A stretch of 64,000 nt of DNA, taken from the NCBI RefSeq assembly GCF_013001025.1, contig NZ_CP053021.1:2694001-2758000 (forward strand). The letters run 5' to 3'. This DNA is from Sphingobium yanoikuyae (GTDB lineage Bacteria; Pseudomonadota; Alphaproteobacteria; Sphingomonadales; Sphingomonadaceae). Below the pieces are notes generated by a model that was given only the letters and a program-made list of their open reading frames with translations, did not search any database and was not told the origin of the DNA. Each line of letters starts with the position of its first letter. Position 1 is the first letter of the stretch. This document shows, piece by piece, positions 1 through 64,000 of the stretch. The translations under genes were made by a program, and so were the position numbers.

Positions 1-58
1 CGGGCGCAATTTCCGGGCCGGGCGACGCAGCATCGCCCGGCTTCAGGAGCATTGCCCC

Positions 59-391
59 ATGTTTCGTCCGATCCTTGCCACTTCGCTGATCCTGCTGGGC
101 GCGAGCGCCGGCACCGCCCAATTGCCCAGCATCATCGGCATGGGCGCCGACAATGCCGCGGGCGTGCTGGGTTATTGCGTCAAGAACCGGCTCGTTGATG
201 CGACCAGCGCCAACGCCGTGCTGGACAAACTGAACAAGAAACCGGGCGTGAAGGGCTCGGGCGCCTTCAAGTCCGGCGAGACCGGCATCATCCATGCCGG
301 CAAGAAGGACATTTCGCTCGATAGCCTGAAGGGCGATGCCAAGGGCAAGATGTGCTCCATGGTGCTCAAGCAATCGGCTTCCCTGCTATAG
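59..391 (+). CDS. DUF2501 (YjjA-like) small secreted protein
   Basis: A 110-residue protein with an N-terminal hydrophobic signal sequence (about residues 1-20, ending near GTAQ) and a short mature part containing NAAGVLGYCVKNRL and a second cysteine near the C-terminus (KMCSMV). This layout, with two conserved cysteines in a small periplasmic protein, is that of the DUF2501 family (E. coli YjjA). The family has no established function. An AGGAG ribosome binding site at 46-50 precedes the ATG at a good distance. It is followed 68 bases later by the amidase gene on the same strand, but nothing links the two functionally. Confidence 0.8.
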   Translation: MFRPILATSLILLGASAGTAQLPSIIGMGADNAAGVLGYCVKNRLVDATSANAVLDKLNKKPGVKGSGAFKSGETGIIHAGKKDISLDSLKGDAKGKMCSMVLKQSASLL

Positions 392-459
392 GCGCTTCCC
401 GGTAGCGCGGCGGCGCCATAGCCCCTATATCGCGCGGCGAACCCATCATGGAGTGATGA

Positions 460-1308
460 ATGACCCGCGTGACCGTCGCCGCCCTGCAGCTCGCCTTTTC
501 GGACGACATGGCCGACAATATCGCCATGGTCGCCGATCATGTGACCAAGGCCGCCGCTCGCGGCGCGAAGATCATCCTGCCGCCCGAACTGTTCGAGGGC
601 CATTATTTCTGCCGGCAAGAGGACGAAGCCCTGTTCGACCGCGCCCAGCCGACCGACCAGCACCCCGCCGTGCAGGAAATGCGCAAGCTGGCCAAGGATC
701 TGGGCGTCTATATCCCGACCAGCTATTTCGAGCGGGACGGCCATCATTATTACAACTCGCTCGCCATGATCGATGATGAGGGCGAGATCATGGGCGTCTA
801 TCGCAAGAGCCACATCCCCGACGGTCCGGGCTATGAGGAAAAATATTATTTCCGCCCCGGCAATACCGGCTTCAAGGTGTGGCCGACCAAATATGGCACC
901 GTGGGCGTCGGCATCTGCTGGGACCAATGGTATCCCGAAACCGCCCGCTGCATGGCGCTGATGGGCGCGGAAATGCTGTTCTACCCGACCGCGATCGGCT
1001 CCGAACCCTATGATGCGGAGCTGGACACCAGCCGCATGTGGCGCCGCGCGATGATCGGCCATGCGGTCAGCAACTGCATGCCGGTGATCGCCGCCAACCG
1101 CATCGGCGAGGAAGAGGGCCAGAAATTCTACGGCCACAGCTTCATCAGCGATGAGTGGGGCGATTTCCTCGCGGAGTCCGACGCCAGGGACAATGGCGCG
1201 CTGGTCGCCACGCTGGATCTTGCCAAGGCGAAGATCCACCGCGCCGGCATGGGCTTCTTCCGCGATCGCCGCCCCGAACTTTACGGCCGCATCGCGCAGG
1301 ATATCTGA
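460..1308 (+). CDS. aguB: N-carbamoylputrescine amidase
   Basis: Nitrilase-superfamily enzyme of 282 residues, the usual length for AguB, which hydrolyses N-carbamoylputrescine to putrescine, CO2 and ammonia in the arginine/agmatine route to polyamines. The catalytic triad is visible: Glu43 in LPPELFEG, Lys116 in YRKSHIPD and Cys153 in [10 protein letters not shown]. The [10 protein letters not shown] segment after the lysine and the QWYPE segment after the cysteine are typical of carbamoylputrescine amidases rather than of general nitrilases. It should be cytosolic. The usual partner, agmatine deiminase (aguA), is not in the window and may lie to the left. The protein is intact with no odd features. 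Confidence 0.92.
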
Positions 1309-1339
1309 TGGCGCACGCTGCCCGAACGCGGATCGGCTG

Positions 1340-1666
1340 ATGCCCTCGATCCTGGTCTATATCGCCGCCGCCCTGGCCGAAATCGCCGGCTGCTTCGCCT
1401 TCTGGGCCTGGCTGCGGATGGACAAGTCGATGCTGTGGCTGATCCCCGGCACGGGGTCGCTGCTGCTCTTCGCCTGGCTTCTGACGCTGGTCGATGCGGC
1501 GGCCGCCGGGCGCGCCTATGCGGCCTATGGCGGCGTCTATATCAGTTCGGCGCTGCTCTGGCTCTGGCTGGTGGAAGGCGTGCGGCCGGACCGCTGGGAC
1601 ATGGCCGGCGTGGCGCTCAGCCTTGTCGGCGCGGGCATCATCCTGTTCGGCCCGCACCGCGCCTGA
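1340..1666 (+). CDS. YnfA family inner-membrane protein
   Basis: A 108-residue protein with four hydrophobic segments separated by short loops. Features include [14 protein letters not shown] near the start, AAYGGVYI in the middle and a C-terminal segment ending GIILFGPH. This is the UPF0060/YnfA family, a four-helix relative of small multidrug resistance proteins; the transported substrate is not established. The ATG at 1340 is chosen because it starts the first membrane segment directly. Open sequence upstream in the same frame belongs to the end of aguB. The gene follows aguB after about 30 bases and ends before a hairpin repeat that probably stops transcription. Confidence 0.88.
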
Positions 1667-1694
1667 GCCATCCCATCCACGCTGCCCCCCCCCT

Positions 1695-1761
1695 CCGTTC
1701 GCTTCGAGCCTGTCGAGAATCGCTGACACCCATGTTTCTCGACTGCGCTCGAAACGAACGG
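1695..1761. repeat. Palindromic intergenic repeat, likely bidirectional terminator
   Basis: Two arms of about 25 bases, 1695-1719 and 1737-1761, are imperfect inverted copies of each other. The key pieces are CCGTTCG, TCGAG and TGTCGAGAA in one arm and TTCTCGA, CTCGA and CGAACGG in the other. They lie between convergent genes (ynfA and the uracil-DNA glycosylase). A single arm of the same family recurs at 57040-57067, which supports a dispersed REP-like repeat. Confidence 0.7.
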
Positions 1762-1780
1762 ATCTAAAGCCGGAGCGGAT

Positions 1781-2446
1781 TTAATTGGCGGACGTCAGCC
1801 CCGCCAGTTCCACCGCCCGCGCGAACACCGCCTCGAACATCTCCGCCGTCAGCCGGTTGGTATTCTGGTTGTAGCGCGAACAATGATAGCTATCGATAAG
1901 CATCCGCCCGTCGGGCATGCGATGCTCCGCGCCATGGGCAAAGCGCGCCTTGGGCAGCTTGCCGCCAAGCACCTTCACCGCCGACTGATGCGCAATCTCG
2001 CCCAGCGCCACGAAGGTCCGCGCGCGCGGCAGTTGCGCCACGCCATCGGCGAGGAAGGGGCGGCAGGCATGGATTTCGGTCGGCACCGGCTTGTTCTGCG
2101 GCGGCAGGCAGCGAACCGAATTGATGATGATCGCGTCACGCAGTTCCAGCCCGTCATCGACCCGCGCCTCATAATTGCCTTGCGCCAGGCCGAACTTCTT
2201 GAGCGTCGCAAAGAACAGTTCGCCCGCGACATCGCCGGTGAAGGGCCGACCCGTGCGGTTTGCCCCCTGCTTGCCCGGCGCCAGGCCGATGATGCCGATC
2301 CGCGCCATCGGGTCGCCAAAGGCGGGCACCGGCGCATTCCACCAGTCGGGATGTTCCGCCCGGCATTCCACGCGCAGCGCGACCAGGCGCGGGCAGAGCG
2401 GACAGTCACGGGGCGGTTCACTTGAAAGGGGACTTTGCAGGATCAT
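1781..2446 (-). CDS. Uracil-DNA glycosylase, type 5 (UDGb-like)
   Basis: A 221-residue DNA repair glycosylase that should excise uracil, and possibly other deaminated bases, from DNA. An N-terminal CPLCPRL with a further cysteine fits the iron-sulfur ligands of types 4 and 5. Motif A reads GLAPGKQGANRTGRPFTGD, without the catalytic polar residue of family 1, as in type 5. The C-terminal loop SYHCSRYNQNT corresponds to the HPS..N motif. The start at 2446 puts the Cys motif about 20 residues in; the much longer open frame upstream has low-complexity Arg/Ala composition and overlaps folK. The gene starts head to head with folK, with only 23 bases between the start codons. Confidence 0.85.
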   Translation of the reverse strand: MILQSPLSSEPPRDCPLCPRLVALRVECRAEHPDWWNAPVPAFGDPMARIGIIGLAPGKQGANRTGRPFTGDVAGELFFATLKKFGLAQGNYEARVDDGLELRDAIIINSVRCLPPQNKPVPTEIHACRPFLADGVAQLPRARTFVALGEIAHQSAVKVLGGKLPKARFAHGAEHRMPDGRMLIDSYHCSRYNQNTNRLTAEMFEAVFARAVELAGLTSAN

Positions 2447-2469
2447 GGCGCTCAGATAGGCGCTGCACC

Positions 2470-2979
2470 ATGCCGGACACAAGCCGCCACCTTTATGCGC
2501 TTTCGATCGGATCGAATCGGCCGCTCTCGGCCCGGCTGACGCCGCCGCGCCTGCTGGCCGAAGCCGTGCGCCGGATCGGCGCGCTCGGCGATGTGGTCGC
2601 CCTGTCCCCGACGATCGAGACGCCGCCGCTCGGCCCCTCGCGTCGCCGCTTCGCCAATGCCGCGCTGCTGGTCGACAGCGCCCTACCCCCGCCCGCCATG
2701 CTGGCCGCACTGCAAGGCATCGAGACCGGGCTTGGCCGCCGCCGCTTCCAGCGCTGGGGCGCGCGCCGGCTCGACATCGACATCATCCTCTGGTCGGGCG
2801 GACGCTGGTGCAGCCGGGACCTCATCATCCCCCACCCCGCCTTTGCCCAACGCGACTTCGTCCTGCGCCCGCTCAGCGCCATCGCGCCAGACTGGAAATG
2901 CCCGCCTTCCGGGCAGAGTGTGCGGCATCTCCATGCACTTTTGCGAAAAGCATCCTATCATCGCGCCACAAGAGGTTGA
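2470..2979 (+). CDS. folK: 2-amino-4-hydroxy-6-hydroxymethyldihydropteridine pyrophosphokinase
   Basis: HPPK transfers pyrophosphate from ATP to 6-hydroxymethyl-7,8-dihydropterin in folate synthesis. The 169-residue protein shows the family motifs in order: ALSIGSNRP at the N-terminus, then RRFQRWGARRLDIDIILW, which contains the Mg-binding Asp pair, and PHPAFAQRDFVLRPLSAIAP near the C-terminus. The ATG at 2470 is preferred because the SIGSN motif then sits about 10 residues in, as in the family. The C-terminus ends shortly before the tRNA-Lys gene. A housekeeping gene of the core chromosome. Confidence 0.88.
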   Translation: MPDTSRHLYALSIGSNRPLSARLTPPRLLAEAVRRIGALGDVVALSPTIETPPLGPSRRRFANAALLVDSALPPPAMLAALQGIETGLGRRRFQRWGARRLDIDIILWSGGRWCSRDLIIPHPAFAQRDFVLRPLSAIAPDWKCPPSGQSVRHLHALLRKASYHRATRG

Positions 2980-3020
2980 CCAGCCGCCCGCACGCCACTA
3001 GTGCGAGCGGTCTCGACAGG

Positions 3021-3096
3021 GGGTCCATAGCTCAGTCGGTAGAGCAACTGACTTTTAATCAGTAGGTCGCTGGTTCGAACCCAGCTGGACTCACCA
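3021..3096 (+). tRNA. tRNA-Lys (anticodon TTT)
   Basis: A 76-base cloverleaf. The acceptor arm GGGTCCA pairs with TGGACTC (one G-T pair), the anticodon loop is CTTTTAA with anticodon TTT, the T-loop region is GGTTCGAAC, the discriminator is A, and CCA is encoded at 3094-3096. Its last 45 bases are repeated exactly at 48225-48269, marking it as the insertion site of the island to its right. It remains intact because the island carries the replacement 3' half. Confidence 0.97.
3052..3096 (+). repeat. Left attachment-site repeat (attL) in tRNA-Lys 3' half
   Basis: The 45 bases from the anticodon loop to the CCA end match 48225-48269 without a mismatch. The match stops exactly at 3052 and 3096 (A versus T before it, T versus C after it). 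A direct repeat of a tRNA 3' half at both ends of a segment is the standard footprint of tyrosine-recombinase integration. Confidence 0.93.
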
Positions 3097-3114
3097 TTTT
3101 TTCACAGTCGTATC

Positions 3115-3134
3115 AGTGAGTTACCGAACTCACT
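3115..3134. terminator. Hairpin between tRNA-Lys and the integrase remnant
   Basis: AGTGAGTT and AACTCACT form an 8-bp perfect stem with a four-base loop just beyond the tRNA CCA end, following a T6 run at 3097-3102. It overlaps the stop of the integrase remnant. It could end transcripts from either side, but it has no T-run after it on the plus strand. Confidence 0.4.
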
Positions 3135-3327
3135 CCACGAGGTAGAGCCGCGGAGGCCCTGCCCTGTGTCCATTTTTGGGTCCACCCGCCTCAATCTTCT
3201 CAGACACTTGGCTCGGCGCTTTTGTGTCCTTGAAAATCAGCTGGTCGGCGTAGGGCTGCAAATGCTTCACCGACATATGCGCATAACGGCGCACCATCAC
3301 CTCAGATTTCCAGCCGCCCAGGCTCAT
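3130..3327 (-). pseudogene. Tyrosine recombinase (integrase) C-terminal remnant
   Basis: Only about 65 residues remain. They carry LGGWKSEVMVRRYAHMS, the conserved end of a tyrosine recombinase: LGGWKS matches the segment following the second catalytic Arg, and RYAH holds the catalytic Tyr. A C-terminal tail of about 35 residues follows. The catalytic Arg-Lys-His-Arg part is absent, and upstream in this frame a stop occurs three codons before the first Met, so the frame is not continuous. It points toward the tRNA, as island integrases do. The remainder was probably lost when the LacI-regulator region was joined here. It cannot be an active enzyme. Confidence 0.85.
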
Positions 3328-3354
3328 GAAACTCTCCTATATGAAAACGTTGCT

Positions 3355-3366
3355 GGGAACGTTCCC
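3355..3366. promoter_or_regulatory. LacI-type operator candidate (GGGAACGTTCCC)
   Basis: A perfect 12-bp palindrome with a central CG lies about 100 bases before the LacI-family gene. A second partial AACGTT occurs at 3346-3351. LacI-family sites are typically even palindromes centred on CG, so autoregulation is plausible. It is a prediction only. Confidence 0.5.
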
Positions 3367-3466
3367 GTTATCGTTTCGAATCGGCTCTGGTGTCAAGGTG
3401 GATTTTGCGGCAAAGTGCAAAGCGGGCTGCCGGAACGGTGAAGAGAGCAAGCGATATCAAGGCGGA

Positions 3467-4501
3467 ATGGCAGGAATGAGCAGGGATTTGGAAGGGCGCG
3501 GTGGCCGGGTCACGCTGCACGATGTTGCCGCGGCGGCGGGCGTGTCGAAATCGACGGTGTCACGCATTCTCGATGAACGGCTGCCCCAGTCTGACAACGA
3601 CACCGCGCGCCGGGTGCGGCAGGTGGCGGCCGATCTTGGCTATATCCGTGATATTTCCGCCTCGAGCCTCCGGCGGGGCAAGACGATGGCGATCGGCGTG
3701 ATCGTCCCGCGTCTGACCGATACGGTCATGGCGATGCTGTACGAAGCGATCGCCAAGGCCTGCGCAAAGAGCGGGCGGATCGCGCTCGTCGCGACGACCG
3801 ACGACAATATCGATGCCGATGAGCGGGCAGCTGAGACCCTGATCCAGCGTGGGGTCGATGGCCTGATCCTGGCCACGGCGCGCACCGGTGACGATCTGCC
3901 CGACAAGCTCGAAAAGCGGGGTGTGCCGCATGTCCTGGCGTTGCGCACGGATGGCCACAGCCCGTCAGCGATCGGCGATGATCGACTTGGGGGCTATCTC
4001 GCGACCCGGCATCTCATCGATCTTGGACATCAGCGGATCGCCATCATCGCCGGTCCCTCCTTTGCTTCAAGCAGCCGGGAGCGATTGGCTGGCTACAAAC
4101 AGGCGTTGGAAGAAGCATCGATCGCCCTCGATCCATCGCTCATCATGGAATCCAGCTTCAGCATCGAGGCTGGGGCAGAAGCGGCTGAAGCAATCATGGC
4201 TCTGGATCAGCGCCCCACCGCCATATTTGCAGTGAACGACAATACCGCCATCGGCGCACTCTCGAAGCTCACCAATATGGGGATCACGGTGCCCGGCGAC
4301 ATCTCGCTCGTTGGCTACAATGATATCCCGATCGTCAGCCATCTGCCGACGCCGCTCACGACGATGCGGGTCCCGTTTGATCAGATCGCGGCAGCGGCGC
4401 TTGAGCTACTGGATACGCCACCAGCGGCAGGCAATTCGGCCACAATGCTCGTGGCGCCAACGCTGATTCCGCGCCGGTCGTCCGGACGGCTCGCAGAATA
4501 G
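3467..4501 (+). CDS. LacI family transcriptional regulator
   Basis: A 344-residue sugar-responsive repressor. The N-terminal helix-turn-helix is clear (VTLHDVAAAAGVSKSTVSR, about residues 14-32), followed by the hinge region and a periplasmic-binding-protein-like effector domain with IGVIVPRLTD, GVDGLILAT, RIAIIAGP and the closing VGYNDIPIVSHLPTPLTT. The ATG at 3467 follows AAGGCGG. A longer open frame from 3326 is rejected because its extra residues lie over the palindromic operator and show no family resemblance. The neighbour at 4674 is broken and the nearest intact target is the convergent GH97 gene group, so its regulon is uncertain. Confidence 0.9.
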   Translation: MAGMSRDLEGRGGRVTLHDVAAAAGVSKSTVSRILDERLPQSDNDTARRVRQVAADLGYIRDISASSLRRGKTMAIGVIVPRLTDTVMAMLYEAIAKACAKSGRIALVATTDDNIDADERAAETLIQRGVDGLILATARTGDDLPDKLEKRGVPHVLALRTDGHSPSAIGDDRLGGYLATRHLIDLGHQRIAIIAGPSFASSSRERLAGYKQALEEASIALDPSLIMESSFSIEAGAEAAEAIMALDQRPTAIFAVNDNTAIGALSKLTNMGITVPGDISLVGYNDIPIVSHLPTPLTTMRVPFDQIAAAALELLDTPPAAGNSATMLVAPTLIPRRSSGRLAE

Positions 4502-4673
4502 CTGCCCGTCTGGGAGGGGGAATCTAGATTTGTGGCCTGAACAGCAACAATGGGTCGTACCCTATATGACGCGCGGCAGAATCTCGTGAACAAGCATAAT
4601 TGCCCAGACGAAATATACCTTTACTCATGAAGATCATTGGCCTCTACTCAGTGAAGAGTTGGAGGGGGTGGAA

Positions 4674-4886
4674 ATGCACCAAGCACGGCGTCTGCTTCTT
4701 GGCGCTGGGCTTGCGGCCGCAGCTGCGCCGTAACTGGCCAGCACCGGTCGCCCCAATCAACAGTTTCCAACATTACGGCCGGACAAGGCGCCCCCTCCTG
4801 CCAGCTTTGCCAGCGAATGGGCGTCTCTGACGGCCATTGTCTCTCGACCTCCGCCCTGCCCCACGACCGCTTGGGCATTGCGATAG
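4674..4886 (+). pseudogene. Broken secreted-protein gene with intact start and signal peptide
   Basis: A strong GGAGGGGGTGG ribosome binding site at 4660-4670 precedes ATG 4674. The first 19 codons encode a convincing export signal (QARRLLLGAGLAAAAAP), then TAA at 4731. The same frame goes on with plausible mature sequence (LASTGRPNQQFPTLRPDK, then FASEWASLTAIVS) up to TAG at 4884. This looks like the 5' end of an exported enzyme, inactivated by a nonsense change and cut off. The family cannot be named from so little. Bases 4502-4673 and 4887-4945 show nothing else. Confidence 0.55.
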
Positions 4887-4945
4887 CGCTGTTGCTCCCC
4901 ATTTCACGGCAGTTCCCGCTGCCCTGCGCAAGCTCATTCACGCAA

Positions 4946-6907
4946 TCATGGATCCAATATCAATACCGCTCCACCAGAAGCCGCGAGGCTGATGGATATG
5001 CTACCGTCAGCAGGGCGGCTCGTTTGCACGATATCCCTCGGCCGCTCACCATCCTGCCACATCGTCATTCTGAATGAGGATCCAAGCTTGCCGATCGGCA
5101 GTTCGACATGACGCGCCTGGCTGTTGTTGAGTATGCCGACATACCAGCGCCTGCCCTTTCGCCGGGCGATAGCGACATAATCCCCCACATCCCCCGCAAG
5201 GAAGCGGGTCTCGTCCCAGCTGGTGGGTAGCATACGGATGACATCAAGTCCTGCAGGGCTGGCAGCATAGCTGTCGGGACTGTCGGACACACAGGCGAAA
5301 GGACTTTCATAGACCACATAAAGTGCAAGCCCATGAGCACGGGTCGTCTGGACGAAGGGCAGATCGTTACGGATTGCGAAGTCGGCCGGCGCGACATTGT
5401 TGAAGCCCCCCGGCGTATAGTCCATCGGGCCCAGCAAGCCGCGCGTATAGGCGAGCATCACATTGTGATCGGCGGTGATCCGCCGGCTCCATTTATTATA
5501 TTCCGCGCCCATCACCCCTTCCTGGGTCAGGAAATTGGGATAGGTGCGCGTCAGCCCGCGCGGCACATAGGCACCGTGCAGATTGACCATCAGCTTGTGG
5601 CGCGCCGCAACTTCCAGCAGGCGATGATACCAGGCGACCATCGCCTGATCGTCGCGGTCCATGAAGTCGACCTTGATGCCGGCAATGCCCATACGCGCAT
5701 ATTGGGCGAGCGCCGCTTCCATATCCGCGTCCAGCGCCCGCCAGTTGAACCAGAGCCAGAGGCGCACCCCCTTCCGGCCAGCATAATCGATGAGGCCGGG
5801 CAAATCGATGTCCGGTGTCCAGTGCATAACATCAGCACCGGGGCGCACGTCGCCGCCACCACCCGCGCCCTGATACCAGCCCTCGTCGATCAGGCTGTAT
5901 GGGAGGCCATTGGCAGCGGCGAAATCAATATAGGCCTTGGCCGTGGCGGTGTTGGTGCCGGCTTTGTCGACCCCCTTCAGGCTGGGGCCGTTCCACCAGT
6001 CCCAGGCCGACAGGCCCGGCCTGATCCAGTCGGTCTGCGCCACTCGCGACGGTTCGGCGAGGCTGGTGACCAGCGTAGAGGCGGCCAGGTCCCCCGCCCG
6101 GTCCGCCAGCATGACGAGCCGCCAGGGACTGGCGAGCGGCGCCCCCACCTTGCCACGGACCGCGACCCTCGGATCGTCGAGCGCCGGTGACAGGCGCGCC
6201 GCAAAGCCCGGGCCGCCATCGCCGCGCCCGGTCAGATAAAGGCCGGCATAGTCGCTCAGCCCAGCTTCAGTGATGGCCAGTGCCTTGCCGCCACTTTCGC
6301 ACAGCATCGGGAGGTCGAACAGATTGTGCGGTCTTACTTTGGCGGGTTCGACCGGCTCATATTCGCCCTCATGGCTCTTGCCGAACGATCCGATGTTGAA
6401 ACCCCAGCAACGGCTGTCGGCCGCGACGCGAAATTCGGTCCGCTCCTCACGGATGACCGACACGGCAATCTGCGGCTGAACCGGCAGGATGGTGCGAAAG
6501 GCCACACCATCATCATAGGCACGCAGTTCCACCGTCAGCGCGCGGTTCGCGCCATCCTTTTGTGTCAGCTCCACGCGCAGCGCGCGATAGCGATCGGCGG
6601 CGGAAGCCGCCTTGCCCGCGACGATGGGATAGCGATCCTCCCCGGACGACGCCTGACTGGCCGTCAGCGCCAGATTGGTCGCCAAGGGGCCGTCGTCCAA
6701 TGTCAGCCCCAGCGGCGAGGGGTCGACCAGGCGGTGCCCATCCCGATCCACCGACCAGAGCGGCTGCCCCTGCGCATCCAGAGTGAGGCTGATCCGGTTA
6801 TGCCCGTCGGGCGACGCAACGACCCGCGACTGGGCGGCGGCCGGCAGTGCATAGCCCAGTGTGAACAAGGGTAGTGCCAGCAAAGGCAACGCCCGACGTC
6901 CCCGCAT
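4946..6907 (-). CDS. GH97 glycoside hydrolase, probable retaining alpha-galactosidase
   Basis: A 653-residue secreted enzyme: signal peptide (residues 1-25, ending ALPAAAQ), N-terminal beta-sandwich with the GH97 marker WGFNIGSFGKSHEGEY, TIM barrel (SAWDWWNG, SLIDEGWY, LWLWFNW) and a short C-terminal beta domain. In GIKVDFMDRDD, Asp414 is where the retaining GH97 alpha-galactosidases have their nucleophile, and Glu463 in TQEGVMGAEY fits the acid/base. The inverting alpha-glucosidases (SusB) lack this Asp. The ATG at 6907 shares its A with the stop of the isomerase gene (TGATG), so translation is probably coupled. It is the last gene of a five-gene minus-strand group. Activity on galactose side chains is inferred. 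Confidence 0.85.
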   Translation of the reverse strand: MRGRRALPLLALPLFTLGYALPAAAQSRVVASPDGHNRISLTLDAQGQPLWSVDRDGHRLVDPSPLGLTLDDGPLATNLALTASQASSGEDRYPIVAGKAASAADRYRALRVELTQKDGANRALTVELRAYDDGVAFRTILPVQPQIAVSVIREERTEFRVAADSRCWGFNIGSFGKSHEGEYEPVEPAKVRPHNLFDLPMLCESGGKALAITEAGLSDYAGLYLTGRGDGGPGFAARLSPALDDPRVAVRGKVGAPLASPWRLVMLADRAGDLAASTLVTSLAEPSRVAQTDWIRPGLSAWDWWNGPSLKGVDKAGTNTATAKAYIDFAAANGLPYSLIDEGWYQGAGGGGDVRPGADVMHWTPDIDLPGLIDYAGRKGVRLWLWFNWRALDADMEAALAQYARMGIAGIKVDFMDRDDQAMVAWYHRLLEVAARHKLMVNLHGAYVPRGLTRTYPNFLTQEGVMGAEYNKWSRRITADHNVMLAYTRGLLGPMDYTPGGFNNVAPADFAIRNDLPFVQTTRAHGLALYVVYESPFACVSDSPDSYAASPAGLDVIRMLPTSWDETRFLAGDVGDYVAIARRKGRRWYVGILNNSQARHVELPIGKLGSSFRMTMWQDGERPRDIVQTSRPADGSISISLAASGGAVLILDP

Positions 6908-7722
6908 CACAACGCCCCTTCTACGGCAGCCAGGACCATAGCATCGGCGGACAGGCACAGGGATGCCGGGCTGTCGAGATAGAGGCATTCGCCCACGCCC
7001 GCGCTGTCGCCGTCGGCCGTGGCGAAGCCGGCCAGCGGGATGATCCAGACCGGCTGCTGCCCCAGTCGTGCGCGCAGCCCGTCGGCATCGGTCGCCCGCA
7101 GCACGGTGAAGATCGGGCAGCGAGCCAGTATGCGCTCGACCGCCCCCCCCTGTGACGCCCGCACCGCCTGGGCCATGTCATAGGGCAAGGCGCGCGACAC
7201 CGCTGTGCCATCCGCCAGATGCAGTTCGCGCGGGCGACCATAATCATAGAGGCGATAGGTCACGTCGACATTCTGCTGAATTTCGACCAGCATGATCCCC
7301 GCTCCCACCGCATGGACGGTGCCGGCGGGAATGAAGAAGAAGTCGCCCGGTGCGACCGGATGCCATATCATTTCCCGTTCGATCGATCCATCCAGCGCGG
7401 CGTCACGCAATTGCTGCGGATCGAGTGGCCGCCGCACGCCGATGCCAAGCGTCGCGCCGGGCTGTGCATCGATGATGTACCAGCATTCACTCTTGCCGCC
7501 GGCCAGTCCCCGCGCCCGCGCCTGCACATCATCGGGATGAACCTGGACCGACAGGCGCTCGCTGGTGAAGAGATATTTGACCAGCAACGGCAGATGCGCG
7601 CCATCGGGCGGCGTGAACCAGAGTTCACCGATCGGGTCTTTCAGGTTCGCTGGCACCGCCGCCCAGTCCGGCAGGTCATGGCGCCCCCAAGGCTTTTCGA
7701 CAAAATTCGCGACGAGCTTCAT
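6907..7722 (-). CDS. manA: Mannose-6-phosphate isomerase, class I
   Basis: A 271-residue cytosolic cupin enzyme that interconverts mannose-6-P and fructose-6-P. The zinc ligands are visible: Gln60 and His62 in SVQVHPDD, Glu79 in KSECWYI and His137 in IPAGTVHAVG. It is of the short class I form (about 270-320 residues). It lies between a GH97 and an SGNH hydrolase in a packed minus-strand group, 15 bases after the SGNH gene and overlapping the GH97 start by one base. With the ROK kinase at 17605-18513 it would take free mannose into glycolysis, a main reason to think the locus acts on a mannan. Confidence 0.87.
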   Translation of the reverse strand: MKLVANFVEKPWGRHDLPDWAAVPANLKDPIGELWFTPPDGAHLPLLVKYLFTSERLSVQVHPDDVQARARGLAGGKSECWYIIDAQPGATLGIGVRRPLDPQQLRDAALDGSIEREMIWHPVAPGDFFFIPAGTVHAVGAGIMLVEIQQNVDVTYRLYDYGRPRELHLADGTAVSRALPYDMAQAVRASQGGAVERILARCPIFTVLRATDADGLRARLGQQPVWIIPLAGFATADGDSAGVGECLYLDSPASLCLSADAMVLAAVEGAL

Positions 7723-7737
7723 GCAATCATCCTTGTT

Positions 7738-8472
7738 TCAAAGCTGCTGGGCGGCAAGGACCGGAGCGATCAGACGCTCCATCAACTCATAGCCCGCCTC
7801 GGTGGGGTGGACGCCGTCTTTCGCCAGCCCCGGCTTCATGCCGCCGGAGCCGTCATCCAGGACGGCATGATAGTCGATCCAGGTCGCACCGCCCTGCTCC
7901 GCATGACTTTTGAGCCAGCGATTGAGCGAGGCGATTGGCGTGCGCGTGTCCAGGCCTGGCCGCCAGGGAAAGCTGGCCGCTGGCGGAATCGCGCTCAGCA
8001 GCACCTGCACATCGTGCGCGCGGGCAAGCGTTGTCATGGCGGCCAGATTGTCCCGGCTCATCGCTTGGGTCATGGGCCCGCTATTGCCAGCAATGTCGTT
8101 GGTCCCGGCCATGATATGCACCGCGCGCGGCTTCAGCGCGATGACATCCGCCATCATCCGCAACAGCATCTGCGGCGTGGTCTGCCCGCTAATGCCGCGA
8201 TTGACCCGGCCGGGCGTGAAGAAGGCCGGTCGCTTGTCCTTCCACCCTTGAGTGATGCTGTCGCCGATGAAGACGATACCGGTTTGCGTACCGCTGTCGA
8301 TCAGCACGCGATTGTCGGCGGCGTAGCGATCCAGCCAGGCGAAATCGCTGTGCAGCCGCCTTTCTGCGTCATTTTCCACCCGACAATCCTGCGCCATGGC
8401 CGGCATCGCCGTCCCCAGCGGCAGCGCCGCCGCCATGCCCATGATTGCGCGCCGCGTGATTTCACCCGTCAT
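7738..8472 (-). CDS. SGNH/GDSL hydrolase, likely carbohydrate esterase
   Basis: A 244-residue exported protein. The N-terminus has TRRAIMGMAAALPLG, a twin-arginine-like signal, ending near AMAQ. Block I is FIGDSITQG with nucleophile Ser72, block III holds AGTND, and block V is DGVHPTEAGY with the catalytic Asp and His. The length suits a single-domain acetyl esterase, such as those removing acetyl groups from hemicellulose oligosaccharides. The exact substrate is inferred from its neighbours. Its ATG overlaps the carboxylesterase stop (ATGA). A longer frame upstream is discarded because it lies entirely inside the esterase gene. Confidence 0.8.
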   Translation of the reverse strand: MTGEITRRAIMGMAAALPLGTAMPAMAQDCRVENDAERRLHSDFAWLDRYAADNRVLIDSGTQTGIVFIGDSITQGWKDKRPAFFTPGRVNRGISGQTTPQMLLRMMADVIALKPRAVHIMAGTNDIAGNSGPMTQAMSRDNLAAMTTLARAHDVQVLLSAIPPAASFPWRPGLDTRTPIASLNRWLKSHAEQGGATWIDYHAVLDDGSGGMKPGLAKDGVHPTEAGYELMERLIAPVLAAQQL

Positions 8473-9938
8473 ATCCGATCCATCCAATCGCACGGAATTG
8501 CCGCCAGCGATGTCTCGGGCGTAACGCCGCGCGCATCGAAGGTCACATGGCGGCGGCCTGGCGCATAGCGGGGCCACGCGGGCTTGTCGGCCGGCGCGGG
8601 CACGCCGCTGTAGGCAAAGGCCAGCCAATAATCCTGCATCGAGAGTGCCAAGCCTATCGGCTGGTCTGCCATTACATAGTCTATATCAGCGCCATGGAAG
8701 CTGCGCCCACCATCGGGTGCCAGATCGAATTCATAGCGCCATACCGGCCAGCCGGATTCCGCCAGAAGATCAGCCAAGCGACCCGAAGGACAGCGAAAGA
8801 GAATGTCGGTCGCGATCCGCAGGTCTCGATCGCCCAGCCGCGGGTCGGGGGTGGGATCAGGTTCGTCGAGCCGATAGAAGGCGCGCGCCTTGCCGGCATG
8901 GGCGCCAAAAGCGGCATCGACATTGGCGTCGCGATGGGCGCGACCGCCGGGCAAGCCGAACTCGGCACGATTGGACCCGATGATGACCGGTCGCGCCGGC
9001 CCCTGCCGTAACAGACTGCGCGGATCATCCGGCAGCACGGCGCCGTCGATAGTCGGCCGCAGCCACAGGAAATCATCACTTTCCAGTCGCTCGTCATGCA
9101 GGCGCAGGTCCGCTGCCAGCACGGCGGCCGACGATGCCCCACGCAGCAGCCCGGCATTGCCGCCACTGCCAAGCAGCGCGTCAAGCTGATCGCCGATGCG
9201 CAAGGCGCGATCGAGCGGACGGGTGGGCAATCCGAAATTGGGGGTTCCGCTTTGCAGGATGGCACGGGCGAATAGCCGGCGGGCCGTAGGCGCTGCCAGC
9301 AGCAGGCCGACATCCTGGGCGCCGGCGGATTCGCCGAAAATGGTGACATTGGCGGGATCGCCACCGAAACGCGCAATATTGTCCTGTACCCAGCGCAGCG
9401 CTACAATCTGGTCCATCAGCCCATAATTGCCGCTGGCGCCATGCGCTTCCGCCGACAGAGCACGATGGCTCAGAAAGCCGAAAATACCTAGCCGATACTG
9501 GATTGCGACCAGCACGATGCCGCGTAGCGCCAGCGCCGCCTTGACCGTGTCGCCTGCCGATCCGGCCCGGTTGCTGCCACCATGGATCCAGACCATGACC
9601 GGACGATGTCCAGCCAGCCCGGGGGTCGCCACGTCCAGCGTCAGGCAATCCTCGCTCCCCGCGACATGATCGCTTCGGTTCCAGCCATAATCATTCTGCA
9701 GGCATGCCGGCACCCGCGTGGTGGCCATGCGCACGCCGCGCCAGGGCGTGACCGGCTGCGGCGCCCGCCAGCGCAATGCCCCCACCGGCGCAGCGGCAAA
9801 GGGGATGCCGCGAAACAGCAGCGGATCATCCGATGCGCCTGCGATCCCCTCGATCACGCCGCCGGTCACCGCCACCTGCGGCGGCGCGGCCGCCGCCAGC
9901 AACAGCGGCGCAAGGAAGAGGGCTAAATGCCGCTTCAT
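8469..9938 (-). CDS. Type-B carboxylesterase
   Basis: A 489-residue secreted alpha/beta hydrolase: signal peptide (residues 1-18), FRGIPFAAAPVGALRW at the front, EDCLTLDV, the oxyanion segment VWIHGGSNRAG and nucleophile Ser204 in FGESAGA. A later Glu (SNRAEFG) and His (SFHGADIDYV) complete a plausible triad. Members hydrolyse carboxylic esters, including acetyl and aryl esters of plant polymers. ATG 9938 lies one base after the GH2 stop, and its own stop overlaps the SGNH start, so it is in the same operon. Together with the SGNH enzyme it gives the locus two different esterases. Substrate is not determined. Confidence 0.83.
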   Translation of the reverse strand: MKRHLALFLAPLLLAAAAPPQVAVTGGVIEGIAGASDDPLLFRGIPFAAAPVGALRWRAPQPVTPWRGVRMATTRVPACLQNDYGWNRSDHVAGSEDCLTLDVATPGLAGHRPVMVWIHGGSNRAGSAGDTVKAALALRGIVLVAIQYRLGIFGFLSHRALSAEAHGASGNYGLMDQIVALRWVQDNIARFGGDPANVTIFGESAGAQDVGLLLAAPTARRLFARAILQSGTPNFGLPTRPLDRALRIGDQLDALLGSGGNAGLLRGASSAAVLAADLRLHDERLESDDFLWLRPTIDGAVLPDDPRSLLRQGPARPVIIGSNRAEFGLPGGRAHRDANVDAAFGAHAGKARAFYRLDEPDPTPDPRLGDRDLRIATDILFRCPSGRLADLLAESGWPVWRYEFDLAPDGGRSFHGADIDYVMADQPIGLALSMQDYWLAFAYSGVPAPADKPAWPRYAPGRRHVTFDARGVTPETSLAAIPCDWMDRI

Positions 9939-9939
9939 C

Positions 9940-12900
9940 TCACTGCCCGGCGGCGACGCTCTGCGGCACGACATTCCATCCGCGCAGGGTGACGGACGGG
10001 ACACCGCTCTGGCTGGCGGGATAACGGATGGTGACGCTGCGCTTTTCTCCCGGCAACAGCGCGACATAATTGTCGCTATAATAGGCCGGCAGGATGCGGG
10101 TGCCCCGCGCATCGAGCAGGGTCAGCTTGGCATTGAGCACCGGCACCGCCGCGTCATTGGCCAGGGTGACGGTCAGCATCTGCTCGCCATCCACCTGTGC
10201 AGGCACGCCGACCTGCATGCCGAGCCGCACCTGTTGCAGCCCGTCGAGCGCGCGATAGGCCGCCTCATCCTTGCCGCGCCAATAGAAATTCTCCGACAGC
10301 AATTTGCCTGCCTTGTCGGTCAGACGCAGCGACACCAGCAGCATCGGATCGCTGGCGAACAGCCGTTCAAGCGGGACGGCCGCCAGTTCCACACGCTGGT
10401 TGGCGGGCAGGTCCAGCCGGTCGCTACGGCTGAACAGCGTGCGGTTGTCAAGGCTGACCACCTTCACGCTGGCGGTGAGGCCGGGCAGTGCATTGCGCGT
10501 GGTGTTGAGCGCGATCAGTTCATTGCCCGGCAGGTTGAGCTGGACGTGAACCGGCTCGACCGCCTTCTTCGCCCCATAATAGGCGCCATGGGTGTCATAA
10601 TCCCAGCTATGGATCTGCCAGGCGTTCGACGGCCAGGCCGGATGGGTCATCCACAGAAGCCGACCGCTATTCTTGGTCCAGAGATGGCCCAGAAAGCCCT
10701 CATACATGGCCTTGTGGGTTTCGAGGTTCATCATCTGCGCCTTGCGCTCGAAATCCTCGAAACTGGTTGCCGGGCCGAACATGTTCGCCAGCGTCGACAT
10801 GAAGGTCTTCGTGTCGCCATTCCCGCTGAAATGCCAGTCATGATAGGCAAGCGTGTCACTGAGCGGCCAGAGGTCGGCCTGGGGCACGGACGCCGCAACC
10901 GATTCCAGCGTGGACAGGGATGGCGTGCCGGTCTCGACCGAAAAGCCGGAGGCGAGATCGGTAAAATAGCCCTCGGGCGCGCGATAATTATAGGGACCAG
11001 AACCCTGCAGATTTACCGTGTTGGAACTGCCGGTGAACCAGCGCGTGCCGTCCAGTTCGAACACCAGATCGTCAAGCTTCTCGTTCAGCAGCGGATAAGG
11101 CACGCCTTCGTTGCGACCGAACCACAGGATGATGGAGGGATGGTTGCGATAGCGACTGACCGTGTCGCGGGCATTGGCCAGGAACAGTTGCGGATCTTGC
11201 GGCTCGACCTGGAAATTCTGGGTCGACTGCCAGAAGTCATTGAGCACCATCATGCCATATTCGTCGGCCAGATCGTAAAATTCCGGCTCCGTATTGGTAC
11301 CCATCCAGTTGCGGATGATGTTCATATGCGCTTCTTTTTCGAGGCGGAAATAGGGCTCCAATCGGTCGCGCGAGATGCGCTTCATGGCATCGTCCATGCC
11401 CCAATTGCCGCCTCGCGCCGCGATCTTCACGCCATTGACCCGGATGGTGAGATGCGGTTCGGGCAATGTATCGGCAGCGCCCAGCGCGGTGACAGCGGGG
11501 GAAGCCTCGCCCGCCGCAGTCAGCGATTCCGCCCAGCCCTTCGGGCTCTGCTTGATCGCTTCATGCCGGACATCGATCAGCTTCTGGCCCGCCAGCCCGC
11601 CATTGGTGGTCTGCACATTGACGCGGCGCAGCGCGCCCTTCGCATCGAACAGCGAGAGGTCGTAGCTGACTTCGCGGATGCCGAAACGGGTCGATCGATG
11701 GTCCGACGCGGCGCCATCGACGCTGGCCGTCAGATCCAGTCTGTGAAGCGCCGGATCGCCATAGCCATTGGGCCACCAGAGACGGGGATTGCGGACCCGC
11801 AGCGCCGCAAACTCGGTGGGGGCAAAGCGCACTTCGCCTGCGCCCGGGGCCAGATCGATCGCCTTTTCCACGACCACATCGTCGAACGCCGCCCGGACGG
11901 TGACGCGGCGACTGGCTGTGCCGTCATTACGCAACGGCACGGTGATGAAGATGTCGGCACTGTCGGTGCGTGGTAGCGGCAGATCGGTCACGACATGCGG
12001 ATCGAGTATGCGGACTTCGCCATGCGCCTGCAATTCAACGCCCTGCCACAGACCGGTATTGCGATCGCGAATACCCGGAATCCAGTCCCAGCCCTCGGTC
12101 GCGACAAAGGTCGGCCCGTCGATCGCGAGCTGGCCGCCATTTTCGCCGACGCCCGCCTTGATCGACTGCTCGTGTGGAATGCCGGGATGAGGCGGTGGCG
12201 ACACACGGACCGCCACGACATTTTCGCCCGGAACAGCTGTGAAAGCGAACTGCCCGCGCGTGAAGGCGCCGATCGTCGCGCCCAGACGCTGGCCATTGGC
12301 CCAGGCCTCGCCCGCATAATTAATGCCGTTGAAGAGGATGGTGAGCTTCTTGCCTGCCACGTCGGCCGGCAGGATGAAGCGAGTGCGATACCAATAATCC
12401 TGTCGTGCCAGGCTTTCCGGAATCGCCATATTGTTGAGGCCATAATAGGGGTCGGGATAGACGCCCCGGTCCACCAATGTCGTCAGGACCGTGCCCGGCA
12501 CGGTCGCGACGCGCCATTCCCCCGACGGATTGCCCGGAAGCGACAACGCCGCGCCATCCTGCTTTACGCCGGGAGCCGCCGCCAGTTGCCAGCCATTGAC
12601 GCGCCAGCGATCGGACGCGACCGCTTCCAGGGCCGGCGCATCGGACGCGGGCTTGGCGACCGGGCTGGAATAGCCGCCCCTGCCCTGCGGCAGGGTCCAG
12701 GCATCCTGCTGTTTCCACAGGCCGGTATTGGCGCGGCTCTGCCATTCCCATCCCGCCCCGACATGCCAGAACTGGATGAGATCGAAAACCGGCCGCGCAG
12801 CCGCAGCGGCGGCGACCTGCGCATCGGTCAGCGGTTCGGTCGCAACCCCCGCCCCGGCCAGTGCGCCGCCAAAATGCGCGGCGTCTGCCTGGGCAGGCGC

Positions 12901-13383
12901 GACATGAATCTGGGGCGCGAAAGGGGGGATTTGGGTCGCACCGCGCGCTACCGCGCGGCCACCGACATAGAGTATCGTCTGGCCATTATCGATCGTCGCA
13001 CTGACATGCGTCCACCGGTCGGCGACCAGAACCTGCGGTGCCGCCAGCACAGTGCCTGCCATCTTCACCGCCGGTCGGCCATCGCGGAGCAGCAATTGCG
13101 GCCCCTGCCCGGCCAGCGCGCCGAGCTGGAGCAGGGCAATGTCGCCCTTCGCGATGCGATCCGGCCGGACCCAGGCGGTCAGGCTGAGCGGCGCGCCCGC
13201 CGTCGCCAGGGCCGATCCCGGCGCGATCGCGCGGTCGATGCCGATGCCGCCTTCCAGAAAGATCGCATTGAAGGTCGCGCCCGATCCATAAGGCGCCGCG
13301 GCGCTATCCCCCTGCTGAGCGATCGCCATGCCGCTCAGCGCAATGAGGGACGATCCCAGCAGAGCCTGAATGATTGCGCGCAT
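9940..13383 (-). CDS. GH2 beta-mannosidase / exo-glucosaminidase-like enzyme with N-terminal LamG-like domain
   Basis: A 1147-residue exported enzyme and the first gene of the minus-strand group. After the signal peptide (residues 1-22), residues about 35-195 look like a concanavalin/LamG domain (LSLTAWVRPD, RWTHVSATIDNGQTILYVGG). The GH2 jelly-roll follows (about 290-460), then the immunoglobulin-like domain and TIM barrel with acid/base Glu759 in ILWFGRNEG and likely nucleophile Glu817 in GFSVETGTPS. The GRNEG form resembles the exo-beta-glucosaminidase and endo-beta-mannosidase branch of GH2 rather than LacZ. The linked mannose-6-P isomerase favours beta-mannoside as substrate, but glucosaminide is not excluded. 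Confidence 0.82.
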   Translation of the reverse strand: MRAIIQALLGSSLIALSGMAIAQQGDSAAAPYGSGATFNAIFLEGGIGIDRAIAPGSALATAGAPLSLTAWVRPDRIAKGDIALLQLGALAGQGPQLLLRDGRPAVKMAGTVLAAPQVLVADRWTHVSATIDNGQTILYVGGRAVARGATQIPPFAPQIHVAPAQADAAHFGGALAGAGVATEPLTDAQVAAAAAARPVFDLIQFWHVGAGWEWQSRANTGLWKQQDAWTLPQGRGGYSSPVAKPASDAPALEAVASDRWRVNGWQLAAAPGVKQDGAALSLPGNPSGEWRVATVPGTVLTTLVDRGVYPDPYYGLNNMAIPESLARQDYWYRTRFILPADVAGKKLTILFNGINYAGEAWANGQRLGATIGAFTRGQFAFTAVPGENVVAVRVSPPPHPGIPHEQSIKAGVGENGGQLAIDGPTFVATEGWDWIPGIRDRNTGLWQGVELQAHGEVRILDPHVVTDLPLPRTDSADIFITVPLRNDGTASRRVTVRAAFDDVVVEKAIDLAPGAGEVRFAPTEFAALRVRNPRLWWPNGYGDPALHRLDLTASVDGAASDHRSTRFGIREVSYDLSLFDAKGALRRVNVQTTNGGLAGQKLIDVRHEAIKQSPKGWAESLTAAGEASPAVTALGAADTLPEPHLTIRVNGVKIAARGGNWGMDDAMKRISRDRLEPYFRLEKEAHMNIIRNWMGTNTEPEFYDLADEYGMMVLNDFWQSTQNFQVEPQDPQLFLANARDTVSRYRNHPSIILWFGRNEGVPYPLLNEKLDDLVFELDGTRWFTGSSNTVNLQGSGPYNYRAPEGYFTDLASGFSVETGTPSLSTLESVAASVPQADLWPLSDTLAYHDWHFSGNGDTKTFMSTLANMFGPATSFEDFERKAQMMNLETHKAMYEGFLGHLWTKNSGRLLWMTHPAWPSNAWQIHSWDYDTHGAYYGAKKAVEPVHVQLNLPGNELIALNTTRNALPGLTASVKVVSLDNRTLFSRSDRLDLPANQRVELAAVPLERLFASDPMLLVSLRLTDKAGKLLSENFYWRGKDEAAYRALDGLQQVRLGMQVGVPAQVDGEQMLTVTLANDAAVPVLNAKLTLLDARGTRILPAYYSDNYVALLPGEKRSVTIRYPASQSGVPSVTLRGWNVVPQSVAAGQ

Positions 13384-13499
13384 GAAATCCTCTCCCCGTT
13401 CTTCGTCAAAATCCGGTCCGGTCTTGGCCAGCTTCCCTTTGCGTTCTGCAATGAACTGATTTAATAAGTCAAATTGAAATATTCATTTGGAGGGTGATG
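13384..13499. promoter_or_regulatory. Divergent promoter region between GH2 and sugar porter
   Basis: About 110 bases separate divergent starts. The right half is AT-rich, with TGATTTAATAAG, CAAATTGAAATATTCATT and partial inversions (AATGAA and TTCATT), as expected for a shared control region. A clear GGAGGG ribosome binding site (13489-13494) serves the porter. Either the LacI or the ROK regulator of this module could bind here. Confidence 0.45.
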
Positions 13500-14828
13500 A
13501 TGGACAGGCAAGCGGGTGCCATGCCCGTGCGTTTTGCGGCTTCGGCCGGCCTTGCCGGGCTATTGTTCGGTTTTGACACGGCCGTCATTTCCGGCGCCAC
13601 CGATTCGCTGCGGACAGCCTTTGCCCTGTCACCGACAGGCCTGGGCCTTGCCGTTTCCGCCGCCCTGTGGGGGACGCTGGTGGGGGCTACCTGTTCCGGG
13701 CGCCCCGGCGATCGCTGGGGCAGCCGCACTCTGCTGATCTGGATCGCGGCGGCCTACCTCCTCTCCGCCCTTGCCTCCGCCATGGCCCCCAGCTTCTGGT
13801 CCTTTTCCCTCGCCCGTTTCATCGGAGGCCTCGCAATAGGCGGCTCCTCCGTACTGGCGCCGGTCTACATATCGGAAATCAGCCCGGCCCGGCGACGCGG
13901 CCTGCTGGTTGGCCTTTTCCAGTTCAATATCGTGGCCGGGATCCTGCTCGCCTATCTCAGCAATTTCCTGATCGCCATGCAGTTTCCTGAAGCGATCGCC
14001 TGGCGCTGGAAACTGGCAGCTGCCGCCCTGCCATCACTGTTGTTCCTGATCCTGATGTTCGACCTGCCAGCCAGCCCGCGCTGGCTGGCCAGCAAGGGCC
14101 TTATGGTCCAGGCTCGGCTGGCGGCAAAGCGACTGGGCATGGACAGCGGCGACTGGCCCGATGTCACGCCGCCCTCGCCTGGCGCGCGCCTCAACTGGCA
14201 TCAGCATGCCCGGCCGATCCTGCTGGCGCTGGCAATCGCAGCTTTCAACCAGTTGTCGGGGATCAATGCGATCCTTTATTATATCAATGATATATTTGCA
14301 GCGGCCGGGTTCAGCCGCCTGTCCGCCGACATGCAGGCAGTGGCCATCGGGCTCGCCAATCTTGGCGCCACCCTGTTTGCCATGGCGATCATCGATTCGG
14401 TCGGACGACGACCGCTGCTGCTCATTGGCGCAGCCGGCACCTGCCTGGCGCTGAGCGGCGTTGCCGCCATTTATGCCACCGGCAGCGGGGCCGTGTTGCT
14501 GCTGCCACTGCTGATCCTTTTCATTGTCAGTTTCGCCGTCTCGCAGGGGGCAGTGATCTGGGTCTATCTCTCCGAAATATTTCCCACCCCGGTCCGCGCC
14601 CGTGGGCAGGCCCTGGGCAGCGCCACCCATTGGGTACTCAACGCACTCATTTCCTTCGCCTTCCCCGTCATCGCCGCGTGGAGCCATGCCTGGCCATTTG
14701 CGATCTTCGCTGCTGCGACGGCTGCGCAGCTGCTTGTGGTCTGGTTCTTCTTTCCCGAAACCCGTGGCGTCGCGCTGGAGGATATTGACCTTGCAACAGG
14801 CCTGTCACGCACTCCGCACCCTCATTAA
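13500..14828 (+). CDS. Sugar porter of the major facilitator superfamily
   Basis: A 442-residue, 12-helix inner-membrane sugar:H+ symporter type. Family signatures are present: GLLFGFDTAVISG in helix 1, RFIGGLAIGGSSVLAPVYISE (sugar transport signature, with APVYISE), ARRRGLLVG, QLSGINAILYY in helix 7, DSVGRRPLL and the closing FFPETRG. This subfamily moves hexoses or pentoses such as glucose, galactose, xylose or mannose. The ATG at 13500 is best spaced from the GGAGGG site; GTG 13494 and ATG 13497 are alternatives. It is divergent from the GH2 group and followed by a ROK regulator, so it is probably the uptake step for released monosaccharide. Confidence 0.9.
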   Translation: MDRQAGAMPVRFAASAGLAGLLFGFDTAVISGATDSLRTAFALSPTGLGLAVSAALWGTLVGATCSGRPGDRWGSRTLLIWIAAAYLLSALASAMAPSFWSFSLARFIGGLAIGGSSVLAPVYISEISPARRRGLLVGLFQFNIVAGILLAYLSNFLIAMQFPEAIAWRWKLAAAALPSLLFLILMFDLPASPRWLASKGLMVQARLAAKRLGMDSGDWPDVTPPSPGARLNWHQHARPILLALAIAAFNQLSGINAILYYINDIFAAAGFSRLSADMQAVAIGLANLGATLFAMAIIDSVGRRPLLLIGAAGTCLALSGVAAIYATGSGAVLLLPLLILFIVSFAVSQGAVIWVYLSEIFPTPVRARGQALGSATHWVLNALISFAFPVIAAWSHAWPFAIFAAATAAQLLVVWFFFPETRGVALEDIDLATGLSRTPHPH

Positions 14829-14949
14829 GGAAAGTGATTTAATGTTCCCGCCTTGCCACATGGCGGCATCCGCCCGTAGCGAAACAGGAAAGGCCCGTCG
14901 TCGACGCGCCAGGGATTAGGATGTCGGCCGTTTGCGCGCCGCAGGATGG

Positions 14950-16164
14950 ATGGACAAGATGCCACAAAATAAGATCCGGCTTTCAGGAACCAATCTGGAA
15001 CGGGCCGCCGACCATAATCAGCGGGTTACCTTGCATGCCATCCGCGTGAAAGGGCCGCTGACCCGCGTCGATCTCGCCCATATCACTGGCCTGACCCCGC
15101 CCGCGATCGCCAACATCACGAAAAAGCTGCTCAGCGAGGGGCTGATCGAGGAAGCCGGCCAGAAGCGTGGCGGCCGGGGGCAGCCGGCCACCAAGCTGGT
15201 GATCAACAAGACCGCCTGCTATGCCATCGGCGTCAATATCGACCGCGACCATGTCACCATCGTGCTGGTGGACTTTGCCGGCCAGACCCTGGCGCGGGTC
15301 TCGCGGGAAATCCCCTTTCCATCGCCCGAGGATGTCCAGTCCCTCTATCTCCGCTCGATCGACAATCTGATCCAGGAAGCCGGCATCGATGCCAGCGCAC
15401 TGGTTGGCATCGGCGTGGCCAAGCCCGACGACATGGGACTGGTTGACCTGCCCGGCCGTCCAAGAGATTATGACCGGTGGGAAGACACCGACATCGCCGC
15501 CCTGTTCGAACGGCCGATCGCGCTGCCGATCTTCATCGAAAATGATGCCGCCGCCGCCGCGACCGGCGAGTTGCAACTGGGCCATGGGCAGAAGCATCCC
15601 AGCTTCTTCTACATCCTCATCACCTCGGGCCTGGGCGGCAGCCTGGTGCTCGACAGCACCTATTTCCCCGGCGCTGATGGCCGCAGCGGCGAAATCGGCT
15701 TTCTGATGGTCGATGACGGAGCGGGTGGACGCGACCAGTTGCAGAATATCGTGTCGCTGTCCGGTCTGACGGTCGAACTGGCCAGCGCCGGCATGACGCT
15801 GGGCGACCTGTTTTCGCACCGCGCATCCGATCCGGCATTGACAGCCATTGTCGAACGGTGGATCGATCGATCGGTCGAGCGGCTGGTCGATCCGTTGATC
15901 GCAGTCAACTGCCTCCTCAATCCCGGCACGATCCTGATCGGCGGCCGCCTCCCCGGCCCCTGGGTCGATCAGATCGCCCTGCGCCTCAATCGGCAATTGC
16001 GCCAGCGGGCGCCCCATGTCCCGGTCCTGGCACCGGTCAGCCGTGCCTTCCTGGCCGAAGACGCGCCGGCCGTGGGCGCCGCGATCCTGCCTTTCAGCCA
16101 TTTTCATCTGCCCAAGCCGACCGCACTCTGGACCACCGATGTGGTGGAGGGCGCGGCCACATAG
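14950..16164 (+). CDS. ROK family transcriptional regulator (NagC/XylR type)
   Basis: About 404 residues: an N-terminal winged helix (NQRVTLHAIRVKGPLTRVDLAHITGL, positions about 25-50, then GGRGQPATKLVIN) joined to a ROK sugar-binding domain (IGVNIDRDHVTIVLVD, FIENDAAAAATGE, SGLGGSLVL, GEIGFLMV). The Cys-rich zinc site of many ROK proteins is not obvious: the region after GEIGF lacks the usual Cys triplet, so effector sensing may differ. It is placed between two sugar transporters, with 28 bases to the next, and likely controls this module in response to a sugar or sugar phosphate. TTG 14932 and ATG 14959 are alternative starts. Confidence 0.87.
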   Translation: MDKMPQNKIRLSGTNLERAADHNQRVTLHAIRVKGPLTRVDLAHITGLTPPAIANITKKLLSEGLIEEAGQKRGGRGQPATKLVINKTACYAIGVNIDRDHVTIVLVDFAGQTLARVSREIPFPSPEDVQSLYLRSIDNLIQEAGIDASALVGIGVAKPDDMGLVDLPGRPRDYDRWEDTDIAALFERPIALPIFIENDAAAAATGELQLGHGQKHPSFFYILITSGLGGSLVLDSTYFPGADGRSGEIGFLMVDDGAGGRDQLQNIVSLSGLTVELASAGMTLGDLFSHRASDPALTAIVERWIDRSVERLVDPLIAVNCLLNPGTILIGGRLPGPWVDQIALRLNRQLRQRAPHVPVLAPVSRAFLAEDAPAVGAAILPFSHFHLPKPTALWTTDVVEGAAT

Positions 16165-16192
16165 CAAGGGCACAACAAGCCCGGAGAGACGA

Positions 16193-17548
16193 ATGCAACC
16201 GCCTGAACGCGGCACGACCAGTGCCTTTCTATCTGTCACCACCCTGTTTTTCGCCTGGGGTGCGATCACATCGCTGATCGACCCGCTGGTCGCCGCGGTG
16301 AAGGGGATATTCAATCTTTCCGACCTGATGGCGCAGCTGAGCACCTCCGCATTCTTCATCGCCTATGGCCTAGTGTCGCTGCCCGCCGCCGGACTAGTGC
16401 GCCGGCTGGGGCCGGCCAATGCGATCCTCTCTGCCCTTGCGATGATGATCATCGGCTGCCTCACCATGCTGAGCGCAGCGAATATGGCCATTTACGCGCT
16501 GGTCCTTGCCGGCCTGTTCATCTTGGCCAGCGGCATCACCATCCTTCAGGTCTCGGCCAATCCGCTGGCCGCAGCCTTGGGCGCGCCGGAGCGCAGCCAT
16601 CTGCGCCTGACGCTGAGCCAGGCATTCAACTCCTTTGGCACCTTTCTCGGCCCGATCCTGGGCGCCCATCTCTTCCTTAATGGGCTGGAAGTAAAGCAGG
16701 GCGCCACCGTCACCCCAGAAGCCCGTGCCGATGCCCTCGCTGGAATCGACACCGCTTATTTCTGGATCTGCGGCCTGATCGGCCTGTTACTTGCCTATTT
16801 CCTTTTTCGGCGTCGCCTGATCCAGCAGGTGCTGGTGAGCCGCGCAACGGCGGCAAACGAATGCGTCGGGGGCGGCGGCTTGCTGCGCGACGCACTGTCA
16901 TCGCCCTGGACACTGGTCGGCGGGCTCGCGATATTCCTCTATGTCGGGGCCGAAGTCGCCATCGGATCGCAAATGGCGCTGTTCCTCAATTCCGACGCTG
17001 TCTGGGGGCGATCCGACTTGCCCTTCACCATGCCGCTGATCGGCGCGATCATGGGCGATGACGGACAGGCCGGCGTGTCGCTGCAGGAAGCTGGCAAGGC
17101 CGTCGCCCTTTACTGGGGCGGCGCAATGATCGGCCGGCTTGGCGGGACCGCCCTGCTGATGCGGATCAGCGCAGCCCGACTACTCGCCTTCGCGGCGGGC
17201 ATCGCGATGGCCTTGTGCCTGTATGTCGCGCAGATCGGTGGCGTCAGCGCAGGCTTCGCCGCCCTTTCGATCGGCCTGTTCAATTCGGTGATGTTTCCGT
17301 TGATCTTCACCCTCACACTGGAACGCTCCAGTGCCAGCGCCGAGGCTACGTCCGGTTTCCTGTGCATGGCGATAGTCGGCGGCGCTGCAATCCCGCCGCT
17401 GGTCGGCCTGGTGTCGGGCATCCATGGCTATGGCCCGGCGATGATCGTGCCGGCCGTCTGCTACGCCCTGTTACTGCTGTTCGCGCTGGTCGCTGGCGCC
17501 CGTCCAGGTCAGGCTGCGCACCGGGTCAGCCTGGCCGCGGGGCACTGA
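16193..17548 (+). CDS. Glucose/galactose/fucose-type MFS sugar transporter (FucP/GluP family)
   Basis: A 451-residue inner-membrane transporter with 12 hydrophobic segments. Family features: FLSVTTLFFAWGAITSL in helix 1, QVSANPLAAALG and LTLSQAFNSFGTFLGPILG around helices 4-5, and GAEVAIGSQMALFL in helix 7. FucP/GluP members are H+ symporters for fucose, glucose, galactose or mannose. It follows the ROK regulator by 28 bases with a GGAGAGA ribosome binding site, so the two form a transcription unit. It converges on the ROK sugar kinase, with a hairpin terminator between them. Confidence 0.88.
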   Translation: MQPPERGTTSAFLSVTTLFFAWGAITSLIDPLVAAVKGIFNLSDLMAQLSTSAFFIAYGLVSLPAAGLVRRLGPANAILSALAMMIIGCLTMLSAANMAIYALVLAGLFILASGITILQVSANPLAAALGAPERSHLRLTLSQAFNSFGTFLGPILGAHLFLNGLEVKQGATVTPEARADALAGIDTAYFWICGLIGLLLAYFLFRRRLIQQVLVSRATAANECVGGGGLLRDALSSPWTLVGGLAIFLYVGAEVAIGSQMALFLNSDAVWGRSDLPFTMPLIGAIMGDDGQAGVSLQEAGKAVALYWGGAMIGRLGGTALLMRISAARLLAFAAGIAMALCLYVAQIGGVSAGFAALSIGLFNSVMFPLIFTLTLERSSASAEATSGFLCMAIVGGAAIPPLVGLVSGIHGYGPAMIVPAVCYALLLLFALVAGARPGQAAHRVSLAAGH

Positions 17549-17557
17549 CGTAAGAAA

Positions 17558-17582
17558 AGCCCGGCACCAGTGGTCCCGGGCT
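17558..17582. terminator. Bidirectional hairpin terminator
   Basis: AGCCCGG (17558-17564) pairs with CCGGGCT (17576-17582), with AAAA before and TTT after on the plus strand. Its place between two convergent genes fits termination in both directions. Confidence 0.65.
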
Positions 17583-17604
17583 GTTTCTCCAAGCAGCAAG
17601 GAAG

Positions 17605-18513
17605 TCAGGCTGGTTCGGGAATGCCCAGCAGCGACAGTCCCATGGCGATCGGCCCCAGCGGGCCAGCCCGATCGCCCAGACCCGCCAATTGCAGGAAAGG
17701 CTTGTCCCCTGCCAGCGTGACATAACCCGCCAGGCTGTCGCGCAGCATGGCCTCGGTGCGGGACAGAAGGTGCGGCTGCCCCTTGATCACGCCCCCGCCG
17801 AACAGGATACGACGCGGCCCGCTGGCCAGCACCATGACATGGCACATCTGCGCCAAAGCATAGGAGACGCTTTCCCACATTGGGTCTTCCGCCGGAACGG
17901 CCGAGACATGTTCGGTCTGCTTGCGCGCCTTGAGCGCCGGGCCGGCTGCCAGCCCCTCCACGCAATCGCCATGATAGGGACAACTGCCCGGCCAGTCGTC
18001 CCCGCGCAGGCGTGGCACGCGCACATGGCCCAGTTCGCAATGGCCCAGCCCCCGCGTGGGAAGCCCGTTCACGATCAGCCCGACACCGACGCCAGTGCCC
18101 ACCGTCACATAGGCATAGTCGCTCAGGCCGCGCGCACCGCCCCAGCAACCTTCCGCGATTGCCGCACCATTGACATCGGTATCGAATGTCATCGGAACGG
18201 GAAAGGGCGCGGCCAGCCGCCGTGCGACATCGACATCGCACCAGCCGGGCTTGGGCGTTGAGGTGATAAAGCCGAAGCTGGGAGATTGCGGGGTCAGATC
18301 GACCGGACCGAAGGACGCGATGCCCAATGCAGCAAAGCGATGCCCATTCCACCAACGATGCAGGCAGATTTCCAGCGCCCCCAGTGTTTCGTCGGGCGTC
18401 GTGGTGGGAAATTGCGCCTGATCGACGATCTCGCCCCGGCCATTCGCCAGTGTCGCGATGCATTTGGTACCACCAAGCTCGACCCCGGCGATCAGCAGAT
18501 CTTTCATGAACAT
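17605..18513 (-). CDS. ROK family fructokinase/mannokinase
   Basis: A 302-residue cytosolic sugar kinase. It has ATP and sugar motifs of the ROK family (AGVELGGTKCIATLA, FDTDVNGAAIAEG, VTVGTGVGVGLIVNG, LFGGGVIKG) and the zinc site of the fructokinase subgroup, from His in ELGHVRVPR to Cys-Pro-Tyr-His-Gly-Asp-Cys-Val-Glu-Gly. Such enzymes phosphorylate fructose and often mannose. With the mannose-6-P isomerase in the same island, mannose to mannose-6-P is the likely role here. Two start codons are possible, 18513 and 18507; a GGAAGAGAG site precedes both. A long leader with a stable hairpin lies upstream. Confidence 0.88.
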   Translation of the reverse strand: MFMKDLLIAGVELGGTKCIATLANGRGEIVDQAQFPTTTPDETLGALEICLHRWWNGHRFAALGIASFGPVDLTPQSPSFGFITSTPKPGWCDVDVARRLAAPFPVPMTFDTDVNGAAIAEGCWGGARGLSDYAYVTVGTGVGVGLIVNGLPTRGLGHCELGHVRVPRLRGDDWPGSCPYHGDCVEGLAAGPALKARKQTEHVSAVPAEDPMWESVSYALAQMCHVMVLASGPRRILFGGGVIKGQPHLLSRTEAMLRDSLAGYVTLAGDKPFLQLAGLGDRAGPLGPIAMGLSLLGIPEPA

Positions 18514-18928
18514 TCTCTCTTCCGGCCCAAGGCCCTGCCTAAGATATTATGCGTTCGACGCCAGCCTCCCGGCGTGGCTTGATGCAAGATGGGTTCGCCG
18601 ACCCGCGTGCAGTCGGGCCGACGAACCCAGGGGAGAGCGCTTCAGACCTCAAAGGCCTACACCGTCCCTACCCCAAGGCGTTGAAGGGCCACCTCTGTTT
18701 GCCATTTCTGAGCAGCCAAAGGCCGCCTTTGATGACAACAGGAGTCCAACATTCGCGATGCGGATCACCCTTTGAAACCCGATGATAGATGGAATTTACC
18801 GGACGCATATCCGCACCCCCTCCATCGTCACGATATTAAATATATTTGTTTTATTATTTGCCAGCATCCCGTCTCCCGGTCAATGGCGAAGCGAGGATTT
18901 TTCGCGGGCGCGGCCCTCGCCTCGCCAA
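18514..18928. other. Intergenic region with leader hairpin, no gene seen
   Basis: No convincing coding frame. 18591-18605 and 18614-18628 form a 15-bp stem (GGGTTCG..GACCCG with CGGG..CGAACCC, two G-T pairs) in the leader of the kinase. An AT-rich patch at 18831-18860 contains, on the minus strand, CAAATATATTTAA, a 13-mer also found at 19710-19722 before the TonB receptor. This suggests a promoter, or the remains of one, reading left toward the kinase. Confidence 0.45.
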
Positions 18929-19612
18929 TCAGTCGGCGTCGATGAAGCAGGTGATGGTCAGTCGGCCTGTCGCAGGACATGCACTCAGTCCCTCCGGCAA
19001 ACGCAACATGGCTGAATGCAGCATGTTTCCGCGATAGAGGATCATCCGGTTGAAACGGGCGGAGCTGACAGCAATCCGCTCATAGATAGCCGTCGACTCA
19101 TCGATATATGAAGGCTTTGGTCGCCCAAAACGCTCCAGGTCAGAGCGAAGTGCCGCGAAATATGACAGCTCCCGCTCCGGACCGATTGATTCGTAGCCAG
19201 TCGACCGGTGGCGGAAAAAACCCGTCCCACCAAGATCGTCAAACCCCAGGTGAATGAGGACAGCGAACTGGCTGTCGCTGGTACCGTCATAATGCGGAAT
19301 TCTCTGCGGCGGCCTCAGTTGGGCTGGTGCTGTCACGGTCAGCGCAAAGCTCGCATTTTTGATATTCAGTCCGCGTCGACAGCCAAAATGCTCCGCCAGC
19401 ACCGGCCATGACAACCGCTCTACTTCTGCCGCTACCCCCTGCGGCAAAGGGGCACGCACACCTGGATAAAAAGGCGAATCGACCGCGAAACATGCCACGG
19501 AGGCCATTGCGCGCACGCGCTGCGGATCAGACAGCGCGTCATCAAGGCTGACGAGCAATGCCCGCTCCTGCCCGATATGACTGGTCACAGGCGCGCCGCG
19601 CTCTTTCCTCAC
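18929..19612 (-). CDS. DUF6445 family protein (2-oxoglutarate oxygenase-like fold suspected)
   Basis: A 227-residue cytosolic protein. Its pattern DSPFYPGVRAPLP, IPHYDGTSD, GGTGFFRHRSTGYE and RMILYRGNMLHSAML matches the DUF6445 proteins often found beside TonB receptors in sphingomonads and Xanthomonas relatives. His-Tyr-Asp in IPHYD and the later His in NMLHSA resemble the H-x-D...H iron site of Fe(II)/2-oxoglutarate oxygenases, but this is by-eye inference and no activity is established. It is divergent from the receptor at 19800, supporting a joint role. The start at 19612 is tentative. Confidence 0.65.
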   Translation of the reverse strand: MRKERGAPVTSHIGQERALLVSLDDALSDPQRVRAMASVACFAVDSPFYPGVRAPLPQGVAAEVERLSWPVLAEHFGCRRGLNIKNASFALTVTAPAQLRPPQRIPHYDGTSDSQFAVLIHLGFDDLGGTGFFRHRSTGYESIGPERELSYFAALRSDLERFGRPKPSYIDESTAIYERIAVSSARFNRMILYRGNMLHSAMLRLPEGLSACPATGRLTITCFIDAD

Positions 19613-19799
19613 CCGTCCCTCTCCTTGTGCGCGATGTCAGGCACCCACCTCGCTGGAGCGATATCAACTTGACACCGGCACCAAGGCAGGCCTAAAACGA
19701 TTAAGCAAATCAAATATATTTAAGTAGACCGGCACACAAGCCAATTTGCGCAAATGCGATGGCCGCCAGGAGGCGCCCACATCAAGGGGAGGATTGCTC

Positions 19800-22700
19800 A
19801 TGAAATCCATGATATTTCTGACGCGTGCGCTGCTGCTGGGCAGCGCGCCCATATCGGCGTTCGTGCTGGCCGGTGCTGCCCAGGCACAGGAAGTGGCCCC
19901 GGAGGCCACGACCGGCGACATCGTCGTCACCGGCGTTCGCGCTGCCCAGGAAAAAGGCATTGATCTCAAGCGTCGCTCGGCAGAAATCGTCGACGCCATC
20001 GTCGCGGAAGATATCGGCAAACTGCCTGACGTGACCATCGCCGACTCATTGCAGCGAGTTCCCGGGGTCCAGATTTCGCGCACCGCGGGCGAAGGTGGCC
20101 GCGTCGTCATTCGCGGCGCGCCGCAGGTGCTGGGGACGCTTAATGGCGAACGCTTCATCAATGCCGAAACGATCGTCAACAGCGAAGCGAATTTCACTGA
20201 CATCCCCGCCAGCCTCGTCAATGGCGTGGTCGTCTACAAGTCGCAAAATGCCAGCCTGACCGATGGCGGCGTCGGCGGCGTGGTCGATCTCCAGACCATT
20301 CGCGGCCTGACCCTCAAGGACGGTCTGACCGCCAACATCCGTGGCGAACTGGGCTTTGGCAGCATGGTCGGCGGCGTCGACAAGAAGATCGACGGGCTGA
20401 TCGGCTACAAGCCGACCGATGATATCGGCATGTCGCTGGGCTTTTCCTATGGCAAGAGCCGCCTCGCCAGTTCCTTCCAGTCGGTCGAACTCGACCTAGT
20501 CGACGAATATTCCACCTGGTTCACGCCCAACAGCGTGGACCTGAACGGCGATGGCGATCTGGCCGACGATTTCCTGATCCCCAATGGCTGGAACACCTAT
20601 GTCAATTCGCGCGAGACCAATCGCGAACGTTTTGGCCTCGCCTATAATTTCAACGCCCGCCTGAACGACCAGTTGGAACTGGTCGCCGACGTGCTCTACA
20701 ACAGCATGGACGAGAAGGCCTTTGGCCAGCAATTGTTCGTCAACGGCAATTTCGGTGGCCGCTCATCCCTGCCTGCTTATTCGCAGGCGACCGGCCTGCC
20801 TTCGGTCCTGTCATCGGTCGATATCAGCGACCTGACCGAATATCGGCATAATCTGGTCACCTCCTTCAACGGGCTCACCAATGGTCTGCGCGCCGGCGTC
20901 CAGTCCAACCTGCGCAAGACCGAAGCGATCAACACCAACCTGCAGCTGCGCTTCAAGAATGATGATGGCTTCAGCGGCAGCGTCCGCTGGGTCTATGGCC
21001 ATGGTACGCGCGATTCTCGCGACATGACGGTCGCCCAGCAGACCAGTTCTGCCCAGATCGCGCAGACAGAAGGCGGCGAGGCGGTCAATATCAATCCGGG
21101 CTCGATCCCCGAAACGCTTAGCTATCCCTTCTCGATCGGCATGGGCAAGAATGCGCTCTACTACAATATCGGGGACGAGCTTGCTTCGCTCGCCTCCGAT
21201 CCGGCGGCCTGGTATGTCCATTCATCCTGGCTGGAGCGGACCAAGACCAAGTCTACCCAGAATATCCTGCGGGGGGACGGCAAATGGGAAAATGAGGATG
21301 ACACCCTCTCGCTCTCGTTCGGTGCGCGCTATTCGAACCGCGACATGGATGTTGTGCGCGAGGATTATTTCTCGCCCTCCGGTTTCGGAAACGGCGTACT
21401 GACCAAATATGGCGAAGCGGGCTATGCCATCGGCAAGTTCATCGGCGGCACTGGTTCGGCTCTTACCTATGACCCGCTGCCTGTCTATGGTCTCGACAGC
21501 AGCACGCTGACCTCCTACGTCAAGAATGTCTCCGACTTCGGCCCCGTCGGCGGCCTGAATGTGACGCTGCCCCTGATCAACGCCAAGGCGCTGACCGATC
21601 CGGAAGCATTCCGCGACATGCTCTATGGTGAGGGGCAGTATATCGTGGCGCCCGATCGCACCTATGGCGTCAAGGAGAAGCAGCTCTCCGCCTATATGCA
21701 GGTCAATTTCAAGGGAGACCTATCCGACACGATCGCGATGAGCGGCAATGTCGGCGTGCGCGTAGTCAATACCAAGCTCAATGTCCGGCAGAATATCGTG
21801 CAGAGCGGCCTGCTGAACCCCGACATCATCGTCGGCGTCGACCCCAACCACTCCGCCTATGTCGATCTTGGCGACCGGAACACCAAGACCAGCCGAACCA
21901 AGGCGCTGCCCAGCATCAATTTCAACGTCGATGTCGGATCGAAGCTTCGCCTGAAGGCCGCCTATTATGAGACACAGGCGCTTCAGCCACTGGAGAACCT
22001 CGGCCGAAGCGAGATCACCTTCTACAATACCGAACAGATTGGCGAGGATTTCCAGCGCGTCAGCAGCGTACAGCGGCTTGGCAATCCCGAGCTCGACCCC
22101 TGGTTCGCCCGGTCCGGCAGCATCGCAGCCGAATGGTATCCCAATGGCAATACCATCCTGTCACTGGGTGCCTTCAAGACCCAGATCGAAAGCTATACCT
22201 ATCAGAATCAGTCGAGCATCATGGTGCCGGACAGCGACGGCGTCATTCGTAACGGCGCAACCCTGCTGACCATCGCGCAGGGCAAGGGGGCCAGCTATTA
22301 TGGCGTCGAGTTCGGCTATCAGCAGAGCTTCACCTTCCTGCCAAGCTTCCTCAAATATCTGGGCACGTCGATCACCTACACCTTCTCGCCCAGCCAGGCT
22401 GGTCGCGACGCGGCCACAGGTGAAAAACTGATCCTGGCAGATGGTTCGGACGCGCCGTTCAACGACACTGCAAAGCATCAGGTGAATGCCGTGCTCTGGT
22501 ATCAGGACAGCAAGTTCCAGGCCCGTATCGCTGCCAACTATCTGAGCAAACTATATCAGGGCACCTATGGCCATTGGTCGTTCACACCGACCACGGGCAC
22601 GGCCGGTGTCGCCAATTGGCAGCGGCCGACCCTCTATCTGGACTTCGGCGCATCCTATGATGTGAACGAGAATCTCCAGATCTTCGTCAATGGTTCGAAC

Positions 22701-22805
22701 CTGACTGAAGAGGCGCCGGTGAACTATGCATTCAACAAGGCCTTCAAGCATACCTATAACCAGTTCGAACGGGTCATCACGGCCGGTTTCCGTGCCAAAT
22801 TCTAA
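19800..22805 (+). CDS. TonB-dependent receptor (large, carbohydrate-type)
   Basis: A 1001-residue outer-membrane receptor. The signal peptide (residues 1-30) ends AGAAQAQ. The plug follows, with TGDIVVTGVRAAQEKGIDLKR, VAEDIGKLPDVTIADSLQRVPGVQISR and RGAPQVLGTLNGE, in the style of the Xanthomonas/Caulobacter-type receptors that often import oligosaccharides. A 22-strand barrel follows, ending in the expected aromatic motif (VITAGFRAKF, terminal Phe). A GGGGAGG site precedes ATG 19800. It is the probable outer-membrane entry point for the sugar module. A strong terminator follows at 22844. Confidence 0.92.
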   Translation: MKSMIFLTRALLLGSAPISAFVLAGAAQAQEVAPEATTGDIVVTGVRAAQEKGIDLKRRSAEIVDAIVAEDIGKLPDVTIADSLQRVPGVQISRTAGEGGRVVIRGAPQVLGTLNGERFINAETIVNSEANFTDIPASLVNGVVVYKSQNASLTDGGVGGVVDLQTIRGLTLKDGLTANIRGELGFGSMVGGVDKKIDGLIGYKPTDDIGMSLGFSYGKSRLASSFQSVELDLVDEYSTWFTPNSVDLNGDGDLADDFLIPNGWNTYVNSRETNRERFGLAYNFNARLNDQLELVADVLYNSMDEKAFGQQLFVNGNFGGRSSLPAYSQATGLPSVLSSVDISDLTEYRHNLVTSFNGLTNGLRAGVQSNLRKTEAINTNLQLRFKNDDGFSGSVRWVYGHGTRDSRDMTVAQQTSSAQIAQTEGGEAVNINPGSIPETLSYPFSIGMGKNALYYNIGDELASLASDPAAWYVHSSWLERTKTKSTQNILRGDGKWENEDDTLSLSFGARYSNRDMDVVREDYFSPSGFGNGVLTKYGEAGYAIGKFIGGTGSALTYDPLPVYGLDSSTLTSYVKNVSDFGPVGGLNVTLPLINAKALTDPEAFRDMLYGEGQYIVAPDRTYGVKEKQLSAYMQVNFKGDLSDTIAMSGNVGVRVVNTKLNVRQNIVQSGLLNPDIIVGVDPNHSAYVDLGDRNTKTSRTKALPSINFNVDVGSKLRLKAAYYETQALQPLENLGRSEITFYNTEQIGEDFQRVSSVQRLGNPELDPWFARSGSIAAEWYPNGNTILSLGAFKTQIESYTYQNQSSIMVPDSDGVIRNGATLLTIAQGKGASYYGVEFGYQQSFTFLPSFLKYLGTSITYTFSPSQAGRDAATGEKLILADGSDAPFNDTAKHQVNAVLWYQDSKFQARIAANYLSKLYQGTYGHWSFTPTTGTAGVANWQRPTLYLDFGASYDVNENLQIFVNGSNLTEEAPVNYAFNKAFKHTYNQFERVITAGFRAKF

Positions 22806-22843
22806 GGCTCTCCATCCCTTACCCTCCTACTGAGAGCCTTCTT

Positions 22844-22890
22844 CTCTCGCCTTTCGAGACCAAGATTCTCGAAAGGCGAGAGATTTTTTT
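22844..22890 (+). terminator. Rho-independent terminator after the TonB receptor
   Basis: A perfect 16-bp stem (22844-22859 with 22867-22882, core CTCTCGCCTTTCGAGA), a 7-base loop and seven T at 22884-22890. One of the clearest intrinsic terminators in the window. Confidence 0.92.
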
Positions 22891-22940
22891 AGCGCCGCAC
22901 GCAGCCGGTGGCGGCCAAGCTGTTCCAAAAGGAGTGCCTC

Positions 22941-23681
22941 ATGCGCATCATCACCGATGAGTTCAGCGATATCGACCTTGCCGCTGGCGGCACAATGCGA
23001 ATGCACATCACCCGCCCCTCCGCGCCTGGCCGCTATCCGGCTCTCCTCCTCTTCTCAGAAATTTATCAGGTCACCGGACCGATCCGGCGACTGGCAGCGA
23101 GCATCGCCGGGCATGGCTTCCTGGTGGGAGCGCCTGACGTCTATCACGAATATCTGGCTCCGGGTCTGGCTCTGCCCTATTCGTCCGAGGGGACAGCACG
23201 CGGCAATGATCTCAAGATCGAAAAATCGGTCGACGCCTATGACCGAGACGCTCTTTGCGCGATCGATTTCCTCACCAGTCATCAGCTCTCTACCGGCAGC
23301 ATCGGCACGATCGGCCTGTGCCTGGGCGGGCATCTTGCGTTGCGCGCGGCGTTCGATCATCGCGTGGGTGCCACTGCCTGTTTCTATCCCACAGACGTGC
23401 ATAGTGGCACGCTGGGCGCGGGCCGCGCCGACGACACATTGGCGCGCCTGGATGATCTCAAGGCCCAGGCACTCTTCATCTGGGGACGGCAGGATCCTCA
23501 TATTCCTTTCGCCGGCCGCGAACGGATCCGTTCGCGGCTGGAAGAGGTTGGCGCCAACTATGAATGGCAGGAATATAACGCTGAGCATGCCTTCATGCGG
23601 GATGAGGGGCCGCGATATGATCCCTTTCTTGCACGCCAAACGCTGTCTGCAGCCCTGAACCTCTTTCGACAAGCGTTGTAG
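22941..23681 (+). CDS. Dienelactone hydrolase family protein
   Basis: A 246-residue cytosolic alpha/beta hydrolase. The triad is Cys127 in GLCLGGH, Asp185 in WGRQDPH and His216 in AEHAFMRDEG, the Cys-Asp-His set of carboxymethylenebutenolidases. True dienelactone hydrolases act in chlorocatechol or modified ortho-cleavage routes, but many relatives have other ester substrates. No other ring-cleavage gene is adjacent. The start at 22941 follows AAAAGGAG. It is the last intact gene before the IS21 element, only 38 bases from the IS end, and the segment once next to it may have been lost. Confidence 0.82.
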   Translation: MRIITDEFSDIDLAAGGTMRMHITRPSAPGRYPALLLFSEIYQVTGPIRRLAASIAGHGFLVGAPDVYHEYLAPGLALPYSSEGTARGNDLKIEKSVDAYDRDALCAIDFLTSHQLSTGSIGTIGLCLGGHLALRAAFDHRVGATACFYPTDVHSGTLGAGRADDTLARLDDLKAQALFIWGRQDPHIPFAGRERIRSRLEEVGANYEWQEYNAEHAFMRDEGPRYDPFLARQTLSAALNLFRQAL

Positions 23682-23719
23682 GCGCAAAAGCAGACTATGA
23701 GGTCGCGAAAGGCTATGAA

Positions 23720-23748
23720 TGTTGATTTCCACTGAGAAGTGACCCGGG
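23720..23748 (+). repeat. IS21 left terminal inverted repeat
   Basis: 29 bases from TGTTGATTTCC to GACCCGGG, the exact reverse complement of 26182-26210. A diverged second copy (TTTCCACTAAGAATTGACCCA) lies at about 23760-23780. Confidence 0.92.
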
Positions 23749-23831
23749 TAGGGCGTAAATTTCCACTAAGAATTGACCCATGTTGAACTCGTCCCTGGCT
23801 TTGGCAAGCGAGGGTATATGGAGTGTTGGAC

Positions 23832-25355
23832 ATGGCGTTATTGAGCGTTATCCGGCGCTGGCATTTTCGCGATCATCTACCGATCCGGGAGATAGCGCGG
23901 CGCACCGGACTATCACGCAACACGATCCGCAAATATTTGCGGTCCGAGACGATCGATCCGCGATTCAAGGTGCCTGATCGACCAAGCAAACTGGATCCAT
24001 TTGCTGAGCATCTGGCGGCCTGGCTGCGGCGCGAGATGGGCCGATCGCGCAAGCAGAAGCGCACGATCAAGCAGTTTCACGCCGATCTGGTGAGCCTGGG
24101 TTATGAAGGATCCTACAACCGGGTTGCCGCTTTTGCTCGGGACTGGCGCGAAGATTATCGGCGCCAGCAACAGATTGGCGGGCGTGGGACATTCGTGCCC
24201 CTGTCGTTCGCGCCGGGGGAAGCTTTCCAGTTTGATTGGAGTGAGGACTGGGCAATCATTGCCGGGGTTCGGACCAAGCTGCAGGTCGCGCACTTCAAGC
24301 TCAGTTACAGCCGGGCATTCATCGTGCGCGCCTACCTTCTGCAAACCCATGAGATGCTGTTCGACGCCCATAATCACGCCTTCCGCGTGCTGGGCGGCGT
24401 GCCGCGCCGGGGTATCTATGACAATATGCGCACGGCCGTCGACAAGGTCGGGCGTGGCAAGGAACGCACCGTCAACGCACGCTTTCTGACGATGGTCAGC
24501 CACTATCTGTTCGAAGCCGAGTTCTGTAACCCGGCTGCGGGATGGGAAAAGGGGCAGGTCGAGAAGAATGTCCAGGATGCGCGGCACCGTCTGTGGCAAC
24601 CCACGCCGCAGGCCGAGAGCCTTGATGCGCTGAACCTGTGGCTGGAGGAGCGCTGCAAGGCGTTATGGGAGGACATCTCTCACGGGATCGAACCCGGGTC
24701 GGTTGCCAATGCCTGGGCCGATGAATCTGAGTGTCTGATGGTTGCGGGCAGGCCCTTCGATGGTTTTGTGGAATATCGCAAACGGGTATCGCCGACCTGC
24801 CTCATCCACTTTGAGCGCAATCGCTACAGCGTACCGGCCTCTTTCGCCAATCGCACTGTCAGCCTGCGCGTCTATCCTGATCGCTTCCAGGTCGTCGCCG
24901 AGGGGCAGCCAATCTGCGCACATCAGCGCATCATCAACCGCTCTCACGACGGTCCAGGTCATACGGTTTATGACTGGCGCCATTATCTGGCGGTCGTGCA
25001 GCGCAAACCCGGCGCCCTGCGCAACGGAGCGCCCTTCCTTGAGCTACCCGATGCGTTCCAGCGTCTGCAGCGACATCTGTTGCGCAATCCCGGCGGCGAC
25101 AGGGAAATGGTCGAAATACTGGCGCTGGTTCTTCATCATGATGAGCAACTGGTGCTGACGGCGGTCACCATGGCGCTGGAGGCTGGCGTTCCGACCAAGA
25201 CCCATATCCTCAATCTGCTCTATAGGCTGGTCGACGGAAAACCGATCTCCACGCCGCCGGTGACGGCGCCCCAGGCGCTCAAACTGGTCAGCGAGCCGAT
25301 GGCCAATGTCGAACGCTATGATGATCTGCGCAAGGAGAAGCGTCATGCGTCATGA
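23832..25355 (+). CDS. istA: IS21 family transposase IstA
   Basis: A 507-residue DDE transposase. The N-terminus has a helix-turn-helix ([19 protein letters not shown], then TIRKYLRS). The catalytic acids are visible: Asp in [12 protein letters not shown], Asp in [12 protein letters not shown] and Glu in [14 protein letters not shown]-terminal beta-barrel segment follows ([22 protein letters not shown], split here for length only). ATG 23832 is preferred, 9 bases after a GGAG; GTG 23823 overlaps that site. It appears full length and uninterrupted, and overlaps istB by 11 bases, the usual translational coupling. Confidence 0.92.
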
Positions 25356-26151
25356 CCCTGCCAGCGGCGCCATCGTCGTCATGCTCCGCAGCCTCAAGAT
25401 GCATGGCATGGCGCAGGCCGTCACCGATCTCATGGAACAGGGATCTCCAGCCTTCGAAGCCGCCATCCCGATCCTCTCCCAGTTGCTCAAAGCCGAGACA
25501 GCAGAACGGGAGGTTCGGTCTGTGGCCTATCAGCTCAAGATCGCGCGCTTCCCTGTCTATCGCGATCTGGCCGGCTTCGACTTTACCAGTAGCGAGGTCA
25601 ATGAAGCTCTAGTGCGTCAGTTGCATCGCTGCGACTTCATCGACATCGCCGACAATATCGTGCTGGTCGGCGGTCCTGGCACCGGCAAGAGCCATGTGGC
25701 AACGGCGCTGGGCATCCAGGCCATCGAACATCATCGAAAGCGCGTCCGCTTCTTCTCGACGGTCGAACTGGTCAATGCGCTCGAGCAGGAAAAAGCACAG
25801 GGCAAGGCCGGTCAGATCGCCAATCGCCTCCTGCACTCCGATCTCGTTATCCTGGATGAGCTTGGATATCTGCCGTTCAGTGCTTCAGGTGGCGCGCTGC
25901 TCTTCCATCTACTGAGCAAACTCTACGAGCGCACCAGCGTCATCATCACCACAAACCTGAGCTTCAGCGAATGGGCCACCGTGTTCGGCGACGCCAAAAT
26001 GACCACGGCGCTTCTCGATCGGCTTACCCATCACTGCCACATCCTGGAGACCGGCAACGATAGCTTCCGCTTCAAAAACAGCTCTGCCAAGCAGGCCAGA
26101 ACCCAAAGGAGAAAACCACGGGTTGACCCACCCATGACACCCGAAACATAA
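25345..26151 (+). CDS. istB: IS21 helper ATPase IstB
   Basis: A 268-residue AAA+ ATPase that assists IstA in target selection. The Walker A motif is [15 protein letters not shown], Walker B is [13 protein letters not shown], and the sensor region is [16 protein letters not shown]. It overlaps the end of istA and starts inside the AAGGAGAAG-preceded ATG at 25345. The protein is complete, so the element may still transpose. Confidence 0.93.
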
Positions 26152-26181
26152 TCCGCAGACGGGTCACTTCTCGATGGAAAA

Positions 26182-26210
26182 CCCGGGTCACTTCTCAGTG
26201 GAAATCAACA
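26182..26210 (-). repeat. IS21 right terminal inverted repeat
   Basis: 29 bases ending GAAATCAACA, the exact inverse of the left end. The base after it begins the truncated DUF1593-like reading frame. Confidence 0.92.
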
Positions 26211-26790
26211 CCCAAATGGCCTTGGGGTTCCCGAAGCACCCGATTTTGGTAGCTGGGGCGGTCGCTATGGCAGACTTGGCGCCGGACAGAGCATCTGGAC
26301 AGATGTGTCGGATACAGCGCTTGGTCAGGATGGGCGCCAGCATAGCCAAGCGCAGGCAAGCATCTGGCGGTGGCGCGATGCCTATCAGGGCGATTTCGCT
26401 GCACGCATGCAATGGACTCTCGCCCCGCAATATAAGGCAGCAAATCATGCTCCGATCATTCGCATCGAAAAAGATCACGGCCTTGTGCCGGTGGAGCGGG
26501 AATTGGTTGCCGGACAGCAACTCAGGCTCAATCTGTCAGGAACGCGCGATCCGGATGGAGATGCTGTCAACCTTTAATGCTGGCAATATAAGGAACCGAG
26601 CACGACATCGGTCAGCACGGCGAGAGTTCCAACGCTCTCGATCGAGAAATGCACCGATCGGGAAATCGTCCTGACAGCACCTGCGGTCAAGATGCCGACC
26701 CTGCTCCATCTGATCGTCGAAGCCCGCGATGATGCGCAATTGACCATGCGCAGCTATCGCCGGGTCATAGTGCGGGTTTCGCCTGAATAA
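26211..26790 (+). pseudogene. C-terminal fragment of a DUF1593 / Sde182-type protein
   Basis: The frame from 26212 reads FGSWGGRYGRLG, QASIWRWRDAYQGDFAARMQW, LSGTRDPDGDAVNL, then a TAA at 26575. It goes on in the same frame with CWQYKEPS, LLHLIVEARDD and SYRRVIVRVSPE to TAA at 26788. This is the C-terminal part of DUF1593-containing (nucleoside-hydrolase-like, Sde182 cellulose-binding) proteins, including the expected DPDGD..WWQY junction. The N-terminal hydrolase domain is missing up to the IS21 right end, and there is an in-frame stop. It is therefore doubly broken. These proteins normally belong to plant polysaccharide loci. Confidence 0.75.
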
Positions 26791-26836
26791 ATGGGGATTG
26801 TGATGCTCAGGAGGCAGACCTGATTATAGTGAGTGG

Positions 26837-26865
26837 GGGCCGGCAGACCCAGGGACTGCCGGCCC
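26837..26865 (-). terminator. Hairpin downstream of the iac operon
   Basis: GGGCCGGCAG and CTGCCGGCCC form a 10-bp perfect stem with a 9-base loop, extended by GTGG/CCAC. It lies 12 bases beyond the stop of the ferredoxin reductase gene and can end the long minus-strand operon. The T-run is poor. Confidence 0.6.
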
Positions 26866-26876
26866 TCCCACCTTTG

Positions 26877-28139
26877 TCAGATGCTGCCAACCGAGCTTCC
26901 TTCACTGACCGCCCCGATCACCGCAATTTCCTTGAGCGGAATGCCGGCATCGGCCAGCTGCACCGGGTCGAGATGGGCGGCCGAGAGCACATGGGCGCGG
27001 CCCTGGACATAGTCCTTGACCGCATTGACGCAGTCGAGCGCGATCACCTTGCCGCCCTTCAGATAGACCACCGAGAAGCTGCGGGTGGCGGGGTCGCCGC
27101 GCAGCACCGTCTGGTCGAAGCCGGTCGAGAGGCCCACGGTCTGGAGCTTGAGATCATATTGGTTCGACCAGAACCAGGGGACGGCGTCATAGGCCTCTTC
27201 CTTGCCGAGGATATGGGCGACGGCGGTCTTGGCCTGGTCATTGGCGTTCTGGACGGATTCGAGGCGCATCTGCGCGCCGCCGGCAAAACGGTTGGCATGG
27301 GCTGCGCAATCGCCCACGGCATAGATGTCGGGCAGCGAGGTGCGGCAATATTCGTCGACGTCGACGCCATTGCCCCCCGCGGCGCCCGCCGCGATCAGCG
27401 GGCCGGTTTCGGGCACGATGCCGATGCCTACGATCACCATGTCGGTTTCGATCCGCTCGCCATCCTGCATCAGCACCGCGGTGGCCCGGCCATCCTCGAC
27501 CGCGATACAGTCCATCTTCGCGCCGGTGCGCAGGTCGACGCCATGGGCGCGATGCTCCGCCTCGTAGAAGCGCGAGAGATCCTCGCCCGCGACGCGGGCC
27601 AGCACCCGGTCGAGCGCTTCGAGCAGCACCACGGTCTTGCCGAACTTGGACAGGACGGCGGCGGCCTCCAGCCCAATATAGCCGCCGCCGATGATGGTGA
27701 CATGGCTGACGCTGTCGATCTTCGCCATCATCGCGTCGACATCGTCGCGGCGGCGCACGGCATGGACATTGGCGGCTTCGGCGCCGCTGCAGGTCAGCAT
27801 CCGGGGGCTGCCGCCGGTACACCAGATCAGCTTGTCATAGCCGATTTCCTCGTCGCCGACGGTGACGAACTTGCCGGCCGGATCGACGCTCTTGACCCGG
27901 CGCCCCAGCAACATGTCGATCTTGCGCTCGTCCCAGAAGGCGGCGGGGCGGATCAGGATACGGTCGAAGCTCTTGTCGCCGGCGAAATATTCCTTGGACA
28001 AAGGCGGGCGCTCATAGGGCGGATCCTTCTCGTCGCCGATCATGCCGACCGAGCCTTCGAAGCCGTGTTGCCGCAGCGAGATCGCCGCCTGCGCGCCGGC
28101 ATGGCCGGCCCCCACGATCAGAACGTCATAGCGAGTCAT
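26877..28139 (-). CDS. NAD(P)H-dependent ferredoxin reductase of the iac dioxygenase
   Basis: A 420-residue FAD flavoprotein of the putidaredoxin/rhodocoxin reductase type. The FAD-binding [14 protein letters not shown] is at the N-terminus, then [11 protein letters not shown], the NAD-binding [18 protein letters not shown] motif ([15 protein letters not shown]), and [13 protein letters not shown]. Its role would be to pass electrons from NAD(P)H through the adjacent [2Fe-2S] ferredoxin to the IacCD ring hydroxylase. It is the last gene of the iac operon, four bases after the ferredoxin. In some other iac clusters a single IacF protein carries the electron transfer role; here the work is split between two proteins. 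Terpene monooxygenase partners are an alternative, but none is present. Confidence 0.87.
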
Positions 28140-28143
28140 TCGC

Positions 28144-28452
28144 TCAATCCTCCGGCGCGATCACAACCTGGAGGCCCTCATGTTCGGCTCCGAGCGAGAT
28201 CTGGCAAGACAGACGACTGGCATCTTCCCGCGCATCGCTACTGTCGAGCAGGTCATTTTCGTCTTCGCTCATCGGCGGCAGCGCATCCGATATCACATAG
28301 ACATGGCAGGTGGCGCAGGAGCAACAGCCTCCGCACAAGGCCATCAGCTCGTCAAAGCCGTTTTCCCGCAGTGCCTCCATCAGAGAGAGGCCCTCATCGG
28401 CCTGAATGATCCTGCTCGAACCGGCACGATCGGTGACATGAATTGCGGGCAC
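28144..28452 (-). CDS. [2Fe-2S] ferredoxin, adrenodoxin/putidaredoxin type
   Basis: A 102-residue electron carrier. The cluster ligands are Cys40, Cys46 and Cys49 in [13 protein letters not shown], and Cys83 in RLSCQIS, the C-X5-C-X2-C...C pattern of vertebrate-type ferredoxins. It precedes its reductase by four bases and follows the hydratase-like gene by 36 bases. It very likely serves the Rieske dioxygenase of the operon in place of the IacF of other clusters. An extra Cys pair (GGCC) inside the loop is unusual. Confidence 0.9.
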
Positions 28453-28488
28453 ATGGCCTCCGTGAAAATAAATTGTTGATAGAAAGAA

Positions 28489-29283
28489 TCAGGCGCGGCC
28501 GAGGGGTACAGCGAGGCAGTCAATTCTGCCGAAGCGTCCGAAATCGGCGACACAGCGTTGGCCTGCCCGGATCCAGTGCATGCCGGTCACTGCGCCGGTT
28601 GATACGAACTGCCCCGCCTTGAGCGGGAAGCCCAGTCTCGCGCACTGATCAAGTGCGAAGGCGAGTGCAGTCAAGGGGCCGCCAGGAAGCTCGGCAGCCG
28701 TTGCGCTACGCATCAAAGTGCCGTCTATGCGGGTAGTACAGGTCATGCCGCGCGGATCGCCGAGTACCTCAAGAGGAATGGCCGGCCCGAAAATCTGACC
28801 ATTATTATTGCCAAGATCTGCAATAGACGCCAGCGCATCGAGATCCGGCATGACGGCAAGTGGACTTCCAGCCACCTCCACGCCAATCCTTACCTCACCC
28901 ACCAGACGCCGAGCCTGATCGATATCGACCCCTGTCTGCAGCGGCGGCTGATCTTCACCCAGGACCATGACATATTCCGCTTCGAATGCAGCAGATCCGC
29001 CGACGAAGACCGGAAAATCTGCTTCCTCGCCTCCATCAAGATGGGTAACGCCGCCGGCAAAGACCGGTCCTACGAAGCGATCCATCCCGAAGCGATCGGC
29101 CAATGCCGGACTGAGGCGTCCGACCTTCCAGCCGGCAATAGCGTCGGGCCACAGATCGATGGCGGCCAGCTGGATCGTATAGGCATCGTCGAGGTCAGAG
29201 GGGAAAAGGCCCGGAAATTTCGCCAGACCATGGCCACGCCTGCGGGCAGCAACGAAGCTTGCCGCTATTTCGACCGCAACCAT
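28489..29283 (-). CDS. 2-keto-4-pentenoate hydratase / fumarylacetoacetate hydrolase-family protein
   Basis: A 264-residue enzyme of the hydratase branch (MhpD/HpaH/XylJ-like). Motifs are GWKVGRLSPAL, VGPVFAGG, FEAEYVMVLGED with the metal-ligand Glu residues, LGNNNGQIFGPAIPL, and VSTGAVTGMHWIRAGQ near the end. The family hydrates 2-hydroxypenta-2,4-dienoates or acts on related enols after meta-cleavage. ATG 29283 starts one base after the iacG stop, so it is co-translated with the auxin genes. It is not one of the canonical iacABCDEFGHI genes. It may process a ring-opened IAA intermediate, or the catechol meta-cleavage product, but no dioxygenase for catechol is in the window. Confidence 0.8.
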   Translation of the reverse strand: MVAVEIAASFVAARRRGHGLAKFPGLFPSDLDDAYTIQLAAIDLWPDAIAGWKVGRLSPALADRFGMDRFVGPVFAGGVTHLDGGEEADFPVFVGGSAAFEAEYVMVLGEDQPPLQTGVDIDQARRLVGEVRIGVEVAGSPLAVMPDLDALASIADLGNNNGQIFGPAIPLEVLGDPRGMTCTTRIDGTLMRSATAAELPGGPLTALAFALDQCARLGFPLKAGQFVSTGAVTGMHWIRAGQRCVADFGRFGRIDCLAVPLGRA

Positions 29284-29284
29284 G

Positions 29285-29779
29285 TCAGGCAGCAGCCCGC
29301 ATCGGCAGCGCGTGATATTGGCGGTCGAAATAGACCAGTCCCGGCTCTTCCCCACCAATCAGCAAATGCTGCACCTCGCACAGAAAGATGCTGTGGCTGC
29401 CCATCTCCACGACCGAAGCAATGGTACAGCCAAAGGCTGCCAGCGCTCCGGTCAGCGCCGGCACGCCATGGCCCAGCATGGTCCAGTCTGCCGCCGCGAA
29501 ACGTGCGTCCATATCGAGGTTCTTGTCGGCAAAGGTGCCAGACAATCCGGCCTGCCCGCCCGCCAGCACATTGACCGTCAGTTGGCCATTATCTTTCAGC
29601 ACATCATGCATTCTCGCCGACTTGTTGATGCATAGCAGCAGCGAGGCTGGGCTGTCGCTGACGCTGCACACAGCCGATGCGGTCATCCCATGTCGTCCGG
29701 CGGCGCCATCTGTGACAATGATGTTTACAGCAGCGCCCAGACGCGCCATCGCGGCGCGAAATAACTGTGTCTCGATCAT
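29285..29779 (-). CDS. iacG: Flavin reductase, IacG-like
   Basis: A 164-residue flavin reductase of the HpaC/NtaB class. Motifs are GAAVNIIVTDG, GMTASAVCSVSDSPASLLLCIN, NVLAGGQAGLSGTFAD and SIFLCEVQ. It would supply reduced FAD/FMN to the IacA-type oxygenase that starts indole-3-acetate breakdown. It lies 7 bases after the SDR gene in the iac operon. Activity with IacA is known for the family from other bacteria; here it is inferred from gene content. Confidence 0.83.
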   Translation of the reverse strand: MIETQLFRAAMARLGAAVNIIVTDGAAGRHGMTASAVCSVSDSPASLLLCINKSARMHDVLKDNGQLTVNVLAGGQAGLSGTFADKNLDMDARFAAADWTMLGHGVPALTGALAAFGCTIASVVEMGSHSIFLCEVQHLLIGGEEPGLVYFDRQYHALPMRAAA

Positions 29780-29786
29780 GTCGCCC

Positions 29787-30542
29787 TCAACGCATCAGCA
29801 AGCCGCCATTGATGTCCCAAATGGCACCATTGGCGAAAGCAGCCTCGGGAGAGGCCAGATGGACGGTGGTTGAAGCCACGAAATCGGGCGAGCCCAGATG
29901 ACGGACGGGAATGCCCGCAACGATGCCCTCCAGCTTGTCCTCGGGTACCAATGCCCGGACCGACGGCAGGTCGAGCGGACCCGGCGCGATCGCGTTGACG
30001 GTTATGCCGAACGGCGCGAGATCCCGTGCAAACACCTTGGTCAGGGTGATGATTCCACCCTTGGATGCGGCATAATGAGCGCCCGTCGCCGTCCCGCCAT
30101 TTTGCCCCGCGAGCGAGGCAATGTTGACGATGCGGCCATGGCCCTTGTTCTTGAAATAGCGGCCCAGGACCTGGCAGCCAATGAAGGTACCCCGCAGATT
30201 GACCGCCAGCACCTTGTCGAACTCGTCCGGACTGATCTCCAGTACCGGGCGAACGATGGTGACGACGGCATTGTTGACCAATGCCTCGATTGATCCCCAG
30301 CGCGCGATGAGCGCGTCGCGAGCAGCCTCGAACGCAGCCTCGTCGCGTACATCGAGTGTAAGGCCCAATGCGGTTTCACCGCTTGGATCAAGCTCCAGCG
30401 CCAGTGCGTGGGCCGCAGCGCCGTCAATGTCCGAGATCCCGACATTGTAGCCCGCCTCGTGGAAGGCGCGTGCAATAGCGGCGCCCAGCCCTTGCGAACC
30501 GCCGGTGATGAGCAGCGTCCGCGGATTTTCCGGGCGGCTCAC
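29787..30542 (-). CDS. iacE: Short-chain dehydrogenase/reductase, IacE-like
   Basis: A 251-residue classical SDR. The cofactor motif is TGGSQGLGAA, the structural motif is NNAVVT, the catalytic Ser lies in NIASLAGQNGG and the YxxxK pair in HYAASKGGI. The C-terminal sequence (ASPEAAFANGAIWDINGG) is typical. In iac clusters IacE is an NAD(P)-dependent reductase acting on an oxidised indole-acetate intermediate. The start overlaps the iacD stop (ATGA), showing coupling. Without the operon context it could only be called an SDR. Confidence 0.82.
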   Translation of the reverse strand: MSRPENPRTLLITGGSQGLGAAIARAFHEAGYNVGISDIDGAAAHALALELDPSGETALGLTLDVRDEAAFEAARDALIARWGSIEALVNNAVVTIVRPVLEISPDEFDKVLAVNLRGTFIGCQVLGRYFKNKGHGRIVNIASLAGQNGGTATGAHYAASKGGIITLTKVFARDLAPFGITVNAIAPGPLDLPSVRALVPEDKLEGIVAGIPVRHLGSPDFVASTTVHLASPEAAFANGAIWDINGGLLMR

Positions 30543-31060
30543 AGCAGATATCCGATCCCAAACTGGAAATCGTCGGCGTTGATCAGCGCCACAACCTTCT
30601 CATCAAGGAGGAGCGAGCCATCCTCCGCCCGAACGATGCGATAACGCGTGTCGGCGGGCAGGAAGCGCATATGCTCATATTTATATTCGGCCAGCATCTG
30701 CGCCCCGCGCAGCGTGATCGAGCTCTCGTCCCGTGCCTCAAGCACGAACCGCGATACCGTTCGCACGGTCCGAGCCGGCGGCGCCGATGACATGGAGAAA
30801 CCCGACAACAGTCGCTTGGCGCGCGCCTGGCGCATCTCCTGGTCGTCATAGACGATGTTGAGCGCGTCGACATAATCGGCATCGCGCTCAACCGGGATAA
30901 TATATTTGCCGGTCTGCGTCCAAAGCTTGAGCCAGGGCTTGTAGTCCAGCCGGTCAAGCATGTCGGCTTCAGCCCAGATGAAGGCGATCGCCTCCTCGAA
31001 CGTCGGCGCCCCCGTCTGCAAATCCGTCACGACATTTTTCTCCTGAAGATCGAAGCTCAT
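30539..31060 (-). CDS. iacD: Aromatic-ring dioxygenase small (beta) subunit, IacD-like
   Basis: A 173-residue NTF2-fold protein. AIAFIWAEADMLDRLDYKPWLKLW is broken here as AIAFIWAEAD and LDYKPWLKLW; together with YIIPVERDADY and RTVRTVSRFVLEA these match Rieske dioxygenase beta subunits. It has a structural role, pairing with the alpha subunit at 31057-32313 in an alpha3beta3 complex. It overlaps the alpha stop by four bases (ATGA) and its own stop overlaps the iacE start. ATG 31060 is chosen over 31081 because of that coupling. Confidence 0.86.
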   Translation of the reverse strand: MSFDLQEKNVVTDLQTGAPTFEEAIAFIWAEADMLDRLDYKPWLKLWTQTGKYIIPVERDADYVDALNIVYDDQEMRQARAKRLLSGFSMSSAPPARTVRTVSRFVLEARDESSITLRGAQMLAEYKYEHMRFLPADTRYRIVRAEDGSLLLDEKVVALINADDFQFGIGYLL

Positions 31061-32313
31061 GCGCTCATCATCCGCTTCCACTGCTGATAGGCAGCCCTCA
31101 TGCCGGTCTCAGCACTGACGTCACCCGCATTATGGCCGACCTCGGCCACGCCATCGGGCGCATCAACGCCGCGATTGAGCATGATCCAAAGATCATCGCC
31201 CGCCCGCGCACCGCGCTGCACCCGCTCCCAGCCCTCGGCATCGTCGGGCGTGCCAAAGCCCATCGGCCCCTGGAAATGCTCATGCAGCCGCAACCGCGCT
31301 CGGTTGCCCGCTGCCGGGCCGCCGTCCATGCCGATAGCGACGTGGGTAATTTCCGTCTCATCGACCGCCACCGGGCGCAGCACGCGGAAAAAGGCCATGG
31401 AACAGGCGACATTGGGGAACAGGTTCAGGTTGAAGCCCGAACCGCCCACGGCGCGCACCACCTTGCGCACCGTCGCATCGTCATGCCCCTCGTCGCGCAA
31501 TTCCTGCGCCAGATCGGCGAAACGATCAGGGATCGGCGCGTCGAGATTATCTTCGAGGTCGATGAGGTCGGGGATCATCACCATGACGCTGTGGCCATTG
31601 CCCAAATCCTCGACCCAGCCGCCCTGCCCCAGCACGTCGAAGACATTTTCCGTCTCCGCGTCGAGACTGTCGAGAAAGGTCTTGTGGACGATCGGGAAAT
31701 GATAGGCGTCGGTGGTGTTCTCCAGCTGGATTTTCCAGTTGCCCGGAAAGCGGAACTTGTGTTCGCCAAGCGTCTTCACGCCAAAGCCAGCACCCTGTTT
31801 CATGAACAGGTCCATCCACTTCTTGGCCGGCCCCAGGAAATCCACCAGCGGTTCGATATCGCTGTTGAATGTGGCAAAGATCATGCCCTGATAGATTTCG
31901 ACCCGCAGCGAGATCAGCGGGAACTCCGTAGTGTCGAACGCCTCGTCATAGCCCTTGGCATGGGGCACCTTACGCAAGCGGCCGTCGGGATCGTAGCTCC
32001 AGCCGTGATAGGGGCAGACGAAGACGCTGGCCTTGCCCTTCTTCTTCTCGCACACACTTGCCGCGCGGTGGCGGCAACGGTTCAGAAGGACATGGACTTT
32101 GCTTTCCTTGTCCCGCGTCACGATCACGGGCTGGTTACCAACAAAACTGGTCTTGAACGTGTTCTTCGTTGGCACGTCACTTTCATGGGCGACCCAGACC
32201 CATGTATTGTTGAAGATCCGGTCCATCTCTTCCTCAAAGATAGCGGGATCCTTGTAGAGCGCGGTATGGACGCGATCGTCCTTCACCAGCGCGGCGAAAT
32301 CTGTGGTGCTCAT
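31057..32313 (-). CDS. iacC: Rieske non-heme iron dioxygenase large (alpha) subunit, IacC-like
   Basis: A 418-residue catalytic subunit. The Rieske [2Fe-2S] ligands are Cys80-His82 (NRCRHRAAS) and Cys100-His103 (FVCPYHGWSYD). The mononuclear iron site has His205 and His210 in TTDAYHFPIVHK, with bridging Asp202. In iac pathways this subunit dioxygenates the oxindole-type intermediate made by IacA, on the way to catechol. Electrons would come from the ferredoxin and reductase at the end of the operon. It is tightly packed, overlapping the SnoaL-like gene upstream and iacD downstream by four bases each. Confidence 0.9.
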   Translation of the reverse strand: MSTTDFAALVKDDRVHTALYKDPAIFEEEMDRIFNNTWVWVAHESDVPTKNTFKTSFVGNQPVIVTRDKESKVHVLLNRCRHRAASVCEKKKGKASVFVCPYHGWSYDPDGRLRKVPHAKGYDEAFDTTEFPLISLRVEIYQGMIFATFNSDIEPLVDFLGPAKKWMDLFMKQGAGFGVKTLGEHKFRFPGNWKIQLENTTDAYHFPIVHKTFLDSLDAETENVFDVLGQGGWVEDLGNGHSVMVMIPDLIDLEDNLDAPIPDRFADLAQELRDEGHDDATVRKVVRAVGGSGFNLNLFPNVACSMAFFRVLRPVAVDETEITHVAIGMDGGPAAGNRARLRLHEHFQGPMGFGTPDDAEGWERVQRGARAGDDLWIMLNRGVDAPDGVAEVGHNAGDVSAETGMRAAYQQWKRMMSA

Positions 32314-32846
32314 GCGCCCTCCTCGGCGTCTTGCTGGGGGACGGAAATGTCGGCCTCGTCATTCCACGGGCCGACATCCCGGGAGAAAATATTCTCGGTC
32401 ACGAAACGGGACATCCGCCACGCACCGTCCTCGAAAACACAGTCGATCGTCAGAGCCGCACTGCGGCAGTCAGATCGGCCGTCGCGATAGGTCGATACCT
32501 GCAACATCATCCAGCGACCGGTGGCATGCCCCGCATCCGCGACGTCGATCGTCTCGGACGAGAGATAATGGCCGTTCAGTCTGAAGTGCAGCGGGCTGGT
32601 ATAGCTGGCCAGCATGGCGACGATGGCGTCGCGCCCCTCATGCCGGCCGAAAGCCTTGCGATAGCGCCCCGTGCCCTCCCAGACAGCATCGCGGGTGAAC
32701 AGCCCGCCCAGCACATCCATCGGGGTCGACGGCCCCAGCGTGTCGCACAGACGGAAATAGTCCATCACGACGCGCCGGACCGCCGCCTCTGCTTCCAGCA
32801 ATGCGATCCGCTGGCTCAACAGGGCAAGGGCGCCGGCTTCTGTCAT
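32310..32846 (-). CDS. iacI: SnoaL/NTF2-like protein, IacI-like
   Basis: A 178-residue alpha+beta barrel protein (LEAEAAVRRVVMDYFRLCD, LFTRDAVWEGTG, GRDAIVAMLASY, HFRLNGHYLSSETI, with CVFEDGAWRMSRF). This is the SnoaL-like fold of the IacI proteins in iac clusters, whose exact step is not settled. It also resembles ring-hydroxylase small subunits, which share the fold, so a structural role is possible. ATG 32846 overlaps the iacB stop (ATGA), and the stop overlaps the iacC start. Confidence 0.78.
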   Translation of the reverse strand: MTEAGALALLSQRIALLEAEAAVRRVVMDYFRLCDTLGPSTPMDVLGGLFTRDAVWEGTGRYRKAFGRHEGRDAIVAMLASYTSPLHFRLNGHYLSSETIDVADAGHATGRWMMLQVSTYRDGRSDCRSAALTIDCVFEDGAWRMSRFVTENIFSRDVGPWNDEADISVPQQDAEEGA

Positions 32847-33205
32847 GCGGGGATGACCAACTCCCGGCCGACCCGGGCTTCGACGCGCATATATTTCCAA
32901 AGTCGATACTCGCCGACCTCGATGGTGCGGAACAGGTTGCAGGCGGCGACCACCGTCGCGCGATCGGGCACGTCCGCCATGACGTAGAAGGTCCAGGGCC
33001 AGCCATTGGGCGAGGTGCCGACCATGGTTTCGTCATCGTCCAGCGTACCCAGCACGGTCACGCCCGGCAGGTCACGAATGCCCTTGAGCATCTCGCCAGT
33101 GGCGGCCCAGACCTTGCCGATCTCGGTTGCGGGCAGATCGAAGAAATTCTGGAGCACGGCAGCGCAGAAAAGGACGCGCAGGGGTTTGGCAGGTGTGTCG
33201 GTCAT
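32843..33205 (-). CDS. iacB: Small conserved protein, IacB-like
   Basis: A 120-residue protein without signal or membrane segment. It contains FDLPATEIGKVWAATGEML, GVTVLGTLDDDETMVG and GWPWTFYVMADVPDRATV, and may have a ferredoxin-like alpha+beta (dimeric barrel) fold. Position between an acyl-CoA-dehydrogenase-type iacA and iacI, and its size, fit IacB of other iac clusters, whose biochemical function is uncertain. Identification rests on synteny as much as on sequence. Confidence 0.68.
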   Translation of the reverse strand: MTDTPAKPLRVLFCAAVLQNFFDLPATEIGKVWAATGEMLKGIRDLPGVTVLGTLDDDETMVGTSPNGWPWTFYVMADVPDRATVVAACNLFRTIEVGEYRLWKYMRVEARVGRELVIPA

Positions 33206-33225
33206 GAATGCGATCCTTTTGTCGA

Positions 33226-34392
33226 TCAGGGAAATCCGGGCGGGTTGTCGAGCCCGAGCAGCACCCGGCCCGCGCTGGCAAACGTGCCTTCGGACAGGAA
33301 GGCATGCTGGGCCACCACCATCGCGTCATGGACATAGGCCGCAAGCGGATGGTCGTTGTAGATGCCGGTTGTGCCCGACAGCATGAAGGCGGTCTGGGCG
33401 ACTTCACAGCCGATCCGCGCAACGTGGCTCGAGGCGAGGCGCAGCAAGCCCGTTTGCTTGAGTGATGCCGGATCGCCCGCGCACAAGGTAGCCCAAACAT
33501 CCTCGGTCGCCTCGTAGAAGAAGACACGGGCAGATCGGAGTTTGGCTTCTGCCTTGGCAATCTCGGTCTGCACATAGGCGCGGTCGGCCAGCACCGGCGC
33601 TCCAGTGATGGAGGCGCGCCCTCCCGCCATCTGCGTGATTTCGTCCAGTGCGGCGCGCGCTACACCCACACCAACGATCGCCAGTACCTGCGCGGCGAAG
33701 GCCATGGAGGGATAGCGATAAAGCGGCGTGTCGAGTGTCGGCGCGCCGCCCCGGATGAAGGTCCATTCTTCTGGTACGACGACCTCGTCGACGACCAGGT
33801 CATGGCTACCCGTGCCCTGGAGGCCGATCACATCCCAGTTGCGTTCGATCGCGACCGACGAGGCGGGCATGACCGCCATGCGCGGAAGGCCGCCTTTCTC
33901 GCCTTCCACTTTGACGCCGACGCCGATGATATCGGCCCCGGTCGATCCGCTGCCGAACTTCCAGCGCCCCGACACCTTGAGGCCACCCTCGACCTTCGCC
34001 GCTGCCTGCGGCGGGAAGAGCGCACCTGCAAAGATCACGTCCGGCCCATCGGCATAGACCTTGGCCAACGTCCCCGTCGGCAAAGAGGCCAGATACATGG
34101 ACGAGACACCGAAGCTTGCCACCCAGCCTATCGAGCCGTCAGCCTCGGACAAGCGCTCGATCAGCTTCAGGAAGGTCGCAGGCGACACCTCCAGACCACC
34201 ATAGCGGGTCGACACAAGCGCCCTGTAGACGCCCAGGCGGCGCAGCTCGGCGACTATGTCGGCCGGCAATTGGCCAAGGGCCGCAATTTCCTGCCTTCTT
34301 GCGCGGAAAGAAGCGATCAGCTCTTCGCCAATGGGGGCGATGCCGGGCGTTTCCGCGGCGCTCCGCCCGGAAAGGGCGTTCAACGCGTTCAT
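33226..34392 (-). CDS. iacA: Indole-3-acetate monooxygenase, acyl-CoA dehydrogenase-like flavoprotein (IacA-like)
   Basis: A 388-residue member of the two-component flavin monooxygenases built on the acyl-CoA dehydrogenase fold. Features: N-terminal helical domain (ALGQLPADIVAELRRLGVYRALV), YGGLEVSPATFLKLIERL, the flavin-contact region SGRWKFGSGSTGADIIGVG, and the C-terminal segment SGTTGIYNDHPLAAYVHDAMV. No acyl-CoA catalytic Glu is obvious. In iac clusters IacA with the reductase IacG hydroxylates the indole ring of IAA, the first step. The ATG 34392 shares its A with the iacH stop (TGATG), showing coupling. Confidence 0.85.
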   Translation of the reverse strand: MNALNALSGRSAAETPGIAPIGEELIASFRARRQEIAALGQLPADIVAELRRLGVYRALVSTRYGGLEVSPATFLKLIERLSEADGSIGWVASFGVSSMYLASLPTGTLAKVYADGPDVIFAGALFPPQAAAKVEGGLKVSGRWKFGSGSTGADIIGVGVKVEGEKGGLPRMAVMPASSVAIERNWDVIGLQGTGSHDLVVDEVVVPEEWTFIRGGAPTLDTPLYRYPSMAFAAQVLAIVGVGVARAALDEITQMAGGRASITGAPVLADRAYVQTEIAKAEAKLRSARVFFYEATEDVWATLCAGDPASLKQTGLLRLASSHVARIGCEVAQTAFMLSGTTGIYNDHPLAAYVHDAMVVAQHAFLSEGTFASAGRVLLGLDNPPGFP

Positions 34393-35531
34393 CAGCAAAT
34401 TTCCTTATGTTGTAGATTCTGGTCAGAATGGGCGAACAAGCGCGCGATGGCGCAGAGCCGTGCATCATCTCCCCGGCGCGCCACCAGTTGCAGCGCCGCC
34501 GGTCGCCCTGACGGCGTTGTCAGCGGCAGCGAGATCGCAGGATGGCAACTGAGGTTGAAAGGACGCACGAGAGAGGACAGCCGCAGGATCGATGCCGCGT
34601 CACCCATTGCGTCGACGTGCGGCGGAAATCCTGGCAGTGTCGGCAACGCCAGGACGTCAAAGCGCTCCAGCAAGGCATCAACCTGCGCAATGAAGCTGGC
34701 CTTGACTTCTTGCGCCCAGACCATGCGTTCCACCGTTGCAACCGTGGGTGCTGCGCGCAAACGTTGTTCGACATCAATGCCAAGCAGACCTGTGTCCACC
34801 AGATGACCGTAAGCGGCAGAAGCCTCTGCTGCCATTTTGACGACGCCAGCCTGGAAAGCGTCCTCCAGAAGCGGCAGGGAGCAGGTTTCGACGGCATCCC
34901 AAAGCGAAGCAAGCGCAGCGGCAACAGCGCCCGCCACCTCTTCATCAGCGATGACTTCTACAAATCCTATGGCGGGCCGAGCAACTGGGTCAGCGACCGC
35001 AAAATCAGGATCCATCTGTTCCATGGCACCTTCGATCAGCGACATGGAGCGGGCGAACAAGCCGACACAATCCAGGTCGCTGTCGCTTGGCGTCAGGCCA
35101 TCGCGGCTTAGCCGTCCAAAGCTCGGCTTGAAACCGATAACACCGCAACAGGCTGCAGGCATGCGGACCGAGCCACCCGTATCTGTGCCGAGCGACAGGT
35201 CGACCAGTCCGGCAGCGACTGCAGCGGCAGAACCGCTGGATGATCCGCCGGGCATAAGGCCGGGATAGAGCGGATTTTCGACATGTCCCGTCCAGTCGTT
35301 GAGGCCCGTCATGCCGTAGGCCAATTCGTGCATGCTCGCCTTGGCAATGATCCGATAGCCGGCCTCAACCAGAGCCTGCACCACGTGGGCGTTACGCTGT
35401 GCAGGTGCGACATCGGCAAAGGCCCGGGAGCCGCAGCAGGTGCGCGCGCCCGCAATATCTATGCAGTCCTTGACTGCGACGGACGGACCACTGCCCGGCA
35501 CGTCATAGCTTTCAATCAGGATAGCAGACAT
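34392..35531 (-). CDS. iacH: Amidase-signature hydrolase, IacH-like
   Basis: A 379-residue cytosolic amidase, first gene of the auxin operon. The Ser-cis-Ser-Lys triad is visible: Lys21 in VAVKDCIDIAG, cis-Ser97 in MPGGSSSGSAAA and nucleophile Ser121 in GTDTGGSVRMPA. It has FKPSFGRLSRDGLTP, typical of the family. IacH occurs in many iac clusters without a settled role; hydrolysis of an indole-acetyl amide or of a late amide intermediate are options. The start at 35531 follows AAGGG; the upstream ATG at 35573 would abut the predicted operator. Confidence 0.83.
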   Translation of the reverse strand: MSAILIESYDVPGSGPSVAVKDCIDIAGARTCCGSRAFADVAPAQRNAHVVQALVEAGYRIIAKASMHELAYGMTGLNDWTGHVENPLYPGLMPGGSSSGSAAAVAAGLVDLSLGTDTGGSVRMPAACCGVIGFKPSFGRLSRDGLTPSDSDLDCVGLFARSMSLIEGAMEQMDPDFAVADPVARPAIGFVEVIADEEVAGAVAAALASLWDAVETCSLPLLEDAFQAGVVKMAAEASAAYGHLVDTGLLGIDVEQRLRAAPTVATVERMVWAQEVKASFIAQVDALLERFDVLALPTLPGFPPHVDAMGDAASILRLSSLVRPFNLSCHPAISLPLTTPSGRPAALQLVARRGDDARLCAIARLFAHSDQNLQHKEIC

Positions 35532-35573
35532 CCCCGATTTCCCTTGATGGCTGATATAAGAAAGCTGGATCAT

Positions 35574-35595
35574 ATTACGTGAATAGTCAAGTAAT
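35574..35595. promoter_or_regulatory. Predicted IacR (MarR) operator between iacH and iacR
   Basis: A 22-bp palindrome with 18 symmetric positions, of the form ATTACnTGAnT followed by AnTCAnGTAAT. It lies 42 bases before the iacH ATG and about 110 before the iacR ATG. MarR proteins bind 16-24 bp palindromes of this kind in divergent promoters of catabolic operons. Confidence 0.7.
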
Positions 35596-35704
35596 TTTCA
35601 TTCATTCTCTTGCTTGAACATGCCCCGGTCTCCCGGTAGGGATTTTGGGGCGGGAGAGATGCGGGCCATCTGGGTGCCGGAGCCCGCGCAAGCAGGGATC
35701 ACAG

Positions 35705-36175
35705 ATGGTTGAAGAGGTACAGGAACCCGAAATTGCAGGTGACGCCGCCCCCTTCAACATGGAGGAATGGCCCTTCTACTGGCTCACCCGCTTTACCGGC
35801 CGCTATCTGCTGCAAATGGAACTGGCACTTAAACCGCTGGGCCTCGACATCCCGCGGTGGCGTGTGCTCATGACATTGCGCAACCGCGAGACGATGAGCG
35901 TCAGCGAGATTGCCGACCATGCGATCGTCAAGTTGCCGACCATGACCAAGATCGTGAAGCGCATGCAGGCCGACAATCTGGTGCATTGCAGGCAGAGTGT
36001 GGCAGACGGCCGAGTGACCGAAGTCTCGCTGACCCCTGAAGGCGTTGTCGCTGGTCGCAAGGCCTGGGAAGCAGCGAACAGGATTTACGAGCGCGCCTTT
36101 GAAGATCTGTCGAAAAAGGATGTTTCGACACTCAACAAACTTCTCCGGACGATAACGCGCAGCCTGGCTGGCTAA
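35705..36175 (+). CDS. iacR: MarR family regulator of the auxin operon, IacR-like
   Basis: A 156-residue winged-helix repressor: FYWLTRFTGRYLLQMELAL (dimer helices), IPRWRVLMTLRNRETMSVSEIAD, KLPTMTKIVKRMQADNLV and the wing SVADGRVTEVSLTPEG. It is divergent from iacH with the predicted operator between. In other iac systems IacR represses the cluster and is relieved by indole-3-acetate; the same is inferred here. ATG 35705 gives a normal MarR length; earlier starts add residues without family pattern. It is followed by a strong hairpin terminator. Confidence 0.88.
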   Translation: MVEEVQEPEIAGDAAPFNMEEWPFYWLTRFTGRYLLQMELALKPLGLDIPRWRVLMTLRNRETMSVSEIADHAIVKLPTMTKIVKRMQADNLVHCRQSVADGRVTEVSLTPEGVVAGRKAWEAANRIYERAFEDLSKKDVSTLNKLLRTITRSLAG

Positions 36176-36193
36176 CCCAGCCCACAAAGTCAT

Positions 36194-36266
36194 AGCCGGC
36201 AAACAGTGCCGGCTTTCAGCCTTCCAACACGACAGAAGACCGCCGATGTTTTCGCATCGGCGGTCT
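36194..36266. terminator. Double hairpin terminator between iacR and TonB receptor
   Basis: Two hairpins: AGCCGGC/GCCGGCT (36194-36200 with 36208-36214) and a 12-bp perfect stem AGACCGCCGATG/CATCGGCGGTCT (36237-36248 with 36255-36266, loop TTTTCG). They lie between convergent genes, so they probably serve both strands. Confidence 0.8.
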
Positions 36267-36288
36267 CTCCTGCGAACGCTGCCTCTAT

Positions 36289-38433
36289 TTAGAAATTATA
36301 GGTCAGCTTGGCGCCATAAGTGCGCGGCGGCGCCATGCCGTAGCTGTAGGTGCCAAAGCGCGTGCTAGCGACGGCACTGGTTATGACCGTTTCATCCTCG
36401 ATGTTGCGGACAAAGCCCTGCAGGCTCCACTTCTTGCTCTCCGGCGTGAAGGTCACGATCAGGTCGCTACGCGAATAGCTGTCCTGCTTCTGATAGGCGA
36501 AATTCTCGATCCCATAGAAGGACGAGGTTTCGATATGGGTCTGGACACGCGGGGTCAGCGTGCCGCCGAGCAGCCCGAAGCTGTGCTCATATCCCATATT
36601 GAACGACCAGCGTGGCGCCTGGGTCGAGCGGTTGCCCGAATAGTCGGTCACGCAGGTACCGTCAGTCGCGATGTTGAGACAAAGCTCGGTATATTCCGAA
36701 TGCAGGAATACCGCGCTGGCATCAAACCGGTCGACGTCGCTCGGCTGGAAGACGGTTTCCGCCTCAAGTCCCCAAATGCGCGACTTACCAGCGTTGAATA
36801 CCGCCGAAAGACCGACCGTCTGGTCACGCACCGAAATCTGCTGATCCTTGTAATTATACAGGAAGGCCGACAGGTTCAGTTGCAGGCTGTTATCGAGGAA
36901 GCGATTTTTCGAGCCGACTTCCCAGGAAGTGATGGTTTCCGGCTGATATGGCAGGGTATTCTGCCCCGGCACAGTATTGAAGCCACCCGCCTTATAGCCG
37001 GTATCAAACTTGGCGTAGACCATGTTGCGCGGGCTATAGTCGTAGGTCAGGCCAGCATGATAGGTGGTCTTGGTGCTCGAGGCATCATCGTCCTGCGCAA
37101 CATTGCCACTGCCGGTGTTGCTGTAGCCCGTGCGGCTCTTATAGTCGTCCGAATAGCGGATACCAAACTCCGCCTTCAGCCCGTCGATCACTTCATAGCT
37201 TGCCTGCCCGAAGGCGGCCTTCGACTTCGCCTTCACATTATAGGAGAAGGTGAAGATGTTCGACGGCGGATTGGCCACCGCATAGCTCTGGAACAGGCTG
37301 AACAGGTCCGAGGTTTCGCGGAACAGATAGCCGCCGATCTGCCACTTGAACCGGCCATTGCCGTTAGAGACCAGGCGGACCTCGTGGGACCAGTCATGCA
37401 CCTTCTCGGTTGGCTGAATATAGGCCGCCTGGCTGGTAGTGCCGTCCAGATCGCGCAACTGCGAATAATCGGTGTCGCGGAAGCCACCCAGATAGACCAG
37501 GCTCGCAAAGCCCAGATCATATTCGCCGTTCCATTGGATCGTGCGCAGTGTCGTGTCGATATACTGGTTTGGCAGGCTGTGCGGCGTGCCGTCGCCATCC
37601 ACGTCCGGGCGATAGCTGGTGTCGATCGCACCCGAGGAGGTATACCGCAGCGGCGTGCCCCACATCGTCGGACCGACGCCGCCGATTTTGGTCAACTGGC
37701 CGGTCAGCAACAGCTTGAGGCGATGGGTCGGTTTCCACTGAACGTGAAGGCGCACCGACTGGGAATCAGCGTCGTCGCCGGCGCGCGCAGGCGCCTCATT
37801 GACGCGATAGCCGTCATGCTTGCTGGTCGAGAACGCCGCGCGAACCGCCAGCGTGTCCGTGACCGGCAGGTTGATCATGCCCTCGGTCGTGATCTGGTCG
37901 TAATTGCCCACGCCGACCGCAACCTTGCCCTCGAACTCGTCCTTAGGCTTTGCGGTGATGACGTTGATCGCGCCGCCCGTGGCATTACGGCCGTAGAGCG
38001 TACCTTGGGGGCCACGCAGGACTTCGACGCGCTCGAGATCGAACATCGAATCGCCAAAGCCGAAGGGCTTCTGGATGTAGAAACCATCCTGCGCAATCGA
38101 GATGGCCGGATCGCCGATTTCATTGGTGTTCTGGCTCGAAACGCCGCGCACCGCGATGATGACGTTGGCGGAGTTCTTGGAGATGCCCACCCCCGGCGCG
38201 ATCGCCGCGATATCCGTCAGCGTGGAAACGCCATTCTTTTCCAGCGCCTTTTGATCGAAAGCGGTGATGGCGATCGCGGTCTTCTGAACCGATGTTTCCC
38301 GCTTTTCAGCCGTAACGACAATTTCGTCGATACCGCCGGAGGACTGCTCGGCCGTCTGCGCCATGGCCGCACTTGCATGGAAGCCTGCCAGCACGACCAG
38401 ACTCACACTGCTCAAACGCTTGAACTGTTTCAT
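36289..38433 (-). CDS. TonB-dependent receptor (mid-size, plug with GRNATGG)
   Basis: A 714-residue outer-membrane receptor. The signal peptide ends SAAMAQ. The plug starts with IDEIVVTAEKRETSVQK and includes FDLERVEVLRGPQGTLYGRNATGGAIN, given here as LERVEVLRGPQGTLYGRN and ATGGAINVIT. The barrel ends with TYGAKLTYNF and terminal Phe. This subtype is abundant in sphingomonads for siderophores, vitamins and aromatic compounds, and is shorter than the sugar-type receptors elsewhere in the window. The AAGGGG site precedes ATG 38433. It lies between the auxin operon and the penicillin-acylase gene and may import a substrate for either. Confidence 0.9.
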   Translation of the reverse strand: MKQFKRLSSVSLVVLAGFHASAAMAQTAEQSSGGIDEIVVTAEKRETSVQKTAIAITAFDQKALEKNGVSTLTDIAAIAPGVGISKNSANVIIAVRGVSSQNTNEIGDPAISIAQDGFYIQKPFGFGDSMFDLERVEVLRGPQGTLYGRNATGGAINVITAKPKDEFEGKVAVGVGNYDQITTEGMINLPVTDTLAVRAAFSTSKHDGYRVNEAPARAGDDADSQSVRLHVQWKPTHRLKLLLTGQLTKIGGVGPTMWGTPLRYTSSGAIDTSYRPDVDGDGTPHSLPNQYIDTTLRTIQWNGEYDLGFASLVYLGGFRDTDYSQLRDLDGTTSQAAYIQPTEKVHDWSHEVRLVSNGNGRFKWQIGGYLFRETSDLFSLFQSYAVANPPSNIFTFSYNVKAKSKAAFGQASYEVIDGLKAEFGIRYSDDYKSRTGYSNTGSGNVAQDDDASSTKTTYHAGLTYDYSPRNMVYAKFDTGYKAGGFNTVPGQNTLPYQPETITSWEVGSKNRFLDNSLQLNLSAFLYNYKDQQISVRDQTVGLSAVFNAGKSRIWGLEAETVFQPSDVDRFDASAVFLHSEYTELCLNIATDGTCVTDYSGNRSTQAPRWSFNMGYEHSFGLLGGTLTPRVQTHIETSSFYGIENFAYQKQDSYSRSDLIVTFTPESKKWSLQGFVRNIEDETVITSAVASTRFGTYSYGMAPPRTYGAKLTYNF

Positions 38434-38489
38434 CGCTAAAACCCCTTTCGCTCTTGTTTTGTTACCGAACGACATCAATTTTTTATGTC

Positions 38490-38513
38490 ATTATATCGTA
38501 ATCTTCAAGTATT
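38490..38513 (-). promoter_or_regulatory. Promoter of the TonB receptor with possible IacR half-site
   Basis: On the minus strand a consensus TATAAT occupies 38495-38490. Just upstream, 38513-38505 reads AATACTTGA, matching eight of nine bases of one half of the 22-bp iacH/iacR palindrome. The second half is not conserved. This is a weak hint of shared control. Confidence 0.35.
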
Positions 38514-38573
38514 TTTATTGCACTTTACGCTATCGCCACGCAACGACGTTTCATTAATTCGCTACGCCGCTAA

Positions 38574-40997
38574 TCACCGGTAGGGATCGTTTAAAATCTC
38601 TTTATTTTCAGCATTTTGCGCAATTTCACGGTCGGAAAACAGCATCGGTTTGTACTGAAATTCCCGGAACAGGCCGACCTGATCGAGGACATGTTGCGCG
38701 CCCTCTTCGGCCTGGCCCGGCGCTACCACATTACGGCCCACTGCCCCGGTTGGGCGCAGTTCAATAAGGTGATTCTGAGTACCCCGTTCCGCAAGCGGGA
38801 CGATAACTGGCTCGCGCGAACCTTGCGGCACATTATGGGCGTTGGCGGTCGCGAACTGGGTTGTCAGGATCGGGTCGGACCAGCGAGCCATATCCGCCCC
38901 GCGCGCAGCCGCGAGCTTCGCCAAGACCAGCCGCAAAGTTTCGACCTGGACCGACGTAGCATCCCGCCCGCCCAGATAGTCCGCCTTGACCGGCAGCGAC
39001 GCCGTCTTGCCGGCCAATATCCGCGCCAGCAGCTTGGGACCACGCCCAATGTCATAGGTATCGCTGCGCTTGTAGCCGAGCGATTTGGACAGCGACGGCC
39101 CGACGACCTCGGGGGCGAAAAGACGCGCGGTCATCGCCGCCAGCCAGGCATCATAGATGACCAGCGCCGGGCTGTCATAGCGGCCGTCGCCATCGGCATC
39201 GATCCGCCGCCTGTCCCATCCGGCCAGCAGGTCGCGTGCCTGCTGTAATTGCGGATCGCCGGGCGCCTGCTGCCCGATCGCGGCGATCAGGCCGGGGATG
39301 AAGAAGTCCGCCGTCTGGCTCATGGTGCTGGCCACTTCGACCAGTTTCTCCATATCGGCGGCGGACAGCCGGTCATGGCTCTCGACGAAATTCTGGAGCA
39401 ACCGCGCGCGCTCCACCGAACTCCATCCGGTATCGGGGAAATACCATCCCTTGATCGGCTGCTGGTTCCAGTTGGTGAAGAAGCCGCGCGACGGGTTCAG
39501 GCGATAGGGCTGCTGCGACGACGGCAGGAAACCACGCCAGTCGCTCGCCCCCGTGCCGTCGGACGGCAAGCGGGGGTCCTGATCGGCGCCGCGGATCGGG
39601 AAATGGCCCGGATAGACCATGCCGATATTGCCCTTCCGGTCGGCATACCACCAGTTGATGCTGATCGCCGATCGCAGTGCCGCCTTGTGGAACTGGTCGA
39701 AATCCTGCGCCAGCGTCGAATCGAACCAGGCCATTTCGGTGTCCAGTTCATGCCCTTCCCACGCCCGCGCACGGGCATATGCCCGGTGATTCTGCGCATC
39801 GACCTGCAGCACCGGTCCATGGACCGTGCGATAGAAGGTGGCGGTCACGGGGGGAGCACCCTTGACCCTGATCGTCTCGGTCCGCGCCTGCATCCTCTTC
39901 CACTGGCCCTTGTGGAAATAGCGGGTCGGATCGGCCGGATCGAGCTGCTCGACAAAGCTGTCGACGGCATCGCCCCGGCCCACCGTGCTCGACCATGCCG
40001 TATTCCCATTATGGCCGAAGAAAATCGGGATGAAGCCGATCGGCGTCGTGCCGACCACGTCCATGCCCCCGCCGTGCAATCCCGCCTCATACAGGAAGCC
40101 CGGCATGGTGAAGCCCATTTGCGGCCCGCCCATCAGCATCGGATAGCCGGTCGCCGACTTGTCCTTGCCCACGACCCATACATTGCTGCCGCCATGATCG
40201 TTGAGCGCCAGCGACGCCATTCTGGCGCCCAGCATGGTATCGGCCTTGCCGACCCCTTCCGCCGCCGCCGCGACGCCCGGCCCGCCAGCCGCAACATGCG
40301 GCTGCCCCACGACCGACAGGGCGCGCAGGCTCTTGCCGGTCCAGTCGCCCGCCGCCAGCGACGTGACCGCTTCCGGGTCTTCCTCCAGCGGCACCAGATC
40401 ATCGAACATCGCCCGCGCCCGCGCGGCACCGAACTGACTGGTTAGCTGGTCCAGCATCGCCGCATTGTCGAGTTCCTGTGTCTTGTCGGTGAAGCGAACC
40501 GCAACATTGCCGATGAAGATCTGCGCCAGATCCTCCGCAGTCCATGGCTTTGGCGCAAAGCCTAGCGCAGCGAACTGGCTCGGCAGGCTACCCTTGGCGA
40601 TCCAGGCATTCAGGCCGTCGGCATAGGCCCTGAACAGCGCGCGTTCGGCCGGCTTCAGCGCCGCCAGCCGCGCCGTGACTTCGGCGCGGGTATAGCCGCG
40701 CTGGCGCGTCTCGCGATCAAAATCGACGAAGGACGGCCCCAATATCTCGGCCACCTCACCCCAGACGGATCGGCGCATCATTTCCATCTGGAACAACCGG
40801 TCCTGACCGATCGCATAGCCCAGCCCATAATAGAGCGCCGGCCGGCTCTGCGCATGAATATGCGGCACGCCATAATGGTCCCGCTGGATAATGATGCCTG
40901 CCTGCGCGGCCGGCTTGGGCGCAGCATGGGCCGATACGCCGGCCAGCATTGTGGCGCCGATCAGCATGCGGCAGGAAGAACGGAACAGGGATGTCAT
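38574..40997 (-). CDS. Penicillin G acylase-type Ntn hydrolase
   Basis: An 807-residue periplasmic amidase precursor. Signal peptide (about 1-25), alpha chain, a linker, and a beta chain that should begin at Ser271 after autocleavage (DHGG|SNVWVVGK). Counting from Ser271 as B1, the E. coli penicillin G acylase residues fall at matching places: Gln B23 (Q293), Phe B57 (F327), Ser B67 (S337) and oxyanion Asn B241 (N511 in TNWNQQP). Acyl-pocket Phe B24 is Met294 and Ala B69 is Val339. The C-terminus RGTQNHLIELRP and WDVVAPGQ-like VAPGQ are conserved too. It hydrolyses N-arylacetyl amides; here the aryl group may differ. It follows the MFS gene by 22 bases. Confidence 0.88.
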   Translation of the reverse strand: MTSLFRSSCRMLIGATMLAGVSAHAAPKPAAQAGIIIQRDHYGVPHIHAQSRPALYYGLGYAIGQDRLFQMEMMRRSVWGEVAEILGPSFVDFDRETRQRGYTRAEVTARLAALKPAERALFRAYADGLNAWIAKGSLPSQFAALGFAPKPWTAEDLAQIFIGNVAVRFTDKTQELDNAAMLDQLTSQFGAARARAMFDDLVPLEEDPEAVTSLAAGDWTGKSLRALSVVGQPHVAAGGPGVAAAAEGVGKADTMLGARMASLALNDHGGSNVWVVGKDKSATGYPMLMGGPQMGFTMPGFLYEAGLHGGGMDVVGTTPIGFIPIFFGHNGNTAWSSTVGRGDAVDSFVEQLDPADPTRYFHKGQWKRMQARTETIRVKGAPPVTATFYRTVHGPVLQVDAQNHRAYARARAWEGHELDTEMAWFDSTLAQDFDQFHKAALRSAISINWWYADRKGNIGMVYPGHFPIRGADQDPRLPSDGTGASDWRGFLPSSQQPYRLNPSRGFFTNWNQQPIKGWYFPDTGWSSVERARLLQNFVESHDRLSAADMEKLVEVASTMSQTADFFIPGLIAAIGQQAPGDPQLQQARDLLAGWDRRRIDADGDGRYDSPALVIYDAWLAAMTARLFAPEVVGPSLSKSLGYKRSDTYDIGRGPKLLARILAGKTASLPVKADYLGGRDATSVQVETLRLVLAKLAAARGADMARWSDPILTTQFATANAHNVPQGSREPVIVPLAERGTQNHLIELRPTGAVGRNVVAPGQAEEGAQHVLDQVGLFREFQYKPMLFSDREIAQNAENKEILNDPYR

Positions 40998-41019
40998 GCG
41001 ACCTCTGAATTATCGGAAG

Positions 41020-42351
41020 TTATAACCTGTTTTCGACATAGCGGCGGAACGGCGCCAGACCACGGCTCAGCACGGGCACCGCCAGCAGCGCCGCACCGGC
41101 GGCGACCAGCGCAAGAGAATGCCCCGTGCCTTGCGGCCCGCCGAACCATCGGTCGTTCGCCATCCCCACCAGCGCGCTGCTCAACCCCATGCCGATCAGC
41201 GAATTGACGCCCAGGAACAGGGCCGACACGCGCGATCGCATCGCGGGCGGCGCAACGATCTGCATGACGGCGGTAGACGGCGGCATCGGGAAGGAGGCGA
41301 AGAAGAAAGCGATGGCCAGCAGTAGCGTCGCCTGGTCGACACTCGCCGCCCAGGGCAGCAGGGCAATCGGCGGCACCGCGCCCAGCGCGCCGATGATGCC
41401 GGTGCGGAACGGCGCATCCTTGCTGCCGGACCGGGTCAGCCGGTCCATGATCGCGCCACTCGCCAGCACGCCGCCGCCCGCCGCGAAGATCGCGACCCAG
41501 CCCAGACGAAGCCCGCTCTCCCCCGGCGTCAGCGCGAACACGCGCATCAGATAGGCCGGCGACCAGGACAATAGCGAGAACAAGGTCATCGCGGCCAGGG
41601 TATAGCCTGCCATGTGCGGCAGAAAGATCGCCCGGTTGCGCGCCAGGAACTGCATCACCTCCACCACCGAGGGAACGGCTTTGGCGTCAGATGCGCCCGC
41701 ACCCTGCTCGGCCCGCCCGGCCTGCTGCACACGCGGGTCGCGGATCGTCGCCAGCATCACCAGCGCCAGCAGCAGACCGGGGGCGCCCACGATGATGAAC
41801 GTCATCTGCCAGGCGGCAAGACGCAGGCCCAGCCAATATTGCGGCCCGCCCGCGCTGACCGCGCCAATCACCCAGCCGCCCAGCAGGAAGGCGATTCCGG
41901 TCCCCATGAAGGAACCGAGCGAATAGACCGCCACCGCCCGTCCCAACTTCTCCTTGGGGAACAAGTCGCTGATGAGCGAATAGGTCGCCGGCGAAAGCGC
42001 CGCTTCCCCCGCGCCGACGCACACCCGCGCCAGAAACAGTTGCAAGAAGGCGCGTGCAAAGCCGCACGCCGCCGTGGCAAGGCTCCAGAAGGCGACACCG
42101 ACAGCAATGATGACCGGCCGCGACTTGCGGTCGGAAAGGGCCGCGATCGGTATCCCCATCGTCGCATAGAAGATGGAAAAGGCGAAACCGTGCAGCAGCC
42201 CGAACTGGGTATCGGAAATGCCAAGGTCGGCCTGGATCGGGCCGATCAGCAACGCCATGATCTGCCGGTCGATGAAGGAGAATATATAGGCGATCATGCA
42301 CAGGATCACCGCGATCCAGGCGCGCCGGTGCGTCAGTTCATGATCGATCAT
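41020..42351 (-). CDS. MFS transporter (Spinster-like)
   Basis: A 443-residue 12-helix inner-membrane transporter. FIDRQIMALLIGPIQADLGISD and GLLHGFAFSIFYATMGIPIA, then ARVCVGAGEAALSPATYSLISD (GEAALSPA), are the marks of the Spinster-like group common in sphingomonads. Substrates there are unknown or range over aromatic acids, sugars and lipids. The start overlaps the epimerase stop (ATGA), and the penicillin-acylase gene follows by 22 bases, so it should carry the product of one of these. Confidence 0.85.
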   Translation of the reverse strand: MIDHELTHRRAWIAVILCMIAYIFSFIDRQIMALLIGPIQADLGISDTQFGLLHGFAFSIFYATMGIPIAALSDRKSRPVIIAVGVAFWSLATAACGFARAFLQLFLARVCVGAGEAALSPATYSLISDLFPKEKLGRAVAVYSLGSFMGTGIAFLLGGWVIGAVSAGGPQYWLGLRLAAWQMTFIIVGAPGLLLALVMLATIRDPRVQQAGRAEQGAGASDAKAVPSVVEVMQFLARNRAIFLPHMAGYTLAAMTLFSLLSWSPAYLMRVFALTPGESGLRLGWVAIFAAGGGVLASGAIMDRLTRSGSKDAPFRTGIIGALGAVPPIALLPWAASVDQATLLLAIAFFFASFPMPPSTAVMQIVAPPAMRSRVSALFLGVNSLIGMGLSSALVGMANDRWFGGPQGTGHSLALVAAGAALLAVPVLSRGLAPFRRYVENRL

Positions 42352-43262
42352 GCGGGCAGCCTGTTGAGATAGGCCATGCTGTCGCGGATCGCCGCCATCG
42401 GATCGTCCGACCGGTCATATTCGACGAAGAAATGCTGTGCCCCGGCCTTGCGTGCGGCGGCGATCAGGCGGGGCAGGTCCAGCCGCCCGGTGCCCACTAC
42501 GGCAAATTCGCCGACGGCGTCCACATCCTTCACATGACAGCCGAAATAACGGCCCGGATTATTCTCGAAATAGAGGATGGGGTCCTGCCCCGCCTTGGTC
42601 ACCCAATAGAAATCCAGTTCCATCTTCACCTGTTCCGGGTCCGTGCCCTTCAGGATCAGATCGTAGATCATGTCCGGCCCCAGCCGCTGAAATTCGCGGT
42701 GATGGTTGTGGAAGGCAAAGGTCAGCCCGGCATCCCGGCACATCCGCCCCGCCTGGTTGAAAATGCCGATATAGCGGTCCAGGATCGCGCGATCGGCCAG
42801 CATGCGCGGCATCAGGATCGGCCAGGTCACATAGCGCTGCCCCAGCAGCTTCGCCTTGCCGATGCCATCCTCGACCAGCGCCAGCGCCTTTTCCGGCAGG
42901 AAGGCGCGCTCGTAATTTTCGCGATTCTGCTCGGTCGTGATTTCCTTGCGCGTCCAGGCGCCGAAGGAAGCATAGACTTCGTCGGACGCGATATGCTGGG
43001 ACGGGGAAACCAGCCCGAACCGATCCAGTTGCCCTCGCAGCCAGGCGGGATCACGGCCGAAGCTGCCGACCGTTTCCACTTCCTTGTAGCCCAACTCGGC
43101 CACCTGCCGCAGCGTACCCTCGAAATCCTGCTCTAGCAGTGCGCCTACGGTGAAGAGTTGCAATCCCCAGGCCGCATTGCGCGACCCGCCGACTTTGGGG
43201 ATCGTGGAACAGCCCGCCGCAGCCATAGCCATTGTCGCTGCAAGAAAATCTCGACGATTCAT
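42348..43262 (-). CDS. Exported sugar phosphate isomerase/epimerase-like TIM barrel
   Basis: A 304-residue protein with MNRRDFLAATMAMAAAGCS, a twin-arginine signal with a lipobox (AAGC), so probably a membrane-anchored periplasmic lipoprotein. The body is a xylose-isomerase-like TIM barrel: AWGLQLFTVG, YKEVETVGSFG, FAFHNHHREF, MELDFYWVTKAG, CHVKDVDAVGEF and FVEYDRSDDP, with His and Asp/Glu metal ligands. The reaction is unknown; relatives act on 3-keto sugars or inositols. It is first of the epimerase-MFS-penicillin acylase unit and is divergent from GH3. Confidence 0.8.
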   Translation of the reverse strand: MNRRDFLAATMAMAAAGCSTIPKVGGSRNAAWGLQLFTVGALLEQDFEGTLRQVAELGYKEVETVGSFGRDPAWLRGQLDRFGLVSPSQHIASDEVYASFGAWTRKEITTEQNRENYERAFLPEKALALVEDGIGKAKLLGQRYVTWPILMPRMLADRAILDRYIGIFNQAGRMCRDAGLTFAFHNHHREFQRLGPDMIYDLILKGTDPEQVKMELDFYWVTKAGQDPILYFENNPGRYFGCHVKDVDAVGEFAVVGTGRLDLPRLIAAARKAGAQHFFVEYDRSDDPMAAIRDSMAYLNRLPA

Positions 43263-43560
43263 TCACTCCCCTTCTCGCCTCTTTGAGGTCGACAAGACCA
43301 GCGATCAGCGCTGGATTAGTTGAATGTTCATTTATTATGCAATCTTTGTCAACGAAATTTCACATTTCTCGGAACGATCCAAATCTCATGTAAATACGTC
43401 AGTTTGTCGCGATAAAACTTCAGAAAAATACGCATGAACGAATGAAGTTGGAAAAGCCTCAACCAGCATCAAAAAAATTGAAGCCCGCTCTAAAAACGCC
43501 CAAAGATTAATTGACATTTCAATTAAATTTGCTTTGCTGCCGGCATCAACGGAGGCAGAA
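43263..43560. promoter_or_regulatory. AT-rich divergent control region with TTAATTG palindrome
   Basis: About 300 bases without a gene, richer in A+T than the neighbours, between the epimerase (minus) and GH3 (plus). At 43507-43526, TTAATTG and CAATTAA form a 7-bp perfect inverted repeat with the 6-base centre ACATTT, resembling the A/T-rich palindromes bound by ROK or MarR regulators. GGAGG at 43551-43555 is the ribosome binding site of GH3. Confidence 0.55.
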
Positions 43561-46350
43561 TTGAACAGAGAATCGCGCAGCGCCACCAAGGGGCATTTCC
43601 ACATTCATCGCCATGGGCGGCAGGCCCTGCTCCATACGAGCGCCATCCTTCTGGCCGCCGTGGGCATGCAAGCCCCGCTCCACGCCCAGCCGATCGCCCC
43701 GATCGCCTCACCCGTGCCGGAAAGCGGTGACGATCAGCGCGCCCGTGACCTGGTGGCGAAGATGACGCTCGATGAAAAGATCGATATGATCCGCGGGGCG
43801 CAGGAGGATGCGAAGACCGATCAGGCCGCCGCCGGCTATCTCCGGGGCGTGCCGCGCCTCGGCATCCCCTCGATGCGCTTTGCCGATGGTCCTCCCGGCA
43901 TCCTGACCCGCGAACCCTCGGTCGCCCTGCCGGCGACCATGGCACTCGCCGCCACCTTCAGCCGGGAGGATGCGGAACAAAATGGCGCTGTGGTTGGCCT
44001 CGAAGCCCGGCGCCTCGGCGTCGACGTGGCACTGGAACCGTTCGTCAACATCATGCGCGACCTCAATTTCAGCCGCGGCTGGAACACCTATGGCGAAGAC
44101 CCCTATCTGTCGGGCATCATGGGCGCGGCGCAGGTGCGCGGCATCCAGGGCCAGGGCGTGATGGCGCAGGCCAAACATTATCTCGGCTATGACCTGCGCG
44201 GCTACAAGACGGTCATGGACGAACAGACCATGCATGAAGTCTATCTCGCCCCGTTCGAGGCGGTGATCGACGCTGGCGTCTCCTCGCTGATGTGCGCCTA
44301 CAACTATACCAACGGCAAATATGCCTGCGCCAATGACGACCTGCTCAACGTCACCCTGCGCAAGGAACTGGGCTTCAAGGGCTTCGTCACGTCCGACTGG
44401 GGCGCAGTGCACAAGCCGACCGACATCAACACCGGCCTCGACATGGAAATGCCAGGCCTGATGCCAAAGGGCAGCCCCTGGCTCACCATCACCCGTTCCT
44501 ATTTCGACAATGACAAGGCGCCGGTCGAACCGCTCAAGATGACCATGGACGTGCTCGGTCGCGTCTTCGGTCGCGCCGTGCCGGAAGAGGGCAAGGGCGA
44601 GCGCGCCCCGATCAAGTCGGTGATCTTCCGCGGCCAGTTCCCGGACGATCCCGCGCCGGTCAACATGGCCTCCGCGCTGGCCGACGGCACGGTGCAACTG
44701 GCGCAGATCGACGAAGCGGCCTACCGCGTCGTGCATGAAATGAACCGCTTCGGCCTGCTCGACCGGGGCAATCACCAGCCCACCGGCGGCGCGGTCGATC
44801 CCCGCATCGCGCCCATCATCCGCAAGACCGCCGCGGATTCCGCCGTCCTGCTGAAGAATGACGGCGCCGCCCTGCCTTTGAGCCAAACGGACATGGACGA
44901 TCTGGCGCTGATCGGCCCCGGCGCGGGTCAGGTCGTGGCCCTGGGCATCAACGCCGAACATTCGCTCGGCCTGCCCGAAACCCAGAACAGTGTCGCCGCC
45001 CTGCTCCAGCGTGAGGCGGGCGGCCGCGCCGGCGCCCATGTCGCCTATGCCGTCGCCAACGACATGACCGGTACGCCCATCCCCGCCGACCGCTTCAGCA
45101 GCGACGGCGTGCCAGGCCTCGCCCGCTATGTCGATGGCAGGAAAGTCGCGCAGGACAGCGCGCTGAACTTCACCGACGGCAACGCCAATGCTCTCGCCGC
45201 CGACGCCCAGCCGGGCTGGAAGGGGGAGATCGACATCCCCTCGGCCGGCACCTACGGCATCTATCTTCAGATGCTGGGCACCCATGGCGAGTTGCTGATC
45301 GACGGCAAGCTGGTCGGCCGTTCCAGCGGCATGACCGGCGCGCGCCATGGCGACACGGTACAGCCTGGTCAGGACGCGCTGCTGTCTACCACCGACAATC
45401 TCAACAATGTCCGCCGCGACGTCGAACTGACGGCGGGCAAGCATAGTATCGAGGTCACGACCGGCGCTGACACCTCGCACGCGCCGATCCAGATCCGCCT
45501 GAACTGGGTCACGCCAGAGCAGAAGGAGGCCAATTATCGCCACGCCGTCGAAACTGCGGCGAAAGCGAAAAAGGCGGTGGTCTTCGCCTGGGCCCGGCAA
45601 AGCCCCATCTTCGGCCTCACGGCGGAACAGAACAAGCTGATCGAGGATGTGAGCGCCGCCAACCCCAACACCATCGTCGTGCTCAACACCAGCTATCCCG
45701 TTGACATGCCCTGGCTGGGCAAGGTGAAGGCGGTGCTCAACATGTGGTGGGGCGGCGACAAAGGGGGCGAAGCGACGGTCGACATCCTGACCGGCCGCGT
45801 CAGCCCGGCAGGCCGCCTGCCCTTCACCTGGGGCAAGGCGCTGGAGGATTATCCCGCAACCGACCCGCGCTATCCCGAGCGCGGCGCGCGGGAGGATGGC
45901 GTCGTCACCTATTCTGAAGGACTGGACGTCGGCTATCGCTGGTTCGATCGACAGAACAAGGCGCCGCTCTACGCCTTCGGCCACGGCCTCAGCTACACCA
46001 GCTTCGCCTATTCGGGCCTAGGCGTGAAGCCTGCAGCCGACGGCGGCCTCGACGTCCGCTTCACCGTCGCCAACACCGGGCAGCGCGCGTCGGACGAAGT
46101 AGCACAGGTCTATCTCGGCGCACCCGCCAATGCGCCGCAGGGCATCGCGTTCCCGGTGCGTGCGCTCGCCGGTTTCGATCGCATTCATCTGGCGCCATCG
46201 GAACGCAAGACGATCTCGGTCCATGTCGCACCGCGCAGCCTGCAATATTGGGACGAGAAGGCCGGACGCTGGACCACGCCCAAGGGCACGCGCATCGTCC
46301 AGGTCGGCGGCTCCTCGCGCGATCTGCCGCTGACCGGCAAGAGCCGCTAA
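43561..46350 (+). CDS. GH3 beta-glucosidase with PA14 insertion
   Basis: A 929-residue exported enzyme. The start is TTG 43561, five bases after a perfect GGAGG; no in-frame ATG fits before the signal peptide (residues about 18-42, ending PLHA). N-terminal barrel with RFADGPPGI, AQAKHYLGYDLR and nucleophile Asp279 in FVTSDWGAVH. The second domain has DSAVLLKNDGAALPL. A PA14-like insert sits at about 540-650 (GWKGEIDIPSAGTYGIYLQ, LLIDGKLVG). The fibronectin-III-like end has DEVAQVYLG. PA14 forms are seen in beta-glucosidases and related beta-glycosidases; exact sugar unknown. GH78 follows by 11 bases. Confidence 0.9.
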   Translation: MNRESRSATKGHFHIHRHGRQALLHTSAILLAAVGMQAPLHAQPIAPIASPVPESGDDQRARDLVAKMTLDEKIDMIRGAQEDAKTDQAAAGYLRGVPRLGIPSMRFADGPPGILTREPSVALPATMALAATFSREDAEQNGAVVGLEARRLGVDVALEPFVNIMRDLNFSRGWNTYGEDPYLSGIMGAAQVRGIQGQGVMAQAKHYLGYDLRGYKTVMDEQTMHEVYLAPFEAVIDAGVSSLMCAYNYTNGKYACANDDLLNVTLRKELGFKGFVTSDWGAVHKPTDINTGLDMEMPGLMPKGSPWLTITRSYFDNDKAPVEPLKMTMDVLGRVFGRAVPEEGKGERAPIKSVIFRGQFPDDPAPVNMASALADGTVQLAQIDEAAYRVVHEMNRFGLLDRGNHQPTGGAVDPRIAPIIRKTAADSAVLLKNDGAALPLSQTDMDDLALIGPGAGQVVALGINAEHSLGLPETQNSVAALLQREAGGRAGAHVAYAVANDMTGTPIPADRFSSDGVPGLARYVDGRKVAQDSALNFTDGNANALAADAQPGWKGEIDIPSAGTYGIYLQMLGTHGELLIDGKLVGRSSGMTGARHGDTVQPGQDALLSTTDNLNNVRRDVELTAGKHSIEVTTGADTSHAPIQIRLNWVTPEQKEANYRHAVETAAKAKKAVVFAWARQSPIFGLTAEQNKLIEDVSAANPNTIVVLNTSYPVDMPWLGKVKAVLNMWWGGDKGGEATVDILTGRVSPAGRLPFTWGKALEDYPATDPRYPERGAREDGVVTYSEGLDVGYRWFDRQNKAPLYAFGHGLSYTSFAYSGLGVKPAADGGLDVRFTVANTGQRASDEVAQVYLGAPANAPQGIAFPVRALAGFDRIHLAPSERKTISVHVAPRSLQYWDEKAGRWTTPKGTRIVQVGGSSRDLPLTGKSR

Positions 46351-46361
46351 GGGGCGACGCG

Positions 46362-48017
46362 ATGCAGAAACACGCGCCTGCCATCGGCAGACGGCAATTT
46401 CTGGGTGGCGCCGCCGGCGTCACCCTCGCCTCCCTGTTGGCCGGGCCAGAGGCGTTGGCGCAGGGCAGCCGTTTCGCACCGGCCATCGCCGGCGAGCCCA
46501 ATGCCGCCTGGGCGCGCAAGGCGCAGGCGTTGATGCCCGCGCTGCACAGCGTCGAGCAGCAACCGCTTGCGCTGGTGAAGATGATCCCCGACCCCGCGCA
46601 AATCTTGCGTTTCCGGGTGGAAGAGGATGCCAGCATCACAGACTTTGCCACCCGCAGCTTCCGCAAGGGCGACAGCTTCATCCTCGACTTTGGCGGGCAT
46701 CGCACCGGCCATCTGTCCTTCGATCTGGAAACCGTCGGGCGTGAACCCGATGCCCCGGCCCGGCTGAAGCTGACCTTCGGCGAGGTGCAGCCCGATGTCG
46801 CCGAACCGCTGCACCCCTATAAGGGCAAGATTAGCGAGGCGTGGTTGCCAGAAGAGATCATCACCGTCGATTATCTGCCGCAATCGGTGAAGATGCCGCG
46901 CCGCTACGCCTTCCGCTATGTCCGGGTCGATGTGATCGACACCTCACCCGGCTTCGCGGTGAAATTCGGCAATGTCCGCGCGCATGCAATCACTTCAGCC
47001 GGTCCGATGCCCGTGCCGATGGGGTCGACCCCGCGGCTGCGACGGATAGACGAGGTTGCGATGGCGACTCTGCGCGACTGCATGCAGACAAGTTTCGAGG
47101 ATGGCCCGCGGCGCGACCAGCGTCTGTGGGTCGGCGACCTGCGGCTTCAGGCCCTCGCCAACTATGCCAGCTTCCGCAACAATGATCTGGTCAAACGCTG
47201 CCTCTATCTGTTTGCCGCCTATCGCGACAAGGACGGGCTGGTCGCCGCCTGCGTCTATGAAAAACCCTATCCGCGCTATGGCGGCATGCACATTGTCGAT
47301 TATGCGGCACTTTTCAACGTCACCCTGCGCGACTATCTGGACGCGACGGGCGATGTGGCCACGGCGCGCGACCTGTGGCCGGTGGCTCAGCGCCAGCTGG
47401 AGTTGATCGAACGCTGGATCAGTCCAGCCGGACTGTTCGTCGATCCGGGCAATATGTGGATCTTCATCGACTGGTCGAGCAAGCTGGACAAGGGCGCTGC
47501 CATCCAGGGCCTGCTGACCTTCGCCTGGAAGGCAACCGCCGATCTGGCCCGGCGACTGGGCCTGACGCGGGAGGCGGATCGCCTCTCCCGCCGCGCCGCC
47601 ATGATGACCGTCGCCGGGCGCGCTGCTTATTGGGACGCCGCCAGCGGCCGGGTGCTCAGCGGCACTGCGCGGCAGGTCAGCTGGGCAGGCGCCAGCTGGA
47701 TGATGCTGGGCGGCCTGCTGTCACCGCGCGAAGGCCGCAACGCCCTGCGCGCAGCGCTGGCCGATCCCGCCGCGATCAGGCCGTCCACTCCCTATCTCTA
47801 TCATTATGTGGTGGAGGCCCTGATCGCCTGCGGCGAGAAGACCGGCGCGCTGGCGCTACTCGAAAGCTATTGGGGCGCAATGATCGATGCGGGCGCTGAC
47901 ACGTTCTGGGAAGTGTTCGACCCGGCCAATCCGCTCTCCTCCCCATATGGCGACATCCACATTAACAGCTACTGCCATGCATGGAGCTGCACGCCCTCCT
48001 ATTTCCTGAGAACATAA
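46362..48017 (+). CDS. Short GH78-like alpha-L-rhamnosidase
   Basis: A 551-residue protein with a twin-arginine signal (IGRRQFLGGAAGVTLASLLAG). It has a beta domain (SFILDFGGHRTGHLSFDLE, RRYAFRYVRVDV) and an (alpha/alpha)6 barrel with the GH78 catalytic segment TSFEDGPRRDQRLWVGD, WIFIDW and a final HAWSCTPSYFL. GH78 enzymes are usually 700-1000 residues with extra carbohydrate-binding domains; this one is near the minimum. It removes rhamnose from pectin fragments, flavonoid glycosides or similar. Co-transcribed with GH3. It is the last gene of the island before attR. Confidence 0.82.
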   Translation: MQKHAPAIGRRQFLGGAAGVTLASLLAGPEALAQGSRFAPAIAGEPNAAWARKAQALMPALHSVEQQPLALVKMIPDPAQILRFRVEEDASITDFATRSFRKGDSFILDFGGHRTGHLSFDLETVGREPDAPARLKLTFGEVQPDVAEPLHPYKGKISEAWLPEEIITVDYLPQSVKMPRRYAFRYVRVDVIDTSPGFAVKFGNVRAHAITSAGPMPVPMGSTPRLRRIDEVAMATLRDCMQTSFEDGPRRDQRLWVGDLRLQALANYASFRNNDLVKRCLYLFAAYRDKDGLVAACVYEKPYPRYGGMHIVDYAALFNVTLRDYLDATGDVATARDLWPVAQRQLELIERWISPAGLFVDPGNMWIFIDWSSKLDKGAAIQGLLTFAWKATADLARRLGLTREADRLSRRAAMMTVAGRAAYWDAASGRVLSGTARQVSWAGASWMMLGGLLSPREGRNALRAALADPAAIRPSTPYLYHYVVEALIACGEKTGALALLESYWGAMIDAGADTFWEVFDPANPLSSPYGDIHINSYCHAWSCTPSYFLRT

Positions 48018-48224
48018 CCCTTAAGCGACTCAGGTGAGGACAGATTGGGATATACCGAAAGCAGGGGACTTCAATTGCCCATAAAGCCGATCGAGCCTGT
48101 GTCCTTTTCTGGGCCAAGCACTAATGCCGCACGTTGAAATTCGTTGTAGCACATTGGATAGCAGCTCGAAGACGGATGCAGTCAAGTACCTGTTTTTGCT
48201 AAACAATGTGCTACAACTTTCGCT
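48018..48224. other. Island right-end segment with 14-bp inverted repeat
   Basis: No gene. 48143-48156 (GTTGTAGCACATTG) is exactly inverted at 48204-48217, ending 7 bases before the attR repeat. This may be an arm or core site for the lost integrase, or part of a small decayed element. No hairpin-followed T-run is seen for GH78. Confidence 0.5.
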
Positions 48225-48269
48225 CTTTTAATCAGTAGGTCGCTGGTTCGAACCCAGCTGGACTCACCA
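48225..48269 (+). repeat. Right attachment-site repeat (attR), 3' half of tRNA-Lys
   Basis: A perfect 45-base copy of tRNA-Lys positions 3052-3096: anticodon loop, variable loop, T arm, acceptor strand and CCA. The 5' half is absent, so it is not a tRNA gene. It marks the former 3' end of the tRNA displaced by the island. Confidence 0.93.
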
Positions 48270-48518
48270 CCCCAGACATCGCGATAGAAACCGATCCCGG
48301 CGCATCCGCGCCCGGTCAAGGTCGTGCGCCCGCATCATTTCTGCACATGGCGCACAACTATCGTGCCGACAAACGGCAGGACAGGACGGGTCCAGTTGTT
48401 ATCGAGCGGGCGACGCGCCCGCTGCCAAGATCCGGGGCGCACACCGCGGTTTTCGATAGCGGGCGCGTCACCTTTCCCATGACCCGACCTTCCCCCATTG
48501 CGCCCACCCGCAAAAGAA
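48270..48518. other. Intergenic region, nothing recognised
   Basis: About 250 bases after attR with short open frames that lack ribosome binding sites and family resemblance. This is the flanking DNA that would have followed tRNA-Lys before integration. Confidence 0.5.
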
Positions 48519-48550
48519 AACGCGGCCCCGGAACATGCCCGGAACCGCGT
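48519..48550 (-). terminator. Terminator of the TonB receptor gene
   Basis: On the minus strand, ACGCGGTTCCGG and CCGGGGCCGCGT form a 12-bp stem (two G-T pairs) with a short loop, followed by TTTTCTTTT. It lies 27 bases beyond the receptor stop. Confidence 0.8.
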
Positions 48551-48576
48551 CTTTGCCCTTCCCCAAGGGAATGGGA

Positions 48577-51500
48577 TCAGAACTTGCCCTGGATACCGAC
48601 GAAGAAGCGCTGACCGGGATAGGCCATCTCCACCGGCATATCGCTATTGATATAGAGTTTGGTGGATTCCTTGGTCAGGTTCTGCGCTTCCAGGAAGACA
48701 CTGAAATGATATTGCGGGAAGCGCAGCGTGATCTTTCCGTCCAGATAGCCTTCACCCCTGCGATAGAGCGGGTTATTGCCGTTATTGGCATCAATCACCG
48801 TCTGCATCCACTTGGAGCGATAATTGTAGCTCAGGCGGAAATTGAGCCAATCCTTGTCGTAGAAGAAGCTGGCATTATAAGTATATTTCGACATGCCGGG
48901 ATATTCTTTGAGTTCCGCCCCGGTCGCACTGTTGGTGAGGTTGGTCCGCAACGCCCGCGAATAGCTGAAATTCGCGCTAGCCCCGAAACCATCGAACGGC
49001 TTGGGCAGGAAGGTGAAGGCAGTCTGCGCATTCGCCTCGATGCCGTCGAGCAGCGCACCAAAGCCATTGACCGGCTGGCGCACCGTATAGCTGGAGCCGT
49101 CGTTGAACAGGTCCACGCCGCTGCGGGTCACATTGGGAATGACGAAGCTGGATTCATATTTCTTCCAATAGCCCAGGCTCAGCATCGTGTCGGCATTGGG
49201 ATACCAGGCCAGGTTCACTTCCCACTGGTCTGCGCGATAGGGCTTGAGCGCCGGATTACCCGCTGTGCAGGTATCGTCCGTGCCCGTGATGGTGATGTCA
49301 TCCAAGCAATTGATGTTCGGCACCAGGTCGGTCGGGCGCGGTCGCGCCAAATTCTTGGCCCAATTGGCCCGCAGGAACAGGTCGCGCGCCAGTTCCAGAT
49401 TGGCGTTGAAGGCCGGCATGATGTCCGTGTAACTGTTGCTGATCGTCACCGATTGCGCCGCCAGCACGACCGTTTCCGTGCCGCCGGTCGGGGTGAAGCG
49501 GGTCACGCGGCTGACATTGGTGCCGGTCCCTTCATCCTTGGTATGCATCCAGCGCACGCCGGCATTGCCGGTCAGGCGCATGCCGAAAATCTGGGTATCG
49601 ATATCCGCCATGACATAACCCGCCAGCACGGTTTCGTCGATCTTGGCGCTGGGCACCTGCGGGAAACCATCGGCGAAGCGGACGAGATCATGATCGAAGC
49701 CCGACAGATCGTAGAATTTCCCCAGTTCCTCGGCATCGAAATTGGGGAAGGCGAGCCCCGTGGGCAGGCCAGCCGGCGCGCCCTTCAGGCCGGAAAAGAG
49801 CGGCGCGCCACCCGTGGTGCCGCCAATCGCGCCGATCAGCGCGGTATATTGGGCGGGCGTCATATACCAGGTATTGCCGTTGCGCGTCTGGGTCGGATTG
49901 GCGACGATATTGGTGGTGTAGGAGACATTCGCCGACGATTGATAGGTCATGCTCGTGGGATCGAGCAGTACCGAACCACCCCCCTGATAGTTCAGGAATT
50001 TTTGTTTGCGCCCCTGGGCACCAAATTCGATCTTGCTGACGATCGGGTGATCGATTTCCCAATCGACGTCGATCTTGAACTGATCTTCGGTATTGTTGAA
50101 CTCGCCCGGACGATATTGCAGGCCGGGGCCGTAGACGGGCAGCACCTGGCCATTGGCGCCGGTGCGGGTGAAGTCGGCATAGACCGCCGGATCGGCGGGG
50201 TCGAAATTGGATGGGAAGCTGAAGACCGGCAGCCCCTGATCATTGTTGCGGTCGATGGTGATGCCCGACACGCTGGTGCCCAGCGAAATGAGGTTGGTCT
50301 GCTGATCGGTATGGGCGGTCGCATGCGATCCCATCACGTCGATCTTCAACCGGCTATTGGGTTCCCAGGTGAAGCCGCCCGAGAAATATTTGCTGTCCTG
50401 GTCATAATCGAAGTCGCGGCGCTGCACGCCGATGATGTTCGCCGCACCATTCCAGTTGGGGTTGGTTGCGGTACCGATGTTGACGGCGTCAAGCGCGGTG
50501 GTGAGGCCGGTGACGACATGGTTCCCGTTGACCGTCGAAGTGCCCAGTTGGACCCGGCGACGCGACGTGCCACCGCCCGCGCCGGCTGCCAGTTGCGGAT
50601 CGAGATTGAAGCGCTCGATGCGGCCCAAATCGACCGAATAGTTGGTGTCCTGCAGCTTCTGGTTGCGCAGATTGACCTGGCCGTTGACATAGGCGCGGAA
50701 ATTGGGCGCCACCTGATATTGCAATGTGACATCGGCCGAGATGCGCTTGTCATTACGCACCAGTTGGCGATAGCGCGGCACGGTCGGCGCCCAGTCGAAG
50801 AACTGGGTTTCGCACGCCAGCCGGTTGGCGGTAGCGGCCCCAGTGGTCGCACCACCGACGCCAGCGCAGCTCTCATATGTATTATAGTTGCTGTAGAGCG
50901 GATTAGCGACCGTCTTCTCGGTCGAATGATCGAAATCGGCCAGCCGCTGCCAGTTGGTGTTGCTGATATAATCCTGGCGTGTGTCGACGTCGCTATAGGT
51001 GGCGTTGACCAGGATGCCCAAGCCATCGATCAGGAATTTGGGCGCACCGGCAAAGAAGGTCAGGCGCGGCTTCCAGCTTTCCGTAAGATCCAGATGCTGG
51101 CCCGACGCGACCATCGAGATCAGTGGATCCTTCAGTTCCAGCGGCTTGCGCGTTTCGACGCGCACCGTGCCACCAATGCCACCTTCTGTCAGGTCGACGG
51201 CATAGCCCTTGTAGACGTCGACCGACTTGACCAGTTCGGCCGCGATTTCGCGGAAGTCGCCGGCGCGCGAACCGAGCGCGCTGACCTGGCTGACACCGTT
51301 GATCTCGACGCGGTTGAGGTCGGGCTCGACGCCACGGATCGAAATCTGGTTGCCCTCGCCAAATTCGCGGCTCAGCTGGACGCCGGTGATGCGGGCGAGC
51401 GAGTCACCGATATTCTTGTCCGGGAAGCTGGCGATATCATCGGCGACGATCGAGTCGACGACGGTGTTCGCTTCCTTCTTGCGGTTGATCGCCGATTGCA

Positions 51501-51705
51501 GCGAGGCGCGAGTGCCGACGACGACGATATCGGCAGCCGAAACGGCACCTTCCTTCTTTTCGCCTTCGTCATTTGTCTGAGCAATGGCCGAAGCCGACAC
51601 CAGCATGACGCCGGCCATGGCGAGGGCGGAAGCGCCCTTCAGCGTCCGGCGAACCATCGCGATGTTGGAAAAATTGCGTGCACTTTCAGTGGTATGCTCG
51701 CGCAT
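48577..51705 (-). CDS. TonB-dependent receptor of the rhamnogalacturonan locus
   Basis: A 1042-residue outer-membrane receptor. The signal peptide (about residues 17-43) ends ASAIAQ. The plug contains ADIVVVGTRASLQSAINRKK, ADDIASFPDKNIGDSLARI, TGVQLSREFGEGNQISIRG and LTEGGIGGTVRVETRKP, the large carbohydrate-type subfamily. The barrel ends QRFFVGIQGKF with terminal Phe. ATG 51705 follows GAGAGGGGATC. It is divergent from a PL11 lyase, 146 bases apart, so oligo-rhamnogalacturonan is the likely ligand. Confidence 0.92.
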   Translation of the reverse strand: MREHTTESARNFSNIAMVRRTLKGASALAMAGVMLVSASAIAQTNDEGEKKEGAVSAADIVVVGTRASLQSAINRKKEANTVVDSIVADDIASFPDKNIGDSLARITGVQLSREFGEGNQISIRGVEPDLNRVEINGVSQVSALGSRAGDFREIAAELVKSVDVYKGYAVDLTEGGIGGTVRVETRKPLELKDPLISMVASGQHLDLTESWKPRLTFFAGAPKFLIDGLGILVNATYSDVDTRQDYISNTNWQRLADFDHSTEKTVANPLYSNYNTYESCAGVGGATTGAATANRLACETQFFDWAPTVPRYRQLVRNDKRISADVTLQYQVAPNFRAYVNGQVNLRNQKLQDTNYSVDLGRIERFNLDPQLAAGAGGGTSRRRVQLGTSTVNGNHVVTGLTTALDAVNIGTATNPNWNGAANIIGVQRRDFDYDQDSKYFSGGFTWEPNSRLKIDVMGSHATAHTDQQTNLISLGTSVSGITIDRNNDQGLPVFSFPSNFDPADPAVYADFTRTGANGQVLPVYGPGLQYRPGEFNNTEDQFKIDVDWEIDHPIVSKIEFGAQGRKQKFLNYQGGGSVLLDPTSMTYQSSANVSYTTNIVANPTQTRNGNTWYMTPAQYTALIGAIGGTTGGAPLFSGLKGAPAGLPTGLAFPNFDAEELGKFYDLSGFDHDLVRFADGFPQVPSAKIDETVLAGYVMADIDTQIFGMRLTGNAGVRWMHTKDEGTGTNVSRVTRFTPTGGTETVVLAAQSVTISNSYTDIMPAFNANLELARDLFLRANWAKNLARPRPTDLVPNINCLDDITITGTDDTCTAGNPALKPYRADQWEVNLAWYPNADTMLSLGYWKKYESSFVIPNVTRSGVDLFNDGSSYTVRQPVNGFGALLDGIEANAQTAFTFLPKPFDGFGASANFSYSRALRTNLTNSATGAELKEYPGMSKYTYNASFFYDKDWLNFRLSYNYRSKWMQTVIDANNGNNPLYRRGEGYLDGKITLRFPQYHFSVFLEAQNLTKESTKLYINSDMPVEMAYPGQRFFVGIQGKF

Positions 51706-51822
51706 AGCCGATCCCCTCTCTCCCAGAACACCCCATGACCGACTCCGTTTCCCCACGGTCGTCGAATCAGTTTCTAGACGGAGAGTTACTGAACCTATAT
51801 GTGGGATGCAATTCTAATATTT

Positions 51823-51838
51823 GGATCAGTAGTGATCC
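51823..51838. promoter_or_regulatory. Palindrome GGATCA-GTAG-TGATCC before the PL11 gene
   Basis: A perfect 6-bp inverted repeat with a 4-base spacer in the divergent region of the receptor and lyase, 13 bases upstream of the lyase ATG and overlapping the start of its ribosome-binding region. It may be an operator; no regulator gene is near. Confidence 0.4.
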
Positions 51839-51851
51839 GGAGGGGAGATTG

Positions 51852-53771
51852 ATGCAAATGCGCACCACTATTCGGGCCTTTACCATGATGCTCGGGCTGG
51901 CGACTTCGACCATGGCATTGGCAACTGGCCCCACCGCCCGAATAGCGGCCGAACGACTTGATCGTGGCGCGGTAGCGCTACCAGCACAGGGCGGCGGCAT
52001 GCTCATTACATGGCGTCTACTGGCCGATGATCCCGCCACCATCCGTTTCCGCCTGTTGCGCGACGGCAAGCCGATCCATGACAGCCGCGTCGGCGAAGCC
52101 ACTGCCTTCGTGGACAAGAAAGGCAGCGCCACCAGCCGCTATGCGGTGCAGCGGATCGGCGACAAGAGCGCCCCCTCCCCCGCCATGATGTGGGACAAAT
52201 CCTTTCTCTCCATCCCCCTCACGCCCCCCGCCGACGGCGTCACCCCGGCCGGCGAGTCGTTCAGCTACACCGCCAATGATGCGAGCGCGGCCGATCTGGA
52301 CGGCGACGGCCGTTACGAGATCATCCTGAAATGGGATCCGACCAACAGCCATGACAACAGCCAGGGCGGCTATAGCGGGCCGGTGCTGCTCGACGCCTAT
52401 CGGCTCGACGGCACGCGGCTATGGCGCATCGACCTTGGCCGCAATATCCGCGCCGGCGCCCATTATACCCAGTTCCTGGCCTTCGACTTCGACGGCGACG
52501 GTCGCGCCGAAGTGGCGATGAAGACCGCCGACGGCACGGTCGACGGCACCGGCACGGTGATCGGCGACGCCAAGGCCGACTGGCGCGGCCATGATGGCGA
52601 AGTGCCCCAGCGCGACCGCACCGGCGCCAAGGTGCTGCCCGATGGCACCAAGGTCGCACCGATGCAGGGCCGCATCGTCAAGGGGCCGGAATATCTGACC
52701 GTCTTCGACGGCCTCACCGGCAAGGCATTGGCCACCGCCCCCTATGATCCGCCACGCTATCCCGGCGGCAATCCCACGACGCAGCAGCTGACCGAAAGCT
52801 GGGGCGATGGCTATGCCAACCGATCCGACCGGTTCCTGGCCGGTGTCGCCTATCTCGACGGCCATCTGCCCTCGATGGTCTTTGGCCGCGGCTATTATGC
52901 CCGCACCGCGATCGCCGCCTGGGACTGGCGCGACGGCAAGTTGACCCAGCGCTGGCTGTTCGACAGCAGCCAGCCGGGCAAGGGCGACTATGCCGGACGC
53001 GGCAATCACCAGCTTTCGATCGCCGATGTCGATGGCGACGGCCGCGACGAGGTGATCTACGGATCGATGGCGGTCGATGACGATGGCAAGGGGCTGTGGA
53101 CCCAGCCGCTCTTCCACGGCGACACCATGCATGTCAGCGATCTCGACCCCGCCCGTCCCGGCCTCGAAAAATTCGGCGTGTTCGAGGATCAGCGCCAGAA
53201 TGGCATGATCGGCTCCGCCCTTCTCGACGCGCGCACCGGCCAGATGCTCTGGTCCACCCCGGCCGAAAAGGACACCGGTCGCGGCGTCGCCGCCGATATC
53301 GATCCGCGCCACTGGGGCGCCGAGTTCTGGAACTCCAGTTCGGCCGAACTGTTCGACGTCGCCGGCAAGCCGATCGGCCCGCGCCCGCGCCAGATGAACT
53401 TCGCCATCTGGTGGGATGGCGACCTGCTGCGCGAACTGCTCGACAAGACGACCATTTCCAAATGGGACTGGGAAAATGGCAGGGAAATCCCCCTGCTTTC
53501 GCCCGAAGGCCTGTCGTCCAACAACGGCACCAAGGCGACACCGGCGCTTCAGGCGGACCTGATCGGCGACTGGCGCGAGGAAGTGGTGTGGCGCAGCGCC
53601 GACAATCGCGAACTGCGCATCTACACCACCCCCTATCCGACCACGCACCGCTTCGTGACGCTGATGCAGGATCCGGTCTATCGCCTCGGCATCGCCTGGC
53701 AGAACACCGCCTATAATCAGCCGCCGCACACCAGCTTCTATCTGGGCGCCGGCAAGCAGGGCGAACGCTGA
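51852..53771 (+). CDS. Rhamnogalacturonan lyase, PL11 family
   Basis: A 639-residue exported beta-propeller lyase that cleaves the rhamnogalacturonan-I backbone by beta-elimination. A signal peptide (about 1-24) is followed by AERLDRGAVALPAQGGGMLITWRLL (shown as AERLDRGAVALP and GGGMLITWRLL), typical of YesW/YesX-type lyases. Calcium-binding propeller loops are clear: ADLDGDGRYEI, FDFDGDGRAEV and ADVDGDGRDEV. NHDNSQGGYSG-like NSHDNSQGGYSG and WWDGDLLREL are also family marks. A GGAGGGGAG site precedes ATG 51852. Together with the receptor and the GH2 this forms a small rhamnogalacturonan-use locus. Confidence 0.92.
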   Translation: MQMRTTIRAFTMMLGLATSTMALATGPTARIAAERLDRGAVALPAQGGGMLITWRLLADDPATIRFRLLRDGKPIHDSRVGEATAFVDKKGSATSRYAVQRIGDKSAPSPAMMWDKSFLSIPLTPPADGVTPAGESFSYTANDASAADLDGDGRYEIILKWDPTNSHDNSQGGYSGPVLLDAYRLDGTRLWRIDLGRNIRAGAHYTQFLAFDFDGDGRAEVAMKTADGTVDGTGTVIGDAKADWRGHDGEVPQRDRTGAKVLPDGTKVAPMQGRIVKGPEYLTVFDGLTGKALATAPYDPPRYPGGNPTTQQLTESWGDGYANRSDRFLAGVAYLDGHLPSMVFGRGYYARTAIAAWDWRDGKLTQRWLFDSSQPGKGDYAGRGNHQLSIADVDGDGRDEVIYGSMAVDDDGKGLWTQPLFHGDTMHVSDLDPARPGLEKFGVFEDQRQNGMIGSALLDARTGQMLWSTPAEKDTGRGVAADIDPRHWGAEFWNSSSAELFDVAGKPIGPRPRQMNFAIWWDGDLLRELLDKTTISKWDWENGREIPLLSPEGLSSNNGTKATPALQADLIGDWREEVVWRSADNRELRIYTTPYPTTHRFVTLMQDPVYRLGIAWQNTAYNQPPHTSFYLGAGKQGER

Positions 53772-53781
53772 CCCTTGATCG

Positions 53782-53810
53782 GGTGGGTGGCGCCCCATGC
53801 GCCGCCCACC
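53782..53810 (+). terminator. Hairpin after the PL11 gene
   Basis: GGTGGGTGGCGC and GCGCCGCCCACC form a 12-bp stem with one G-T pair and a 5-base loop 10 bases after the stop. No T-run, so termination may be partial. Confidence 0.55.
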
Positions 53811-53824
53811 TGACTGACCAATAT

Positions 53825-53841
53825 ATGGATCATATATCCAT
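53825..53841. promoter_or_regulatory. Palindrome ATGGAT-CATAT-ATCCAT before the GH2 gene
   Basis: A perfect 6-bp inverted repeat with a 5-base spacer, about 75 bases before the GH2 start. It shares GGATCA with the palindrome before the PL11 gene, so the same regulator is possible. CTGACCAATAT is directly repeated at 53814-53824 and 53889-53899. Confidence 0.4.
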
Positions 53842-53916
53842 TTTTAGGGATATCTATTGACCCCTCGCCTGGCATCGCCCAAAGTGGCCTGACCAATATT
53901 CGGAGAGGGCAAGGGC

Positions 53917-56900
53917 ATGAAGCGAAAATCGGCTGTCGGCGCGCGGGTGCGTCAGTTGCGGGGTGGCCTGGCCCTGCTGGCGCTGACGCCGCTCCTGCCC
54001 GCTCTCCCCGCCGCCGCCCATGACGCCTCCACCGTCACCGCCTCGCCGCGCCAGACCTATAATCTCAATCCCGGCTGGCTGATGACCACCGGCGATCAGG
54101 CCGGTGCGCAGCAGCCCGGCTTTGACGACAAGGGCTGGCAGAGCGTCACCCTGCCCAACGCCTTCAACGAGACGCAGGCCTTCGCTCGCGACATCAAGGC
54201 GCTGTCCACCGGCATCATCTGGTATCGCAAGCACATCACCCTCCCCGCCGATGCGGCGCGCGGCAGGGCCTTCCTGGAATTTGAGGGCGTGCGTCAGGCC
54301 GCCGAAATCTGGGTCAATGGCCGCTCGGTCGCGCTGTCCGAACATGGCGTGATGGCCTTCGGCGCCGACATTACCGCCGCACTCAAGCCCGGCGACAATG
54401 TCATTGCCGTGCGCGTCGACAATGACTGGAAATATAAGGAACGCGCCACCGGCAGCGGCTTCCAGTGGAACAATGACAATTTCAACGTCAATTATGGCGG
54501 CATTACCAAGAATGTCCGGCTCCACCTGACCGGGCCAGTCTATCAGACGCTGCCGCTCTATTCGACGCTCGGCACCACCGGCCAATATGTCTGGGCCGAT
54601 GGTTTCGACATCGCCGGCCGCCGCGCCAATATTCATGCCGAAAGCCAGGTCCGCAACGACAGCGCTGCCGCCCACGCTTTGTCGCTCCGCGTCGAAATCC
54701 GCGATCCCGCCGGCCGCCGCATCGCCCGCTTCGACAGCGGCGCCACCTCGATCGCGCCCGGCCAGAGCGCCACCCTCGCCGCCGCCGCACCGGTCGCCGA
54801 CCTCCATTATTGGAGCTGGGGCTATGGCTATCTCTACACCGTGACGACCAGCCTGATGGACAAGGGCAAGGTCATCGACAGCGTCGATACGAAGACCGGC
54901 TTCCGCCAGACCCGCTTCGGCAATGGCAAGGTCGACCTCAACGGCCGCACCATCATGGTCCATGGCTATGCCCAGCGCACCTCCAACGAATGGCCCGCCG
55001 TCGGCACCTCGATTCCGCCCTGGATCAGCGACTTTTCCAACGCGCTGATGGTGGAGAGCGGCGGCAATCTGGTCCGCTGGATGCACGTCACCCCGTCAAA
55101 GCAGGACATCGAATCCGCCGACCGCGTCGGCCTGATGCAGGCGATGCCGGCGGGCGACGCCGAAAGCGACGTCACCGGCCGCCGCTGGGACCAGCGCAAG
55201 GAGGTGATGCGCGACGCGATCATCTATAATCGCAACAATCCCTCGATCCTCTTCTACGAAAGCGGGAACGAGAATATCAGCGAAGCGCATATGGCGGAGA
55301 TGAAGGCGATCCGCGATCAATACGATCCCCATGGCGGCCGCGCCATCGGATCGCGCGAAATGCTGGACAGCAAAGTCGCCGAATATGGCGGCGAGATGAT
55401 GTATATCAACAAGAGCGCGAAGCATCCGATGTGGTCGATGGAATATAGCCGCGACGAAGCCGCCCGCGCCTATCAGGACAATTTCACCCCGCCTTTCCAC
55501 AAGGATGCGCCCGCCTATAATCGCAACCAGGACAGCCATGCCATCGAGGATGTGAAGCGCTGGAACGACTATTATGTCATGCGGCCCGGCACCGGCACCC
55601 GCGTCAGTTCGGGCGGCGTCAACATCATCTGGTCGGACAGCAACACCCATTATCGCGGCGACAATAACTATCGCCGCTCGGGCGAGGTCGACGCCGTGCG
55701 CATCCCCAAACAGGGCTTTTTCGCGCATCAGGTAATGTGGAACGACTGGGTCGACAGCGTCACCCCCGCCACCCACGTCATCGGCCACTGGAACTACGCG
55801 CCCGGCACGGTCAAGGACATGAGCGTCGTGTCCAATGGGCAGAGCGTCGAACTGTTCCTCAACGGCCGCTCGCTCGGCAAGGGCCAGCGCAGCGATAGCT
55901 TCCTCTTCAGCTGGAAGGCTATCGCCTTCGCCCCCGGCACGCTGCGCGCGGTCGCCACCCACGCCGATGGCAAGACGTCGGAGTTCAGCCTCTCGACCAC
56001 CGGCCCGGCGGTCGCGCTCAAGCTCACCCCCCATGTCTCGCCGCGCGGCTTCGTCATGGACGGCGCCGACATCGCACTGGTCGATGTCGAGGCCGTCGAT
56101 GCGCAGGGCCGCCGCGTGCCGGTCGACGCCAGCAAGGTCCATTTCGATCTCAAGGGGCCGGCGCTCTGGCGCGGCGGCATCGCCCAGGGCGACAGCCAGG
56201 GCAAGGTCCGCGCCGGCCAGACCGAAGGCGAAGCGGTCGTGACCAAAGCGCATGGTGCGGACGGCACCACCTCCTATGCCGGCACCGCGCGCGAGGAGGA
56301 TAATTATATCCTCTCGCCCGACCTGCCGCTGGAGGGCGGGGTTAACCGCGTCCTGATCCGCGCGGGCACCAAGGCCGGCATCGTATCGCTCACCGCGACC
56401 GCGCCGGGCCTCAAGGCCGCCAGCCTGTCGATCCAGACCAAGCTGCCCGCCGCCACCAAGGGCGGGCTCTCCACCGATTTCGCCGACGCCTTCCAGCCCG
56501 GCAGCCTGGTGCGCGGCCCGACGCCCGCCACCCCCAGCTTCACCCCGCACCGCACGACTTTCCTCGCGCAGGATATCCGTGCCGGGTCCGGACAGACCGA
56601 TGCCGGTGCCACCGTCGACGACAATGAACTCACCCGCTGGGCCAGCGACGGCAAGCCGGACAATGGCTGGATCGAATATCGCTTCGCCGCCCCGGTGCGC
56701 TTAAGCGAAATCGACCTGAAGCTGGTCGGCTGGCGCTCGCGTGCCTATCCGCTCGAACTGACGATCGACGGCAAAAGCGTCTGGCGCGGCGAGACCGAAC
56801 GGCAGCTCGGCTACACCACGCTCCGCTTCCCCGCCACGACCGGCCAGACGCTGCGCATCCGCCAGACCGGCCCGGTGCAGGACAAGGACGCCTTCGGCAA

Positions 56901-57012
56901 GGTGGTGGAACTGGCCAGCGCCCGCCAGGCCGGCGACACCGGCGCCGACGCCGTCCCGCCCGGCTGGCACCTCGGCATCGTCGAAGCCGAATTCCACGGC
57001 CTGGTGGACTGA
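53917..57012 (+). CDS. GH2 family beta-galactosidase with C-terminal discoidin-like domain
   Basis: A 1031-residue exported enzyme. Signal peptide (about 12-34, ending AAAHD). GH2 sugar-binding domain (PNAFNETQAF, LEFEGVRQAAEIWVNG, AVRVDNDWKYKE), immunoglobulin-like domain, and catalytic barrel with acid/base Glu452 (FYESGNENI) and a likely nucleophile Glu509 (PMWSMEYSRDE). A DUF4982-like region follows (ELFLNGRSLGKGQ). The last 140 residues look like an F5/8-type C domain (DDNELTRWASDG, WIEYRFAAPVRLSEIDL, LRIRQTG). It probably trims galactose or related side chains from pectin fragments. The nucleophile context is unusual. Confidence 0.87.
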   Translation: MKRKSAVGARVRQLRGGLALLALTPLLPALPAAAHDASTVTASPRQTYNLNPGWLMTTGDQAGAQQPGFDDKGWQSVTLPNAFNETQAFARDIKALSTGIIWYRKHITLPADAARGRAFLEFEGVRQAAEIWVNGRSVALSEHGVMAFGADITAALKPGDNVIAVRVDNDWKYKERATGSGFQWNNDNFNVNYGGITKNVRLHLTGPVYQTLPLYSTLGTTGQYVWADGFDIAGRRANIHAESQVRNDSAAAHALSLRVEIRDPAGRRIARFDSGATSIAPGQSATLAAAAPVADLHYWSWGYGYLYTVTTSLMDKGKVIDSVDTKTGFRQTRFGNGKVDLNGRTIMVHGYAQRTSNEWPAVGTSIPPWISDFSNALMVESGGNLVRWMHVTPSKQDIESADRVGLMQAMPAGDAESDVTGRRWDQRKEVMRDAIIYNRNNPSILFYESGNENISEAHMAEMKAIRDQYDPHGGRAIGSREMLDSKVAEYGGEMMYINKSAKHPMWSMEYSRDEAARAYQDNFTPPFHKDAPAYNRNQDSHAIEDVKRWNDYYVMRPGTGTRVSSGGVNIIWSDSNTHYRGDNNYRRSGEVDAVRIPKQGFFAHQVMWNDWVDSVTPATHVIGHWNYAPGTVKDMSVVSNGQSVELFLNGRSLGKGQRSDSFLFSWKAIAFAPGTLRAVATHADGKTSEFSLSTTGPAVALKLTPHVSPRGFVMDGADIALVDVEAVDAQGRRVPVDASKVHFDLKGPALWRGGIAQGDSQGKVRAGQTEGEAVVTKAHGADGTTSYAGTAREEDNYILSPDLPLEGGVNRVLIRAGTKAGIVSLTATAPGLKAASLSIQTKLPAATKGGLSTDFADAFQPGSLVRGPTPATPSFTPHRTTFLAQDIRAGSGQTDAGATVDDNELTRWASDGKPDNGWIEYRFAAPVRLSEIDLKLVGWRSRAYPLELTIDGKSVWRGETERQLGYTTLRFPATTGQTLRIRQTGPVQDKDAFGKVVELASARQAGDTGADAVPPGWHLGIVEAEFHGLVD

Positions 57013-57039
57013 GCCCCCCAACCCGCGCGCTCCCACATC

Positions 57040-57067
57040 CGTTCGTTTCAAGCCTGTCGAGAAACGA
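57040..57067 (+). repeat. Single arm of the REP-like repeat seen at 1695-1761
   Basis: CCGTTCGTTTCAAGCCTGTC followed by GAGAAACG matches the left arm at 1695-1719 with few changes. No right arm follows. Confidence 0.55.
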
Positions 57068-57088
57068 GAAGAAGCTGACGTTTCCTAC

Positions 57089-57211
57089 TCCCCTCCCTTC
57101 CAGGGAGGGGCCGGGGGTGGGTGCGCCGCGTAGCGGCGGTCTACGGTCGATAGGGCAGAAGCTCGCTACGCTCGCAACCCACCCCAACCCCTCCCTGCAA
57201 GGGAGGGGCTA
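57089..57211. repeat. Palindromic MITE-like intergenic element
   Basis: The left end (CCCTCCCTTCCAGGGAGGGG, then CCGGGGGTGGGT) and right end (ACCCACCCCAACCCC, then TCCCTGCAAGGGAGGGG) are near-perfect inversions, and each end forms its own GGGAGGG hairpin. About 55 bases of unique sequence lie between. Elements of this type are common between sphingomonad genes. It sits between convergent GH2 and GMC genes and may also stop transcription. The rest of the 57013-57261 gap has nothing else. Confidence 0.75.
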
Positions 57212-57261
57212 TGTCTTGTTCCCACCGCATCGCCGCCGTTCGGCGAACCTCAAAGCGAGCG

Positions 57262-58887
57262 CTACGACGCCTTGGCCAGCCCCGGCACCCGCACCGGCTG
57301 CGCCACCGGCCGGTTGAGCGCCACCGACAGCCGATCGGCCGTGCGCAGCGCCAGCGCGGCGATGGTCAGGGTCGGATTGGCCCAGCTCGATGTCGGGAAG
57401 GTCGAAGAGCCCACGACATAGAGATTGGCCTGGCCATGCACGCGGCCATCGGCGTCGACCACGCCCTGGCGCGGATCGGTCGCCATGCGGGTCGTGCCCA
57501 TATGATGATAGCCGCCGATCGCGTGGGAGGAGATGAGCGGATCGTTGCGCCACAGCTCGCCCGGCTCGTCCAGCCAGTCGGCACGCTCGACCCGGCCCAT
57601 GCCCAGCCGCTTGAGTTCACGGCCCAGACCATCGACCAGTCCCGTCACGCTATGCTTGTCGATCGCCGACAAGCGCCAGTCCAGCGCCACGCGCGGCACG
57701 CCCAGCGCGTCGCGCTCCTTCGTCAGCAGCACCCGGCTATCGGGATTGGGCGCCTGTTCGGCCCGCACCAGCAGCGCGATCTCCAGCTTGCCCGCCTTGT
57801 GCAGCAGCCAGGGACGCAGCGGATCGACATGGCGCTGGGCCCAGGTCGCCGCCTTCTTGGTCATCATCCACAGCCGCCGGCCGCTGCGCGTCGGCGACAT
57901 GTCATGCTTGAGCGAACCATAGGCGCGCATGCCCCAGAATTGCGACGCCCGCGCCGGTTGCCGCCCAACGATGGTCAGCGAACTGTTGAGCAGCCCTTCG
58001 CGCCGCTGCAGATCGGCCGAGGGCGTAATCAACGCCGCCATGTCATGCCCGCCGATCCGGTGCCGCCGGCCGAACGCCTTGAGCAGCGGCCAGGCCCTGG
58101 CATCGACGATCCGCCCGCCGCGCGCATGGGGATGCTCCATGAAGTTGCGGCCGACCTGGTCGCGCTCATTGCCGATGTTCGACGCCAGCAGCAGCCGGGC
58201 ATTCTCGATCCCGCCTGCCGCCAGCACGAACGCCCGCGCCTCGACATGCAGATGCGCGCCCGCCAGCGCCTTCGCCTCGATCCGGCTGATCGCGCCATCC
58301 TTCGTCACGATCCGTGTAACGCTGGCATGGGTGATGATCTCGCAGCGCGAATGATCGCGCAGATCCTGGCACGCGTCGAAGGTGAAGCGGTTGAAACGCG
58401 GATCGAAATTCCACACCGGCATGTGCAGTTCCGACCGGTCGAACCCCGGCAGCGGTACGCCATGGGCGCTCAGCGCCTCCGCGCTGGCCGGCTCGTCGCC
58501 AATCTCGAATATGCCGCGCGCCTGGCCATAATAATCCTGCAGTTCGTCCCAGGACAGCGGCCAGCCTGATCCCGCCACCCAGTCGCGCCGCTGCAGGTCG
58601 ATCGGGTCCAACGTGGCGCAGCGCCCGCCCCAGATCGCGGTCGTGCCGCCAAAGAAGCGGAGCCGCGCATCGTCCAGATCATAATAGGCCTGGCCGACAT
58701 TCTTGCCGGCGTTGAGGTCGGCGGTTTCCCGCTCATAGTCCAGCCCACCGCTTTCCAGCAGCAGCACCTGATGCCCGGCCGCCAGCAGCCGGCGCGCGGT
58801 GGTGATGCCGGCCGCGCCCGCGCCGATGACGCAGACATCTGCCCGCCGGCGCAGCGCGCCGGTCTGTTGCGAGAGATCAATGCTCAT
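57262..58887 (-). CDS. GMC family oxidoreductase
   Basis: A 541-residue FAD-dependent glucose-methanol-choline oxidoreductase. ADVCVIGAGAAGITTARRL is the FAD motif near the N-terminus, then FGGTTAIWGGRC, ENARLLLAS and the C-terminal GYHHMGTTRMATDP and VVGSSTFPTSSWANPTLTI with the catalytic His/Asn region. Substrates are alcohols or sugars, not predictable here. ATG 58887 follows the anti-sigma stop without a gap, so it is in the ECF operon: sigma, anti-sigma, oxidoreductase. No signal peptide is obvious. Confidence 0.88.
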   Translation of the reverse strand: MSIDLSQQTGALRRRADVCVIGAGAAGITTARRLLAAGHQVLLLESGGLDYERETADLNAGKNVGQAYYDLDDARLRFFGGTTAIWGGRCATLDPIDLQRRDWVAGSGWPLSWDELQDYYGQARGIFEIGDEPASAEALSAHGVPLPGFDRSELHMPVWNFDPRFNRFTFDACQDLRDHSRCEIITHASVTRIVTKDGAISRIEAKALAGAHLHVEARAFVLAAGGIENARLLLASNIGNERDQVGRNFMEHPHARGGRIVDARAWPLLKAFGRRHRIGGHDMAALITPSADLQRREGLLNSSLTIVGRQPARASQFWGMRAYGSLKHDMSPTRSGRRLWMMTKKAATWAQRHVDPLRPWLLHKAGKLEIALLVRAEQAPNPDSRVLLTKERDALGVPRVALDWRLSAIDKHSVTGLVDGLGRELKRLGMGRVERADWLDEPGELWRNDPLISSHAIGGYHHMGTTRMATDPRQGVVDADGRVHGQANLYVVGSSTFPTSSWANPTLTIAALALRTADRLSVALNRPVAQPVRVPGLAKAS

Positions 58888-59652
58888 TCATGCGTCCTGA
58901 TTATTGGCCAGATCGGCCGCGTGCCTCTGCAGGAAATCCTGGGATTCCACGCCGGTCAGCACATAGACGGTGCCCTTGCGGGCCCAGTAGGCGATGGTCT
59001 CGCCGTCGACGACCTGGGTGCGCGGCGTTTCCGGCAGGCCGGTGACGGCCCGCGCCGCGAACAGCGACACCGGCGCCTTCTCGCCCGCATCGATCACCAG
59101 TTGCAGGCTCGGCCCATAGTCCGACGGGAACAGCTGCACATCCAGCACCCGCCAGCCCGCCGGCAGAACCGGCACGTTGATATGGGTGGCGGACCGGACA
59201 TCGGCCGGGTCGAAATGCGGGATTTCGGGCTGCGACTTCATGTGCGACCGCACCAGCGCGGTCTTGTGCGACATCAAGGCCTCCTCGATGAACACCGGCA
59301 TCGCCTGCGCCGGCGGCGCCACGCCCATGTTCAGCTTGCCCACGCCCAGCGCCACCGCGGCAACGATGCCCGCCGCCATCGCCAGCCCGCCGCTCAGCCG
59401 GCGAAACAGGCGGCTGCGGTGCAGCGCCCCCTCCACCTTGCGGGCGCTGTCCTGCAGGCGCTGCGGCACGGGCTGATCATCGCGCTCCGCCAGTGCCCGC
59501 ATCGCGTCGCGCACCGACAGGTCGGCCAGCACACGCGCGGCGACATCGGGATTGCGCACCAGATAATCGGCCACTTCCAGCCGCCCCATTGCGTCAAGTT
59601 GGTCGTCGACATAGGCGTGCAGTTCGCATTCGGTGATGGTGAGTTCCGCCAT
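58888..59652 (-). CDS. Anti-sigma factor, membrane-anchored, no zinc motif
   Basis: A 254-residue protein. The N-terminal cytosolic part (ECELHAYVDDQLDAMGRLEVADYL, here ECELHAYVDDQL and RLEVADYL) resembles the anti-sigma domain but lacks the His-Cys-Cys zinc motif. One membrane helix (about 87-105, GGLAMAAGIVAAVALGVG) is followed by a periplasmic domain with VLDVQLFPSDYGPSLQLVID and VYVLTGVESQDF. It should hold the sigma factor at 59656-60177, its neighbour by three bases. The signal is unknown. Confidence 0.82.
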   Translation of the reverse strand: MAELTITECELHAYVDDQLDAMGRLEVADYLVRNPDVAARVLADLSVRDAMRALAERDDQPVPQRLQDSARKVEGALHRSRLFRRLSGGLAMAAGIVAAVALGVGKLNMGVAPPAQAMPVFIEEALMSHKTALVRSHMKSQPEIPHFDPADVRSATHINVPVLPAGWRVLDVQLFPSDYGPSLQLVIDAGEKAPVSLFAARAVTGLPETPRTQVVDGETIAYWARKGTVYVLTGVESQDFLQRHAADLANNQDA

Positions 59653-59655
59653 GGC

Positions 59656-60177
59656 TCAATCCCTCACGATGCGCAGATGGCCGGGGCGCACGGCGGGCAC
59701 ATCCTCTTCCAGCGCGCGCAGCTTGGCGCGGGCGCGCGACAGGCGCGAAATCAGCGTGCCGATGGGAATGCCGATGGCGTCGGCCGCATCCTGATAGGAC
59801 AGCCCCTCGACCGCGACGAGGTGCAGCACGGCCTGCTGCTCCTGCGGCAGCGCGGCCAGCGCCGCCTCGATCTGGTGCAGCCGCACCATCTGTTCCTGCT
59901 GCGGCGCCTCGACCGGATCGGCCTGCGCCACGGCGTCGGCACGAAAGCGTTCCCGCACGGCAGCACGCCGCGTTCCGCTGATGAAGACATTGTGCAGGAT
60001 GGAAAACAGCCAGACGCGCAGCGGCCGGCCGCGCTGATAGCTGTCGGCATTGGCATAGGCGCGCACCAGCGCATCCTGGACCAGATCCTCGGCATCATTT
60101 TCATTGCCGGTCAGCCGACGGGCATAGCGCATCAGCGCGGGCAACAGGTCGACAACCTTGGGCGGCGTGGGTTTCAT
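59656..60177 (-). CDS. ECF-family RNA polymerase sigma factor
   Basis: A 173-residue sigma-70 of the ECF type. Region 2 contains NDAEDLVQDALVRAYANADSY (NDAEDLVQDALVRAYA) and LRVWLFSILHNVFISG; region 4 holds LPQEQQAVLHLVAVEGLSYQDAADA and GTLISRLSRARAKLR. It directs transcription of its regulon when the anti-sigma gene product releases it. It is first of the three-gene operon. No clear promoter motif was found in the 74 bases upstream. Confidence 0.9.
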   Translation of the reverse strand: MKPTPPKVVDLLPALMRYARRLTGNENDAEDLVQDALVRAYANADSYQRGRPLRVWLFSILHNVFISGTRRAAVRERFRADAVAQADPVEAPQQEQMVRLHQIEAALAALPQEQQAVLHLVAVEGLSYQDAADAIGIPIGTLISRLSRARAKLRALEEDVPAVRPGHLRIVRD

Positions 60178-60251
60178 ACGTCACTTACGCCTCAGTGATC
60201 GCTTTAATCCCCCTTCACCCAAATATTTCCGGATTATGTATCTTCAACCCG

Positions 60252-61277
60252 TCAGGGCCGGATTTCGCGCCTTTCCGCGCTGCTGCGCAGGCCTGCTTCC
60301 AATATTTCCATCACCGCGATCGCTTCGTCCGCCGGCACCGGATTGGCGCCCTCGCCCCGGATCGCATCGGCCAACGCCTGCCAGAACAACCGGTAGTCGC
60401 CGCGCTCATTCATAACCATGTGGGTATCCCCCGCCGCATCGGTCAGATGGCCCGGCTGCGGATCGATGCCCCAGTCCGCGCCCTCGGGCCGCTGCCCGGC
60501 GACTGTCACCGCTTCCTGCCCGTCGGTCCCCTGCTTGATCCAGCTGCCGCCCGTGCCATGGACGACGAAGCGCAGCCCGTGCGCCGCCGCCTGCTTGGTC
60601 GCATGCAGCAGCACGCGATGGCGCGGATAGCGCAGCGTCACATGGAAATAGTCGGGCGACACCGCCCCTTCACGCAGCGCGGCAATATCCGCGCTCACCC
60701 CTTCGGGCTTGCCGAACAGGCACAGCGCCTGGTCGAGCAGATGCGGCCCCAGATCCTGCCAGATGCCGGCCGCCCGCGCATCCTTCCAGCTTGTCGCCGG
60801 GGTCGGCCGCCAGCGATCGAAATGGCTTTCGAACTGGACGATCTCCCCCAGCCGCCCTTCGGCGATCAGCCGGCGCAAGGTGCGGAAATCCGCGTCCCAG
60901 CGCCGGTTCTGGAACACGGCAAGCAGCCTGCCCGCACTTTCCGCCTCGGCCGCCACCCGGCGCGCATCGGCCAGCGTCGCAGCGAAGGGCTTGTCCACCA
61001 GCACATGCTTGCCCGCCCGCAGCGCCGCGATCGCATGCTCGGCATGCAGCTCGTCCGGGCTGCACACGATCACCAGATCGATCCCCGGCAGCGCCAGCAG
61101 CGCATCGACATCGGGCACCACCTGCATGTCGGGCAGGCCGGCATGGACCTTGGCCGGGTCGCGCGAGACCACCGCGCGCAGCGCCATGCCCGGCGTCGCC
61201 AGCACATAGGGCGCGTGGAACGCCCGCCCGCCAAGCCCATAGCCGATCAGGCCCACGCCGATTTCCTGCATCATCAT
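60252..61277 (-). CDS. Gfo/Idh/MocA family oxidoreductase
   Basis: A 341-residue NAD(P)-dependent sugar or inositol dehydrogenase type. Rossmann motif GVGLIGYGLGGRAFH, then VVSRDPAKV, HVLVDKPFAATLADA with the conserved Lys-Pro, and a C-terminal alpha/beta domain with WQDLGPHLLDQALCLFG, including His in GPHLLDQ. Substrate unknown. It is divergent from the VOC protein gene, with a 20-bp palindrome between. Start may be 61277, 61274 or 61271 (three Met codons in a row). Confidence 0.87.
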   Translation of the reverse strand: MMMQEIGVGLIGYGLGGRAFHAPYVLATPGMALRAVVSRDPAKVHAGLPDMQVVPDVDALLALPGIDLVIVCSPDELHAEHAIAALRAGKHVLVDKPFAATLADARRVAAEAESAGRLLAVFQNRRWDADFRTLRRLIAEGRLGEIVQFESHFDRWRPTPATSWKDARAAGIWQDLGPHLLDQALCLFGKPEGVSADIAALREGAVSPDYFHVTLRYPRHRVLLHATKQAAAHGLRFVVHGTGGSWIKQGTDGQEAVTVAGQRPEGADWGIDPQPGHLTDAAGDTHMVMNERGDYRLFWQALADAIRGEGANPVPADEAIAVMEILEAGLRSSAERREIRP

Positions 61278-61325
61278 CGTCCCATATCGCCGGGGCGGAT
61301 CAGGGCGCCCGCGCCTTGCCCCATA

Positions 61326-61345
61326 AAGATAGCATATACTATCTT
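61326..61345. promoter_or_regulatory. 20-bp palindrome AAGATAG-CATATA-CTATCTT in divergent promoter
   Basis: Perfect 7-bp arms around CATATA, which itself is A/T-rich and could include a -10 element. It lies 49 bases from the dehydrogenase start and 45 from the VOC start, an ideal place for an operator acting on both. Confidence 0.65.
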
Positions 61346-61390
61346 CATGCCGAATCCCGCGAACGGGATCGTCCGGAGAGGATAGCGCTT

Positions 61391-61900
61391 ATGCTGTTGC
61401 GCCGACCATCGCCGCTTGTCGACCCGGCATCGGGCGTGCTGCGCGCCGAACATTTCCAGATCGCCTATGCGACTAACGATATCGACCGGGCACAGGCGAT
61501 CCTGGCCGATCGCTATGGCATAGGCGCTTTCCGCCGGCTCGAAGGACCGCTGGCGGCCGGCGGCCATATCCGCGTCGAACTGGCCTGGGTCGGCCCGGTC
61601 ATGTATGAATTGCTGACCGCCTCCGGGCCGGGATCGGCCATCTATATGGACCGGCTCGCCCCCGGCGATGCTTTCCAGCTGCGCCATCATCATCTGGGCT
61701 ATCTGATCCACGACGCCGCGCAGTGGCAGGCCCTGCTCGCCCGCGCGCAAGCCGACGGCCTGCCCGTCCCCCATGTCAGCCATAATCCGGGCTTCATGGA
61801 CAGTTGTTTCGTAGATGCGCCCGAGCTTGGCCATTATCTCGAATATATTTTCCCCACCCAGGCCGGGATCGACTTCTTCGCCGCCGTCCCCGCCACCTGA
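61391..61900 (+). CDS. VOC (glyoxalase-fold) family protein
   Basis: A 169-residue protein. HFQIAYATNDIDRAQAILAD, GHIRVELAWVGPVMYEL, HHHLGYLIHDAAQW and APELGHYLEYIF mark a vicinal-oxygen-chelate fold with His and Glu residues that can bind a metal. Function is unknown; it may be a dioxygenase-, isomerase- or lyase-like enzyme. The ATG at 61391 follows GAGAGGA. It heads a unit with the dehydrogenase at 61921, 20 bases on, and is divergent from another dehydrogenase. Confidence 0.75.
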   Translation: MLLRRPSPLVDPASGVLRAEHFQIAYATNDIDRAQAILADRYGIGAFRRLEGPLAAGGHIRVELAWVGPVMYELLTASGPGSAIYMDRLAPGDAFQLRHHHLGYLIHDAAQWQALLARAQADGLPVPHVSHNPGFMDSCFVDAPELGHYLEYIFPTQAGIDFFAAVPAT

Positions 61901-61920
61901 CCCGCCCGAAAGGACCAACC

Positions 61921-62985
61921 ATGCCTCCTGCCCCTCGCGCGATCGTCGTCGGCACCGGCTTTGGCTGTCGCATCCATGTTCCCGCACTGCGCGCCGCCGG
62001 GTTCGAGGTGGCGGGCCTCGTCGGCACCGATCCCGACCGCACCCGCCGCCGTGCCGATGCTGTCAACATCGCTGACATCTTCACGGATCTGGGCGAAGCG
62101 ATCGAGCGCACCGGCGCGGTCGCGGTGACGATCGCCACGCCGCCCGCCACCCATGCCGCGCTTGCCCTGACCGCGATCGAGCGGGGCTGCCACATCCTTT
62201 GCGAAAAGCCGATGGCCGCCGACCTGGCCGAGGCCCGCGCCATGCTGGCGGCGGCGGAACAGGCCGGCATCACGCACCTGATCGGCAACGAGTTTCGCTG
62301 GGCACCCGATCGCGCGATGATCGGCCGCGCCATCGCCAACGGGCTGATCGGAGATCCGCGCTATGTCACCCTGTCCAGCGTCCTGCCAATCGTCGCCGAT
62401 CCTGCCGCCCGCATGCCGCGCTGGTGGTTCGATGCCGGCGCAGGCGGCGGCTGGCTTGGTGCTCATGGCTCGCATCTGGTCGACCAGTTGCGCGTCTGGT
62501 TGGGCGAGGTCGACAGCCTCAGCGCCACCCTGCCCACCGTGTCGGACCGCCCGGCCGACGCGGCGGAGGACAGCTATGTCGTCCGCTTCGGCATGAAGAA
62601 TGGCGCTCAAGGCGTACTTCAACACAGCGCCGGCGTCTGGGGTCCATCCGAAAATATCAGCCGCGTCGCCGGCACCCATGGCACGCTCTGGGTGGACAAG
62701 GGCGTGGTCAAGATCGCCGACCGGGATGGCGTGCGCGACCTGCCCGTCGATGCCGACCTTGGCCTGCCTCCGATCGAAGCCGACGATCCGCGCAAAGCGG
62801 CAATGCTGTTCGAACTCGCCCCCTTCATCCGCCTGTGCGAAGCCCTGCGCGCCGGCGTCGAAGGGCGGCCCATGCCCGATGGCGTCCCGGTCCCGACCTT
62901 CCATGATGGCGTCGCGGCGATGGCGCTACTCGACGCGATCCGCCAGTCCGCCGCGCAGGATGGCGCGCTCGTCACATTGTCCTGA
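61921..62985 (+). CDS. Gfo/Idh/MocA family oxidoreductase (second)
   Basis: A 354-residue dehydrogenase. The Rossmann motif is VVGTGFGCRIHVPALR, then IATPPATHAALAL, HILCEKPMAADLAEA with the Lys-Pro, and GGGWLGAHGSHLVDQLR with the catalytic-type His. It differs clearly from the first such protein at 60252, so it is not a recent duplicate. Role with the VOC protein in oxidation of a sugar or polyol is possible, substrate not known. Confidence 0.86.
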   Translation: MPPAPRAIVVGTGFGCRIHVPALRAAGFEVAGLVGTDPDRTRRRADAVNIADIFTDLGEAIERTGAVAVTIATPPATHAALALTAIERGCHILCEKPMAADLAEARAMLAAAEQAGITHLIGNEFRWAPDRAMIGRAIANGLIGDPRYVTLSSVLPIVADPAARMPRWWFDAGAGGGWLGAHGSHLVDQLRVWLGEVDSLSATLPTVSDRPADAAEDSYVVRFGMKNGAQGVLQHSAGVWGPSENISRVAGTHGTLWVDKGVVKIADRDGVRDLPVDADLGLPPIEADDPRKAAMLFELAPFIRLCEALRAGVEGRPMPDGVPVPTFHDGVAAMALLDAIRQSAAQDGALVTLS

Positions 62986-62995
62986 AAAGAGAGAA

Positions 62996-63025
62996 GGCCC
63001 GTCGACGGGGGGATGTCGACGGGCC
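62996..63025. terminator. Hairpin between convergent genes
   Basis: GGCCCGTCGAC and GTCGACGGGCC form an 11-bp perfect stem with an 8-base loop, 10 bases after the dehydrogenase stop and before the convergent thioesterase. Confidence 0.75.
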
Positions 63026-63106
63026 CAATCTGCGAGACCGCCCGAGCGGGGGGAAGTGCGGCGGCCTCATGCAACAGAACGGGCCAGTGCGGCGATGGTT
63101 CCCGCC

Positions 63107-63739
63107 TTATTGCTGATGCGGCAGCAATTCGATGAACAGCCCCTCAGCGTCGGCACACAGAACATCGCCGTCACGCAGTTCGCCCCGCACGAAACGCTTG
63201 CGCCCCTCGACCTTCGTGACCCAGGCGCTGACCTGCAATTCCTTGTCGATCGGCGTGATCGCGCGATAATTGACGTGCAGATAGGCGGTGCGCGCCATCC
63301 GCTGCGCGCTCATATTCGCCGGCAACCCCAATATCTCGTCGAACAGCAAAGCCACCGCCCCGCCATGAGCGGCATAATTGGCGCCCAGATGGAAGGCGCC
63401 AAAGGTGACGCGGGCATGGAGCGAATCGTCGCCCATCCGATCGGGGATGAAGGCCGGCGCAAACACCTGTCCATGGCCCGGCGCGTCGCGCACCCGGCCG
63501 AACATGCGATGCGCCTCGTCCGCCACCATCGGCGTCAGCCGCTGCGTCCAGGCGGCCAGGTCCGCGTCCAGCGCCTGCGCCGTAGCGTCGTCCAGCTTGG
63601 CCGCCGCGACATGATCCAGGAAATCGCGCAGCCGGTCGATCATCGCGCCATAGGGCGTATCGCCCGTCAGCCAGCGTCCGCCAAGCAGATCCCGTTCCTC
63701 ATCCGATCCCGGTCCTGCCGCCGATCCTGCTTCCATCAT
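63107..63739 (-). CDS. PaaI-type hotdog thioesterase
   Basis: A 210-residue hotdog-fold protein: VTFGAFHLGANYAAHGGAVALLFDEILG holds the family motif HGGAVALLFDEILG with the catalytic Asp/Glu, then RTAYLHVNYRAITPIDKEL. It hydrolyses acyl-CoA thioesters; the acyl group is unknown. The N-terminal 90 residues are longer than in PaaI itself. The start at 63739 (ATG ATG) is tentative. Confidence 0.82.
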   Translation of the reverse strand: MMEAGSAAGPGSDEERDLLGGRWLTGDTPYGAMIDRLRDFLDHVAAAKLDDATAQALDADLAAWTQRLTPMVADEAHRMFGRVRDAPGHGQVFAPAFIPDRMGDDSLHARVTFGAFHLGANYAAHGGAVALLFDEILGLPANMSAQRMARTAYLHVNYRAITPIDKELQVSAWVTKVEGRKRFVRGELRDGDVLCADAEGLFIELLPHQQ

Positions 63740-63835
63740 CTGTCGTCCTGCTCCCTTTGCCCCTGCTTAGCCATGCTTTGGCGGGCGAAGGAAGCCCCCG
63801 ATCGGCGGGCAGGATGACGGCTGGATCGCCGCGCA

Positions 63836-64000
63836 TCAATCGGGCGCGGCTGCACCTTCCGGGATAACGCTACGGCGTTGCGGCATCACGCTGCGCCCCG
63901 GCACCATCAGGGGACCGCCGGGCAGATCGAAAAGAAAATCGCCTTCCGCGCCATTGATGCAGAGGCTGAGGCCCGACGCCCGGAAATGCAGCACCAGCCG
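63836..64000 (-). CDS. C-terminal end of an unidentified protein, cut by the window end
   Basis: The last 54 codons of a minus-strand gene are visible, ending TGA at 63836. They read LVLHFRASGLSLCINGAEGD, then FLFDLPGGPLMVPG and SVIPEGAAAPD. The compact beta-rich sequence does not identify a family. A window-edge partial gene. Confidence 0.6.
   Translation of the reverse strand, partial: RLVLHFRASGLSLCINGAEGDFLFDLPGGPLMVPGRSVMPQRRSVIPEGAAAPD

Follow-up and report, generated by a model that had tools for sequence, protein, structure and literature searches.

Two iac operons for the breakdown of the auxin indole-3-acetic acid (IAA) are the closest described clusters for the locus considered here. 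That of Pseudomonas putida 1290 encodes a route from IAA to catechol, lies on a predicted genomic island and has cat genes beside it (PMC6624763); the other is on the Acinetobacter baumannii plasmid pTS134338. Two papers describe the steps as far as dioxindole acetate (DOAA) and present those from DOAA to catechol as the unsolved part of bacterial auxin breakdown (PMC7225977; PMC9613470). For strain PsJN, iacCDF and possibly iacI are named for the latter steps, and iacH is not named in the portion available (PMC9613470). Among sphingomonads, Root720 is one of three Sphingomonas strains among 21 measured IAA degraders, and two IacR regulators are reported in Sphingomonas (PMC11630574).

Here we describe an operon of Sphingobium yanoikuyae within a stretch of 64,000 nucleotides, the whole of which we call the window. 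It is predicted with high confidence, from gene content, order and protein similarity, to be an auxin operon of the known iac type.

An iac Operon with Additional Genes

The list of open reading frames (ORFs) in the window gives iacR and eleven minus-strand genes in the order H-A-B-I-C-D-E-G, hydX, ferredoxin and reductase (Table 1), neighbors in the operon overlapping or lying no more than about 40 bp apart. Together with Pfam, the list confirmed the order, the minus-strand layout and the divergent MarR-type iacR of a preliminary description of this DNA. The likely starts are slightly off the ORF starts: about 29283 for hydX by alignment and, by eye, about 32846 for IacI, 35705 for IacR and 35531 for IacH.

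Table 1. Features of the operon, the adjoining genes and the island (positions in the window).
Feature	Position	Strand	Evidence or remark
attL, 3′ end of tRNA-Lys(TTT)	3052..3096	+	tRNA prediction, repeat search
Possible relic of tyrosine-integrase C-terminus	3181..3327	-	translation
IS21-type transposase and IstB pair	23823..26151	+	Mu-transpos_C_2, IstB_IS21
Ferredoxin reductase, Pyr_redox_2 / Reductase_C type	26877..28139	-	Pfam
2Fe-2S ferredoxin	28144..28452	-	PF00111 (Fer2); ten-residue motif
hydX, FAH/MhpD-fold enzyme, iac-linked subfamily	28489..29283	-	Pfam FAA_hydrolase, linkage, tree, structure model
iacG, flavin reductase	29285..29779	-	PF01613
iacE, short-chain dehydrogenase	29787..30542	-	PF13561 (SDR); NNA, YAASK
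iacD, dioxygenase beta subunit	30539..31081	-	PF00866 (Ring_hydroxyl_B)
iacC, Rieske dioxygenase alpha subunit	31057..32313	-	Pfam Rieske and Ring_hydroxyl_A; 83% to Root720
iacI, SnoaL-like protein	32310..32900	-	PF13577 (SnoaL_4)
iacB, small conserved protein, no Pfam family	32843..33205	-	alignment A3
iacA, flavin-dependent IAA monooxygenase	33226..34398	-	identity to iac loci
iacH, amidase-signature hydrolase	34392..35573	-	PF01425; GGSSS, VKD
Candidate IacR operator	35574..35595		palindrome, one mismatch
iacR, MarR-family regulator	35705..36175	+	divergent from iacH; Pfam MarR; best PDB chain 7kua
TonB-dependent receptor, last gene of adjacent operon	36289..38478	-	PF00593, PF07715
Penicillin-G-acylase homologue, export-like N-terminus	38574..40997	-	480 bits to 7reo; 38% to P0280
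MFS transporter	41020..42351	-	PF07690
TIM-barrel protein, Tat/lipoprotein-like N-terminus (by eye)	42348..43262	-	PF01261
GH3 beta-glucosidase-like protein	43534..46350	+	divergent from TIM-barrel gene
attR, identical 45-bp copy	48225..48269	+	repeat search

The catalytic motifs had been called intact, and regular expressions for patterns that mark these families matched: the Rieske CRH...CPYH and iron-site DAYHFPIVH in IacC, the SDR and amidase motifs of IacE and IacH (Table 1), and C-x5-C-x2-C in the ferredoxin. IacA has an acyl-CoA-dehydrogenase fold by Pfam, and its gene is single-copy in this genome. IacB is 52-95% identical to the 53 other sequences of its alignment; its structure model has ferredoxin-like alpha/beta elements, and when this model was searched against the folds of the PDB, nothing matched at E 0.001 or below.

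For comparison we used 115 loci (after dropping ten duplicates), of which 75 hold both iacA and iacC and 40 lack one or the other at our thresholds. For the survey of split operons below, genes were called by tblastn identity thresholds and joined into one operon across gaps of up to 1000 bp; loci that are related to each other do not count as independent. Of these 75, 36 have H-A-B-I-C-D-E unbroken and in this order, as does the operon on the A. baumannii plasmid, so the arrangement is not due to chance. IacA is 59% identical to that of Root720, 60% to that of locus L098 and 48% to its plasmid-borne counterpart in A. baumannii, and two of the 120 IacA relatives listed carry the source name indole-3-acetate monooxygenase. 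IacA and IacE are a predicted flavoprotein monooxygenase and a predicted dehydrogenase, and the adjacent iacC and iacD are of the iac rather than the iad type.

It could be argued that the operon is of the iad type, or serves another aromatic (anthranilate, benzoate or indole), and merely looks like iac. The top NCBIfam models for IacC are indeed benzoate and anthranilate dioxygenases (BenA/AntA), and its PDB matches include 7yls, an IadD chain. The scores, however, are below the cut-offs (213.5 of 781 bits and 205 of 672 bits), whereas across the 75 loci the counterparts of IacC share 56-92% identity with it, and iacA is present. The regulator, a MarR protein of the IacR type, matches P. putida IacR at 118 bits and the Variovorax iad regulator (7kfo) at 41 bits. 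We consider this alternative very improbable. The iac reading of the preliminary description thus holds.

The operon shares H-A-B-I-C-D-E followed by G with pTS134338. Unlike the pTS134338 and P. putida 1290 clusters, it lacks IacF and has instead the ferredoxin, the Pyr_redox-type reductase and hydX. It had been called nearly complete, which is correct in that the canonical IacF is absent. It had also been matched, hydratase, ferredoxin and reductase included, to the known cluster; this stands for the iac core, but the three genes are outside the canonical iacA-I set. Two related loci, those of Root720 and genome G220, have iac proteins 47-83% and 48-84% identical to those of the window, respectively, with hydX present and no IacF found. 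In both, A-B-E is separate from H-I-C-D-hydX and two regulators are present, whereas the window has a single operon with a single regulator. Catechol genes, which had been proposed as a check, are present as a ben-cat-pca run; the cat genes are about 2.3 Mb from the operon, in contrast to P. putida. The two catechol dioxygenases pass Pfam and fall below the NCBIfam equivalog cut-off.

Probable Electron Supply

A relative of IacF was found in none of the 30 sphingomonad loci with iacC (Root720 included), against 38 of 43 other loci. Because of this uniform absence, IacF is no defining feature of the operon in sphingomonads. In its place, IacCD is probably fed by the linked ferredoxin and reductase. 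Locus L125 has a ferredoxin copy of 80% identity, none was found in L126, and the reductase was found at this place in neither.

Split Operons and hydX

In 14 loci the operon is split, and A-B-E-G never occur together with H-I-C-D. Four loci are of the P. putida type, with C-D beside A-B-E-F-G and H-I apart. No mention of the absence of IacF from sphingomonads or of the splitting was found in the general iac literature searched; Fig 2 of PMC11630574 depicts the loci of Sphingomonas, and both may be visible there.

hydX is a separate, iac-linked gene. It shares a contig with iacA, within about 33 kb, in 11 of the 18 iacA genomes among the 397 of the family sample, and the seven best hydX scores in that sample all come from iacA genomes. 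In a tree of 18 iac-linked and 21 unlinked copies, a single supported branch separates the two groups. Elsewhere the pathway does not need hydX, since the gene is not near iac in the other 7 of the 18 genomes and was found in 13 of the 75 loci, all alphaproteobacterial. It is undescribed in the iac literature searched, and the word hydratase is absent from the available portions of PMC11630574, PMC9613470, and PMC7225977.

The structure model (pLDDT 92.8) has MhpD (1sv6) as its best PDB match. Among the best 20 matches, which comprise the MhpD / HpcG / 4-oxalocrotonate decarboxylase fold, TM-scores are 0.72-0.86, with sequence identity of 19-24%. The Glu-x-Glu...Glu of this fold, which has a metal role, is kept: Glu126, Glu128, and Glu161 are invariant in 45 aligned sequences. 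The fold and the weak similarity to MhpD would suit a mere 2-oxopent-4-enoate hydratase of a meta-cleavage pathway that is in the operon by accident, and a paralogue (C1:845092) shows that related enzymes are kept elsewhere in the genome. The MhpD equivalog model, however, scores hydX at 42.5 bits with a cut-off of 350. The catechol genes found belong to the ortho pathway (meta-pathway genes being outside the search), and the iac-linked copies group apart in the tree and travel with H-I-C-D. An accidental hydratase is therefore improbable.

We return to hydX as part of the pathway. Since it sits with H-I-C-D in all nine of the split loci that have it, it would act between DOAA and catechol, a placement to which we give an even chance. 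Natural splitting thus assigns A, B, E, and G to the upper half of the pathway and H, I, C, and D to the lower, adds hydX as a candidate enzyme for the lower half and reduces the unsolved steps to a few assays.

In the upper half, IacA, with reduced flavin from IacG, would convert IAA to 2-oxindole acetate, which IacE would convert to DOAA. IacCD, probably fed by the ferredoxin and reductase, would lead to catechol, to be consumed by the chromosomal cat-pca products. A detailed scheme for the lower half can be drawn, which we put forward as speculative and rather unlikely to hold in full. IacH would open the DOAA lactam. IacCD would attack the two ring carbons that bear the nitrogen and the side chain, in the manner of anthranilate dioxygenase; catechol would remain once ammonia was lost and oxaloacetate released in a retro-aldol step. 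hydX, as a metal-dependent enzyme of the MhpD/FAH fold, might aid the carbon-carbon release or handle the C4 acid. This assignment of IacH to lactam opening may be incorrect, because iacH is not among the genes named in the available portion of PMC9613470 and is absent at our threshold from 9 of the 75 loci, some on contigs that end early.

The tRNA-Lys Island

The operon lies on an island, 45,173 bp of DNA flanked by a pair of exact direct repeats, each made up of 45 bp from the 3′ end of tRNA-Lys. These repeats and the patchy distribution of iacA, found in 6 of 94 genomes of the genus, back the earlier proposal of an island gained by transfer, and we are highly confident that the operon, with its iac function, was acquired horizontally. 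Genomes G463, G479, G425, and G427 have repeat pairs of other spans. No working integrase was found among the Pfam-scanned ORFs, a subset of those in the island. Beside attL is a possible relic, the product of which we take to resemble a tyrosine-integrase C-terminus; Pfam gave nothing for its 49 residues. The link of the operon to plants, also proposed earlier, is one that we infer.

The Neighboring Operon

The TonB receptor, acylase, MFS and TIM-barrel operon, together with the beta-glucosidase, perhaps serves to scavenge auxin conjugates, a suggestion drawn from sequence. The acylase is of the Ntn type, with the catalytic beta-Ser1 at residue 271 and a beta subunit starting SN-W. P0280 is a penicillin acylase of Achromobacter. 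Counted along the alignment with the penicillin G acylases 7reo, 1cp9, and P0280, beta-Ser1, Asn241, and Arg263 are kept (for residue roles, see PMC3347531). Beta-24 is Phe in those three and Met in the window acylase and both its relatives; beta-71 is Phe in 1cp9 and P0280 and Arg in the window acylase and both relatives. Beta-69 of the window acylase is Val. Unlike those three, the window acylase is encoded next to auxin genes. No mention of an acylase-auxin link was found in the literature searched; PMC12369477, in the portion available, names penicillin acylase just in a reference. A PvdQ/AHL-acylase assignment was rejected, since it scored 90.6 of 950 bits and the match to penicillin G acylase reached 480 bits.

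A rival view, that these five genes are a second and unrelated cargo of the island, has in our judgment an evenly balanced chance. The island holds other sugar-degrading genes, no IacR-like operator was found before the acylase operon (up to three mismatches, in the window), and TIM-barrel copies in G220 and G174 are distant from iac or sit on a different contig. On the other hand, three genomes of the genus, this one among them, keep the block next to iac, and differently ordered TIM-barrel, GH3 and TonB genes occur close to iac in N. rosa and Caulobacter. MFS copies of 52-65% identity are beside iacA in more loci (L048, L052, and L097-L099) and in the vicinity of iac in L038 and L091, and two metagenome contigs, matched by equal length alone, apparently hold both IacA and the acylase. 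The fullest version of the scavenging reading, which we offer tentatively, as possible rather than probable, makes the island a complete unit: the TonB receptor would take up plant auxin conjugates, the exported acylase (with Arg beta-71) would free IAA from amino-acid amides, the beta-glucosidase and Tat-type TIM-barrel lipoprotein would remove sugar, the MFS protein would import IAA, and the extended iac operon, with hydX as an iac-specific enzyme of the step from DOAA to catechol, would burn it. If the neighboring operon does free conjugated auxin, some bacteria could tap plant auxin stores beyond the free hormone.

The Regulator and Its Candidate Operator

The best PDB chains for IacR are 7kua, followed by 7l19 and 7l1i; 7kua is P. 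putida IacR (PMC9613470). IacR would repress the iac genes until IAA binds. The candidate operator is identical in three genomes in which the surrounding intergenic DNA has diverged, and a scan of the window that allowed up to three mismatches gave no second site of this kind. A different palindrome is present at 43507-43526.

Make-Up of the Operon

The genome (5.94 Mb, four contigs; the window is C1:2694001-2758000) holds the open reading frames named in the preliminary description, and ORF calling with domain and motif searches gave the expected domains and motifs. The order is iacH, A, B, I, C, D, E and G, followed by hydX, a ferredoxin gene and a reductase gene, with iacR divergent. Because adjacent iac genes overlap or nearly touch, they are likely transcribed as one unit. 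The assignment to the iac type is borne out by comparison. When an alignment of 19 IacA proteins was scanned against one genome per species, H, A, B, I, C, D, E and G clustered in most of the best 80 loci of at least 559 confirmed relatives (tblastn, window proteins). Identities to Sphingomonas sp. Root720 are R 47, H 52, A 59, B 83, I 64, C 83, D 65, E 64 and hydX 47%, and the closest solved relative of the regulator is P. putida IacR (7kua). Sphingomonads with an iac operon are already known, since Root720 is among measured degraders of indole-3-acetate (IAA): PMC11630574 has 21 such strains, three being Sphingomonas with iac, and a legend lists Root720 among these three. The window operon is a new member of a known system, in slightly rebuilt form. 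What gives it value is an iac-linked hydX, the absence of IacF, the way the genes divide naturally into two halves, and a neighbour block whose putative scavenging of conjugates can be tested.

Features of the window (positions in the window)
Feature	Position	Remark
attL, 3′-end 45 bp of tRNA-Lys	3052-3096	exact repeat with attR
Polysaccharide-related genes, first group	4946-18513	
iac operon	26877-35573	minus strand
Ferredoxin and reductase genes	26877-28452	
Neighbour block	36289-46350	
Palindrome	43507-43526	between GH3 and TIM-barrel genes
Polysaccharide-related genes, second group	43534-57012	
attR, 45-bp copy of tRNA-Lys 3′-end	48225-48269	exact repeat with attL

Some other loci are worth recording. 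In about nine Bradyrhizobium loci among the best 80 (L050, L055, L056, L068, L073, L080, L082, L084, L086), the iacA relative (56–60%) stands alone, no other iac gene being found within 10 kb at the tblastn cut-offs used. The sampled genome G220 has, besides a split iac locus, two further iacA-like genes (L107 and L108; 51 and 47% identical), one with its own B-I-H-C-D-E set. A protein filed under the fungus Friedmanniomyces endolithicus (P0175), 100% identical to the window IacA over 62% of IacA, is probably bacterial contamination.

The Missing IacF and the Added hydX

IacF, the canonical iac reductase, was sought in stored flanks by searching with the A. baumannii protein (35% identity or more, across half of the query; seven duplicates excluded). 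No relative was found in the 30 sphingomonad loci with iacC (of 34 with iacA); 38 of the 43 non-sphingomonad loci have one. Some of the contigs stop near the operon. The window ferredoxin and reductase are of the kind serving ring-hydroxylating dioxygenases (the top-scoring models, AndAa and HcaD, are under cut-off), and the genome's own ben-cat cluster (L132:1249-4540) has relatives of both, 60 and 63% identical respectively. The ferredoxin has an 80% copy in locus L125 and none was found in L126; no reductase copy was found in either.

The hydX product is modeled with an MhpD-type fold (pLDDT 92.8), and its best PDB match is MhpD. Three Glu never vary in its alignment and one Lys hardly does, residues with a functional role in this fold; scores are far under curated cut-offs. 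Genes like hydX occur in 130 of 397 family genomes (E 1e-30), and the seven top scores all fall in iacA genomes, our own among them (hypergeometric 1e-10, the genomes being non-independent). Of the 18 iacA genomes of this sample, 11 have hydX on the iacA contig, within about 33 kb. Among the matches listed, seven contigs, paired by equal length only, combine a top hydX match with a top IacA match. In a tree, 18 iac-linked and 21 unlinked copies separate at one branch (support 96/94), as cleanly as in none of 500 label shuffles. The linked rows take in the L094 copy, 32 kb from iac, and the long-branched L028; the unlinked are mostly the best unlinked matches plus our own paralogue.

Split Operons and a Proposed Route to Catechol

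Our survey covered 115 loci (ten duplicates dropped), 75 with both A and C at its thresholds, 61 unsplit and 14 split. In the split loci, A is accompanied by B in 14, E in 12 (elsewhere in 2) and G in 6 (elsewhere or not found in 8), and C by H in 14, D in 14 and I in 8 (elsewhere or not found in 6). None of the 14 has B, E or G beside C, or H, I or D beside A. Nine have hydX: four within the H-I-C-D operon, four as part of an R-hydX operon that diverges from H (in two of these hydX is also tail-to-tail with iacG) and one divergent from H; there is no case in the A-B-E operon. Adding four unsplit loci with hydX beside or behind the operon gives 13 of 75, all alphaproteobacterial. Judging from the taxa, splits would have arisen at least twice (Sphingomonadales; Herbaspirillum/Duganella). 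Counter to a simple sorting rule, four unsplit P. putida-type loci keep C-D with A-B-E-F-G, and H-I apart. The grouping puts IacB in the first steps and IacH in the later ones. IacB with IacI was tried on dioxindole acetate (DOAA) and gave no conversion, according to PMC7225977.

On paper, DOAA + H2O + O2 + NADH + H+ -> catechol + oxaloacetate + ammonia + NAD+ would balance. IacH would open the lactam, IacCD would attack in the manner of anthranilate dioxygenase, and a retro-aldol release would follow; hydX could fit this release, or what then becomes of oxaloacetate. We infer every reaction of this scheme; gene grouping and folds are what we observe. Two points speak against the role of IacH: an account of PsJN credits iacCDF, possibly with iacI, and not iacH (PMC9613470), and iacH was not found in 9 of the 75 loci at the survey thresholds.

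Catechol genes, which the preliminary description would have sought elsewhere in the genome, are there. The Pfam intradiol dioxygenase family has three matches, two full-length (C1, C3). The C1 copy is part of a ben-cat-pca run that also encodes a BenA-like alpha subunit, a beta subunit, BenD, muconate cycloisomerase, muconolactone isomerase, PcaD, two CoA-transferase subunits and PcaF. BenD, cycloisomerase, PcaD, the PcaI family and PcaF exceed NCBIfam equivalog cut-offs; both dioxygenases (333.6 and 330.8 vs. 392 bits) fall under theirs, as does the BenA-like protein (669 vs. 781 bits).

The Neighbour Block

The genes for the TIM-barrel protein, MFS carrier, acylase and TonB receptor share one orientation, separated by less than 100 bp or by an overlap, and the set ends tail-to-tail with iacR. 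The acylase is related to penicillin G acylases (480 bits; 38% to an Achromobacter enzyme), and beta-Ser1, Asn241 and Arg263 line up. The window protein and both relatives have Met at beta-24 and Arg at beta-71. In the E. coli enzyme, residue beta-71 touches the leaving group, and mutants with Arg or Lys at this position are more active on some substrates; Arg263 positions N-phenylacetyl amino acids (PMC3347531). Such enzymes may liberate phenylacetate for carbon (PMC1687198). The closest solved relative of the GH3 protein is the beta-glucosidase 4i3g; it, the acylase and the TIM-barrel protein have export-like N-termini by eye. Amide and glucoside conjugates of IAA occur in plants (PMC8558338), and the block may scavenge them.

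The block is kept in G440 and G457; N. rosa and Caulobacter have GH3, TIM-barrel and TonB genes near iac in different orders. Of the 397 family genomes, 7 have a TIM-barrel relative (E 1e-50); four of these have iacA as well (p 1e-4; 1e-3 minus our own genome), with the two on one contig in our genome and G083 only. GH3 relatives (E 1e-150; two best candidates per genome scored) occur in two, the second lacking iacA. Against a conjugate-scavenging link, no operator shared by the iac and neighbour operons was found, and other polysaccharide genes are also on the island.

The perfect palindrome TTAATTGA-N4-TCAATTAA, conserved in three genomes, is likely the site of another regulator. The TIM-barrel gene is a tandem pair in G083, G174 and G220. 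Five proteins of about 1300 aa (P0300, P0302, P0318, P0319, P0336) combine an amidase-signature and a penicillin-amidase domain in one chain.

The Island

That the operon lies on an island holds up: an exact 45-bp tRNA-Lys repeat pair bounds a 45,173-bp span, and IacA is patchy in genus and family. A 24-base core of the repeat occurs at these two places only in the genome (up to 2 mismatches). A reading frame just inside attL, which gave no Pfam match, resembles the end of a phage-type integrase. Since four relatives hold repeat pairs at the same tRNA (about 81 kb apart in G463, 62 kb in G479, 38 kb in G425 and 20 kb in G427), the site is an integration hotspot with changing cargo. IacA relatives occur in 6 of 94 genus genomes (E 1e-60; three 92–100%, two about 60%, one partial 49%) and 18 of 397 family genomes (E 1e-100). 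In G440 and G457, iac and the tRNA-Lys site are 275 kb apart or on different contigs. G+C is 57–63% in most 2-kb steps at about 18–44 kb of the window and 63–70% beyond 54 kb, and an IS21-type pair (Pfam) adjoins the 3′-end of the operon. Two groups of genes in the window are rich in polysaccharide-related functions (GH97, GH2, GH3, GH78, rhamnogalacturonan lyase, ROK, sugar MFS, esterases), part within the island and part past attR.
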